A stretch of DNA of 64,000 nucleotides, taken from positions 31,390,222 to 31,454,221 of the forward strand of contig CM074195.1 of NCBI GenBank assembly GCA_037179385.1. The letters are read 5' to 3'. This DNA comes from Holothuria scabra. Its lineage: Eukaryota; Echinodermata; Holothuroidea; Aspidochirotida; Holothuriidae. The position numbers were made by a program, and so were the translations under genes. Every line of letters starts with the position of its first letter. Position 1 is the first letter of the stretch. This document shows, in pieces, positions 1 to 64,000 of the stretch. The notes beneath the pieces were generated by a model. The model saw only the letters and a program-made list of their open reading frames with translations. It did no database searches and was not told the origin of the DNA.

Positions 1-681
1 ATTAAATATGCTACTAGCCACACACATTTCGTGCGTTAAATTTAAAGTAGCTGTTTTGAACACATGGGAATACTAATTCTGCTAAAATTTAGCAGCGGCC
101 GCTACCAATTGATAGGAAAAGTCGAAAGGTAACGTCACGGTCACGAAGTAGAGTAATAAGGTAATGTGTCTACAGCAGTGAAACAAGAATATAGATTTAG
201 TTAATTTTGGCCTATTTTTAATTTTTTTGTATGTTTTTTTTTTTAACAACATACCTAATCTCCGATCGTTAGGGGGAGGGAGCTAAATAGTTTCACGAGC
301 CCCTAAGCATTAAAGACATTTTATCCCAACAATTTCAGACGTTTAAATTTTTGTCGTGGAATGTGAACATAAAAGAATTAAAATTGTTCCGAAATCATGG
401 TTAACGTAAGAGGTAAGGTTACGGTTTCGTGGTTAAGTGATATTTGGCCAGATCTTTCATAATCCGCTGTAGGAAGTACTAGGAAAAGGTAGGGAGGGTG
501 TTCTTTTGGGCAAATGGGTGTTGTCATTTTTTAGCAGCTGATTGATCCATATGCATGGAACTCCCTTGCTACCCTACTGACCAACCCCGCTCCAAAAATA
601 ATACTAAATCGCGTACAGCACACATGCTCGCTGCCCAACAACACAATACTTCAAAGTCAAACGTTAGGCGCATCTTTACTG
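1..681. other. Intergenic, nothing recognised
   Basis: AT-rich sequence with a T run near 230-243. No ORF with family resemblance and no repeat shared with the rest of the window was seen. Confidence 0.4.
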
Positions 682-889
682 CATAGTCCAGTGGTTGGAG
701 CATCCGACTTGCAGTCTGGAAGTGTGGAGTTCGAGTCATGGCCGGGTACTACCGAAGACTTAAAAATGGGACCTACTGCCGTTGTGCTTGGTCCTCAGCA
801 TGAGCAATGGAGCTGGGAAAACAAGCCAGTGAGACATAACTGGAAAGGGCCGTGCTCGGTGGTCGGCTCGACTTAAACCAATTGGTTAG
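682..889 (+). mobile_element. tRNA-derived SINE (tRNA-Cys-like head), copy S1
   Basis: The first 75 bases read like a degenerate tRNA: an A-box-like AGTCCAGTGGTTGG, an anticodon-loop-like CTTGCAGTC that matches the GCA anticodon of tRNA-Cys, and a B-box-like GAGTTCGAGTC. A tRNA-unrelated body follows, including the stretch TGCTTGGTCCTCAGCATGAG, and it ends in ACCAATTGGTT. The same body recurs reversed at 8511-8712 and 17552-17694, with a fragment at 6225-6300. A Pol III promoter-bearing head plus a shared body at dispersed sites is the hallmark of a SINE. A 61-codon ORF across it is fortuitous. The family name is not known to me. Confidence 0.75.
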
Positions 890-1694
890 AAAATGGACAA
901 AACTTCATCTAACTAATGAATTTAATAACTTAAATTGAGACTTGAACTTACTTTTGACAAAGATTTCAAGTCATCCAGATTTTCTTGAAATATATATGAG
1001 CCTGATATACATTTTGACAGGAAAAAAGAAAACTTTCTGGCGGACGGGAGCAAGTTCTAAACTTTTAAAAAAAAATTGAATCATACATCGTCTACATACA
1101 TCTAAATGCATGCCCCAATGAGCTTAAGTGAAGCATATTTTAAACGACTGGCTGTGATGATTATGCCTTTTGACATTTGAAATTGAGAACAGCTCAAAAT
1201 AGGAAATCACTCGAAACTAAAAAATCAAACTTCACAATTAACTTTTACTCAATAGAATACAAAACGCCTTACACGGTTCTTGAGGATATTAAAATGATAT
1301 TTCAATTGCGTGCTTACAACACACATGCATGGATTGCAAGTCATCTTAAGTCCAGGTGCAGAATAGTACAATTATTACAATTATTTCACCTTGATCGATC
1401 AAGGAACAATATTGATTTCATTGTGCTGTGAACAAAACAATCTTACATTAAAATTTTCATTTGTTGTGTCCTTGTAAAATATATGAGTCTTAGATTTTAT
1501 ACTTTCTCATTGTTATTTTTAATCACTAACTGATATTTCATCTTTTGTTTGAAATATTCAGTCTCTGCCTATCACAGGAAATTATTTAAATAAGACGATG
1601 ACAAACGAAGCGCCCTGCTTTGTAATTCTATTCGTTATCATTTCGTAGTATTATATGAAAGTAGTTCACGGGAAAAGGGGACCATGTCTCATAA
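890..1694. other. Intergenic, nothing recognised
   Basis: AT-rich. The only ORF of note (1177-1431) has low-complexity composition and no motif. Confidence 0.4.
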
Positions 1695-1847
1695 GCCCAT
1701 TTCCAAATACCTACTACAAAGGATTGTGGGACGGAACGTTGCTGTGCATTATTTTATGCTACAGTAAAATTTCGTTGATTTAATTGATTTATACCAAGGC
1801 TGTATCCCACAATCCTTCGTAATTGCTATTTGGGGAAAGGGTCTGAG
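1695..1847. repeat. Short hairpin element (inverted repeat arms)
   Basis: The left arm around 1695-1733 (CCCATTTCCAAATACCTAC... to GGATTGTGGGA) is an imperfect inverted copy of 1805-1847 (TCCCACAATCCTTCGTAATT... to GGGAAAGGG). About 70 bp separates the arms. This fits a small MITE or foldback remnant. No second copy was noticed in the window. Confidence 0.55.
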
Positions 1848-2989
1848 ATGGAAAACTCACTTTTCGTGCATGTGAACTTCGTAGTGGTTACAACTTCACA
1901 CTCTCAAAAAAAAAATTGGTTTTGGTGCAGACTATTGATGTACCCATAAAGATAACAGACTTTCTCAAGTATTTAGGGCATGGGAGCTTGAAGATACTGG
2001 GCTCTCTCCACATTGCCCTCGATTTTAGCAACCTTCTGGTATTCTGTATCTTCACGATGCTGCATAGTTAGTAGTTCCAGAGCCCCAGTATTCACTACAT
2101 ATATACACTATTAAAATTCTTGCCCGAATTAGTGCTTCTGTATTTTGCTAATCCCCTCCTAGCAAACTGAAAACAACTTATGCAGTTATCATACACCATA
2201 TTTGTAATTATCAAATCAGGTTCGACAGTAACAAGTCTGTAGGTATAGCAAAAAAACTCCACAGTTTGCAGTAATAATCTAGTTCGGTAATTCGTTTTGG
2301 GTGGCTATGCACATGCGCAGATACTGCAAGTCGTTATGAGATTCGAAACCCGATCTCGCACCTACATTACGAACTCCAAAATTTAGGTTTACGTGAAAGT
2401 TACCTGAAATCATTCTTTCTTGATCCATGCAAAACACAAGGAAAAATCTCAAGTATGTTCCTTGCCGTCGATTGTGTCTAAATTGTCTTCTTGGGGTTAA
2501 TCTTCGCATTTTTATTTGACGTAAAGTAGGACGGAGATCCCTGTTTCGTTCGGGTTGGCTAGACACTTAGATAAAGTTGTGTACACGTACTGACAAAACA
2601 AGGAAACGCCGTACGCTAGGTGTTGACCTCACTTTGTGTATCCTTCACTGTGCCCCACAATTCCATGCGGCAACGAATAACCGAACTTGCCTCTTTTTTA
2701 CCCCCTTTTCAAACATAAATTAAAATATCGTCTTGTTACCGATACGTATATGTGTATTATTCCAAATAATTCGATTGCCAAAATCTTCGGGTGGATCGTG
2801 AAACGAAGCCTCGCCCCAAGCACTGAAAATACGTAGCTGATCTGTTTAACTATAGGAATGTTCCACTATATCTAGATTCCTTTTTCAAAAATTAAGCCTT
2901 AATTCTTTTGCTGTTACATTGTATTGAGGACTGATTGAAAGTATCCCCGCTCACTGGAGGGAGGCTGGTGTGGTCAAACTGCTACTGTC
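1848..2989. other. Intergenic, nothing recognised
   Basis: No recognisable gene. A 95-codon minus-strand ORF (2279-2566) is basic, has no domain motif, and is treated as chance. Confidence 0.4.
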
Positions 2990-3640
2990 AATGGCCATTA
3001 CACTTGGGTAACGAGGGCCTCCGATCTAGCTCCCTCTCCCAGTTTGTTTATGCAACGTATTTAAAAAGGATTGTTACGGAGCCTACAGCTCTTAAGAAAT
3101 GGAAGTACGAACTATCCTGTTTTGATTCTTTAAATTGGAAAAACATTTGGGGCATGGCATGGGTTTCAGTGCGGGAGACAAAGCTATCACTTTTTAGTTA
3201 AGATTCTTCCATCGAATTCTTCCCACAAATAGGTTACTTTTATTAACGAGGAAGGTTGATTCCAGTTTATGTTCTTTTTGTGAAAATGAGATTGAGACTC
3301 TGAACCATTTATATTTGGAATGTACATACATATCACAGATTATTTTGGATTTCGAGCTAAGATTTTTAAAGGATCAGTTTGTTTTCTCAAAAGATGTTCT
3401 TTTCTTTGGATTTCAAAATGAAAGTGCCACCTTTATAATTTTTTGATAATGCATCGCAAATACTATATCTTTTATAAGAAAAGATAAAAGGCTTTACCCG
3501 ACGTCGAGGAATTTTTCTATAAATTCCAATTTGCATTACAGGTTGAAAGGTATATTGCTACCAAAACCAAACGGGTTAACTATAGCAATCTCGTACAGTA
3601 CTTCCACATTCTTTAAATGTCATGCAAGTCTGAAAAGTGA
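2990..3640 (+). mobile_element. Decayed L1/Tx1-like LINE, C-terminal ORF2 fragment
   Basis: Conceptual translation gives the segment that follows the reverse transcriptase in L1-type LINEs. Around 3095-3200 it reads KWKYELSCFDSLNWKNIWG followed by RETKLSLF, like the L1 signature of W, WK and TK residues. At about 3260-3330 it reads SSLCSFCENEIETLNHLY and then LEC, which is the Cys-x2-Cys...His-x4-Cys zinc-finger region (zf-RVT). The fragment needs frame changes and contains stops, so it is dead. The reverse transcriptase core itself is absent. This lineage is separate from the two larger LINEs in the window, which lack this finger. Confidence 0.7.
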
Positions 3641-3999
3641 CTTTTTTGAAACAGCCTTTCTGTACGTGTAATGCTTCCCGTGTGCAGGTATATTAAAAGT
3701 ACTTGTCTGAGTATCCTCTACAACCTTCTATCAATTTGTTTGATTTGCATATATAATAACCTTGCGTTTTATCCTGAAGCTGTAGCAATATAGTAAAGTT
3801 GGTTGTCCCCTTGAAATTACTAGGGTATTGTTCTACCGTTTTCATGTATCAGGTACAATTTGTTTTGAAGTGCATTTTTCGGAAAGGGTTAAGGGTACTT
3901 ACCTCACTTGAAAGTGAATCAATTATCTTTAATCAGCTATCTTTATTACCGGTGTGCTATGTATACAGCCAGGGGATCATCCCACCTCTTGTCTTCATG

Positions 4000-4263
4000 T
4001 ATAGACGAATCCGATTAGCGCTTGTTTTTTAGTGACTGTAGGCCGCCATTAGTGGGGTCCATCAACCTGAAATCGTCTTCATTTATTGTTTACATGAATT
4101 TCAAACCCTCATATTTAGTGAAATTGGAGAATTCAAGATACAAATTAGTATAAAACAATCCATGAAAGAAGTAAGCAAGGAAATCGAAAGATTTAAAGGT
4201 GACGGACCCCAGTTATGACCGACGGAAATCAGACCATCACTTGCTGTCCTGATTCGTGTGTAG
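4000..4263. repeat. MITE family C, copy 1
   Basis: This 264-bp unit starts TATAGACGAATCCG and ends with GATTCGTGTGTAG, giving short terminal inverted repeats flanked by TA/TATAG-like sequence. A closely similar copy (roughly 90% by eye) sits at 35627-35890 in the same orientation. It encodes nothing obvious, and the small ORFs in both copies are shadows of the repeat. The structure fits a non-autonomous DNA transposon; the superfamily is not assigned. Confidence 0.7.
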
Positions 4264-6224
4264 GTGTTTTCTGTATGTAGCAACTGTAACTTACCGGGTG
4301 ATAAAGATAAACTACCTTAGTGAATGGAAAATATTAATTAATGTACTTAATGCCTCTTGTGTGGAAAGGTTTATGCAAATTGAAAATGATGCTTAATCCA
4401 AAAAGTGTAAATAATGTAAAACGTGAATTATTGGTTAACTACGAAATTTGGAAATGATACCTATTGTAATTAATCATACTGAGTATTGTATTTTGTATTT
4501 TATGATTGATGAAATATAACACAGATTGAGAAAAAAAAGAATTACCGAACTTGCTTATTATATTTCATTGCACTTCTTTGCTTATGCACCCAATCCTCGC
4601 AATATATCAAGTAAAATGTAAAGTCTCAAACGTTTCTCACTCCAACCTACCTTCCTCTGTTAAACTCTTACCTATTGAACTTTGAGGCATGATGTCAGAC
4701 AAGATTTTAGTTCCCCGCGACATCATAAATATCTAACGGTTGACGTTTCAGCTCATTAATATGAAGTGGTTCCTTGTGGTTTCAAATATGTCAATTCCAA
4801 TTAAAGTAGCTCATTGAGTTGGTTCATGAAATGCAACAAATTTTTCAAAACTTGTCAAGTTTTCTTCACATACCCATGACAAATGTTCAGACTTAGACAA
4901 TCCATTCCATCCCATATCCTACACACATAACTGTTTCGTGAGTGACTACGAAACAGTTCAATCGGGTTTTCAAAAATTCGTGACCAGACACTTTTTCAAA
5001 TCATGAACTGATGAACAAAACCGTTACAGGTCAGGACACCACATTATTCAAAATTTTAACTTTTTTCGTAGCTTTTGGATATGAAACTTGACTCATTATG
5101 CTAGCTATAAGCTTTGCCATGTAGTAGTGACCCTTTAACACTCTCATTATGTTATCGATATCAACTTAATGGGAGACAGCTTTTTTTGCTTTCTTGAGGT
5201 ATAAAAGCTAGAGACAGGACTATAATTGAAAAGTCGTAATTAAGTGGATACCTGTAGGCATTGAAAAATTTACGGAGAATCTTGAAACGGTTTGATATTT
5301 ACGTCAAGCTTTGAGCATAATAATAAGCTTCCAAGATGATGGCTAATTAAGGTATGGTTAACTTTGAGTTGAGTCACGTATTTATCTTCCCAAAGGTATA
5401 GCTGTGACATCTACCCCTGAGGCCTAAAGTGATAAACAGAAAGATTTATAAATCATAATGTTAGAACAAATAGAAACAATGAAGCAATAAAGGTCATAAA
5501 AGAAAAAAAAAACCATTAAATAAGAGGAACGATGAAGGCTCTCTTTGAGGTTGCGAACGATGTAAAAAGTGCAAGAAAGAAATAATCAGATTAAAGCAAC
5601 GTAAAATGTTTTAGGTGGTGAAAATTTTTGACAAATATAAAGATTTATAAAATCTAGAGAAAAAAAGAAAAATAATGTCACAAATCAAAGACGTTTTATG
5701 ATTTTGGGAGAGACCTTTTTTCCTTAAAGGAAGATATGTTAATATTCTGTTATTACAAGAGAAGCTTTATTCACTTGTCGACAGATAGATCATTTCTTTG
5801 TTGAAGTAAAATTTTGCGACAATAAATTTTTATCAAGTGAATTCATTGGTTTCTATGTCAATGATTTCTGTGTTTCTTCCTCTACGCACTATTCACCATA
5901 CAACAAATTAAATACAAAATTGTTTTTTTTTTTTAACAAACGCCAATTATTTTGTCTCATGGAATGCTCTTAAAATCTTTTCATTCTGACAATGGGGTGA
6001 TTTTCACGTGACGTCACATTTGGTTTGCCACGCCTACTGCCGAACAAAAGTCAACAGTCGTCACATCGGTTGTTGGCTGCTTTTTGGCTAGCTTTACGTA
6101 CTAAGCTACAGAGTTTTTTCGCCAGTGGAGGAAAGGGTGAGGCTTGTGACGTTAGAGAAAATACTCTACAGACCAATCCAGCAACCAGGTGATGGTGACG
6201 AATCCCGGGAGTTCCATCAGTCTG
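4264..6224. other. Intergenic, nothing recognised
   Basis: Long AT-rich stretch without a convincing ORF. The part near 6000-6120 weakly resembles 30835-30965 (shared GACGTCA, GTCAACAGT and GTCGGCTGCTT blocks), probably an old unnamed repeat. Confidence 0.4.
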
Positions 6225-6300
6225 AACTTTTACTTTGTTTTCCTTACTCCGTTTTTTATGCTGAGCACCAAACACAACGGCAGTGTAGGTTCAGGTTAGT
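6225..6300 (-). mobile_element. SINE fragment, copy S4
   Basis: It matches the body of the tRNA-Cys-like SINE in reverse orientation (GTTTTCCTTACTCC, then TATGCTGAGCA and ACAACGGCAGT). The head and tail are missing or too diverged to see. Confidence 0.5.
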
Positions 6301-6910
6301 TTTCCCGCCTCTACCTTACAATTCCTTCACACGTCATAGTTCACAATAAGCTTATTTTAAGCATGCACATGAAGAAAATTTTTCCTATCAATTCCGGAAT
6401 CAAAACTTTGCAAAAAATTAAATTTACAGCAGAGTGGATTCTTTAGCTGCGACTAGGTAACTTCTACACTGGGGTGGTGTCCTTTCCTGATAGGCGAATG
6501 GGTATGGCGGAAAGAGGGGCGAGTCCCCCAGTCAAAAATTCTGTGGAAGGAATTCCTAATGAAAACTCGAAACATGGCTGTCTATATTCTCCTTACAAGC
6601 GTTTCGAATTCTGTTTGAGGGGTCGCAACTTTTAAAAAGTTTTTGTTTACTCCTCGCCAACTAATGGCGGCAGGCGGCGCTCCGCTTGGGTAGTCTTTTT
6701 TCAGGATAAAATATTTCGTTCACAGAATCGTTTACTCTACAAGCTGATAAGGACGATTATTTTAAATGCTATAAATTAAACCAAAACATCCTACCGTCCA
6801 ATTCCTCTCGTTTTTTCGAACAGGGATGCCCATAGATAGTCATCGTTTGTGTATATTTTGGCACACGCATTTTTTTCGGGGGAGGGGGTTGTGCCTATGC
6901 GTTCACCTTC

Positions 6911-7035
6911 AGGTAAGACTCTAAGGGAAAGAGCAGTCACCCCAAAATTGTGGTAGTGTAGTAAACTGTCTTTTTCCATGATTGGCTCTTGGGAGTCATG
7001 TGACAATATTTTCTCCTCCAATGTGAAATTTACTT
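6911..7035 (-). repeat. Family H repeat, reversed copy
   Basis: It is the reverse complement of the family H core seen at 57222-57367, 57971-58107 and 60287-60397. Shared blocks are CATGATTGGCTCTTGGGAGT, CATGTGACAATATTTTCTCC and the GCAGTCACCCC segment. A 130-codon minus-strand ORF overlaps it (6791-7183), but it follows the repeat and is not considered a gene. Confidence 0.6.
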
Positions 7036-7295
7036 GGATTAACTGTTTGGTTTGCCTTGAGTATATGCAATGCTGGAGTCCTAAAATATTATGAAAGATG
7101 CTTTTGAAGAGAAATAAAAAGAAAGTTGTGAGATTTTGTTGTTGCTTCAAAATAAATTTGGGGTAAGTGCTATTGACCTTCAAAAAAAATCAAAGCAACG
7201 TGGATCTTTGAAATCCTATTTCAAGAATAGCTAGCGCCATCGTTTCTTTCAATAGGTTCATTCGTTTTTTTTTTTTTTTTACGATAACCGAAAGG

Positions 7296-7356
7296 TAAGT
7301 TAGTTAGTCAGTCAATCAGTCAGTAAGTAAGTCAGTCAGTCAGTAAGTCAGTCACT
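7296..7356. repeat. Microsatellite (AGTC/AGTA)n
   Basis: An uneven tetranucleotide run of TAGT, CAGT and AAGT units. It directly precedes the tRNA-like fragment at 7362. Confidence 0.85.
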
Positions 7357-7361
7357 CATCC

Positions 7362-7402
7362 CGAGAGGTGGATGCTCTTACCGTTAAACCAAGCACGCGG
7401 AC
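7362..7402 (-). repeat. tRNA-Glu-like fragment (SINE piece)
   Basis: On the minus strand this reads CGCGTGCTTGGTTTAACGGT followed by AAGAGCATCCACCTCTCGG. It matches the 5' half of the tRNA-like unit at 19449-19522, so it is a truncated copy of the same tRNA-derived repeat and not a functional tRNA. Confidence 0.6.
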
Positions 7403-7891
7403 TACAGAAAAGAGTGGATGGTGGTCTATTCGCGTTTTCCCCCTAGTATACTCGTGCGGGTAAATTATGCTAATGAAAGAAAAACATCTTTAGTTTCAAC
7501 TTCAAGATGACGGTTCCTTTTCCCTTTTTGTGATTTTGGCACCAGTGTCTGGAAGAACTGGCCAAAAGTCATTGTTTCACAAAATTCTAACCCTAGATAT
7601 TGACATAAAACATTGATTCAAAAACTAATTAATTTACTTAATGTTTCTTTGTTGTTTGGTGAGGTCGACTTGCCCATTTTATCCCTGCGGAAAAATTTAC
7701 ACGGTCCTTTCCTTGAAGCTTTCAAAACCGCGTGTTTTACTTCAAAAGACCATTGAGCTATGAAGATATGAACACTGATGGAAAACTGAATCTTACATGT
7801 TATTTTGAATCAGTCGGCTTTACCTTCATGCAAATGGTAACGTTTGCATTTTTTTTTTTTTCATTCTTGATCCCTAATCTGAAATACACAA

Positions 7892-8115
7892 CCTAAAATC
7901 AGGAGTGAAATGCTGTCCTTAAAGAATGTCTAGAATAATCGCTCGTTAGTACCAGTGAATTACACCTTAAATGAAGTAAAAATTTACTCAAAATATTTCA
8001 CAAAATGGAATAAAATACTGTATAGCTCAATTTGGAGTGAAGTTCTCCAGTCTCGTACTTAGGAGGGATTATTCTGGACACTCTTTTTGAAGTGGATTTC
8101 ACTCTTGATTTTAGG
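7892..8115. repeat. Hairpin MITE with ~65-bp arms
   Basis: The left arm (7892-7957; begins CCTAAAATCAGGAGTGAAAT, contains GTCTAGAATAATC) is the reverse complement, with few mismatches, of the right arm (about 8050-8115; contains GATTATTCTGGAC and ends TTTCACTCTTGATTTTAGG). The loop is about 90 bp. Length, symmetry and lack of coding capacity fit a MITE. No second copy was noticed in the window. Confidence 0.7.
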
Positions 8116-8510
8116 GAGCAATTTTTAATTTTTCAAGATCTCCCCATTTATTTCTTGGGAGAGCGAAATTTACGTTCACCACCATAGATGCCGCTTTTTC
8201 TATCATCCGTGTGCAAGGTACTGGTTGCGCCTGAAGAACAGACTACGAAACCACGTCCCCCTTTAACGAACCTCAAGATTCCACACATAGCGTTACATCT
8301 GCTGAAAGGTCAAGATTTGTAATAAAAACCAGTCATCACCTTCATCGCCTGACTGTCCTTCCTTTTTTATATTTGACATTTCATTCTGGACATAAATTAT
8401 CATGTTTTGCTTGCATATCCAAGTTAATCGCTTTGTTATGTTTTATCATGTTAGATTTGCTGTTTCAGTTGCAGATACAATAGTTAAATAGCTTTCTATT
8501 TCCCAGTTAC

Positions 8511-8712
8511 GAACCAATTGGTTTAAGCTTCGGGTCCTTTTTCAAGTTGTGATTCACTGATTTGTTGTCCCTTAATTGCTTATGCTGAGCAACAAGCACA
8601 ATGACAGCAGGTTCCATTTTTTAAGTCTTTTCAAGTTCCCAGTATGACACGAACATGAGTCGAACTCCAGGCCTGCCTGCTGAAAGTTGGATGGTCTAAC
8701 CACTTGACCATT
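8511..8712 (-). mobile_element. tRNA-derived SINE, copy S2
   Basis: It is a reversed copy of the 682-889 SINE. It opens with the reversed tail AACCAATTGGTTTAAGC and passes through TGCTTATGCTGAGCA. It ends with the reversed tRNA-like head: GAGTCGAACTCCAGG, GAAAGTTGGATGGTCTAACC and ACTTGACCA. The anticodon region is altered. The copy is nearly full length. Confidence 0.75.
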
Positions 8713-11605
8713 CATTCGATACCTGACACTATTTAACTAGTCGCACACAACATGACTCTGCGCAACGCACCTCAGCTGGACCTTCGCGTCGCTAAAAGTC
8801 GCTAGGCACGGACTTCCTGTATACGTGGACAGAGCATGTAACGCGTATGTCCTATTCGTAAATTGTTCACACTTACTGGGACAAAAAAGGCGCACCAAGA
8901 TAACCGCCGTGAAGCTATAATTTGTATGGTTTGACGACGACTCTGTTATATTTTAAACATAAGTTAAACTTGAATGGCTAACAATATCATATTCTTGCAA
9001 TACGTGTAGTAATTTTGATTAATTTGATTTTTTGCTTGTTTCACAAAATTTACAGCTTGGAAGCCTGAGTGTTTTCGAAGAACATAAGATTTTTCGTTAT
9101 TTTTCTAGACAAAAAAGAAGTTTGAATAAAAACTTTCTAGTTGTTTCTTTATTGTCGGTCCGACTAAGAGTTACTGTAATTAGTTATATCTTCTTGGGGT
9201 TTAAATCTCAAAGACGAAGTAGGATAATTTCCCCTATGGACCAGCCTTTCTCTACGGGGGATCTGCCCCCACTGACGCAACCCCTGGACGCCCCTCTACT
9301 AACACCCATTAACCCAAAACATAAAAAGTTCCAGTTCCCAGCCAAATAGGTCGTCGCTTTGTGTGAGAACAAAATGAAAACGACTACAACGCAGGTGGTG
9401 GCGTAGTTGCGATTTAAATATCTTGTATTTTTTTTACTTTGTCCATAATCCACATTCCCTTTGGTTCCTCAGCACAAAATCATCATCGCTAAACTTTGTG
9501 TAATACAAATTTAAAAGTAGTTTTATACAATGGTTACTGCATTAAGCCTCGGGGCATTATTTGGGCTGTATTGTTCAGTTGTTAAGGCGTCGATTTCATT
9601 TAGAGCACCTTGATGATATTTAATCAAGGGAATAATTTTGCTTAATTCTACAAATATGGCCCCAAGGCTAGCTAGAAATTCATTTAGGAAAATATATTTA
9701 CAAGGAAGTTTACTGGCATGACACTTATTCGAAAATTGGAGGTATATCTCCGTACTCTGTCTTCAGGGGGTCACGGTGCGGTGTCATTCGAACGATTTAT
9801 GGATGTATGTGAATCGTTTCCTATGAAAAATCTTTCTCAAACTACCAAACATTGGTGCACTTTAATTTCCCGGGTTCAATCGTTTTATTCTGTAACATCG
9901 TCTAAATTGAATTCAGGTTGTTCAACAGCTAGTATATTGGGTTCCACGTCAGTTCTAATATGAAATTTTGACCGGCTTCGCAACCTGGCAATTGCCAAGG
10001 TTTACATTCCACATCCGCTCAGTGACACCGGCTCGGGGAAAATGGGGCACTGCCTATTTATAGTATTTGACTTCACCAAAGGTTTTTTAGCTTTTTTAGC
10101 TTTATTCCAGTAGGGTTACGGTAGGATTAGGTGTGCTTTCGACCAAGTCATGGGTTTTTTATCATGATTTACCACAACTGGTTCTCAAACCATCACACTT
10201 TTTATCGCTATGTTCTTGTACAACTTTCGGGGAAGCACGGCAGCATACGTAAAATATCTCTGAATCATCAGGCAGAAGGACTCGTCTCGTGATCTACAGA
10301 TTGGTTTTGATTGGGAATTGAAACTCTCACTCGATGAGGACTCTCAATGCAAGTCTTGTCACAGAATAAGGAAATGAAAAATTTCAGGGCGCTTCCCCCG
10401 CATTCGTACGGTCATGATGTCTTTCTACCCCGTCTCATGAATATATTTGAAGTAATTAAGTTCAAAGTTTTTTTCTTCCAAGGATGGCATCTTGCGTATC
10501 TAGATCATCTAAACTCTAAAACAAATTTTACAAATGGAGGGAAGTTTTGATAAATACAGTAGTTGCTTATTCACCTCTTACCTCTCAACAAAAACCGTTG
10601 TACATGTGCATGTGGTATGTCCCGGAAAATTTATCCAATATGGAAGAAATAAATTCTAATATATGCGTTGAAATAACTATCTTTGTATACAAGTCTTTAT
10701 AAAATTATACATTTACTGCCAGGCTTTAGGAAATTTTTTCTCTAATCGCGCGAAAAAATTTGGTCACATTTTTCGGGCAAGTAAGTACAGCTCCCCTAAA
10801 TCGACTTAGGCTCCTAAGCCTATTCTTAAATATTCGAAAATTTCTCACAGGGGAGAGGACACCGTCACCACCCCTTGGACCCCCTATACAATCAGATCTT
10901 GCAGTTGGTTACCTCAAATCAATTTTTTCCACACAAGTGCACGTTCTAGGTTTTTCAAGTTGGACAAGAAAGGAAAACTTTACAGTGTTTTGCTGTTACT
11001 AAGTTCTTCATAGTATTTATTTTATAACTTAAACTCAGTTAATTGGTTTTATTTGATATGTTTGAGCTAGTCTTTCACTTCTTAATTTTCGGACTTCCTC
11101 CAAGTACAAATGATGTTCCTTTCAAGTTACAAATCGACATAGCCCCCTCTATTACGTTTTCTAACGTCCTCCCAACTCTCTGGCAAAGAGCCGTTCGGCG
11201 AAACGAACTACCATAAACTGGTTCCCCAAGAAGCTATTACGTTCACCGAAGGACAACACTTTAGAAACCTAACGGCCCTCAGACCATTTACATCATTGAT
11301 CTCCCATGTACGGCTCCATTCTAAATAGCGGACCACTTACTCCAATACTATTGCCTGTGAAAATGATTACTCACAGACAAAGCGCCATAAAAAATTTTAT
11401 GGAATATTGTTCCTTACTGTGTTACTTACCAAATATGATCATTTTTGCATTTAGGTTTTGTAGGCAATGAGATGAAACACAGACTGTGCAAAATTCAAGG
11501 CAATCTGATCAATTTTAGTGCCATTTTTTATTGTATTACTCCGCTCTGTGAAATGCCGTTTTTGAGTAGCTGTTATGGCGGGAAACACATTCCTATCATT
11601 CAATG
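8713..11605. other. Intergenic, nothing recognised
   Basis: Several ORFs of 60-105 codons occur (for example 9032-9349 and 9718-9963), but none shows a domain, signal peptide or codon-level support. No repeat shared with the window was clearly recognised. Confidence 0.4.
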
Positions 11606-12710
11606 TATGGGCGGCCATCAGGGCAAAAAAGACAACACCACGAAACAGAAAAGACAAATGTCAAAAGGAATAAACAACGCCGAAAGGAACAATTAAACGT
11701 CTAAAGAAAAAGACAAACGTCAAAAGGAGAAAGCAAACCCCGAAAGGAAAAGACAGAGACAAAAGGAAAAGTTAAAACCCAAAAGGAAAAGACTAACGTA
11801 AAAGTGGAAAACAACAAACGCCAAAAGGAGAAGACAACGCCGAAAGGAAAGGACAACGCCGAAAGAAAAGAACAACGCCGGAAGGAAAGGTCAAACGAAA
11901 GAAGGAAAAGACAAACAGGCAAAAAATACAACAGAGCAAAGCGGGAAAGCGAACGCTAAAAGGAAAAGACAAAAGTCAAAAGGAAAGGACAAGCACAGAA
12001 AGAAAAACACAAACGCCGAAAGGAAAGTACACAAGACAAAAGGAAATGACAACCGTGTAAAGAATAAGACCAAAGTCAAAAGAAAAGGCAAAAGTGGAGT
12101 GGAAACGATCGACTAACGTAATGTGACAAAGACAACGAGCCAAGAAAAAGACAAAGTAACGTCAAAAGGACAAGACAACGTCAAAAGGAGAAGAGAAAGC
12201 GGGTACTAACCACGGACTTCCTATATACAAAGCACAGAAAGACAATAAACACACCGAACAGTGGGACTGGCTAAGTCTTTCTTGAGATTTTGTTTTCGAG
12301 CGGCTCGAACTTCTCCTTTAATATTTGTAGACTTTTTCATTGGCGTTTGCCTTTTTCTTTCGACGGTCGTCTTTTTTCCTTTTGACTTCAGAGGCGTACA
12401 CAGGATTTCTATATGAAAGGGGGGGGGGGGCTTGCAGTATGAGTGATCGCTGGCCAAGAGGACGGGAACATTTTTGGCGTTTTCAAGGAGCTTAGATGCA
12501 AAATGGTGCAATGATTTTCGACTTTGACAGGAACAGTGTTAAAAGTTGAATTGGGGTGGTTCAAAACGGAAAACTTTTGTGTCTTCACATGCAATCTTAT
12601 GCCATTTACGCTACCTTTCAAAGTGAAACTTGTCACTGAGTTTGCATACTTCTAGGAGTCAAAAAAAAAAAAAAGAAAGAAATAAGAGCATCGATCGGTA
12701 TAGGCGAACG
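11606..12710. mobile_element. Giant inverted repeat, left arm (foldback-type element)
   Basis: The arm begins ATGGGCGGCCATCAGGGC and pairs, as a near-identical inverted copy, with 13850-14969. About 600 bp of it (roughly 11630-12200) is a degenerate tandem array of short units such as AAAGGAAAAGACAAACG and GTCAAAAGG. The unit is purine-rich, with irregular spacing of 15-24 bp. A unique part follows, with a G run at 12419-12430 and an A run at 12661. The two arms differ by small substitutions and homopolymer length. The long Phe/Leu/Ser-rich minus-strand ORFs here come from the tandem repeat. Confidence 0.85.
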
Positions 12711-13849
12711 GGAGCATTTTAATTTGAGTTTTTTCCTTGGCCACAAAACTTTATTCTGCCATAAATATTATCTAGGCGGGGCACCATTGGTTGGCGCGGA
12801 GCTTAGAGAAATTTCGAAAAGTCAGACCACTCAGATGGCCGGAAATAACATTTACCAGACTTGAATAATGTAACAAGTCGCTATATTCTTTTCTCATCTG
12901 CAATAAAATGCTCACAATTCAAAATATGTTCGCAAACTGGAAAGTGATCAGAGAGTTATTAAAGGCCCAGTTCTCTCACCCAGTACCAATTCTCCTAACC
13001 TTCTTACTTAAGTCCCTCCCCCAATTGTCTGAAATTCATGCTCATCCAGATACAATCTCAGTTTATTGCTTCAAGGTGAGCAAAGAAAAACTCAATTTAT
13101 ATCATCAAAACACTCTAAGTACCGTTCATGCTGTGTAATATAAGCTTTGGTACTCTGCATTGTTTGAATTAGCTGTCAATCAAAGAGCTGAGCCAATTGA
13201 GAATTTCGGTACCCCCGTACCAAAATTGTAGTTTGGGGTGAGAGGTTTGGCCCTTTAAGAGCTACTTTGACCCCAAAAATGTAATTTTGCCCGAAGGACT
13301 ATCTAAGTGGAGCGCCACCATTACGAAATAATCGCGACCTCAGATGGCCGAAAATTGCGTTTTTATTCTTGTAAAGAGAATCTAAACATGCAGTCTTTAT
13401 GTTTAGCTTTTGTTTGCAATAAGAATAAAATCAGGAACATGCTAAATGATAGAAAATTACCAGGTAAAATGCACTACCGCTATTACATTAAATTGTCTTT
13501 ATTCTTTCCGGGAAACTACAACGGAATTGAAAATATGCTAATGCTTCTCTATTGTGACTCTTACTTGGTTAAATTAAAGATCCGCTGAATTGATGAAACT
13601 TTCTGTGACTCCTCAAACTCCCGTCTGTTAATGATTTTACCCTTAAAATCTCTTGCGTGATAAATGGCAAACTATTTCTCAACGCCCCTGAACACTCCCC
13701 GTCCCCGTCTCGTACGCGTCTATGCAGGTCGGGAAAGGGATGGGCCGCTCCCTTTTGAAAATTCTAAAAAAGGGTAGGTGTCTTTAGAGCTAATCGGTGC
13801 CACCGGCGGGATTTTTAAGTAAAATTTGGAATTTGACGAAATTTGACGT
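12711..13849. other. Spacer between the giant inverted-repeat arms
   Basis: This single-copy loop is about 1.14 kb. It contains a family A MITE (12959-13258) and, on either side of it, short pieces of repeat K (GGTTGGCGCGGAGC near 12790; GGAGCGCCACC near 13308, each followed by CAGATGGCCG). No transposase-like ORF is seen. The 93-codon ORF at 13307-13588 has no recognisable motif. Confidence 0.6.
12959..13258 (+). repeat. MITE family A, copy A1
   Basis: This 300-bp unit is bounded by TTAAAGGCCCAGTTCTCTC and GAGAGGTTTGGCCCTTTAA, terminal inverted repeats ending in TTAA. Internal conserved blocks are CAATTCTCCTAACCTTCTTA, CTCAGTTTATTGCTTCA and TCAATCAAAGAGCTGAGCCA. Six further copies, intact or decayed, are listed elsewhere. 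TTAA ends fit a TTAA-target element, but whether TTAA is the duplication or part of the ends cannot be settled by eye. There is no coding capacity. Confidence 0.8.
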
Positions 13850-14969
13850 TCGCCTATATCGCCTATACCGATCGATGCTCTTATTTCTTTTTTTTCTTTT
13901 TTTGACTCCTAGAAGTATGCAAACTCAATGACAAGTTTCACTTTGAAAGGTAGCGTAAATGGCATAAGATTGCATATAAAGACACAAAAGTTTCAGTTTT
14001 GAACCACCACAATTCAACTTTTAACACTGTTCCTGTCAAAGTCGAAAATCATTGCACCATTTTGCATCTAAGCTCCTTGAAAACGCCAAAAATGTTCCCG
14101 TCCTCTTGACCAGCGATCACTCAGCATACTGCAAGCCCCCCCCCCCCCCCCCTTTCATATAGAAATCCTGTGTACGCCTCTGAAGTCAAAAGGAAAAAAG
14201 ACGACCGTCGAAAGAAAAAGGCAAACGCCAATGAAAAAGTCTACAAATATTAAAGGAGAAGTTCGAGCCGCTCGAAAACAAAATCTCAAGAAAGACTTAG
14301 CCAGTCCCACTGTTCGGTGTGTTTATTGTCTTTCTGTGCTTTGTATATAGGAAGTCCGTGGTTAGTACCCGCTTTCTCTTCTCCTTTTGATGTTGTCTTG
14401 TCCTTTTGACGTTACTTTGTCTTTTTCTTGGCTCGTTGTCTTTGTCACATTACGTTAGTCGATCGTTTCCACTCCACTTTTGCCTTTTCTTTTGACTTTG
14501 GTCTAATTCTTTACACGGTTGTCATTTCCTTTTGTCTTGTGTACTTTCCTTTCGGCGTTTGTGTTTTTCTTTCTGTGCTTGTCCTTTCCTTTTGACTTTG
14601 TCTTTTCCTTTTAGCGTTCGCTTTCCCGCTTTGCTCTGTTGTATTTTTTGCCTGTTTGTCTTTTCCTTCTTTCGTTTGACCTTTCCTTCCGGCGTTGTTC
14701 TTTTCTTTCGGCGTTGTCCTTTCCTTTCGGCGTTGTCTTCTCCTTTTGGCGTTTGTTGTTTTCCACTTTTACGTTAGTCTTTTCCTTTTGGGTTTTAACT
14801 TTTCCTTTTGTCTCTGTCTTTTCCTTTCGGGGTTTGCTTTCTCCTTTTGACGTTTGTCTTTTTCTTTAGACGTTTAATTGTTCCTTTCGGCGTTGTTTAT
14901 TCCTTTTGACATTTGTGTTTTCTGTTTCGTGGTGTTGTCTTTTTTGCCCTGATGGCCGCCCATATCAAT
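13850..14969. mobile_element. Giant inverted repeat, right arm (foldback-type element)
   Basis: It is the inverted partner of 11606-12710. The inner end (GTTCGCCTATATCGCCTATA) matches the left arm's TATAGGCGAAC, and the outer end is GCCCTGATGGCCGCCCAT. A 17-base C run at 14136-14152 corresponds to the 12-base G run of the left arm. The 76-residue ORF at 14639-14869 repeats exactly the one read from the minus strand at 11701-11931, which shows how similar the arms are. With the spacer the unit is about 3.36 kb. Confidence 0.85.
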
Positions 14970-15137
14970 GCTCTCTAGCTCAAAATTTCAATGGTCATGG
15001 TATGGGAGTCTGAAAGTGCCATGAAAGCTAAGATTGTAAGCTTCGATTCGAGAGGTGGCACGTCCTGGTTGAAAACTTCTACTGGGAGCTAGGGGGCACG
15101 GAAGTAACCTAACTTAGTGTGAAATTCAATGGGACTT

Positions 15138-15443
15138 TTAAAGGCCCAGTTCTCTCACCCAAAACGGTACCAATTCTCCTAACCTTCTTACTGAAGCCCC
15201 TCCCACAATTGTCTGACATTCATCCTCATTCAGACACAATCTCAGTTTATTGCTTCAGGGTGAGTATAGAAAACTCAATTTATGAAATCAAAACACTCTC
15301 AGTACCGTTCATGTGCTGTGTAATGTAAGCTTTGGCCGTCTGCATTGTTTGAATTAGCTGTCAATCAAAGAGCTGAGCCAATTGAGAATTTGGGTACACG
15401 GGTACCAAAATTGTAGTTTGGGGTGAGAGGTTTGGCCCTTTAA
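15138..15443 (+). repeat. MITE family A, copy A2
   Basis: It is highly similar to A1 and in the same orientation. It starts TTAAAGGCCCAGTTCTCTCA and ends GTTTGGCCCTTTAA. It lies just outside the right arm of the giant inverted repeat. Confidence 0.8.
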
Positions 15444-15467
15444 TTAGTGGCCCGCTACGGTACCTAC

Positions 15468-15523
15468 TAGACTGGATGAAAAGAACATATGCTACACATG
15501 ATCTTAGCCAAAGGCCGAGAATA
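15468..15523 (-). pseudogene. U2 snRNA-like 5' fragment
   Basis: The minus strand reads ATTCTCGGCCTTTGGCTAAG, then ATCATGTGTAGCATATGTTC, then TTTTCATCCAGT. This follows the highly conserved 5' end of U2 spliceosomal RNA, including stem I and the GUGUAGUAUCUGUUCUU branch-point recognition region. One T is lost from the TTTT run, and several substitutions fall in the branch-point region. The match stops after about 50 nt, so this is a truncated pseudogene or a U2-derived repeat head rather than a working snRNA. It lies 24 bp beyond MITE A2. Confidence 0.7.
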
Positions 15524-16579
15524 CGTAAAACTCTCGACTGCATATTTGTGGTGGAAAATGTACATTATTTTTCCTTTCTGTGATTTTCCTCGACATTGCA
15601 ATCCTAAGATCGTATGCTCATGTCAGTTGCATATTAATAATATCAGATTATATATTGAGAACTTAATGAATGTTATAGAGACCACACATGTACGTGTACA
15701 AGCCAGAAGGGACTGCCTGGACCAGTGGAGGGACTGCTCAATAGGGTCATTGAGAGTATAGGTATTTTACGAAGTCAGTCGTGCCCTTTGACGTTATAAA
15801 GTGAAATAAAAAATAAGTTAACTGCACCCAGGCTGTGGTATTTTGAGATTCGGTTTAAGTATTCACTTTAATAAAAATTAAAATGATTACATTATAACGT
15901 AATCAGCAAATTACCAGCTAAAATGTGCCACTACAATTTTGCCGGACAAAATCAATGTTTAAACACTACATATTACCTATACACTTGTACGTGATCCCCT
16001 ACACTCGCCTTTGAAATGAAAACATCGGGGACAATTTTTTTGCAACTTTCATCCGAATATACTACAGTTTCGGGCAAATTATTGCGCAAAATTTTGACGA
16101 AGGACCAAAGAAAAGAATGTTTTAATATACACGCTGCCCGAAGTCGTGGCAAATTCTGCAGTTGCATTTTTATGAAAGTTTACAATATTCAAGTTGTTTT
16201 TTGCACTTTAGCCCCACAAAATATGTACTTTTATCTTGCCAAAGTTCCATTTTTATGAGATGTAGGTTTAGTCCCTCAAAAACCCTTGAGTCACGTCCCC
16301 GACAGAGGACTGCAAATCGAAGATCCCCTTCTTCAGCAATTTTTTTCTGGTAGCCATATCCCAGATATTTAAGACTGCAACTCCCAGGACAAAGAAAGAA
16401 GAACTCTCACTAAGTGGCGGCGCTATACCACTAAAGGTACTTACTTATCGTGTGAATTTTGATAAGGATTGAAGTTTGAATTAAGCTAAGCCTGTGGAGT
16501 GTGTTTACTGCAAAGCTGATGCCACTGCCTCTGCGTGTGTGCACGTAAACCTTCAGCCGAGTGGTGCAGGTATTTTAGC
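15524..16579. other. Intergenic, nothing recognised
   Basis: No repeat shared within the window and no convincing ORF. Confidence 0.4.
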
Positions 16580-16838
16580 TTAACCCTTTACCGTTGTGCT
16601 CCGATCGGGGCATATTTGCGCGCCTCGGGAGTGGGCGGAAAAGCGGACGTAGCCCGCCCTGCATCGGCTTCCGTAGGCCATTGACCCCGTGACCTTAAAC
16701 TATTGTCTCTCTCGCTGTTGTGGCCGAATTTTCGGGTAGCTACTCGCAGTTGCGAGCTCCGCGTGAAACAGTAAAGATGTGTGCCAGCCGAGCTCTCCGC
16801 ATGGGTCCAAAAGGACCCAAACAACGGTAAAGGGTTAA
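16580..16838. mobile_element. GC-rich MITE with TTAA flanks (piggyBac-like structure)
   Basis: A 251-bp core (16584-16834) lies between two TTAA tetranucleotides. Its termini are perfect inverted repeats: CCCTTTACCGTTGT on the left and ACAACGGTAAAGGG on the right. The core is clearly GC-richer than its surroundings. TTAA target duplication and termini beginning CCC are hallmarks of piggyBac-superfamily elements. No transposase is present, so it would be non-autonomous. The overlapping 78-codon minus-strand ORFs are chance. Confidence 0.75.
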
Positions 16839-16969
16839 GCAGTTTGAATATAAAAAATCGGTGCAGGAAATAGGTGCTTTTCTAAAGCTATACATGTATT
16901 TTTGGAAGGAACTTTGGGGAAAAATTTTGGTAATATATTTGCCAGGTTTAAGGGAACTTTTTAGCAGGG

Positions 16970-17110
16970 CCGTCACCAGCTTTTTTCAAGGGGGGGGGGT
17001 GCGTTTTGAAACTCGAGCATGTGGGTGAGGAAATTGTTGTGGACGAGGCCACGAAGTAGCAGAAGGGGGTGGGCATGGGAGGAGGCCCCTCCCATATGGT
17101 TGGGGGCTTT
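16970..17110. repeat. Poly-G-associated interspersed repeat fragment
   Basis: It contains AGGGCCGTCACCAGC followed by a G run near 16990. The inverse (C run then CTGGTGACGGCCCTG) occurs at about 19907-19934, so this is a recurrent short repeat end with a homopolymer tract. Confidence 0.5.
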
Positions 17111-17551
17111 GCAATTTTTCAACTTAAAATAGCACAATCTGGTGCATACCAAGAGAGGAAATTCAAGCGTAGGATCAACTGTTTCTGGGAGGGTGATTGA
17201 TAATTGTAATCATTATATTCTCCTTGAAAACACATATGAATGATTAACTCACAAATAAATTTGACCCCTAACACAATTGCAACTGTATTAAGTATGAAAC
17301 ACTCACAGTTCAAAATTTAGTCGGTCCTAATTTGGTTCACTCCTCCAGTAATGAATCTGTCCCCAATGTCCTGACGGGGACTATAAACTATAAGCTGTTT
17401 TACACTAACACACAACTTGGATGAAATGACTGATTCATGTAAAAAGAAATACTGGTACCTGGGCTAGACTATAACAAGGCCACAGTGTTGTACTGCTAAA
17501 TTTGTGAAGGATTCGGTAGCTTGTTAGTTGGATAGAGTTTAACGGCCCAGT

Positions 17552-17694
17552 TCCAACCTATTGGTTCAAGTCGAGCCGGCCACAGCCTTTTCCCAGTTGT
17601 GGCCCCCTGGATTGTTTTCCCTACTCCATTGCTTATGCTGAGCATCACGTACAACGGCAGTAGGTTCCTTTTTTAGAGTCTTTGGTATGACTCG
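17552..17694 (-). mobile_element. tRNA-derived SINE, copy S3 (head truncated)
   Basis: It is a reversed SINE body beginning CCAACCTATTGGTTCAAG and passing through CATTGCTTATGCTGAGCATC and ACGGCAGTAGGTTCC. The tRNA-like head is missing, because the copy is cut at 17694 by the start of repeat K. Confidence 0.7.
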
Positions 17695-17890
17695 CAGTGG
17701 CGTAGCCCAGGATGGAATTTCCGGGGGGGGGGGGGTAGGTAATGAGTGGGGGCTGGTACCTCCAAGGGTCAGGTGCCGGCAAGACTGTCTACGCGGAGCG
17801 CCACCAGGGGTTGGCGCGGGGCGTGCAAGAAAATTTCGGGTTTTACAAACCCTACAGATGGCTGGAAACGGCACTTCTTACGTGTTTTAA
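17695..17890 (+). repeat. Repeat K (GGCGTAGCCCAGG / poly-G / GCGCCACC unit)
   Basis: It starts CAGTGGCGTAGCCCAGGA, has an 11-12-base G run near 17724, then GAGCGCCACCAGGGGTTGGC, GAAAATTTCGGGTTTTACAA and CAGATGGCTGGAAACGGCAC. The second half recurs at 12780-12870, 13300-13375, 33885-33955 and 34140-34240. No coding function is seen; overlapping ORFs in several frames are shadows. Confidence 0.6.
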
Positions 17891-18682
17891 GCTGGTTGCG
17901 CCCAGCCTTGAAATACGAAACTCATGTCTGCCACTTCTCAAATAGTGTGAATGAAAAATCAATCTATGAAAAATGATAATACATACACTTTTTGGGGACC
18001 CAAAATCTGGGCATTTCTGATCTGTGTCATGGCCTGGAGGATGAGACTGAAGGGAACCGGTATCTCCCTTTCTCTTGGGAAAAATTTTGAAATTCAGGAG
18101 AACGTAGATCGCAAATGCGGCAATATTTGAACAGATTTCAGCTTCAAACGGGAAACCAAAATTAGTTGTGCCCCCCTCTGAGAAACTTTTTTGCGTTATA
18201 TTTTCTCCATGCAAATGGTGCTATGTTTCGCAAAACTTTGAACTGATTATGGCCTACGTTTTTGAATTTCCTATTTGGGGATTATGAAAATTTTCAAAAT
18301 CCTCATTTTTATTCTTTGTAGAGATTTTACACGTGACATACATACTACCAAAGAAACAATGTTTTCCGGTTTTCAGTGGTGTTGAAATGGAAAATGGTGA
18401 AGTATTTGTTCAGTCATCGGTACATTACCTAGTCATAATTAAAATATCTCAAAATTAAAATCTCTCAAAAAATTTAAACCGCAAATCCGAAGTATGGATC
18501 ATGCGGGAAAACACGTGAAATGCGGACCTTGTGGACATTTTACAAATCCGCCCGGACGCCAGTGCCAGCTAGTAAAAAGAGGACTTCTTGAAGTGGCAGT
18601 TGTCATGGGAAGGAGTGAGGCACGACATAGGCCTACTTGTTAGGGATGGATGGGAAGAATTATTCGAAGGCACCCTTACCCC
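17891..18682. other. Intergenic, nothing recognised
   Basis: AT-rich, with no convincing gene. The 120-codon minus-strand ORF at 17852-18214 overlaps repeat K and has no motif. Confidence 0.4.
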
Positions 18683-18989
18683 TAAAGGGCCAATCCTCTC
18701 ACCTCAAACCACAATTTTGGTAGGGTGTACTGAAATTCTCCATTGGCTCAGCTTCTTGATTGACACCTAATTCAAACAATGCAGACTACCAAAGCTTTTA
18801 TTACACAGCACGAACTGTACTGAGAGTGTTTTGTTCATAAACATTGAGCTTTTCTATACTCGACTCGAAGCAATCAACTGTTATTGTCTCTGGATGAGGA
18901 TGAGGATGAATTTCAGACAATTGTGGGAGGAGCTTAAGTAAGAAGGTTAGGAGAATTGGTACTGTTTGGGGTGAGAGAACAGGGCCTTG
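18683..18989 (-). repeat. MITE family A, copy A3 (reversed)
   Basis: Reverse orientation: it starts CTAAAGGGCCAATCCTCTCA and contains AATTGTGGGAGGAGCTTAAG and AAGAAGGTTAGGAGAATTGG. It ends GTGAGAGAACAGGGCCTTGA. The terminal inverted repeats are still visible but the TTAA ends have decayed. Confidence 0.75.
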
Positions 18990-19448
18990 AAGACATATTT
19001 TGTGTAGGATAAAGTATAGAAATGGTAATGTTAGAACAGTGTATGATTGCCTTGTTTTCAGTAAATCAACCAGCCATAGAAAGGCAGAAAGGGTCTTAAC
19101 TTAACAAAGTCAAATTAGAGTTTACCGCCGAAACGTTCGTTTTATCTTTTAAGTGCAATGCAATAAACGACAGTGCAGTTTATATACGGTATCTAATTTA
19201 GTGAAAGTAATCATTTTGAAGTTATTACTTGATTTCATACGTGCACACATAATGTGTTTTACACACATTCATGCATGTTTTATTAATTGTTACACATTTT
19301 ATTTATTTACTTTTTTTGAAGGAAATACTTCAAAGTGTTTTCCGTTCAAACACTTTTTTTTCTCAATTACTATGATCAGGATCGAGGCAACAAATTCTTG
19401 GGGACCTGAAGAAAATCGGGGGGGGGGGGGCTAGCCCACGCCACTGAT

Positions 19449-19522
19449 GACTCGACGTGGGAAGCAAACCCGGGCTTTCCGCGTGAGAGGCGGATGCTCT
19501 TACCGTTAGACCAAGCACGCGG
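19449..19522 (-). repeat. tRNA-Glu-like pseudogene / SINE head
   Basis: The minus strand reads GCGTGCTTGGTCTAACGGTA (A box), CATCCGCCTCTCACGCGG (anticodon arm, CTC in the loop as in tRNA-Glu) and CCCGGGTTTGCTTCCC (B box). The acceptor strands do not pair well. A related fragment lies at 7362-7402. This is better read as a tRNA-derived repeat than a functional tRNA gene. It sits between two poly-G/C tracts (about 19420 and 19907). Confidence 0.6.
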
Positions 19523-20331
19523 TCAGAAGGATACGGTAGCGTAAAAGTGCCAACCCGTACTGCTACGAACTGACTATAACTGAGGCGAACTAAACTGTGC
19601 TATGGCCTGTGATACGTCGAACTCGAAGCCTAGGCTGGGAGGAAGGTTGAGCGGAAATGACTGATGGAAATGCAGCCCTGGATTTACAGACGCGAATATT
19701 GATAGATCTCTCGAAGATACTTGTGAGATCGTCGACGAGCTAAAACTTGGCCACGTGATGGTCTAGAAGTATTGAAAACGTAGGAAAGATTGCCGTTTGG
19801 TCGTTCCATGCACAATTCCGACCGCATTTTAAAAAAATCTCCACACCCGGCGGCGACGCCCCTCCCCCAATTGTTTTTTACCCCATTTTTTGGCGGACCC
19901 TCCGCACCCCCCCCCCCCTGGTGACGGCCCTGTTAAGGGTATACGCCGAACCCTGGATGCCGCAGAGCTAAGGCTTCTTCAATGTATTTTTGATGAACTC
20001 ACTAGTTAGGTTTGAAATTAAAACTAGATAACCTCATTTAAAGCATAGGTCCCATAAATTAATATTTTGAAAGCAAAACCGGGGGTGGGTCGGTTTCCTT
20101 CATTTTTATATAAAAGTAAGCTTCAAGTTCGGTACATGACTACGCACAAACAGTACTACTGTAAGTTTACTGTAAGTTAATCACTTTATATATCATGCGT
20201 ACATGCTTTTTTAACCAATCAGCTTACAAAACGTAAATTGAGGGAAGTTTGAACATGCCCACTTTTTCAACATCACAAACTCAAAATTGCTTGTGATTTA
20301 GACCTGTACCTATACCTGTACCTGTACCTAT

Positions 20332-21567
20332 ATGTCTAAAAATCTAACCTCCCTGGGATCAATTAGGCATGCATTTTCTATAATTGGCATTAGTGAAACA
20401 TGGTTCAATAATTCTAATACTTTACACACACTTTTCAATATCACTGGCTATAGTCTGGTACACGCATCTAGGCAGGGACGTGGTGGGGGTGTAGCTTTAT
20501 ATGTAAATCTCAAACTGAATTATAAAATCCTTACAGACTTAAGTATATTTAGGGAAAATATTTTTGAATCTCTTTTCATTGAAATTCAAACTGCTTTTTC
20601 GTCAGTCATTGTAGGGGTGATTTATTGTCCAAATGGAATCGGCGAAAGTGCATTTGAAATCTTCTCTGAGTTATTCTTGTCTTTAAGTCGTCAAAATAAG
20701 TGTTGTTTTCTTATGGGAGATTTTAATTGTAATCTTTTAAACGTGTCTGGCTATACTCGAAATCAATTTCTAAATCTTGTGTATTCTTACTCATACCGTC
20801 CACTTATAAGCCTGCCAACACGAATAACATCGCATTCTGCAACAGTCCTTGATGTAATATTTACAAATAATTTATCAATGTCGTCCATTTCGGGTATAAT
20901 CATAGATGATATATCTGATCATTTCCCAGTCTTTACTCTAGCTGACATGTCGGTCACTAAAACGGAAAACAAATCCTTTCTTAAAAGGAATTTCAATCAA
21001 GCCAATGTGACATTATTTCGCTCAAAAATTGAAAATGAAACTTGGACGGAGGTTTACAATTCAGTTGATGTCAATACCGCCTTTTGTAATTTTAGCAATA
21101 TATTCTGTAGTCATTTAGATAGCTCTATTCCTTGCAAAGTTCGTAGTAATAAAACAAATAGATCCCAAAATAACAATGACTGGATGACTCCTGCCATTCT
21201 TAATTCGTGTCGTACAAAAAACCGTTTGTATAAAAAATATCTCCGAAGTCGGTCTATCAACAATTTAAACGATTATAAACGTTTCCGTAATCGTCTAACT
21301 TCAGTTATCAGATTAGCCAAAAAATCATATTATACAAACCTGTTCAATAACAACAAAAATGATATTAAAGGTACTTGGCGCTCAATTAACACCTTGTTAT
21401 ATGGTCAGAGTACCGAATCTACACCCGAAAAAATTAGGCATAATGGTGATTATATATCTGATCCTTTTGAAGTTAGTAACACTTTCAATGATTTTTTACT
21501 GACGTTGGGTCTGCCACTCATCAAAAGATACCGCAGGTCAATGTCCACTTCAGTCCTATTTACATAA
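20332..21567 (+). pseudogene. LINE ORF2, endonuclease domain and linker (frameshifted C-terminus)
   Basis: This 411-codon open frame carries the AP-endonuclease-like signatures. They are IIGISETWF (catalytic Glu) near residue 20, RGGGVALYV near 55, GDFNCNLL (Asp/Asn pair) near 128, and DDISDHFPVF (Ser-Asp-His) near 190. The N-terminal Asn-bearing strand of the fold is missing, so the enzyme would be inactive. The Lys/Arg/Asn-rich linker that normally leads into the reverse transcriptase follows. The last 25 or so codons are out of frame. Confidence 0.88.
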
Positions 21568-21599
21568 TCCTGTCACTGATTCGTTTTTGTAAACCCTCC

Positions 21600-23131
21600 A
21601 ACAAGACAAGAGGTCCTCAAAATAATGTTATCTCTTAAATCCTCCGCTGCTGGTTATGACGGAATCACCGCTAGTATTATGAAACTTGTTGCCCATTCTT
21701 TGTCTATTCCTCTCGCCTATCTTTTTAATTTTTCTGTTGAGAAAGGTCATGTTCCCAATTCGCCTTAAAAATTGCACGTGTTGTTCCGGTCTTTAAATCC
21801 GGTGATAAAGATTGTGTTAATCAGTATAGACCTATTTCTGTCCTCCCATGCTTCTCAAAAGTAATTGAAAAACTTATGTTCTCAAGATTATATTCTTATC
21901 TTGAGAAACGTAAATTAATTTACGACTATCAATTTGGTTTTCGTCCTGGCCATTCCACTGTACATGCTATTTTACACTTTACCAATAAAGTAATGGAAGC
22001 CTTCGAAAAGAATCATTTTGCTTCTGGCATATTTCTTGATCTTTCGAAAGCATTTGATACTCTTGACCATAATATTTTACTTAATAAGCTTGAGTACTAC
22101 GGCGTCCGTGGTAATGTCCTGGACTGGTTTAGAAGCTACCTGACTGATCGTCGTCAGTTTGTGGTTATTAATAACATTAAATCGGTCCCTAAGTCAATTA
22201 CATATGGTGTCCCTCAAGGATCTATATTAGGGCCATTGCTTTTATTATTTATGTCAATGACCTTCATACAGCCAGTGATACTTTCAGTATAACCTCATAT
22301 GCTGATGATACAAGCCTCTTTCATTCTAGCTATGACATTAAAGATCTGATACGTAATATTCAAAATGATTTTGTCTATATACAAAACTGGTTTTATGCAA
22401 ACAAATTATTACTCAATGTAAAGAAGACTACTGCTATTGTATTCCGTTCACCATCCAAGTATCTCAGTGCAGACATAGACTGTGTCCACCTTTGTGGTGT
22501 TAAAGTTATTTTTTGTGATGCTACCAAGTTTCTCGGAGTTTATATTGATAAGAATCTTACATGGAAAAATCACATCCAGCATGTATGTATGAAAGTCTCA
22601 CGAGGTGTTGGAGTTTTAAATGGGCTTCGAGGACTGTTACCTCGCAGAATCATGGTTACCTTGTATAATACCCTTATCCTTCCGTACTTTACTTATTGTA
22701 ATGTCATTTGGGGTAGCACATATACTTCTAGAATTCAACCTCTTTTCATTCTTCAAAAGCGAGCTCTGCGCCACATTTTTAATGAATTCCATCTGCAATA
22801 TACAAAACCTCTCTTTGCCAATCTCAATATCCTTAATATTTATGATATTAATCGTTATTATACTGGTATTTTCATATTCAACTGGTTAAGTGATTCACTC
22901 CCGTCAACATTTAAAACTTACTTTGAATTGCGTACTGGCACATATTCCTACCCCTGTCGACATCGAAACCACATAGCAATACCTTTTTTTAGACTTAGAT
23001 CCTCCCAGTTTGGAATTCGGTTTAATGGTCCCAAATTATGGAACTCGTTTCCCAATGATATTCAAGAGTGTAAACTTTTAAGTACATTTAAGAAGCAATT
23101 AAAAGATCATTTTATCACCAACTACCTCTGA
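21600..23131 (+). pseudogene. LINE ORF2, reverse transcriptase domain (two or more frameshifts)
   Basis: Translation across frames gives AAGYDGI, QYRPISVLP, FGFRPGHST, then FLDLSKAFDTLDH (catalytic Asp of motif A), GVPQGSILGPLL (motif B) and SYADDTSLF (motif C, the YADD box). The thumb segment follows (TKFLGVYIDKNLTWKNHI) and a C-terminal region runs to the stop at 23131. The open parts are 21876-22292 and 22589-23131; the motif-C segment between them is in another frame. All catalytic residues are recognisable but no single frame is intact. Confidence 0.9.
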
Positions 23132-23399
23132 ATAATTTTAATTCTTTGCTATCTGTTCCTTTATTTGTGTTTTTGTGTTTCTTTTTCTGTATTATATATG
23201 TGTTTTGTAGTAATTGTTTACTGTTAATTTAAGTCTCTGTAAAGGGGTGTCAACGTACATAAGCTCCCTGGAGCTTCTTGTTGTCACTCCTCAGTCTCTT
23301 CAGTACCCTGTACATACAAATAATTCATAACATATTTCTTTATATGAAAGACTGAAATAAAGTTCTATGAACTGAAACTGAACTGAAACTGAAACTGAA

Positions 23400-24246
23400 A
23401 AATGTTTTGGGGCAGCTAGAGACCCTTTAAGACAAAACTTAGGCAAAAGCCTAGTATTTGTCAAACATGACATCCCTCAGAAAAACTGGTCATCGTAATG
23501 AAGAACTTTAGTTAGTTTTCTTCAGCGTTGTGATTAAATGAAGGCAAGAGGTTAAAATGACAAACTTTCATTACTTTTGAATATAACCATTTACGTGACA
23601 CGTGTGTCCAGTAAATACGTTTAATGGTCGCCAATGTATAATTTGAATAAAATAAAGAAAAGAATAAAAGATTGCAGTAATAAATTTTACTTTGGCATTG
23701 TGCCAAAGTCCTAAAATCAAGTAGGACGTGTGTGCTTCCAAAAACGCGTCATTTCGTTTTAAATGTCGGCTGTTGCCATGGTAACTACATACAGAGATTG
23801 AAATAGATGTTTCTTTTCAATCCGTTTATGAATTTCTTACATTTCTACCAGAACGTTTGCCAAAAGGTTGTAATCCGGCTTTGAATCATTTAATTCTCGT
23901 TTGGAATTTCTTAGTTTATGCAAATATCATTTCGATGCGAGTTATCAAAAACCAAATAAAAAACCTGAAAAGCCACCTTTCACCTGAATTTATCGTGCAA
24001 AGCCGATTATGGAAAATGAGGATTGGATAAGTTTGTATTTTGCGAGCATGACTTGGTCAGGTTTACTAGAATGGTGAGATACTTTCGTTGTGCGTTGCGT
24101 TGAAACATCGAAATATTAAAATGCTGTCTTCATTACGTTGCGATTTAAGCGGTCGGTGTGTCATCAGTAATAAGTTTAACTGTTTAAGAGATGGATAAAA
24201 TCAAGGTTTATTCCAGCTAACCGCTCAACGTAAACAAATGAAAGAA
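23400..24246. other. Intergenic, nothing recognised
   Basis: AT-rich sequence beyond the LINE tail, with no gene or shared repeat seen. Confidence 0.4.
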
Positions 24247-24455
24247 GAATGTGGGGTTATCACTTCAAAAAGAAAACTATATAGGCCTCTTATTTCGGGC
24301 ATACTTTAAATTTGCGTGCATGGATGCAATATCTCTCAAGTGCAATGAAAGCAGGATTTGGGATTATCACGAAAAGAAAACTTTTAGACCTCACATTTCG
24401 TGCTTAACAAATTTGCGTGCTTGCGTGCAATATTTCTTGCGTTACTTGAAATCGC
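24247..24455. repeat. Diverged tandem duplication, ~103-bp unit
   Basis: Two head-to-tail units share, in order, GGTTATCAC / GGATTATCAC, AAAAGAAAACT, the CATTTCG-like segment, AAATTTGCGTGC and GCAATAT(C/T)TCT. The second unit starts near 24351. It produces a 126-codon ORF with no domain, which is not called as a gene. Confidence 0.6.
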
Positions 24456-27400
24456 AGCCTATTTGTAATTTCTTCGTGTTCCTTGCACAGTCGTGGGTGA
24501 AGGGAAAAGTTGTAACTCCGAATTCCTGTATGTATTTTTTTTATCCCATCGACTTTGAAAAATGGTACGGTATGTTTGAAGAATCTCAACGAATATTAAA
24601 TAAGTTAGATAAACTCAGTAAAGGGAACTGAAAGTGCCAATTTTGAGAAATAGAATTAGAGCGGTGTCATGGTTGCACTCTCCTTAGCCTAATCCCCGCT
24701 CCTCTCACCATCCCCATGTACATCCCTTCCTATCGCACAAGGTCATTCCCATAAGACAACTCATTCATGGGGTAGTGAGGGTACGTATACCAACTCATAC
24801 CACTGGTGGATAAGGGTGAAGGCTGGACATTGTCCGTGTCAGTCCACCCGCCCGCTATGCAGGTGGCTCCATGTATAGTGTTCAAACTTCCAAAGACTGT
24901 ACTTATGCTCGATGAATTAAATATGGCTGACGAGTTAGTGACCGAAAGGATTGAGCAAATCACATCTCGTACGTGTCCGTCTTTTGTCACATTTAACAGG
25001 CTTTGTTCCTATACGTACACACCACCTCTCGCAACACTTTGTACCAAACACAGTGTGACATTTTACTGACATATTTTTTTAAGTTGTTGCAAGAAGGAGC
25101 AAGTAAGCTAGCCTGTGGAGCGAAGGAAATCTTTTCGTTCAGCTCATCGCTACGAAAGAACCAAACCTGAGGGGTGGCGTCCCAAGGGGATTGCCCTCAC
25201 AGAGGCGATTCGTACTGACAGGCTACAACGAGGCATCCCCAATAAGAGAGTTTTTTGCTCGTTTTTGCATGGAATTGTGGGTAACACGCTTGACATACAA
25301 ACCAGTGTGTACTGCGTCCCCCCCCCCCTTTTTTTTTGCTTGCGGTACAGGTATTACAGCATACAATAAGCCTTAATCTAACTGTGACTAGCCTAATTGC
25401 AATATGAAATCCACAAAAACACACACTAGAGCTTTTCTTATATTTGTGATGGATTAAAAATGATGATGAAAAAAATGATGAGCCCCTCAAGATAACTTAA
25501 ATTTGGGGTATCATGTTATTGATGCGAAAGTTTTTTGTTCATCCTGACGATTTGAAGGATTTGCGGATGGACTCTCTTGTCATTGAGCCCTTCTACTCCC
25601 TGTCACTATGCCGAACTGTCTATAATCCTCGAGTACTGGCCTATACGAACAAACCGTCGAAAACTTACACCGTCTGAGGCTAGGAGTCCAGGGAATTTCC
25701 GACATAGGGCTTATACTTCTTGTGGAGTATAGAGAAAGAACTTCACTACTTTTTTATTAGAAGAAAAGCCATTTCAACTTGGTAATGACTTTTAAATTTT
25801 GGATTTGAAAATCCCAGAACCAATTTTCTCTGGATTTAGGCGAGAAACTTTCGTGTCAAACCGCCTTTCGTTGGCCACTGCCTGTAGGTGAAGTAACACC
25901 GTTTTTTACTTGGATTATGGCGAAGGTCACTTTTCTTCCTAAGATAAACCTAGCTGTTCATAGAAAATATATATTTTAATCCTACGGCATTTTGCAACAA
26001 CAACAAGACACAATAGGTTCTTAACGTGAACTACAGGACCGAACGAAGGTTTTCGTTCAGCTCATCGCTACGAAAAGCTACGCAGGCTAAACAGCTAAAT
26101 GTAAACCACATCTTCAATTTTTCTTCTTGCAGACAAGGAAACCGTTGTAATTTTTCCACATACGGGGTTGGTATTTGTAGCGTTACTTTTACTTCTTCAG
26201 CCAATGTTGCTTGATCAACAATTTCACAGGGCTGTGGTCGAGCTAGGGGCCGTAATTCCAGAATCTGGACTCGGCCAGAGAGGTTGATTTTACTGCATTG
26301 GGTGAGTACAAGGACTCGAGTCCGAGTCCGGACTCCAGTCCTTGAAAGTTGAAAGTTGCAGAACTCGATCGTGACTTGGACTCTCCAGACCCGACTCCAA
26401 CACTGCAGGTTCACACCAAAGGCGGATCCAGTAACTGCTGTAAGGGGGGGGGGAGTTAACGAGTGCAACGAGTGCAAAGGACCCGGTGAGTTCAAGGGCC
26501 CGCGTGAGGGCCCCTGGCGGGGTCCATTGGCAAATCCCAGTGCCCGGGTCCAGGGGGAGAAGCCCCGGAAGAGTATGAGACAATTTGAGTATATAAAATA
26601 CTTTTAAAAATGCCCCAAGAGTTGATAAGATATGATCAGCGATCCCTTCAATGTTACCGTTTAATGATCTTCGAGGCTCTTTGAAAGGCAGCAAGATAAG
26701 TTTTCCAGTCGATGAACAAAGGTTTACAATTATTGACAACCTAATCGAAAGGTAGGCTGTTACCTGGCTACTCAAATTTAGTCAAAAGTGATTTGCAGAA
26801 TGATATGACTAATTTGTTACAAACATGTGAAGCAAATTAAAAGATAAAAGATCTACAAATTTGTGTGTGATTCTAATTTTGCCGTTCAGTAACCCCCGCT
26901 AAAAGTATCTTTAACAAAACGTATTTCAAATCTTGTTCTATTTTGCACAGTATACTGTACTAACTACGCTTGCAGAGTCTGATACAAGCTATTTCAAACA
27001 AAATTGAAGTTGTACACTCTTTTCAATAGCACCGATGAAAAAAACGTTCCAGAAAATGCCGTCATTTTCTGAAGTTACCATCACATGTTACGTTACGGCA
27101 TGTTCGAGTCGATGGTTTGGTCACATGCACCTGTAGCCTATAAGCTTATTCCATAGACCGATCATAAGTAAGGTGGGCATATGGAAGGACATTACGCCTA
27201 AGATGTAGGTCCTAGGCTCATTTATGGTCACTAATATCAATGAATCACTTATGATCAAGAGTACCATGCTCCGAAATAACTAAAAATTAGAACACTAGTA
27301 TAGTGTGACTATGACTTTAGCCATTCTGACAGCCTAATTTCATATTTTTTCAAGGCTGACTTGACATTTACCACAAATATTTTCTCAACACTACCGACTA

Positions 27401-27899
27401 ACCCCGAACAAGGCTCAAAAGTTGAAGAATATCGGACCCCCCTCCCCCCTCACACAAGAATGTCACCCACCCGTTCATATCATAATCTTCACTCTCACTC
27501 GGGAGTGCATAAGGGGAGGGGTGGGAGGTGCAATAACAAGAAAGTGGGGGGTTTGGTGGGATGATTCCGCCCCTTAAAGTTTGGCAAGAAAGTAGTCGAC
27601 AACGATAATTATTCACCTGCTGTATAAGTATCGAACTATAACAGCAGAAGCAAAAAAAATGCATGATGAGAGACGCAATGGCGATTCTCTTTCAGCAGTC
27701 GAGAAAAGTTGTGAAGGTTTTACTAATTGTAGCTCCATATTTTTACTACGATGGACGTTCGATGTGATTATTTGACACCGTCAGTGGCAGGTTGGTTCTG
27801 CATAGACCAAAATTGACACCTGCTGCGAAGGTCAGGCGAACTGTGGCTTTCTTAAACTCGACAGAAATCATCTTAAAAATTGGGATACACCCTGGATGA
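24456..27899. other. Intergenic with minor repeats
   Basis: The segment CTTTTCGTTCAGCTCATCGC occurs near 25130 and, as TTTTCGTTCAGCTCATCGC, near 26050, so it is a dispersed repeat. A short GACTC/GAGTC-rich stretch lies at about 26310-26400, and homopolymer C or G runs at about 25318-25327 and 26443-26452. ORFs of up to 161 codons (26290-26775) overlap low-complexity repeat sequence and show no domain. Confidence 0.45.
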
Positions 27900-30076
27900 C
27901 TAGAAAGAGTTATTTAGAGTTATTTTGAAAGAACAAAATGACAAGGCAACCTCGCGTCTAGATTTGGTCTGTAAGTCATTCAGATTGCCAAAAAGAACCA
28001 CCACTGTCGGCTCATTGAAGATAATAAGAATAAGATTAGTCAAATTTGGAATATTATCAATAGTGTGTCTGGTAGCAATCAAACCCAAAGTTTATGTAAG
28101 GAATTTAAGTCAGACGATGAAAATCGATTAATCACTGATGATGTTGATATTGTTAATGGTTTTAACAAATACTTTTCATCGGTTGCAGAGTCTTTGTCGG
28201 ACAAGTTACCACGTACAAATTCTGATCCAATCTATAATCTAAGAAGTAATAACCTGCAGACCTTTGCATTGCTTCCTACAACTACCTTTGAAGTTATCAG
28301 TGTTATAACTAATTTAAAGAGAAGAAAAAGTCCTGGTTACGATGGAATTAATAAAACTATATAGAAGTATGTATGTGATGTAATATCTGTACCACTCACC
28401 ACTCACTCATATCATTAATTTATCCTTTTCTAGTGGTGTTTTTCCAACTGAACTGAAAATTGCTAAAATCGTCACCGTCTACAAAGCAGGAGACCCAAAG
28501 TTGTTCTCCAATTATAGGCCTATTTCTGTGCTTCCATCCGTCTCAAAAATCTTTGAAAACCTTGTCCATGTAAGACTCATGAATTTCTTATATAGGCATG
28601 AAATTTTGACACCTTGTCAGTTTGGGTTCCCTAAAAACTATCTACTTACATGGCGGCGGTAAATCTCTGTGATTATCCCAAGGGATAGACAACAACCTCA
28701 GTTCAGTTGGAATATTTATTGACCTTTCAAAAGACTTCGATACTATAAATCATCAAATTTTTCTCCAGAAATTGTATGCATACGGAGTGAGAGGATGCGC
28801 TCATGCTTACTTAAGCAATAGGCCTCATTATGTTTGCCGAAATGGTGAAGTCTCTTCTCTTCTCCAAAGCAACATCGGCGTACCACAGGGCTCAGTACTT
28901 GGTCCCTTGCTCTTTTTAATCTATATTAATGACATTTGTAATTCGTCATTAGATGCTCAATTTTATCTTTTTGCAGATGACACCACCATACTTTTTCAAA
29001 ACAAAAATTTGACTACTGTGCTTGAACTGGCTCAGCAGGAATTCTCACACATTGTTCAAAGGCTAAATTAAAACAAGCTTTCCCTCAATATGAACAAAAC
29101 AAAGCTTCTTATATTCGACAATAAAGTTCCAAATACTGAAAATATTATTCTTACTTAGAACAAAACTAGAGTCCAAGCAAGTAGCCATACAAAGTATCTT
29201 CGCACAGTTATTGATTGTAAACTAAGTTGGAAAGAACATATTTCGTCTATTTGCACCAAAATCTCCCGAATAAATGGTATACTTAATAATCTAATACATA
29301 TTCTACCCCAAAATACCCTTCTTCTACTTAACAACGCACTCATTCTCCCACATGTTAACTATAATTTACTTGTTTGGGGAAATGCTAAAAAGATACCTAC
29401 AATCCATTTATTTGCTGCAAAAACGTGCTGTACGTAACGTTTGTAATGTATGTTTCCCTCATCATACAAGTCCTCTCTTCAAATCACTCATTATTCTTTC
29501 TGTTTTCGACCTTTATATATACCAGCTTGGTGTTTTCATGCATAATTTTTTTAATTGCAAGTTGCCTAAATGCTACAGTTATATTTATGTCCAAAATAGG
29601 CATCACCATGATTATGATACCAGGAAAAAGCATCTGCTTACTATTCCCTACTCTAGAACGTCCCTCGGCAAATCCCAGATTAGACACTCAGGAGCTGTTC
29701 TGTGGAACTCCCTTCCAGATAACATTAGATATTGCACTTCCCTAAATTCTTTTAAAGTGAAGTACAAACAGTTTCTCCTCGACACTCCTAATATTTAAGG
29801 TTGGATAAAAACTATTTTTTATATGTTAAATGTTTTTCGTTCCTCTTAAATTTTTTTCTTATCTTTTTGCTTACTTTTTGTCTTATGTTCTTATGTTTTT
29901 GCTACTTCTATGTTTTGTTCTACTTTCTTGAGGGACCAGACTTAGTAGAAGCATCTCTGCTTCCCTCTGACTCCTTTCACCTTTAATGATAGTATTTACC
30001 CTTACATGTTGTATTGTGCAGTAATGTTAATTTCTAGCAATTTGAGGTGAAAAATAAACTTGAAACTTGAAACTAG
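27900..30076 (+). mobile_element. Second LINE, 5'-truncated and decayed
   Basis: It begins in the linker before the reverse transcriptase, around ISQIWNIINSVSG. It then carries KSPGYDGINKT, NYRPISVLPSVSKIFE, GIFIDLSKDFDTINH (motif A region), GVPQGSVLGPLLFLIYIND (motif B) and FADDTTILF (motif C). It ends with AAAATAAACTTGAAACTTGA, a TTGAAAC-type tandem tail. Stops and frameshifts occur throughout, for example after 28364 and near 28650. The tail resembles that of the 20332-23399 element, so both may belong to one clade, but the proteins differ clearly. Confidence 0.88.
28772..29071 (+). pseudogene. Reverse transcriptase core fragment of second LINE
   Basis: This 99-codon open frame holds the motif B sequence GVPQGSVLGPLLFLIYIND and, about 25 residues on, the FADDTTILF catalytic box. 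It is only a fragment: the motif A region lies upstream near 28715-28755 after a frame break, and a stop at 29069 ends the frame early. A later part of the same polyprotein is open at 29352-29798 (region QKRAVRNVC, then LWNSLPDNIR). Confidence 0.88.
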
Positions 30077-31436
30077 ATTGAAAAAGTCAGTCATGATCGA
30101 CCTACAGCTAACTTTGGAGGGAGGTGCCTTCATTTTGGAGCACAGACGGAATAAAAGTGTATCACAACCGCCTTTTGAGATGGCTTCACTCATCTTTGGC
30201 CCTTAACTCTAAGAACAGGTGAGCATATAGAAAAAAAAAAGGAAATATTCAGTACTGTTGAAACATAGATCATGCAACATTTCCTAGCAAACTTCGCTAA
30301 ATATATTGGGCAATATTTAACCCATAGTTGGGGAAATCATGATGATTTGTATAACCTTATGTAATTTTTGCCTTCGACTAATCTGCGTGTCCTGTGTTTA
30401 CTCAACTGTTTCAAGAGTGTTCCTTTACCAGGGGATGGGAAATGAGAAGCAACGAAGGCAGTAAAGTCTCCCTACACCAGCCAAGGCGTAAGATGAAAGG
30501 GTACAAACTTGCAAAAGATAAAATGAATGGAAGACAAAGAATGTGAAGAAAATGGAAAGAAAGGGACAGTTAGAGGTAAGGGCTACCAAACTAGTGCTGT
30601 GTGCTATTGCCAGACACACTTGCTTTTTGAGCCGCCCTCCGGGCCTCAGAACTGCATCGTGCCGCCCTCACCCAATTGCAAAGGGGTTTGAAAATATTTG
30701 TGACAGAGGCATACAGCCACAAAGTTAAATTGTCGAGAGCAGAAAGATTAATGATTTAATGGCCAAGACTCGCAGGCTTATGAAATTTGTGATTGATTTT
30801 TACCGCACTGATTGCTCACGTCTTGATGACGTAGTGTGTTTTAACATGACGTCATAGTTTTGTCAGCCCAATGTCAGGCAAAACGTCAACAGTGCGTTAC
30901 GTCGGTCGTCGGCTGCTTCTCAGCTAGTCAGATAAAACTACACTTGCAGTTTTTGCCTGGTTTTTGGCGGGGTTTATGACGTGGGTGAAAGTAAGACTCA
31001 CACAAGATGCTTCAATAGAATCATTTATGACAAGTTTTTGAAAGGACACTTTATGAGAAATCACAAGTTCGCAAGTTCATAACAACTACACGGAGGGAAG
31101 TGATACATCAATTAATGAGGTTTAATTTAAAGTATTGGCATCGCATTTCTGACCCTTCAGTAATCCTTCTCTACTCGATAAAAACTTACTAAGTCCCGGC
31201 TAAAAAAAAATAAAAATAAATAAAAATGTTATTATACTGGTGTTGCTTATCACTGAAATAAATCGTCTAGATATTAAAATACATGTACAAACGAGCATTA
31301 TTTTCTGAATTTGTCGTAATTGACATACTTTCTAATGGTCTGTTCATTCCTCTACGAGATTGAGCAAACAAATAGAAACCGATTCATTCCCAATCCAACA
31401 TATATTGGAAAATGTTAGGTTAATTTGAATGAGAGC
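30077..31436. other. Intergenic, nothing firm
   Basis: The part at 30835-30965 shares blocks with 6000-6120 (GTCAACAGT, GTCGGCTGCTT), probably an old repeat. No gene was recognised. Confidence 0.4.
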
Positions 31437-32952
31437 GCCATTTATTGGAAAAGAGTGATAAATAATTACAAATAAGGCAGTATGGTAGCCTTCTTTTCAA
31501 GAAATAAGTTTCCCTTACACTCTTAAAAAAATTGGGCAAATTTTGCCCAACTTTTTGACCAACACTGGGCATCTATTCAACAACCTAAACAGTTGGGCAA
31601 AACTTTAACCAACCAAATTGGGTAAAGTTTGAACCCAACTGTTTGGCAAGAGATTACCCAACTGTTTGGTAAATTAGCATTTTAAAACATACCCACTTGT
31701 TGGGCACATCTTTTATTAAACTGTTGGGCAAATGCATTAACCAAATGTTGGTTATATGTTAATCATCTTTTCCTTAAACATTGGTGCTTTCTTTAAATGT
31801 TAGGGTGTAGGTTATGGCAGGGAGCTGCCACTGCAGCTCCCTGGTTATGGCAACCCATCGGTCCCGGTTAAAAAACCCTGGCTTAATAACCTATTTGGTT
31901 TGTCACTGAGTTTCCTATAGGTACGTTCAAAACTATCATTTTTAAAAGGCAGTGTAAAATGATGTGTGTTAATGATGTGATGAAGTATTGTAGTTTCATC
32001 AATGCATAAATGTGAACACAAGGGCTGCATGAGAATTAGCTGGTCCGTAGCTCTCATACACTGATATCATGGTTATGAGACAGGTTTCTTGTTATGCCGA
32101 AAGGTTTCAAATAATAATATATAAACGCTCTTTCGGACGTGAAAGAGAATATCCCAGATCCTGGCCTCTCATTGGATAGCAGTTTTGCGCCAAATACGAA
32201 TCATGGAATCTCATACAAATGTGTTCTAGTTCGTAGTACTGTTTAAAGAATTTTATGGAAATAGAGATCGATTTCATGGTCTAAAGTAATGTACGAGTTT
32301 AGCTGTTTGTCCAATATAAAAGATGCCAAAGAGAATTTTCAGGTTATGGTACCATGGTCTGATTATGAGAAGAATTGTGAAACAAATCGGGTCAAGTGCA
32401 CTGTTGTTTGGTGACAACACTGCAACCAACAATATACCCAACAAATTGGCAAAAAGTTACCCAACAAGTGGGTAAAGGGAAAATATGCTCAACTGTAGAA
32501 TAAAATCTTATCGTCATTTTGACCAGTCAGTTGGGTATAACAGTATACGCGTGCATGGAAGGGGAAATTTAACCATTATTTGAGCAAAGATTGACCAACA
32601 CTTAAGCAATTACTTTTACTCAACAAAAACTTTGCCCAGCGTTTAAACATTGCACCAATTAGCCCCAAAGTTGGGCAAAGTTTAACCAACACATTTCATA
32701 AACTTCTTTAACCAACGGATATTTTACCCAACGTTTTAAGAGTGTAGATAGAAATTCAGTTGTTTGTTGCTCAAGAATAATTTCAGTCTTCTCCCAAACT
32801 TTCAACGTTCATTACCCTTATTGCGCATAGCATTTTGAAGAGATGTAGCTATTGCTGGGATTTATGGTTAATTTTGGATAAAACTGGATAGTGTCTGAGC
32901 TATTTTTTGCACTCTTTGTTGGAGCATTTTAAACACAATATTTCCCTTTAAG
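31437..32952 (+). repeat. Family G repeat, copy G1, split by a 1,227-bp insertion
   Basis: The two halves (31437-31517 and 32747-32952) match the uninterrupted copies at 56130-56250 and, reversed, 61915-62114. Shared blocks are AATAAGGCAGTATGGTAGCC, AAATAAGTTTCCC, then GAAATTCAGTTGTTTGTTGC and CCAAACTTTCAACGTT. The right end is TATTTCCCTTTAA. Between the halves lies the TTGGGCAA-rich element, so the comparison gives the pre-insertion sequence. Confidence 0.8.
31518..32744. mobile_element. TTGGGCAA-rich foldback/MITE element with TA target duplication
   Basis: The 1,227-bp element starts CACTCTTAAAA and ends with TTTTAAGAGTG, perfect short inverted termini, flanked by TA on each side. Both end regions (about 31540-31740 and 32400-32740) are packed with degenerate units of TTGGGCAA, TTGGTTAA and ACCCAAC, in direct and inverted orientation, so the arms can fold. 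The middle (about 31800-32380) is different sequence with a small palindrome GGGAGCTGCCACTGCAGCTC. A 70-codon minus-strand ORF inside (31845-32057) is unrecognised. TA duplication suggests mobilisation by a Tc1/mariner-type transposase; that is inference. Confidence 0.85.
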
Positions 32953-33884
32953 CAGTGATTGACACAGTTTACGCCCAGATTTCGGTCCTGGTGCATAATT
33001 GGTAGTTTCATGACACGGATGGGAGATATCGGACCATGTTGCACATCATATGACTGGCATTAGGAATTGCGGTTTGCGGCGTGCGAAGCGCGCAAAAATT
33101 GCTTCTTTGGAACAAATAATGACAAATATGTAGCTTTTAATGGAGAATGTTTGGAAATTTATGAATGAAGAGTTGAAACCTCTATACTGTAGTTGAATGA
33201 CGTCACCGTGGCAAATTTACCATTTTTTCTGTCTTCTTAGCCAGTGGGCAATTGCAACCTCCCCCCCCCCCCCTCCGGTAGCTACGCCACAACGAATACA
33301 TAGATTTAAAGTACTCCGTTTGTTTTAACATGTCGAATTACCAATTGACATGCGAGCCGAAATCCCAAATGAGATGTCGATTTTCAAGACTTCCGGCCGA
33401 TGCGGTTGTCACGGAGGTGCGAAAATTTCAAAAGATGGGGTTGCTTTTTGCCCAATTTGACATTCAGACTTTCATTTCGTTGTGTATTCTTAACAATATT
33501 CAGAAAAGTAGTTTGGGCGGGTGGGTTCAGGGTTCAAAGTTTCCACTTGGTGGTTTTCCAACCGCAGAGAGGCGCCACCAGGCAAGCTTATTGCAGAAAA
33601 GATACCTAATAATTATATCACTATAACTCCTGGTTAATTGCTATCCAGGTAAGGTCTTATGAAGAGAGAGTGTGTCTTTTGAAAAATTTCCCGTTTATAT
33701 AGGAGGGCTAAGAGACAATTTGAAGCATATTTAAATACGAATTAATGACGGCCGATGGGGTGCGTTTCTGTTACTTGACCAGTCTGGGTCGGACTACTTC
33801 GGAACAGAGGTGGTTCCCCATAACGCAGGCTATAATGGATCATTCCAGTACGTTGTTTGAACGTCCATACGAGGTTCTTAGCGG
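32953..33884. other. Intergenic with poly-C motif and repeat pieces
   Basis: At 33245-33295 a C run of about 14 is followed by CTCCGGTAGCTACGCCAC, the reverse of the CAGTGGCGTAGC...poly-G start of repeat K. The 33330-33626 and 33745-34173 ORFs run through repeat sequence and are not considered genes. Confidence 0.5.
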
Positions 33885-34240
33885 TTGGTTGACAGGGAGC
33901 GTGCAGAGAGATTTTAAAATCGTGACCCTTCAGACGATCGGAAATGGCATTTCCAAGGTTTTCATATGCATAGCAAGGTCGTACACAGGAATTTTAGCAA
34001 GGTGGGGGACAGATCTGAAGCCTGGGGGTGAATCATATGAGAAGGCTACCAACTCCTTTATATCTCATTCATGGGCTTCCGCAGAAATTTTTACAGGGGG
34101 GGGGCAAGATCATTCATGGATGATTGAATTGTGTACACTATCTAAGTGGAGCGTCACGATCGGTTGGCGCTGAGCGTACAAGAAAATTTTGGGCCTTACA
34201 AACCCTTCAGATGGCCGGAAACGACACTTAGCGAGAGTTC
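33885..34240 (+). repeat. Repeat K, two partial copies
   Basis: Copy one (33885-33955) reads GGTTGGTTGACAGGGAGCGT and then CCTTCAGACGATCGGAAATG. Copy two (34140-34240) reads GGAGCGTCACGATCGGTTGG, GAAAATTTTGGGCCTTACAA and CTTCAGATGGCCGGAAACGA. A G run near 34097 precedes the second copy, as in the 17695 copy. Confidence 0.6.
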
Positions 34241-35089
34241 TAAGCTGCATGTACCCAGCCCTGAAACAGGAATTTCATATCTGTAATTTTTAGATTTTTA
34301 GAATTTTCAGCGTAAAAAATTGTTGAAGAGAATGTGCCTCTCCGTCACGGTCTCGCACGCCTACGCACGATAAAACTTACAACTGTCAAACAGCCTATAT
34401 AGGCCTATTTCCGTTACCTAATTATGAACCATGCATTCACCCCTCCCCCCCCCCCCCACCATTCACCTTGTATATCCAAGTTACACCCGCCTGTCACCAC
34501 TTGAGAGAAGCACGGGACCAAACCAAGACCAACGCATTCATCAATGGTCGGATGCCATATGCACACTACATACATGACAACTAGGCTAGTACAATTTTGG
34601 CATAGTTTTTTAAAATTACAAATTTCCAGTATATATCACGAATGATGGTCCCCAAATTACGATTTTACTATTCAGCATACTGCACCATCTTCTCTTTTGC
34701 TATTTCTGGTCAAATGTCTGCATATTTCACGAGTGATACCTGTGAGTGAAGGTATTTTAATGATTTATTTTTAATTTTTTATTTTTTTTTAAATATTTTT
34801 TTCACAAGTTTGATTTTCCGGGGGTGGGGGGCAAGTGCTCCCCTTGCCCCCCCCCCTCCTTGCGGACGCCCATGATCTCATTATAACCCAGGTCCGTAGT
34901 CACATTCGGCATCATCTTGAAAATTGACGTATCATTTGTGATTTCAATTGTGAAATTTAACTTCTCGTCTGTGTCAACACCTCATTTGTAATTTTAACTT
35001 TTTTGAACTGCAGCATGTCAGTATGAAAGTCGACAGCCGACATCTTTGGAATTTATGACGCCTGGCGTGCTCCGTACTCTACCTGCTAA
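34241..35089. other. Intergenic with homopolymer tracts
   Basis: C runs at about 34443-34456 and 34847-34857, and a T-rich stretch around 34760-34800. The GGACGCCCATGATCTC segment near 34863 resembles the reverse of GGGCTTCCGC near 34075. No gene was seen. Confidence 0.45.
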
Positions 35090-35537
35090 TAGGGAGCTTT
35101 AGAATTCACCACGCGGAATTCGCGGACGTCATTCAGAACGACGAAATGACGTCTTGCCACTGTGTATGTGTACAGGTGCGTTCGATTTAGCGGGCTCCAG
35201 CTAGCTCCACTGGCTCAGCCAGGGATCAGTCTTTCGGAAAAGTTATCTTAACGTTATCAAAACGTCACAACTTGAGCCGGCCAGAAAGACCAGCTCACGG
35301 AGGTGATCGATTTGAGCCGTGTGACGTATTTTACGTCAGATATCGTCCAGTCAAAAAACCGGGTTGAGCCAGTTGAACCGGCTCGAGCCGCTAACTTCGG
35401 ACGCACCTTTTTTGTCGTTTTTAAGTGCACCGCGAAATAACGCTACATCAATTGCAAGTTGTCAAATTTCAAGGGCAACGTCGGAGTGGTCATCGGGGTG
35501 TAGATGGGATCCATGTCTTGTAATCTAAAGCTCTCTA
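35090..35537 (+). repeat. MITE family E, copy E1, interrupted by a nested MITE
   Basis: The termini are TAGGGAGCTTTAGAATTC and ATCTAAAGCTCTCTA, imperfect inverted repeats. A second copy, uninterrupted and reversed, is at 52166-52353 (188 bp). Shared internal sequence is GCGAAATAACGCTACA. Removing the nested 235-bp unit (35174-35408) leaves about 213 bp, close to the size of the other copy. Confidence 0.75.
35174..35408. mobile_element. Nested MITE J (AGGTGCGTTCGA termini)
   Basis: The 235-bp unit begins AGGTGCGTTCGATTTAGCGG. It ends CCGCTAACTTCGGACGCACC followed by T, inverted repeats of about 20 bp. Subterminal GGCTC/GAGCC motifs also face each other (GGGCTCCAGC versus GGCTCGAGCC). It lies inside MITE E1. 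The start AAGGTGCGTTCACATC recurs at about 53966 without an obvious partner end. Non-coding; superfamily not assigned. Confidence 0.75.
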
Positions 35538-35626
35538 ATATCTTAACACTAGTCAGCTAGTAGGGACAAGTCAGTTTTCTCGTTTTCCTCCAAACTTATG
35601 AGAGCGTGGCCTTAATGCGGGGTATC

Positions 35627-35890
35627 TATAGACGAATCCGATTAGCGCTTGTTTTTAGTGACTGTAGGCCGCCATTAGTGGGGTCCATCAGCCTAAAACC
35701 GTCTTTATTTATTGCTTACATGAATTTCAAACCCTCATATTTAGTGAACTTGGAGAATTTAAGATACAAAATTAGTGTACAACCATCCAAGATAGAGGTA
35801 AGCAAGGAAATCGAAAGATTTAAAGGTAATGGACCCCAGTCATGGCCGACTGAAATAAGACCATCACTTGCTGTCCGGATTCGTGTATAG
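35627..35890. repeat. MITE family C, copy 2
   Basis: It begins TATAGACGAATCCG and ends CGGATTCGTGTATAG. The inverted ends are better preserved than in the 4000-4263 copy, extending to ACGAATCCG on both sides. The interior matches that copy nearly throughout. Confidence 0.75.
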
Positions 35891-35891
35891 A

Positions 35892-36390
35892 GCTTATGCA
35901 TTCACGACTCACTGACGTCGTCCTTAGAGGCAAAACAGAACACGCGGCTGCAAGCATAAGAAACCATGAAAGTGAGTTGTAAACTATTAACTTCGTGACG
36001 TCATGTTGATAAATGGCCTTTATCGGATTACGCCTATCCGACAAAAGCTGTCTACCGATGCAAACTGAGTCATGGAATAATGAATAAAATTTTGTTTTTC
36101 GTAGTCCTGAGATACAAGTCCTTTAAGTGCACAGATTTTCAAAATTTTTTGTTTCTTTCACTTCACAAAAAACTCACAAAAATCGGAGCGAAGATCGATC
36201 CAATATCGCTGTAGTGTGACCTGCGCTTTAGCCCTGCAAGTGTAGTAGACTATGCGCGTATTCGACTGGTTGAAATATCAGCCGACTGCATTTGTCGATA
36301 ATGGTATATTTGGCCTCCAAATCAGGGCGTACTTTTTGTTTTGTGAAATCATATGCACAGGGTCTATTGAACTCTCGGACGACGAAATTC
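35892..36390 (+). repeat. Family D repeat, copy D2, apparently interrupted
   Basis: The left part (35892-35965; TGACGTCGTCCTTAGAGGC, CGGCTGCAAGCATAAG) and the right part (about 36230-36390; CTATGCGCGTATTCGACTGG, CAGGGCGTACTTTTTG) match the continuous copy at 51955-52165. The roughly 265 bp between them have no match there, so an insertion is likely, though its exact ends are unclear. Confidence 0.6.
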
Positions 36391-37812
36391 ACCCTCACAA
36401 AATAAGCCAACACATCACATAAGAGAAACATTTGTTATAATGACAATTTAATTTCACTTTTCCTAATATACGAATATTTCGTAAACCACGAATAAATACA
36501 TTTATCATTTTATTAGGATCAATTTGGGGATTGATCAATAAATAACCCAACGTGAAAATGGAAGAAAGCGACGTTACAGATATTAAACCATGATTTCTCC
36601 AAACTGTGTAAATTTCAAAACAAAAGGGCGCCATCTTCTCTCACAACAGATGAGACTATAATAATTGCACGTAATCAAAAGATTATGGAATGTGATAAAA
36701 TTAGTATAGTTTACCAGCCTCTTTAGGTCTAATGCTCAATAAAATAAAATACAATTAAAGTAAGGAATGTTTTAATTAATTGTGATTTAAAGGTGGTTGA
36801 AAACAAATCATTCCATTAACTTGCTTAAAAATCCTGAGGTGTTGAAGGAGTTGCGTGACAAATGGTTCAATGTGCAGACATTGCAACTTAAGCGCCCCGT
36901 GAAAACTACGATAATACTTGAACACCCTTGCAGATTGTACTTTTACTAAAAATGATATTTGATGTTAACTCAATTGTACTTATTGGTTTTCATTCTTTGC
37001 AAAGCTCATTAAAAGAATTTTAAATTGGAAATCCTGTTCATATACTTTCATCCTGGGGAAAAAGAGCGAAAACAGCAAAGTTATTACGTTGAATGAGAAA
37101 TTTTAGGCGAAGGGTTTTAATAATAGACTAACACAACGAGAACAGACCGATGCCACCTGTGTTTTTTTTTACGATCAGCCGGTGAGTCCAGTACGTAACG
37201 AGTTAGAGCGGTACCATTGCCTACTAATATAATAGATACTTAAAAAACAGATACTGTAGGATTTCAGATAAAAAAAATTCATAAAATTTTCATTCAGAAA
37301 ATTTCATAAGGGCCGCGTTGCGATAAGAATATCCTGACAAGTTTTGAGGGGGTGGGGAGGTATCGCTCTTGCCAAAAGAAGTAGAAAAGTTGGGGACAAA
37401 TTAGTGTTGCTTGGAAGGCTTGTGGCTTCTAATAATTTGAATGATATTTTCCCTGTATCACTAGACATATATGCTTACGGATACCACGTGTACCCGCCTG
37501 GCTTTCATCATACCAGTTAGATAATAAGACAATACAAACATAGTTTCATAAACAACTCCAAAATATGTCCAAAAATAATAAAATCGACGGCATTTTTGAA
37601 GGATATTATCTGAAATACAATGCAGCGATTCGATATAGTTGATAACACATGCCGGTAGCATACATTTAAATGATCGTTTCGCTTGCTGGATGAAAGCGGC
37701 AAACTAAAAGTCAACCTCGTGTTGTTTCGTCGAAATTCAGCACCCGGAATCCTCGTGACGTGGCAGCGGTAAAATCCTTATTCGAGGGAAGTCCTGGTGA
37801 TGAATCTTACAT
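36391..37812. other. 3' flank of the peptide precursor gene
   Basis: Downstream of the exon 2 stop on the minus strand this should hold the 3' untranslated region, but no clear minus-strand AATAAA close to the stop was spotted. No other gene or repeat was recognised. Confidence 0.4.
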
Positions 37813-38193
37813 TTAACGGCGTCCGGTACCTCTGTGTACACCGCTGCCCAAGTAATATCCTCCGGAGATGTCCACGGGGTTATGGTACGACCTTTTGGCT
37901 GCGAGAGCATTCCTCAGTTCGTTTCTGACGTTGCGTTTGAGTGCTGCTCGTGCGTAGTAGTCTCTTGCGTCGTAAAGAGAATCGGCCGACCTTTTGCTTG
38001 GATAAAAACCACCAAATCCGTTTGAAAGTGGTTCAATGGGACGGTTCCATAGGAAGCTAGCACCACTCTTTGCCTTGTTAGCCAGGTACAGTTCGACCAT
38101 TCCGACGATATTGACTAGATCATCTTTTGAAACAGTAAAGTTATCGTCCATGTCCTGGATTGGCGCCTCGTCGTTGGTATTGTCTTCATCGCT
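37813..38193 (-). CDS. Putative neuropeptide/peptide-hormone precursor, exon 2
   Basis: This exon encodes residues 39-164 of a predicted secreted peptide precursor. It is preceded by a canonical acceptor (pyrimidine-rich tract then TTACAG, 38194-38199) in phase 0, and ends with TAA at 37813. An acidic stretch (SDEDNTNDEAP) and a helix-like segment (residues 64-78) come first. Then come convertase sites: Lys-Arg at 105-106, 124-125 and 138-139, and a terminal Gly-Arg-Arg at 162-164. These would release peptides of 17 residues (107-123), 12 residues (126-137) and 22 residues (140-161). The last would be C-terminally amidated using Gly162. A piece ending GFGGFYPS (before residue 105) may also be released. 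There are no cysteines. I do not recognise the family. The roughly 22-residue final peptide contains GGYYLGSG, faintly like the galanin/spexin GYLLG core, but this is weak. Without exon 1 the frame runs upstream through intron, which should not be translated. Confidence 0.78.
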   Translation of the reverse strand, partial: SDEDNTNDEAPIQDMDDNFTVSKDDLVNIVGMVELYLANKAKSGASFLWNRPIEPLSNGFGGFYPSKRSADSLYDARDYYARAALKRNVRNELRNALAAKRSYHNPVDISGGYYLGSGVHRGTGRR

Positions 38194-41158
38194 CTGTAAG
38201 AGAAGGAAAAAACAAATAATCATATGTATGGATTGTTTATTGTATTCGTACTCAGGTTGATAAGGATGTAATAATTTTTCCAAACCTCTGCACCGGGAGC
38301 AGTTGAGGACGCCAAAAATTTTACGCCGAAAAATGCATTGGGACTGAGTCGTTTGGGGCAGTGAAGAAGTTGCGATGCCCTTTTAAAAAATCAAGTTTCC
38401 CAAAACCTTGTCTAATTTTGTTTGTTCCTTTGCTGTATTTTTCCCAAGAAATTAATTTCCATACAATTTTCACTTCTCCGGATTGTCCTTTGTGATTACT
38501 AGTATTTTTTCCTCCTTCCAACGTTATCGGTTTTGTGTCCAGTGCATGTCGATGACGTCAAACTACTACCTCAATTTTTTAGCTTCTCCACATATGGTCA
38601 TACATATTTAAAAAGATGTTCATAGAAAGACGAGTGATGAATGATTGTTTTGACCGAACCCCATATTTTTCTGCGGCAAATGTCAATGTACACAATATAA
38701 GAAGGTTTTCATACAAAAAGCGAGTTCAATTATTCTTCGGCGCATGGAATTATAGGGTCCAGAAAGGGATACACAAACCGAGCTCAGCACATAGTGTACG
38801 ACGCTCCCCCTTTTTCGTGCAGTTAAGTGTATACAACACTGAGCATACATGTAAATCTAAGTGTATAGTCACTCCAAACGAAAATAGGGGTCTCAAACTT
38901 ACCCAACGGCGGATTCAAATGCAATTAACACCAAAAGGCAATTTAGTCATAGCCTACTGCACACTCGGAACCTCACTTAGAATTCCTCTTTATGTTATGG
39001 ATTAAAAAAGAATGATTTCCCCAAATTTTCATGTAAATTTTGGAATACGTGTTATGGGAGCTGGATTGGTTTGTTTATCCCGACGATTTGGAGGATGAAC
39101 GGATGTGCATAGCCCCCCCCCCCTCCTAAAAAAATACCTAATATAGCACTGATAAAAAAAACACAGTCGGGTAACATCTTGTCCAATACGATACAGAATA
39201 AACACAAAAAAGAAAGTGATGCTAACAGAACACGGAAAAACTGTTTTTCATCAGGCTTTGATAAACGATTGATATTCTTCGAGTATTTGCATCCGTCTTC
39301 GCTTTTTAAATTGTTTAAATAATTACTGACATTTTTCAAATCGATCATGTTTATTTGTACAGTCCTTTAGTTATCCTTCATTTTATTGCCAACTCACGAA
39401 TGTTGTGTAGTCAAGTCATGCACCTATACCGATGGCATCACGATGAAGCAATGACCAATTGAAAACTCACTCCCCCTTCTGTTTTTTTTTTTTTTTTCAC
39501 TTTTTCGATATTAAATGAGACAACCTTCAAATAGTTAACAGGTTAACAGTTTTATATTCCCTCTCATGATTGCAATTTAAAAGAAGGTTTAATGTCACGC
39601 CATGTTTTTATATGTAAGACGGGTTTTGTTCCTATTTCAATGAAATTTTCAGTGAATGAATCCGATGCGCGGTTCTCAAGATATGATCAAGAAACGTTGA
39701 CACATTTTTAACAAAAAACTGAACTTGAAGCGAGCACACGTGACATCTTATCTTTACATTTATTTACAATCAAAGTCAAACAAACCATTCCTTGTCAATG
39801 GAGGAAGTGATATAGCCACTGTTGCCCTCAAACTCACTTTGGAACACAAATCTAGTGACTGTTCTTTCGAGAAATACATCTCTGATGTGAATGGAAGTTT
39901 TACCACACTGTGCAGATTTGGTTCCTCTTCCACACATGAAGATTATTTTGCTTTCACTTCCTCTTTAAGTGGACTTTGCCCGCAGATTGACTGAAGACGG
40001 CCCCTCGAAATTAACGTTGGTACATGCATTCAACCTCTGGAAGCAATTCACAATCTTCTCAACTTTGAAAGAGTTCATTTGACCATTTCTTCGACAAAAT
40101 AAATTTCGTCAATTTCATTAATTGAGGCCAATTTTGCAAGAAAGCTCTAAAATATAGGGACATTTCACCTACTTTGCTCAGAGCTAAACGAGCAATTCTT
40201 GTCCTCGTTATATCTCAGTTATCTAAAAAGATGCAATTCTATAAAACTCTGAGAGTTTAAAAGCTGAGAATCGCAGTGCACTTACATCACGTTAGCTTCC
40301 CCTAAGGGTGGATAAACCATTTCATGACATTTTTAACTACACACAGTAATGAGTTAATTAAGATAAAAAGCGAATGTGTGCAACTTTTAAAATTTTGTTT
40401 CCGTTGGCGACCAGACGAGAATGTATATGGAATTTTGAAAGAGGCTTCTAGGGCTTTGGGTCGTTGACTGAGTGACCATTGAAGAAGCGAACAACACAAT
40501 TTAAAGGATAAACTTTTCAAGTCCATTTCTAGGAAAATGACCACTACTTTACGTCTACTGTACTTTTATTAAAATATTTCTCGGAATGCATGAAAGAAAA
40601 GCTCCATATGAGGTTGCTCAGAGGATTGTATGCCGTGGCTGTCTGACTGTTAAGGGCAGAATACTAAGCAAGGAACTGCAACTGCATAGGTAGACGTGTT
40701 ATAATTCGTTTACACTCCATAACGTCTCTTGTTTATTACTTGGGAGAAGTCTGCGACAAGGTCACGTACTTTTTGACAGGGCACAGAATCCGTGAGCAGA
40801 ACAGCCATCACAAGCTGCTCAAGGGATGAATAAGTCGTTGCCAAGATGACCGCCCCCAAATTGCTTTCTTTAAACTTTTGGGGGTTCTAGAATAAGGCTT
40901 TTAGACTGAAAGAAATGAGTAGTTAAAAAATTAATTTCCTGTTTTAAGTCTCCCTTGAGCCAATTAACATTGGAAGTAACAAAATAGCAAAGGCTTTCCA
41001 TGCTACTGCCATTGCTACAGAAAAATTCTTTAAAAAGTCGGCTTTGTTAAATCTGCAATTGAAATTTCCTTGTGTTATTTCCAGACTATGAAAAACCGTT
41101 GAAATTTGTTTTCACAAGTTATCACTTAACTGTGATGCATGATATACCGATATATTTC

Positions 41159-41324
41159 TGGTCAAATTTAACCAGGATTGTGGTCACCAATTATACTGAC
41201 ATACCGTCATATTTCATACTGACAAACCGTCATATTTCTTGATAAAACACCAAGATATATTAGTCGCTTCAACCAGGAAAAGTATGAAAATTGGTGACCA
41301 CAATTCTGGTTAAAATTTGACCAG
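41159..41324. repeat. Hairpin MITE with ~35-bp arms
   Basis: The left arm CTGGTCAAATTTAACCAGGA...GTGGTCACCAATT (41159-41193) is the reverse complement, with very few mismatches, of AATTGGTGACCACAATTCTG...TTTGACCAG (41289-41324). The interior contains two tandem copies of a CATACTGACAAACCGTCATA-like unit. It is non-coding and intronic. Confidence 0.75.
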
Positions 41325-41517
41325 GATGATTCTAGAGTGAAGCTTTTTTAAAATCAGATTAAGCGTTTTCTTAGTTTTTTACTGGTTGTCACTGGTAATT
41401 CTGACCATATCAATGGTGCTGTTTGGGTAATCCCATCATTTTACAATGAATCTGAATATTTAAGGTAAAATAGAAACGCTAAAATAAACTATCACAGCTC
41501 TTACTCTTATCATAGTC

Positions 41518-42038
41518 TTTTAATTCGACCAGGCCAAATTCTCCCATTCCAAACAGCTCCAATTCTCCTAACCTACTTACTTAAGCCCAGCTCCAACAAC
41601 TGTCTAAATTTCATTTTAATCCAGACACAAGGTCAGGTTATATTTCAGACTACTGTAAGTATGCAAGACCGACCTGCAGTTAATAACCAGAACACTCTCG
41701 TTAGATTACATCTGTAATATGAGGTACAATCTGTGTCGTTGCCAACGGGGGTGGGGTGGGGGTCAGACCCCCCCCCCCCGTGACCCAAACTTGCAATTCA
41801 AAAAACATCAGCGGTTTTTTTCTCACTATCCTTAAGACTTTTCCTCATTTCATGCAAACACCCCCCTCCCCATGACACCAACATCCCATGACACCACCCC
41901 CATGACACAATCCTGGCTACGCGCCTGCCTACAATACTCTGCATTTTTTTAATTTTCTGTCAATTAAAACATGACAACCGGAAATTTTGTGGGCATACTA
42001 CAAAAATTGTAATTTTGAGTGAGGACTGACTGCCTTTA
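41518..42038 (+). repeat. MITE family A, copy A4, decayed and interrupted
   Basis: The left half (about 41545-41700) contains CCAATTCTCCTAACCTACTT and ATCCAGACACAAGGTCAG. The right half (about 41950-42038) contains CTGTCAATTAAAACATGACA and TGTAATTTTGAGTGAGGACT. Between them (about 41725-41930) lies foreign sequence with a C run at 41767-41779 and CCTGGCTACGCGCC, the reversed end of the poly-G repeat type. Confidence 0.6.
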
Positions 42039-45000
42039 CTGGCAAAGCTTTCTCAACTCTGCCAATACTAGTTCTCAACTTTTACACCATGCACACATCT
42101 GCAGATAGGGGCCCTCTGTCGACTGCACGCACACATACCAGGGAGTTGCGTGAAGGAGTTGCTCTAGCAATTCACTGCACATACTAATACTGAAAATTAT
42201 CATTTTCTCTGCATGTTGGAGTCATCGTGACATTTCATCTCGATATCTATGCTTGTAACTGATAATATCATTGGTAATAACAGAAAACCTGTTTCAAAAC
42301 AAGGAATAAATTGGAAAAATAACCTTGAGAAATCAAGAGCGTGTGCAAGGAACTCCCTCTAAAATAGAAACTCACAAAGTCGAACTGAGCTGTTTACTGC
42401 ACAATATATCACCACGAAAAATATCCAAAGACAGAAGCTTCACTGCGTGGCGTATATTTTTATTCGGATGGCATAAAACATTGGTATGTGTGTGACCAAG
42501 CATGGGCGAAAAAGCGACTATTTTACATCAAACTGGGCAATTGAAGGGGTCATAAAAGTTCTTGCGCATCAAGCACAAGGCCAATTAGATCTACATCATG
42601 CACAAGAAATACATAATTTAATGAGAAAAGCATGCTGCGAGACAAATGTTTTGAAACGAAAGTAGAGTAAAACACGTAGCGTGACGTCCGGACGGAAGAG
42701 CTCAGAAACGGCAGAAATCCCGGCATTCCGTGTAACCACATTGCCCAGAATAAGAACGATATACTCGTTTGGGGTGATGTGAGAGCGCTGTGCTAAAAGT
42801 ACTCCGAGTAGCGCGCGGTGCGCGAGTAACATGCTGTTTAGAGTTAGTTATAGAGTTTCTATCTTCTAATCTATGCGAAATCTGGTTAGAATGATGACAA
42901 AGTAGGACAGCTCTCAGATTTCACTTTTGAATATTCTAGAGAACATTGACATTGTTAGCATAGAAGAAGTTGCTATCTTCCTGTTTCGGAGCAGGGTGAG
43001 TGTGCAGGGAGATATTTATGGGATCATGAACTTTTTGTTTCTCTCTTACCACGCCCCTGAGAGTCAGATGTCACTGTGATTGACTACCCCTCTTTTCCAT
43101 GTCTTAAAGGGGGAAGATACCATTAAAATGAAGTCACTAGATTAGTGTTTTTCGGAGGTAAATCATGAAAAATCGATTCATATCACTCATGAGTCACCCA
43201 CACATCCACAACAAACACCAAAGCACTTGATATAAAATGCATCACATGTAATATACAGGGGTTCTAGTCATGCCTCGTTTTTGTGAAGTCACGTCTTCAA
43301 GTAAAGTCCAGCTTCCTGGGTGAATTATTTTTTTTTTCGAGGAAGGTTGAGGACAGATCGTTTTATTTTATTTGATCTTATTTTTTTTTTTTCGGGGGGG
43401 GGGGGGTCGTTTCAAAATGAAGATGAAGCTTACATTTTAGGTTAGAGTTACGTAAACCAGGGATTTCTCCTGAATGTCGTCTTTCAATCCAGTCATAATT
43501 ATGGTTATTATTTTGGAAATAGAGGTGTGGCCTATTCCCGAGTGTTGGAATCCATCACTTTCACTCGTAAAATAATTACGTCTCCCGCCTTTAAGTTCAG
43601 GTATGCTGACGAAAATCGAAGTTTTGCCATAAAGTCGTTGTGCCATGCATTTGTCCAACAAAACGATATAACAACTGATATGATGATTATATCAGACAAA
43701 ATTAATTTAGTTGAGTATCAGTCGTTAGAACCGTAAATTACGGATTAATCAGAACCCTTCTTGTCAAGAGAGTGGATTCGCTAATTGGTTTTGCATGTCA
43801 CGCTTTGACTGTCGAAACAATACCAGCCTGCGTAGCAGCTCTCTGTGGCTTGTTATCATTTGGAATCCAGCGTTTTCTTTGAGCTGAGAGTACAACAACA
43901 GTTTGGGCCCCTGAAAGACTGAGAACATCAAGTTTTCAGACACAATCGATGCGGCCTGTGCAGCTGGCCGTAAGGTTTTATTCAAATCAGTGAGGCGTTG
44001 GACGGTGCAGGTAAACCAGTGACTAAATACTCGACTCTGTAGGGTATATTTCATAGGACAGTACATTACCCTTTATATCGCATGTTTTTCAGGTATTCAT
44101 GAGTATGCTAGGTTCAATCACATTGCTCTGCCAAAGATGACAATATCAAGCTATCTATGGATAACCTGCGTTTCTGGCTTTAAAATGGGAATCGTACTAA
44201 TAAAACCTACAGTAAAGAATATTTCTTGTCAAATGAGAAGGAAATCAAGCAAGTTCCTGGTGCACACTTCAATAAAATCAGAGTGTTATATTTGCATTTT
44301 TGTAAATCACTGTCAGGTAAGCGTCTAAAAATTATCCAACGACTTGTCCGGGCACGTAGTGCTGTTTGACCTTGCAAATCCATCTGCCCTATGATTTACG
44401 TAGTCTTTTACCACCATGCATGAAAAATGCAATCGCTTGCTGGTTTTTTACTTTTTGACTGATTAAATTAAAAATCTCTGCAAAACAAGATAGAAATTCT
44501 AAGTGTAGGTGGAGTATTTGGAGAGGTGCGATATGGATGTCATCAAGTATGTTTTGAAATGTTTTTGAGAAGGAAAAAGAGAACATGTTTAATGGTTTAC
44601 ATGTGCATGCTTACGTGCAAAACGTGATATGCCAATCTTCATACAATTGTGTTCTTGTAAACCGATAACTTTTAAGCTGGAGAGAAACAGTTAATCATTT
44701 TAATTGGGTCTCTACAATGAAAAGGAAACCATATGTGTACCGGATATTAAACTTCCATACACAACATTACCCTCTCCGGGAAGTTTTCATCCAAGACATA
44801 ATTACCCGGAAAAATTCAGCCGACGAAAATTACCCGTCGAAAACCTTCCCACGAAAATTTGGATTTGTCCTTGGTACAAAATTGTACAGGGAAATTGCCA
44901 GGATTGGCAGGTGGAAAACGTCCTCTCGGGCTCGGGAAAAAGTTCAGGAAACTAGTGTTGTCGTGAAAATAGCACAAAGAAGATTGTATGGACAATATCG

Positions 45001-46389
45001 TTGCTTTATTGGGCAAGTCACGCCCGTGGCAATAGGGTACTTTCACTGACGTCACAAGCCCCTCCCCTTTTGTCTGACAAAAAACTAGTATAGTACGCCA
45101 GCTAAAGTAACTAGCTGAAAGGCAGTTGGTGACCCACCAGTGACTGTTGCACTAAGACACACGTCGATTTTTGTACGGTAGTGGGAGTGGCTTACCAATT
45201 ATGTCACGTGAGAGCACGCCTTTAGGACTGGCAGCTTGGAGGGGTTCAGAGAGTCTTGCGTCAAACCTAAGAACAGTAAGGTGATACCGCCTCCTATGAC
45301 CGTTCTCTTCATACCTACTCACCTTGTTTCTTTGTAAAAAGGATTTAAATTATTTTGTTCTGTGTTAATTTATGTAAATTGAATTTGTATTACGTGACTC
45401 TAACACCTCTGCGGATATATAATGAAACTAAACTGACACCGAACATAGTTCAAGCGATAGCCTGCCATCATTTCCTCAAACTTTTCAGGCAATAAATGGT
45501 TGAATCGCACCGATTTTACAAACATATCACACATACTGGTCTACTGCCCTGTACTATACTGCCCTGTAGGCTAGAATTATACATGCTGCATCAAAAAACT
45601 AGTCATAAAAGTTATTGCTAAGCCACTATGTGCTGTGAATTGTATTTTTTCTTGTGAACATAAAGTTATCCAGCCTAACTTTGAATTTGTCATTGCTCTG
45701 TTCTTGTAAATCATGACTTTTAAAGATTCGAAATTTTCTGAGGTTTACACTTCAATTCAATTGTGAAACTATTCTTGTGAGGTTCGTTATTAAATGATGG
45801 ACCAAACTGGCGAATGGAAGCTTTGCATACTTAAAGAGGCACATTGAACAGTTAGAGTTGATATCTATGGCGTGTATAGCCAGGGCACTACCATAATTTG
45901 TCAGGATTCACATTCCAATAAAGTCTGGTCATGAATTTTGAAAACCGAATTGAACAGTTAATTGCTCATGCAGCCAGAAAGGTATTTGTTTGTTGCAAAT
46001 AAGGGTATGTAACTGTCAAATTTGGACCGATTGTACTTAGTAGGTCTATGTGAAAAAAGTAGAGCTTTGGAAGAATGGTGAATTTCGCAAACCAACTTAA
46101 AATGTGCCACTTTAAATCCTGGCTCAGTGAGGAAATTCGATTTACTCTTCAAGCTTCGATTTTCTTTTACGGTTTACCGGACTAACACTTGACCACTCAT
46201 CAGATCAGCGAAGCAGGTACTAACACTTGGTCAATTTTCCACCGAAAATGGACTTTTGACAAAAAGTTAAGTCCTTCCTGCCGGTCAACGTATCTGGATT
46301 TATATAGAACGGATAAGATTGGTGGCTTTCAAAGAATTGGATTCGCGGTGAGCCATATTTTTGCCGTCTTTCCTCAATTTAAAATCCAC

Positions 46390-46689
46390 TCAAGATGTAC
46401 CCTTACGTTGAAGTATGTAACCTAATAGCCTACAAAATTCAAGTGGACGGTTAACTATACGGCGACATATTTCTATGCAGTACCCAGTGCAACATCCATT
46501 ACCGCAGGCTACTTCTTTGTTAAATCTACAATATTTAGAACGGACAATTATGTAAATAAGACAATTAGATGAATAATTTGCTGATCGGCACAAACCACAA
46601 CTCTTTTTTCTATACCGCATTTGGGGCTGACTAATTTGTAGTCTTTTCGACGAAGATAACGAACTGTTGTCTCTATTTCTCGTAGCCAC
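46390..46689 (-). other. Cysteine-rich open reading frame, possible exon or chance
   Basis: This 99-codon frame has a concentrated cysteine pattern from residue 32 on: CGLC, then SNC, KYC, ACGNGCCTGYC and IEIC. The Cys-Gly-x-Gly-Cys-Cys motif is of a type seen in small membrane or secreted Cys-rich proteins, but I cannot match a family. A possible donor (CAAC then GTAAGG) lies near the 3' end, and weak AG acceptors lie upstream. It sits inside the long intron on the same strand. It could be an exon of an unrelated nested gene, a remnant, or coincidence. Confidence 0.22.
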
Positions 46690-47239
46690 GAAACTTCGCC
46701 CGTCCTATGGTCTGCTATGAGTGCAAAAAGTACATTACAGTGACTAAGTAAATGTTACGAATAGAACAAATAAGGTTTAGTTACATGAGATTTTCCGACA
46801 CCACAACAAGAATTGCGTTATATAAGTGTACCCTAGAAATGGAACGCCAAAATGTTGTGCTACGATTTTCTAAAAAGAGTAGAAATGGGGCCAATTTACA
46901 CTAAAATGTCTAGCAGGTAAATCCGGGAGTCATGTAAAAGAAATTCTATAATGCTCACTTTCCTTGGGAAAGCATAGAATAGGGAAAGAATCTCTCTGCT
47001 CAAATGGATCGGGTAAAGCATGGTATTTCTGGCGAATGTGGGAGAATTTTTAACAGTCGACGCAAATCTAACAATAACGGTGACAGAACTGCACAATATG
47101 GTCTTTAATCTTCTTCAAATAAGTTAATTACTAAGGTAAGTTTGACCGATGTGAACCCCAGCCAGGACTAGGGCTTGCATAATCAGATTATGCAGTATAT
47201 GATTAAGGATTATGTGACTGAAGGGACAATAATAATAAA

Positions 47240-47345
47240 GGTGGTGACTGATGGAGCGAGGAAGCTTAGCTGACTGGAGGTTCGGGGTTCAATTCCTAGC
47301 CGGATCAAAGTGGGGTGGGTTTTCCATCAAAGAGAAACAAAGGTG
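47240..47345 (+). repeat. Possible tRNA-derived repeat remnant
   Basis: A good B-box-like GGGTTCAATTCC (47286-47298) is followed by GGGTGGGTTTTCC, a configuration common at SINE head-body junctions. The A-box-like TAGCTGACTGG just upstream is too close for a true tRNA. Tentative. Confidence 0.3.
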
Positions 47346-47559
47346 TCCCCATCTGTCCTGTCTTTTACAAATGGCACCAGATTTGATCTAAATTGTTGAA
47401 TTGGTGGTTCACCAGACATCAAGTTGAAATTCACGGGCTGCAAGTTGGGCTTTAAAATCATATTTGCTAAGCAGCGCAAAGAAACTTATCCCCTTCAAGA
47501 TTTGTGTTTGTGAAGATTTTCATGCACAACACTGGATAGAGGTGTAAGGTATACACTGT

Positions 47560-47812
47560 AAACACAAATTAGTTAAACAGTGCCTGAAGTGACTGATCAA
47601 AGTAGTCAACAACAGAGACTAATATTTGACTAATATTTGACCCAGTTGAATAAGTTTCTAACAAATATTAAGCCATCTTGACTAAGTTTGGACTTCAGTC
47701 TATTACTACGAAATAAGTCAGATATCATCAAATACTAGTCAAATAAAAGTGGCTAACGTGGTAAGTCAATTCAGACACCAGTTAACTAATTTGTATTCAC
47801 TATACAATACGC
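47560..47812. repeat. TTAGTCAA palindromic MITE, copy 1
   Basis: The ends are inverted: ACAAATTAGTTAAACAGTGC with CTGAAGTGACTGATC on the left, and GTAAGTCAATTCAGACACCA then GTTAACTAATTTGT on the right. The interior is dense in GACTAA/TTAGTC motifs. A second copy is at 54212-54460. Non-coding. Confidence 0.7.
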
Positions 47813-48649
47813 CTATTTTGCATAAAGGAATTATGCTGTGGGTGTTGAGGTAGCGGGCGTAAAAAGGGGTCGCAAACAATTCATTTCCCCCACCCGCAAT
47901 TTAAACGAACTTCTCTTGTATCCACTGCCCGCACTGAAAAAACGACAACAAATGGAATGTTTTTCTTTGTTCAAATGTTGAAAAAATTGCATCTGAGGAC
48001 CCTTCAAATATATTAAGCGGTGAGGGGGCGAAAGAGAATGGGATTTTGTAGTGATGTCTTGAGATTCTACCAGAATCTCAGGGGTTAAAAATCGTAATAT
48101 TAGTTTTTTCCCAAGATAATGAATCCCAAATTAGGAAGAAAGCAAAACAGCTGAAGAAGTTAAAACATTCCATATTGAGTAATATGTATGCTGTACAGCT
48201 TAACGTCCATGGTTATGCACAGTAGCGAATAGAAATTTGTGGCCTCACTTTTCCTCAAAATTTTTAAATTTTACACTTTAGATTTTGACTATAATCAATG
48301 TGTCATCATGCGTTAATGGTTTGGTCGTGCTTCGCATTGCTCCTGTGCAGCAATTGACGTGAGGGGAATATGCTGAAATCCATTTCAAGGTCAAAACGAA
48401 AGAGCTTTTTTCTTTATCTCCGACTACCTGACAATACAACTGTCCAAAATCCAATTTAACTCGCGGATGCACTTCCGGTATCTAGAGTACGCAGAAGTTT
48501 TTGTGTGTAAGACTGACATTAGCCTGTACGGTTGGGAGACTTTCCCTAAACCTTCATCACCTACTTTTATCTTTTTATGTGGTATTTTGAAGCATGCAAA
48601 ACCTACAGCTGAGTAAAAAAATGAAATAATTGAAGACAGCTATTGATCA

Positions 48650-49063
48650 CGCCAAGGAGTCCCAATTCTCCAAACCTTCTTACGTCTAGCCCCTCCCACA
48701 CCCTATCCAAACACAGCCGTAGTTTATTACTTGATGGCATTCCCTGCAATGGTGTGTATAGAAGGTTCTGATGTTAATTACACTTTCGGCATATGGAATG
48801 TAATGTTATCGGTAGTTTTATTTTTCAATGTGATGTCAAATCAGCGAGCTCTGTCAATTTGAAATTTCTGTCAGTAGACTAACGATAAAATTGTAGTTAA
48901 TGGTGGCATATGATCACATGATTGTTTCAGGGTGAGTATACAAGAGCCCAAATGTGTAATAAAAACACTAAGTACTCTTCACTTTTTGAACTTGCTGTCA
49001 ATCAAACTGTTGTGCCAATTGAGGGAAAAAATTGTACTTTGGGATGAGATTTGACTGCCTTTA
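48650..49063 (+). repeat. MITE family A, copy A5, decayed
   Basis: Recognisable blocks are CCCAATTCTCCAAACCTTCT, GCCCCTCCCACA, TGTTTCAGGGTGAGTATACA and GCTGTCAATCAAACTGTTGT. It ends at GGGATGAGATTTGACTGCCT. An extra segment (about 48750-48920) that duplicates part of the unit separates the halves, suggesting two overlapping or nested partial copies. Confidence 0.55.
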
Positions 49064-51954
49064 AAGTAAATAACGGTGGTGGTACCATACTGTCTAAATT
49101 GGGGGAGGGGGTTACCAGGGACAACAAATGTTGGAGCAAAATTAAGCGCATGGGTGTCGTCCAGGAGAAAGACCCTTGTGGGGTCCAGGGAGCAATGGAT
49201 GTCACCGGAAGCTAAGAGGTGTTAGCACATATCTGGGTAAAAAGAGTAATATTATTTTCCTGATGACCTAACTCCTTACTGACCTAACTTGAGCAAATGC
49301 CCTCTTATGCCTTCTCCCGTTGAGTCGCCACTGGTAAATAGGGACACTTCTGTAAAGTGTAATTAGTGATAATGTCGTTTTTCCTCAAATCAAACGACTG
49401 GGTAACAATTCCTAACAAAATCGGTGTCAATGACGCTACATGAACCTTTTAAAAACTAGTTAATGGGTTCATAAGAATGATAAGATCAAAATGAAAACAA
49501 AGAATTGGAACAAAATCACGCCGGGGAATGGTTTACAGGAGTAATGGAATCTTGGCAGAAGCACGGGAAAGCAAAAAAAGCTCAACCGCAGCACCAAGGG
49601 GTAGACTAATGGCTCAATTAATCTCGTTTCGACATGGGAACTAAGCCCTCGGCGCTTTCAGTGACATAACGAGTTGCCATGTGAAAGCACTTAATTCATG
49701 TTTTATAGATAGAAAGGACAAATTGCCAAATTTTTGCTCGATCAGCCTAAAACATTGACATTTAAAGTTGTCTTCTAACAAAGGCTACAAATGAGTAAAG
49801 ACATTTTGTCACCAAGAAAGAGTGAAAAAGCAGACGTTATTTTTAGGGCTCATGTTACAGTACTTTGCAACAAGGTTAGGAATTAATGTTAACTGTAACA
49901 CTAAGATATTTAATTTATTAGTATGGAACTTCTGTTTTCTTCTTATCTAGTGTGATTCGTATTATTTATGTTTGATATTTTACTGTAAATGAAACTCTTG
50001 TTTCATTCATATAAAAATTGTTGAAAAAATCCTTTTGGATTTAATGAGGGGGTGGTTGCAGGAAAGGACCCAATTTGGTTAAATTGTACAAGAGCAAGAT
50101 TAATATTCCAGCATATGACTTTCAATTACTCAAAGTCGATGATTTAACCAAGAAACGTGACCGGGAATCTTAGTTGACCGGGGCTTATTTGGTTATTTTT
50201 TACCAAGATTATGTTTAAATTAAACAAACATTTTAAGTATGAAATTTTGTAATTTTTTATGGCTTCTGATGTTACATCATAAGTACCGTGTACTGCACGA
50301 GTGCTGTAAATAGGTTTATGCCTTCTGCTCATGTATGGTGCAAACACTCTAGCAACTCCAACCGCATGACGTCATATGAAAAACCATGCTAATTAAATGT
50401 TGAAAATACGTGAATATGAAAAAGATCTAAGTAATCAAGAAAAGTAACCATAATAAAGGTTTTTTTAAAGGGTTATTAGTGACTTCTTAGTATGACATGC
50501 TTGTTTTAACATGTACGCTGGGGCCTCAGCCCGCTAATGAAAAAAAAAAAAATGAAAACTTAAAAGCATGTTCAGTACTCCGAAAAGTGCGACTCCAAGA
50601 AGTGGCGTCAGCGGGAGAATTTGGAAGCGGGTGAAAAACTGCAAACATACTTTGATAATGGGTACATGCAGCTTAGAAAACTCGGGAAGGGAAGTACCCT
50701 TTCCGACCACCTTAGAAGGATTTTAATATCAACGTTTTATACACTTCGCTCCAACTGACTGTGGTGCTCACTAAAGATATTTGCTGGCCATCATTCCTCC
50801 TTCCCCTAATATATTTTTCCGACGTGCCGATACCTCACCAAGTGTTATTTTCACGCCACCAAGACTTTTTAAGAAGGACGGGGTTGTCAAGTTGCAGACA
50901 ACTGCCCGTTTCTGGGAGTGTGATTATAAAATATGCACTGTTAAAACACTGTTTGTAATACCTCTGTATATGGTTGTTCAAAAATTAGTTTTGTACTGAC
51001 GATGTTAACTAAACAGCTTTAGATAGTGCAACTGGAAAAAGATTGAGAGAAACAGCCCATTGAATTGTATTTCAGACAGCAGAAAATTCAATTTGGATAT
51101 TTACAACTGTTTGTTATGACATTGTAAGGAGCTTACTAACTTCCAGTTCGCCGTCCATGACCAACAAAACACCAGACATTCTACCCCACTCCCTGCTTAC
51201 TCCATGAAAATCACAAAAGATAGCCCAATTATTAAAACAAATCGTACGATTTTAGTCCAAACGCTCTTGAAAACTAGTAAAACACTCAAGGATTCCAAAA
51301 CACATTTTTACGTTTGTCTGAAGTACACATCCTTCGACATTGCAAACTTCGCATGAAACTGTCGTTTTGCACTTTTAAGAACCCCTTTAAATAGTGTTCA
51401 ATGTTGCTAGTTGCCCTAAGGTTAGAAACCCGTTTTTAGGAACGGTATAAATCACTTTACTTCCAGCACCTATCAAAGCGAATTGGAGCATATCGGAACA
51501 CACTTCGAAATATGACAACTTATGAGAAAATTTCTCATAGCGTTCATTTACGACAGATGTAAGTGCGACGTCACACTGTTTATCTGGATTGACGTTCATG
51601 TGAGATCGCGCCACAGGCGCTTGGTGATACTTAACATGACGGACAAAATTGTCAGGAGCGACCATATCGGTTTAAACATTGTACTTAGGGGTACAATGTA
51701 AACGGTAAAAGATACCTAAAGTGTTCTGCTTTTAATTCCGACCCACTTCTGAACATTCCCTTCACACCTCGATGTCCAATAAATTGCATGTTGTATTCCC
51801 CATTCGAGTCCTGTTTTATCACAATTACAGGTAACATGATTGTACAAGAGTTTGTCCCAGGGCTTAGAAAGGTTGGACCGAGAGTTAAATTTTGCTTGTG
51901 CTTTTGGGACCCATCCAGACTCAGTCATTAGCACGTCGCAGGGCAGTAAAATGG

Positions 51955-52165
51955 GCCATGTGCATTAACAACACATTGACGTCATCCTTGGGGAAAAAAT
52001 GAAACACCTGGCCGCACGCATAAGAATTCTCCCTGCAGATGTAGCAGGCTATGCGCGCATTCGACTGGTTGACAAATCAGTTGTCTGCATTTGGCTGTGG
52101 TGGCTTCACTTACCCTCAAAGGAGGGCGTACTTTCTGATCTGTGACGTCATATGCACAACGTCTA
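51955..52165 (+). repeat. Family D repeat, copy D1
   Basis: Continuous copy with TGACGTCATCCTTGGGG, CTGGCCGCACGCATAAGAAT, GTAGCAGGCTATGCGCGCAT and GGGCGTACTTTCTGATC. Matches lie at 35892-36390 (interrupted) and 63890-64000 (cut by the window end). It abuts MITE E2 on its right. Confidence 0.65.
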
Positions 52166-52353
52166 TAGCGAGCTCCAGATAGATTTAACGACGCGGACGT
52201 CAGCTACAAAGTAATGACGTCACCTCTAGCGTAGCCCATGTCCCTTAATTCTAAACTTGTTGTAGCGTTATTTCGCATTGCTTTCGAAATGGCATGTACT
52301 AAAACGTCACTTCTTGTTCATGAGGTCCGGTTCGTGAAATCTAAAGCTCCCTA
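52166..52353 (-). repeat. MITE family E, copy E2 (uninterrupted)
   Basis: It has TAGCGAGCTCC on the left and TCTAAAGCTCCCTA on the right, and contains TGTAGCGTTATTTCGCATTG. It is reversed relative to E1 (35090-35537) and lacks the nested element, so it serves as the empty site for that insertion. Confidence 0.7.
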
Positions 52354-52569
52354 ATTTCTTCCAGGGGACCAGACGAAGAAATGTTATGATGTGGATACCC
52401 ATGTTTACGCGCGCGTACAAGTTCTCATTGGTCATAGGCACAAATTCAAGGGAAATTTGTTCCCAGCATGCTAGTTCTGTTACTATAGATGCCTCAAGAA
52501 TACGATTTCACATTGCAAAGCCCTAACTCACACACTCCAGATTGGTAATATATAGACAATACGAACGAA

Positions 52570-53068
52570 AACTTAAATTTAACACAGAGTGAACTCTCAC
52601 TTTTCACCCTCTACGAAGGTGAAAAGTGGAAGTTGATCCCCATAAGAGTGTTATTCACTCCCAGAAGAATAAAATGAACATCAAAAGGAATGAAAATCCA
52701 ATTTTTACTATGTAAAGAGTGACAGCAATGGTTGATCTTTTTAAAAGAGTGATCACTGTAGGCACGCCCTTCAAGAGCACACGCGGATCCAATGGGTATT
52801 TTACGGCCTCAGCCCCCCCCCCCCCTTTTCGCCACAACAACATAGTAAAACATATGGGAAAGTATAAGTAAATTCTTTCACACTCCAGATTTCTCTTAAG
52901 TCAGTCCCCCCCTTGGAATGTCTGCATCCGTGTCTGAAGAGTGAATCTTCGCTCATTTTTTAGTGAATTTAAGTATTCTTGGAATGAACTTACAGTCTAA
53001 TTGAGTGAACTCACACTTTTCACTCTGTAGAGTGTATAGGTTCACATTTTTACTTCTAGAGTGTACTT
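52570..53068. repeat. GAGTGAA-rich inverted-repeat region
   Basis: The left part contains GAGTGAACTCTCACTTTTCA and GGTGAAAAGTGGAAGTTGA. The right part contains GAGTGAACTCACACTTTTCA and CTCTGTAGAGTGTATAG. Multiple GAGTG/CACTC motifs face each other over about 500 bp, with a C run at 52813-52825 in the middle. It looks like a foldback element related in style to 31518-32744, but its borders are unclear. Confidence 0.5.
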
Positions 53069-53596
53069 CAAGTCTGAGCTGAAAAATCGCACGGAGGAAA
53101 GTCCGTACACTACCGTTCCAGTCACTGAACCAATGCCTTGCAGTTCCCCCGTCTTGGGCCCCAACTTCATACGCCCAGGGCGACACGCGATGTCTAGTGG
53201 TGTAAATGTTATCGATTTAACTTCAACATTAAATCTGAATTTCAGTCTTCCATCTAAAATTCTCTCTTCTGTCCAGGTTAAACCCACAGAGACAAGACGC
53301 TTCTGAGATGGGTTTTTGATAAATTAAGTACCGGCACTAGTTTGCCACAATTTCGAAATATCGTCAAAACTGATTTATTGGGTTTTTGTTAAGGATTAAG
53401 CATTTCACCTACGCCTAGAAAATTACCAGAATAGTTTTCAAGTTTCCTTTGTTAGCTGATGAAAAAATAGTTGCGAGCGGCTTTGACCTATCATCACTGT
53501 TTTCAAAATCTGCTATGTACTTTAGTGCATGAGATGATGAAGAGATCACTCACGATGAGAAAGATTTTTCCGGCCTAAGTCGGGTCAGATGAGGGC

Positions 53597-53655
53597 GGTC
53601 GGGAGAAAAGAAGAGAAGAAAAGAGAGTAAAAGAGGAAAAATATCAGGAAGAAGC
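53597..53655. repeat. Polypurine tract
   Basis: An almost uninterrupted run of A and G (GGGAGAAAAGAAGAGAAGAA and onward) of about 50 bp. No associated element was recognised. Confidence 0.7.
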
Positions 53656-54211
53656 GCTCCTAGTTCAAACTAGTAACTATTTTGTATCTAGCTCACCCTC
53701 TGTACGTCTAAATCTTGCAAAGGAAAAGGACACTTCCACCTCTTGGACCGCTCCCCGAGCCGACGATCAGTCCTCATTTCATCCGCCTACCCATCTCCCG
53801 CCAAGATGCACTTCTGGTCACGCCCATGTAATGCAGTTGTCTTGATTGTGATACAGTTACCGATGAAGTTTACGAAGATGCGGATACAAAGGTATGCTAC
53901 ACCCGCATCTACCTATAGATTCCCTCAAAGGTATCCTATAAGTCCTAAGACGACCTAAACTGCTAAAGGTGCGTTCACATCAAATAACAATATGGCGCCA
54001 TGGGGGGAGTAAAGGGGATTTTTTCCGTGAAATTCTCAGAAATTGGCCCCTACTAGTACAGTAATGGAATAAAAGAGTCCGGCCGCAAAAGGCATTAACT
54101 TTCGACTTTATTAAGAACACACCTTACGGGTATGTGGTGAGTCCTTTTAAAAACCACTCCACTTGTATTACACAGATCTCCGTCCCAAATTAATTGAAGT
54201 CTTTTGCAACA

Positions 54212-54460
54212 CTGTAATCACAAATTAGTCAAGTGGTACCTGAAGTGACTAATCACGTTAGTCACTCACATTTGACTGAATTCTAATGATATCTGACTAA
54301 TTTCGTAGTGATGGACTAAAGAATATTAGTCAAAACTTAGTCAAGGGAAGCTTAATATTTAATAGAGACTAATTAAGTATAGGCCAAGTATTAGTCGAAT
54401 TTTGTTGACTAACGTGATTGGTCGATTCAGGCGCTATTTGACTAATGTTTGAAGGCTAAA
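54212..54460. repeat. TTAGTCAA palindromic MITE, copy 2
   Basis: It starts CACAAATTAGTCAAGTGGTA followed by CCTGAAGTGACTAATCACGT. It ends in GATTGGTCGATTCAGGCGCT and ATTTGACTAATGTTTG. The overall plan and motif density equal those of 47560-47812. Confidence 0.7.
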
Positions 54461-56129
54461 CTCGAAAGCCCTATAACATTATCTTAGATGTAAAACGATT
54501 AAATGCAAGCCTTTTTTTTAAGCGAGCCTAAAATGATTGCAAATTTGGCATCCATATTTCGTTCATGAATCCACCAGTCTACACCATCCTTACACTTTTG
54601 TCAATTGTTCACCAGGGTGGTGTCATTCGAACTGGTTGAAAACATTTTACATGCTGACATTTCAAGGGATTCGGTAGGTACATTTATATCAAAAACGTGT
54701 CAGCTGCATGCGTGCATGCGTACTTTCTGCAACCAAGAACAGTCCCACTACTTTAGTAGATTTATAAATAAAATGTATAGAATTCGTACATAGTAGCAGG
54801 CAGTCTATTTATAGGATCATGTTGTGATGATGAAGGCAATTCTCGGTGGGATTTGACAAAATTTCAATTTAAAAATTGCCTGGTAATTTGTGGAAAAAAT
54901 AAAATTCCTTGCCCAGTTTGTTTTCTCCTTTTAAGCTTTTGTCCCAAATGGCGTCTGAAAGGTCAGGTTGCTTTTTGAGAATTAATTGCAAAACACATTT
55001 TAGATTTTAGGCTTTAGTCTTGTGTTGCTGAAAAACATCGGGATGAAACCAAAAAGTATGATACTTTCCTCTCTTGAGCCAGGAAAAGGGATTAGAGTCC
55101 CTTAATTTAAAGTTACGGAGTAACAGAATTGCGAATTTCTAGAAAAGGGAACTCATAGCCCCATATTCAGAGAAAGTATCACCTACGCACACCACTAACT
55201 TTTAAATCGACTCAACTTAAACTAAAGGTATGAGCATTTTCTTCTCTAATTTTGAAGCATGGTTCAGATATCCTGGAAGAAAATCGTCAGGCTAATCGCA
55301 CCGCAATCAAGACGGCCATACGCCAAAGGGCAATGGCTCTTGCCCCTTTGTACCTATTCTATTTGAAACATTAAGTACGAGCGCCCTCTTTTAATCACCG
55401 TTCATTTCTGTGAACTTTTAAAAAGTCCACTCCATGCAACTTTACTCCGCTCCACCCACCTTCCTTTGTACGTGAAAGTGAATTTTCGCTACAAGACTGC
55501 AAAACGATCTGGGATTGGTGGGAGTGAGAAGCACGGATATTAAACTAACGTTAAATAAAAAGGAACAGTCAGTATTTGACGCAGACGATAAACCTTTTAT
55601 TCCTAAAACCATGATTTTTCCTGATTGTGCAACAGCATGATGTGGCGACAGTGAAGAGTTCTTTCAAGTTACAAAGGACATTAATGATCTTATCAATTAC
55701 TGTTGAAGGAAGTATTGTAAAATATTTGTGGTAGAAATTTCAAGTTTATATTACACGATGCAGCCTCCTTTGTAATTTGTAATTCAATCGTGGTGCACAA
55801 TTCTGATTGTCCCTTTTATGAGGGCATGACATAGCCTGAAGACCACCTTGGGCGGTTGGAATCATTTCAGACCAATAATGTTGTCGAGAAAATACAATAA
55901 ACAATATCTTTACTAGGTGTTGAATATGTAATCAATATAGGCGAATAGAAAGGCACGTCCGCCCATTGGTCTAGATATGGCATAGATAGGGGCAAAAAAG
56001 CTTTATGGGATAGCCAGGGGGAAATGTGTGTAGAAGAGAAGGAGAGATCTAACACGCCACGCGACGTTTAGACATTTAGTCATGTTACCTTTACATTAGA
56101 CGACGTGATCGCGGGAGTCCCAAACTGAA

Positions 56130-56250
56130 AATAAGGCAGTATGGTGGCCTTCTTTTCACGAAATAAGTTTCCCTCAAATAGAAAGAAATTCGGTTGCTTG
56201 TTGCAGAAGAATAATTTGTTCATCCAAACTTTCAACATTTCAAACGTGAA
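56130..56250 (+). repeat. Family G repeat, copy G2 (uninterrupted)
   Basis: Continuous from AATAAGGCAGTATGGTGGCC through AAATAAGTTTCCCTCAAATA to GAAATTCGGTTGCTTGTTGC and CCAAACTTTCAACATTTC. It shows the joined sequence across the point where the 1,227-bp element entered copy G1. Confidence 0.75.
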
Positions 56251-57221
56251 AAACCGAATGAAAAGTTTGCCAATCATTGCGTCGTAGAGCGAAGCTTCTG
56301 CGTGTACTACAGACTGACAGAACATTCAATCTCTTGGGAAACAGGGGGATAGGCGTTAGAATCATCAGCAGTAATTGTTTAAATATTTTAATATTATGTA
56401 GCTTCTAAACTATACCGTATACTCAGAGAGAAAGACCTACGTATCTATCAGCTCTGCTCCATGAGGAAAAAATGGCTGACAGATGCGTCGAGGAGAGTGT
56501 AATTAGATTCAGTATGTTAATTGAGTTAGCAGAAACCAAGATGGGAGCAGTTAGTACACTTGTCCTATATAAATATACAGATCATGTGTTTACCTACTGC
56601 GCTGGAAAATGAAATTCCGAACCAAGTTCAATCATACATACTGACATACTGTAGGCCAATGAAGTCATGTGTAAAGGAAGAAGAAATCTGAGAAACGCTG
56701 AGTTGATGCGAGTAATCACTTTTCCAAACGTTTTTGTTTTTTCGATATATTGCAATACAATCTGAACTGAGAATGTAAAATCCCTTCTCAAAGTACCTTT
56801 GACATAAAAAACATTCATGGTCGTCGTAATGTAAAAGTGTAAAAAGTTCGGCTACTACTATATGTGAAAGTGGAAGACAATATTTTACGACTGGAGTGTA
56901 CCATTCCTATTCATTACTCAACTATTTACCGTATTACTGTTATATTGAATTTTTGTGACATTATTAGAGACACTTTTTTGAAAGAGAAAGACGACTTGGG
57001 AAAGAAGACGGCTTGAGCATATTTTTTAAGTTCATCCTCTATAAATTTCGGGTCAAATTGGTGCAAAAGAATTCTGAATCTGGTGAAATGTCTAATACGA
57101 TTAGGTTAAAGAACAAAAGCAGTGACCCCAAACTTATTTCGAAGCAACTGCTAAATGTTAGTTTTCCTCTTATTCCTCTTTAAAACATCTTTCATAATAT
57201 TTAATGACTTCAGAATTACAT

Positions 57222-57367
57222 GTTAAAGGGAAACCAAGTAGTTACTTCTAGTAAATTTCACATTTTGAAGAGAAAAAATGTTGTCACATGAGACTCAACA
57301 GCCAATCATGAAACAGGACAGTTTACTTCACTACGTCAGGTTGAGGAGACTGCTATTCCCCTTTAAT
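57222..57367 (+). repeat. Family H repeat, copy H1
   Basis: It begins TTAAAGGGAAACCAAGTAGT, contains ATGTTGTCACATGAGACTCA and GCCAATCATGAAACAGGACA, and ends ATTCCCCTTTAA. The ends are short inverted repeats with TTAA (TTAAAGGG / CCCTTTAA), the same terminal style as families A and G. Confidence 0.7.
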
Positions 57368-57370
57368 ATT

Positions 57371-57628
57371 GAACCAAAGTCGTGTTTTTTTGTTTTTTTT
57401 TAAGAAGAACTTTATTCCCATCTTTGGAAAGTAACTTTAATATTTACAAGTATTTACAGCTTGATTAAATTTTACAGTGCTAAAATATTTACATGTTTAT
57501 ACAATTTTACACACATTTCACAGTACCAATCAAATCCCACAGAGGATCAAGCAAGAATAACTTAATACAAATAATCACATATCACAAACAAAAACGTTAC
57601 GAATGATAACGAACCAAAGTCGTGTTTT
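57371..57628 (-). mobile_element. Retroposed 3'-end insertion with 18-bp target-site duplication
   Basis: The direct repeat GAACCAAAGTCGTGTTTT occurs at 57371-57388 and 57611-57628. Between them, read on the minus strand, about 220 bp end in GGGAATAAAGTTCTTCTT followed by an A-rich tail (A9, C, A7). A polyadenylation signal just before a poly(A) tail and a long target duplication mark target-primed reverse transcription. It is either a 5'-truncated LINE 3' end or a processed transcript fragment; no coding sequence is left to tell. Confidence 0.85.
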
Positions 57629-57970
57629 ACATCATCCTTTTTCGGTCAATGGCCAATCTGACCTGGCTAAATTTTAAGCGGACGTGTATTGCACAGTTAC
57701 TAACTCGAAATGGTCTTTGGAAAAGAGAGGAACTGGGTGGAGGAAAAGCTTTTGTTCCAGATTGTATTTTTCACAACTTTTCCCAAAACGGGACACAGAA
57801 AGTGCTCTCCGTCCCCTCAAAACCAACGCAAATTACTTTTTAGTTTCCTTACTTAATAGCCAAGGGCAGTCCCCCAAACGTTTGGAAACAACGGCTCAAT
57901 CCCTAAACTTTCTTGCTGATTTCTCTTCAAAATTTCTTCCATCTATTTTACAACGTCAATAAAGATAATT

Positions 57971-58107
57971 CAAGGTAAACCAAGCAGTAACCCCTAGTAG
58001 ATTTCACATTTGAGGACAAAAAATGTTGTCACATGACTTTCATTAAGCCAATCATGAAACACAGTCTACTCCACTACTTCAAGTTGGGGTGACTGCTCTT
58101 ACCCTAC
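57971..58107 (+). repeat. Family H repeat, copy H2
   Basis: It contains GGTAAACCAAGCAGTAACCC, AATGTTGTCACATGACTTTC and AGCCAATCATGAAACACAG, and ends in GACTGCTCTTACCCT. It lies about 600 bp from H1 in the same orientation, but terminal TTAA is lost. Confidence 0.65.
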
Positions 58108-59299
58108 AAGGGTTGCAACACCTGAAAATGCCATTTGCAAAGGTGGAGTTGCTTTTTTTACTTCGGGTTCAATGTCTGCTTCCTACTCAGTCTCCCTTTA
58201 CCGCAACAAGTCATTCAAATGTGTCACGAATGTCTGGAAATATCAACATCACTTGTCGAAATTAATTTCACTAAGTTTGTTCCCTCTACTGATGACAAAA
58301 ACTTCACATGTTTAACATTTTGTGCAAAATAAACTTGTCCTGTCGTGCGCAGTGAGTGTATCAAAGTGAACGTGCAATCGTTACTAGCTACAAACGTTAG
58401 ATTGTTCAGTTCCAAGATTCTAGTTTCTTTTCTTTGAATACAAGTTTAATGATCTGTATATACAGTAACATAACCGACGCAATGCAAGTCTCCCACTTAT
58501 CAGTATCGTGATATGGTCACGTGATGTTTGGGTGGTGGGTAGGCTGCTATATAGCTTTCTAAAGGAGTTAACAGACTAAGTAACTGAAGTAACATGATGA
58601 AATTAAAAGTAAGTTGATATTGCATACGGTTGAGTGGGCAGAGCTGATAGTGCTATGTTAAGAACATTCAACAATATGCTAGTACACAGAACATGTATAG
58701 CCATAAGAACATGCACGGAATGAGTATAAACATCACCGTGTACAGCACGGCGGACGTTGTTGATAATGTTAACCCAACGTCCTTCGCAAATTGGAACATG
58801 GAGGTACTATCTCGATCCGAATAGCTGATCTGCACACATAGGCGTACCGGAGTCAATCTCTCTTGGGAAAGGGGCCATTTTTCCCAAATTGAGCCACGTT
58901 TCTCAGAAAAAACGGTACAATGATGTTCCTGACTGCTCCATTTGCCCACATTGCTCCAAGCAGTGGACACGTATACCCTACTCATAAGCTATACTTACAT
59001 TTAGCAGCTGGGGAAGACAGTATTTTAAGAAAGGCCAAATACGAATATTTTATTCCAAATTTCACCATGACAAAATTATTTCCTGAAAACTGAACAAGAT
59101 GAGAAATTACCCAAATAAATAATTCCGTTCATGGCGTTTACGGTCTTTCCCATGGCCGACAGTATCCCTAGGGTTTGTGAAGTCGTCAGGGTAGACATTT
59201 TCCCTCTCCTTGTGAAGTCAGTCCGTATAATTTTATTTTACCTTGTAGAAGTGCGCTTTCATTTCTGTTCTTAGTAGTTTTTTAAAATAAAATTCATTT

Positions 59300-59596
59300 A
59301 AAGGTGAATTATTTCTCACACCATACAATTTCAATTCTCCCAACAGTCTTATTTCTAACCCCTCCCACAACTGTCTATCTTTAGCTTATCCTTATCCAGA
59401 CACTATGCTGTAGTTAATTGCCTTAGGGCACCTTGGTGAGTATACATGGCCATTATGTGCAATCATAACACCCTCGGTGCATGATGTGTAGTATATGTTT
59501 CTCTACTTTTTTTGAGTTTGAGGTCAATCAAAGAGCTGTTCCAATTGAGAATTTCTGTAAACTACCGGTGAGTTTTGGATGACGAATGACTGCATT
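59300..59596 (+). repeat. MITE family A, copy A6, decayed
   Basis: Blocks CAATTTCAATTCTCCCAACA, CCCCTCCCACAACTGTCTAT, AGACACTATGCTGTAGTTAA and GAGGTCAATCAAAGAGCTGT follow the family A order. The ends have degenerated (ATTTCTCACACC...GACTGCATTAAAT). Confidence 0.65.
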
Positions 59597-60286
59597 AAAT
59601 TTGAACTGACGCTAATTTCGCTAAACCACAGAAGAAGAAACTATTCACAGTGACGACATACAATACACGATATATAATCAATTATTTACACGGACTAGCC
59701 GGGAGACAGAAACACCCCTACCAACGTCAGGTATAGCCTCTGTGATCACAGCTAGGCCTCGGAACTCTGTGATCACGAATTCACCTATATCGGGCAGACT
59801 CAAGCACGAATGCATTCACTGCATACTTCATCAGTCATATGTAAATAAACTTTTCTACTCATTCAGTACGCATTGCTGGGATTTGAAATTAAATGGAATT
59901 ACGGGTAGTAAATTTTTAACGTATAATTTCAAAGAGATTGCCACGAGCTTTTGAACTGGATCAAAGACTCAAGAGCCCCAATCATGTTCTCAACTGTAGG
60001 GGCACACTCTGACAACTCTATTATTAGAGTGATAAAAGCCCTGACCTAAATGATATATTCCTACGTAATCTGCAAAATACTGCACCAATCTTAATCCAGA
60101 AATCCTTAAAAAAAAAAACTTCATGGAATGGTATATTTGAGTGTCAAAATTTGTGCTAACTTGGAATCAATGCCTGAAAGTGACCTATCGAAAAGTCTCC
60201 ATAAAATCGACAAGAGTTGGGTAGGGTTCTCCCTTCTTTTAGTCCCCCTAAATTTAACCCTAAGCTTCAAGTTTAAGTGTGATTTT

Positions 60287-60397
60287 AGGTCACCTATTCT
60301 AGGAGAAAATGTTGTCAAATGACTCTCAAGAGCCAATCATGAGACAGGACAGTGTATTACCCTAATGAAGTCGGGGTGGCTGCCTTTTTCCCTTTAA
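60287..60397 (+). repeat. Family H repeat, copy H3
   Basis: It contains GGAGAAAATGTTGTCAAATG, AAGAGCCAATCATGAGACAG and GGGGTGGCTGCC, and ends TTTCCCTTTAA. It lies within the intron, less than 200 bp from exon 1. Confidence 0.65.
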
Positions 60398-60583
60398 ACA
60401 TGTGAAACTCGGAATGCGAGTGTGAACAATTTACGACAGACCTTTGATGTTTCTGTATTTTTTTCTATAATTTTCCTCCATAAACCTCCCGGTCAACCCC
60501 CTCCCCCATCTAAACGTATATTTTGGACAAGGAAATAAAAACGTAGGAATTTAAATTGTAGAATAAAAAGATAGATTGCTTAC

Positions 60584-60697
60584 CTCTGGAATATAGTTGT
60601 CCCCGTCCAAAGCTCGTGCTTGCACAATGGTAGGTACAACTGCGTATAAGGCCAAAATCACAAGCCAGACAAAGGATAATTCTCCGACGTACTTCAT
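60584..60697 (-). CDS. Putative neuropeptide/peptide-hormone precursor, exon 1 (signal peptide)
   Basis: This exon encodes residues 1-38, starting at the ATG at 60697 in an AGAAAATGA context. Residues 1-27 form a classical signal peptide: a short N-region with Lys2, a hydrophobic core (FVWLVILALYAVV, about 9-21) and a likely cleavage after TIVQA, giving mature RALDGDNYIPE. The exon ends in GAG followed by the donor GTAAGC, phase 0, matching the phase-0 acceptor of exon 2 at 38193. A signal-peptide exon separated from the peptide exon is typical of neuropeptide genes. Upstream lie a TATA box at 60865-60872 and a CCAAT box. The pairing with exon 2 is inferred from strand, phase, composition and absence of another partner. 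Confidence 0.75.
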
Positions 60698-60864
60698 TTT
60701 CTCTTAATACTATTTAGGTGCTGCGATAATTATTTTTTAAATCTAGAAAACCCAACTCTTGTCGATCTGTCTTACGTCTTTGGTACGACGTTTGCTTAAT
60801 ATTGTCGAGTCTGTGAGCTTAGAACTTGTTTAACTCAATGATTAGAAACTCTTCAAAAGCTTAT

Positions 60865-60872
60865 CTTTTATA
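60865..60872 (-). promoter_or_regulatory. TATA box of the peptide precursor gene
   Basis: The minus strand reads TATAAAAG, about 170 bp upstream of the ATG. A start near 60842 (context ATCATTG) would lie 30 bp downstream and give a 5' untranslated region of about 145 nt without needing another intron. Confidence 0.55.
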
Positions 60873-60983
60873 GAACTACACGTCTTCCGTTTCCAGCCTT
60901 GTTGACTACGAATGTTTGTTCGTTTGTTAGTGGTAGCTACCAACTTAATACCGTGATAGGTGGAGTTGCTTACTTGTAATCAG

Positions 60984-60988
60984 ATTGG
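60984..60988 (-). promoter_or_regulatory. CCAAT box
   Basis: CCAAT on the minus strand (GGCCAATCTG), about 115 bp upstream of the TATA box. A short common motif, supported only by position. Confidence 0.35.
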
Positions 60989-61021
60989 CCGTAATTCATC
61001 AGCGAATCAAATGAGACGGTG

Positions 61022-61033
61022 GTCATTACGTCA
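61022..61033 (-). promoter_or_regulatory. CRE-like site
   Basis: The minus strand reads TGACGTAATGAC, a near-consensus cAMP-response element, about 150 bp upstream of the TATA box. The identical 12-mer occurs on the plus strand at 61248-61259, in inverted orientation. CRE sites are frequent in neuropeptide promoters; a role here is inference. Confidence 0.35.
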
Positions 61034-61259
61034 CACATTGCAGAAGTGCATGACTGGTTTCGACCGCTCTCTGATATGCTTATCAAGGTGTGATAGCATC
61101 GTTCGCTATGGAAAAGATTTGCCGGTATCAACGAACATAATACACGACATTTAATTCCAAGCAAGTTTTTTTTCTAAAGAAGTAAGATGGGTTTGTTTCC
61201 TCGAGCATGGAGTGCACAAGCAACTCCTTGCTTCGAGGTACTAGGCTGACGTAATGACA

Positions 61260-61914
61260 TAAATCTTGAATAAGGATTGTCTAACGAGAAACTATTTTGT
61301 TTGGGAACGGTGGTATGATGTCCGGTTGGATATGTCGCTGCTTCACAGTCCAACACAACTTGCTGATCTGCTGATCTGTGAATTCAAAGGGCACGTTAAT
61401 AGTTTTAAGTTATGTTTTGTTTAGTCCGGTTAGATTTATCCAGTGGGGCAGCCACGAGGGGCGGGGGTTGGGTTGAATCCAACCTTGAAAAAAATGCAAA
61501 AATCACCCTAAACATCCGTTTCCCCCCCCCCCCTTAAACATGTCCCTCATGTCGTGTTCCAACTCCTCCCCATGACACAATCCTAGCCTGACTACGCTAC
61601 TGGAGTTATCCCTTACTTTCTCAGTGCCTGTTTCGATGTACGTAAAAAGCCCAGGGCATGCTACCCAAATTAGCGAACGAGAAACCTATTTAAGAATGCT
61701 TCCTTCCATATCAACCACTTTCTTGTTTACGCATTTTGTTATTTATATTTTTCATTTTAAAATATTGTGGTGGAAAAACAAATAAATGAAATGAAATTTG
61801 TGACTTGTAAAATAATCCTCCTTGGTTCAGGGTAACTCATGTCTCTTTTTAAACCCTAGCAATAACTTCATATCCTCAAAAAATTATGCACAAGAAGAGT
61901 TATGGAAGTTGCAT
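61260..61914. other. Intergenic, nothing firm
   Basis: A C run near 61520 is followed by CCTAGCCTGACTACGC (about 61583-61598), again the reversed poly-G repeat end type. No gene was recognised. Confidence 0.4.
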
Positions 61915-62114
61915 CTTTTGAAATGTTGAAAGTTTGGGTGAACACATCATTCTTGAGCAACAAAGAACTGAATTTTTATCTTAAGGTGACATATTTCTTG
62001 GAAAGAAGGCTACCATATTGCCTTATTTTTAATCATTTATAACTCTTTGCCAATAAATATTGGTTTTGAAAAGATGAAATCTCCATGTAAAACAAACGCA
62101 GTATTTCCCTTTAA
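61915..62114 (-). repeat. Family G repeat, copy G3 (reversed)
   Basis: Reversed blocks: GAAATGTTGAAAGTTTGGGT, TTGAGCAACAAAGAACTGAA, AGAAGGCTACCATATTGCC, ending TATTTCCCTTTAA. It shows the uninterrupted sequence equivalent to CCTTAAGATAAAAATTC at the insertion point of the 1,227-bp element. Confidence 0.75.
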
Positions 62115-63229
62115 TGATCAATAATCTGACAATTATCTGGGTTTTAAAGATCAGTTGTTAGACGAGAACGGGGGCTGGTCTCCCTACCCTTGTCAACAAA
62201 AATTGAGTAGGAAATTGCGCGATTCTTTAGCTCTTATCCCATTCGGTGTTAGGGCTACCAGCATAATTTGTGGTTCTTCGCGACGGTTGCTGCTCTTCGA
62301 GAAATCGAGAAAAGCTATATCATAAAAGACCAAGGAAGAAAGCTGTTCCATGATCACATATTTTAACGACACAAAAATGGGAATATGTAGGCCTAATCCC
62401 ATTGCGGTATCAACTGAAGACACTGGGGGAAATTTAGGAGGAACCCATTTCTCGGACAGATTTTTGAAAAAGAGCAATTGTCTATGTTGTATGCAGGCAG
62501 TTTTACCGTGTAAACTGCGGTTCAGTCTTACAGCAAGAAGCAATCCCACGTCCTTACTAGTGTGTGATTATATCAGTAGCGCCATTGAGTTTCATTAGTT
62601 GGCGGCTTTTATGAAAAGTGGTGTATTCATTGTGTACGAAGAACTTAACGCAAACAGCCAAGAGGGTTTTTCAGAAAAAAAAAACATTTTAAGTGAAATT
62701 AATTGTAGTGAGATTGTTGGTAAACGAAATTGGATGACAGGAGGACATTCAGTTTAGACTGTGTGAGCGAAACAAAATCTGTACCTTCCGTGTTAACAGG
62801 GGATATCTTTTTATCGAGTCATCAGTTTGTTTCTTAAATCTTTCAGCATTGAAGAAAGTTGTCCCTACCGTGACGGACACACATTTTAATGACGTATTGC
62901 GACGTCATTTCCGGAATGAGGTGAAGGCTGGCTGAGTTACTTGCATTTGTGGAATGAGTGGACGAACTTGTATGATAGTTTGTTACGGTAATAAAACCGA
63001 CCCTAGTCATAAAGCAAATTATCAGAAGAGGGTACAAAGTTTGAACCTCATATGACTGTTCATCCTTTGTATTTATTTATTTATTTATTTACTATAAATA
63101 GACCATGGCTGGGGAGCAACAGGTGAAGTGAAGGTTAGGCTTTGAACCCTGCGTATGTATTTTGATAAGTGCTACACGTAATGCAATGACCAATATACAT
63201 GGAATTTTTATCATATTCGACATCAAATC
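62115..63229. other. Intergenic; small microsatellite
   Basis: A TTTA repeat lies at about 63068-63092. The 118-codon minus-strand ORF at 62193-62549 has no recognisable domain and is not called. Confidence 0.4.
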
Positions 63230-63490
63230 TCCCACCTGAAGTGTAATTACTTTTGTAGGTATTCATTCGTCACCTCCGAATAACCATTTTGACCTGAAAA
63301 TTCTCAATCTGTACAGCTCTTTGATCGAAATCGAATTGAAAAATGCAGATTAGCTTGTGTTATACAACATGAACTGAGAGTGTTCGATTACAGATTAGAA
63401 CCTTGTATGTTCACTCAGGATAAACCTCACCCACTCAGAGCAATGGATAAGAACGATAGTTGCGGGAGGGGCTAGAATTCAGGACGTCGG
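63230..63490 (-). repeat. MITE family A, copy A7, decayed (reversed)
   Basis: Reversed blocks: GAAAATTCTCAATCTGTACA, GCTCTTTGATCG, GAACTGAGAGTGTTCGATTA, GTTGCGGGAGGGGCTAGAAT. The left end is eroded and no TTAA termini are visible. Confidence 0.6.
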
Positions 63491-63889
63491 GCGAATTGAA
63501 AACATCTCGGGTGATATATTTTCCTTAAATTTACAAAACTATTGATTAAATTAATAGTGTCTTTAGGTTCAGCTCGAAAAATGAATCAACTAAACTTAAT
63601 AACTTGTGGATATAAAAAAAAACAGAAACAAAAAACCTCTGGGACTCCTCAGTCCTTCATCTTTCTTACCGTAACCTCGTATATACAATACATGACTGAA
63701 AGAGCCAACAAACCAGTTTCTGAAAAAAGTCGTTAGTTGAAATAAAATGTCTAGATCGACACTTCTAAAACTTGACTTTCCAATGATTCATCAAAATATG
63801 ACTAACTTTCAGATGGTGTACTCGCTGCTGGATTTGAGCATAGACCAATAGAGATTATACAGGTGACGTCGGCACGTTTCAAGTTGGCA

Positions 63890-64000
63890 CAAACCTTGTG
63901 CATTGACGACAAACTGACGTCACTCTTGGCGGCAGAACAATGGAACACATAGCCGCACGGCGCAAGCATACGTATTCGCCCTGCACATGTAGCAGATAAT
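63890..64000 (+). repeat. Family D repeat, copy D3 (continues past the window)
   Basis: GTGCATTGACGACAAACTGA, CGTCACTCTTGGCGGCAGAA, CATAGCCGCACGGCGCAAGC and CCTGCACATGTAGCAGATAA align with 51955-52065. The copy is cut by the end of the window. Confidence 0.6.

Follow-up and report, generated by a model that had tools for sequence, protein, structure and literature searches.

Gene structure at the locus

The window, which is the whole 64,000-nucleotide stretch of Holothuria scabra DNA that we analyzed, carries a gene of two coding exons on its minus strand. Exon 1 (60584–60697) is 114 nt in length; it begins with the ATG at 60697, its final GAG codon ends at 60584, and it is directly followed by GTAAGC. 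Exon 1 encodes residues 1–38, comprising the signal peptide (residues 1 to about 28, as judged by inspection) and the start of the acidic propeptide, and these 38 residues align without any gap to two related proteins, P0001 and P0002, that are described below. Exon 2 (37813–38193) is 381 nt in length and runs from 38193 to the TAA that ends at 37813. It encodes residues 39–164, which include the rest of the acidic propeptide, the segment of residues 81–104, three Lys-Arg sites and a terminal Gly-Arg-Arg followed by the stop.

The two exons are separated by an intron of 22,390 bp (38194–60583, minus strand), which is of GT-AG type and phase 0 in nature. The acceptor side of the intron is formed by a pyrimidine-rich tract with CAG at its end; the sequence directly 5′ of exon 2 is TTTCCTTCTCTTACAG. 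Splice sites on the minus strand of the window were scored with an approximate consensus matrix written by hand; of 3,716 GT sites so scored, the donor came 4th, and so did the acceptor among 3,660 AG sites. The only coding intron sits after residue 38, exon 2 is uninterrupted, and the joining of the two exons in phase 0 gives a single frame of 164 residues. The initial annotation had described a signal-peptide exon and a distant exon, joined through canonical phase-0 splice sites into a 164-residue product; re-reading of the sequence showed its coordinates to be exact.

In the alignment, both P0001 and P0002 are continuous across the residue position of the intron, so that the junction is read straight through in the relatives. 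The P0001 cluster stands for three member sequences from 10 contigs, none of them longer than 3,074 bases, and the single contig of P0002 measures 1,296 bases. These contigs are too short to hold a 22-kb intron, which lends support to the exon junction. Drawn from relatives, the comparison supports, indirectly, that exons 1 and 2 would be joined in RNA.

Organization and conservation of the precursor

The Lys-Arg sites of the 164-residue protein are located at residues 105–106, 124–125 and 138–139, and Gly162, Arg163 and Arg164 directly precede the stop. They delimit three predicted peptides, all on the minus strand: residues 107–123 (37939–37989), residues 126–137 (37897–37932) and residues 140–161 (37825–37890). 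Gly162 would serve as the amide donor of the last peptide, with the Arg163-Arg164 pair behind it. The three Lys-Arg sites, the Gly-Arg-Arg-stop and the three peptide ranges are as the initial annotation gave them. The region between the signal peptide and Lys80 (residues 29–80) is acidic, with Asp or Glu at 14 of its 52 positions.

We compared the window protein with P0001 and P0002 in a three-sequence alignment. K105 R106, K124 R125, K138 R139 and G162 R163 are unchanged in all three sequences, which supports the earlier reading of the product as a secreted precursor with dibasic processing sites. The signal peptide is nearly invariant (26 of 28 columns), and the acidic stretch is invariant in 32 of 52 columns. 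Among the predicted peptides, residues 126–137 have 11 invariant columns out of 12, residues 107–123 have 14 out of 17, and residues 140–161 have 14 out of 22. Variation is concentrated in the acidic spacer and in the C-terminal peptide. Since its conservation (14/22) hardly exceeds that of the acidic spacer (32/52), the amidated peptide may not represent the principal active peptide of the precursor.

The segment of residues 81–104 (37996–38067, minus strand), which lies between Lys80 and the Lys-Arg site at 105–106, is invariant in 20 of 24 columns. Lys78 is found two residues before Lys80, ahead of this segment. Residues 81–104 could form a further, fourth peptide, provided that Lys80 serves as a monobasic cleavage site; prediction from dibasic sites misses it. 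At least three peptides had been proposed by the initial annotation. The three ranges hold, but this conserved segment was passed over. The structure model of P0001, built with a three-row alignment, has a mean pLDDT of 38.7 and is uninformative either way.

Probable orthology to neuropeptide 37

The joined product was searched against about 5.8 billion proteins; 103 candidates were obtained, and two proteins matched at E up to 10. P0001 is 165 residues in length and shares 83% identity with the window protein over 99% (E 5.2e-88). Its name in UniRef is 'Neuropeptide 37', from Holothuria leucospilota (A0A5B8X9Q6). P0002, which is unnamed, is 164 residues in length and shares 81% identity over 99% (E 5.6e-82); the layout is common to both proteins. 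The initial annotation recognized no known family and suggested a new or lineage-specific gene. The protein search it had proposed instead returned a known precursor, A0A5B8X9Q6. 'Neuropeptide 37' is a depositor's label that already stands in UniRef and nr, and the precursor is not a new family; the lineage-specific part of the suggestion fares better, being compatible with searches of limited reach. The label presumably originates from Chieu et al. 2019 (Gen Comp Endocrinol 283:113229).

Compared to neuropeptide 37, the window protein has the same length to within one residue, a nearly identical signal peptide, and the same Lys-Arg sites and terminal Gly-Arg. Two differences were found: the window protein lacks two residues inside peptide 107–123, and it ends in GRR, whereas P0001 ends in GR. 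In the genome of the window itself (1.19 Gb, 31 contigs; E up to 10), a single match was obtained for exon 2 (2 candidates scored) and a single one for exon 1 (1 candidate scored). The window itself lies in contig 17 of this assembly. With one genomic match for each exon, no paralogue was seen in this genome. We consider it highly probable that the gene is the orthologue of H. leucospilota neuropeptide 37 and encodes a secreted, dibasically cleaved precursor. The analysis thereby adds a gene structure to the deposited 'Neuropeptide 37', consisting of two coding exons, a 22-kb intron and a single genomic match per exon.

Proposed processing and function

Cleavage at Lys-Arg sites and amidation from a following Gly are part of established prohormone processing. 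By analogy, the transcript would join the signal-peptide exon to the single exon that bears all the peptides, and the precursor would enter the secretory pathway. Prohormone convertases would cut at the three Lys-Arg sites, the terminal Arg-Arg would be trimmed, and the last peptide would be amidated at Thr161 from Gly162; the acidic stretch of residues 29–80 would act as a spacer. One or more of the released peptides would then act as a neuropeptide through a putative receptor. Expression in H. scabra, cleavage, amidation and receptor action are all predicted. That neuropeptide 37 acts as a neuronal signal is likely, in our judgment.

The same family of secreted precursor might alternatively give rise to non-neuronal products, such as peptides with an epithelial, gonadal or defence role, in which case the label 'neuropeptide' would derive from the layout alone. 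This possibility overlaps with the orthologue reading. Among the matches listed by our literature searches, there was no paper on the function or tissue of neuropeptide 37, and none of them gave functional or tissue evidence that would speak for the neuronal role; the phrase 'neuropeptide 37' was absent from the matches listed, 'NP37' was likewise absent from the papers matched, and the three peptide strings of the precursor were absent from the article texts searched (text only, figures lying outside the search). The conserved Lys-Arg sites and the terminal Gly-Arg behind an acidic spacer are, however, the usual layout of a neuropeptide precursor. As for defence peptides, many antimicrobial peptides are strongly basic, which the predicted peptides here are not; residues 107–123 carry 3 acidic and 2 basic residues, and residues 126–137 carry 1 acidic and 2 basic residues. 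We therefore regard non-neuronal products as improbable.

Comparison with known peptide families

The precursor could also belong to an older family, for example of GYWKDLDNYVKAHKT precursor, NPY/NPF, PDF or PrRP type, and have diverged too far for simple searches to recognize it. In the parts examined of a 2019 survey of neuropeptide precursors of A. japonicus (PMC6586643), the GYWKDLDNYVKAHKT precursor, which gives rise to a myoactive peptide, was the best candidate; as given there, it is 161 residues in length and encoded by two coding exons, so its similar length and its two coding exons are features in common with the window gene. The peptides of the two precursors are also loosely alike. 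P0004 is an A. japonicus protein of 161 residues; because it contains GYWKDLDNYVKAHKT and has the same length, it was taken to be the precursor that is described in those parts of the survey. In P0004, the 15-residue peptide lies in the N-terminal half, with a single Arg on either side, and no credible sequence similarity was seen. BLASTP of P0004 against P0001 gave E 0.43 at best, and hhalign of P0004 against the three-sequence profile gave a probability of 0.1%; orthology to the GYWKDLDNYVKAHKT precursor was rejected on these grounds. A MAFFT alignment of five sequences was also made for this comparison. When GYWKDLDNYVKAHKT was planted in the window protein and the result was used as query, two A. 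japonicus proteins were recovered, with E 0.034 and 0.045, and P0004 is one of the two.

We also performed 21 shuffle tests, in which seven peptides (NPY, PYY, PDF, GYWKDLDNYVKAHKT, GN19, MS21 and PrRP) were each compared with the three proteins. Five of the 21 values fell below 0.05 and are nominally low: those for NPY with the window protein (0.0085), P0002 (0.011) and P0001 (0.0205), that for GYWKDLDNYVKAHKT with P0001 (0.0365), and that for MS21 with P0002 (0.044). By eye, residues 102–135 look loosely NPY-like. The lowest value, 0.0085, is one among 21 tests, and its alignment falls in the acidic spacer (residues 39–53), outside the suspected region 102–135; we take the other four to be noise, given that 21 tests were made and that the proteins are related to one another. 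None of the seven peptides was counted as a match.

According to PMC7314547, NPY/NPF genes have as their hallmark an intron that splits the codon for the peptide's C-terminal Arg. Such an intron is absent here, exon 2 being uninterrupted, which speaks against NPY/NPF membership as that source defines it. The best local alignment to NPY lying in the acidic spacer, and Pfam showing no family for the product at E up to 10, similarity to NPY/NPF was rejected as well. Taken together, these comparisons make descent from any of the older families very improbable. The 22-kb distance between the exons might suggest that unrelated open frames had been paired by chance. This reading is refuted by P0001 (E 5.2e-88) and P0002 (E 5.6e-82), full-length relatives that span the junction, and its probability is negligible.

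A search with the three-sequence profile returned the same two proteins only, among the 7,998 candidates with the most shared words; as this search depends on shared five-residue words, distant relatives may escape it. In the PDB sequence search, only weak matches were obtained (best E 0.33). Within the limited reach of the protein and profile searches, a lineage-specific origin of the precursor would be compatible with these results. We put forward, as a tentative and rather doubtful proposal, that neuropeptide 37 originated in Holothuria or close relatives of this genus, yields up to four bioactive peptides, including residues 81–104, and has a receptor of its own. The conserved segments that the three-sequence comparison brings out are worth synthesis and testing.

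Flanking motifs and other elements of the window

Upstream of exon 1, we noticed one TATA-box-like motif, TATAAAAG (60865–60872, minus strand), which starts 175 bases upstream of the ATG. As a motif match, it would place a presumed transcription start near 60839 and give exon 1 a 5′ untranslated leader of about 142 nt. The sequence from this presumed start to the start codon contains in-frame stops but no further ATG. Further upstream, about 336 bases from the start codon, a CRE-like motif, TGACGTAA, is located at 61026–61033 (minus strand), with TGACGTA starting at 61033. On the other side of the gene, the first polyadenylation-type hexamers after the stop, as motif matches, are ATTAAA (37121, 36776 and 36452) and AATAAA (36514 and 35713); others follow farther on.

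No Rfam family at the gathering score and no tRNA were found in the window. A second LINE-like remnant (27975–29798, plus strand) has a match to the PF00078 reverse transcriptase in the frame 28673–29071, and its frames at 27975 and 29295 are without Pfam match. The first such element, a remnant of a non-LTR retrotransposon, is located at 20302–23131 (plus strand); its matches to the PF03372 endonuclease and the PF00078 reverse transcriptase are spread over three separate frames, and the third of them falls below the cut-off of Pfam. A large inverted repeat is found at 11606–14964. Its arms are about 1.11 kb in length, 98% identical over 1,110 alignment columns, about 1.15 kb apart, and rich in tandem units of 19–20 bp; it looks like a foldback-type DNA transposon.
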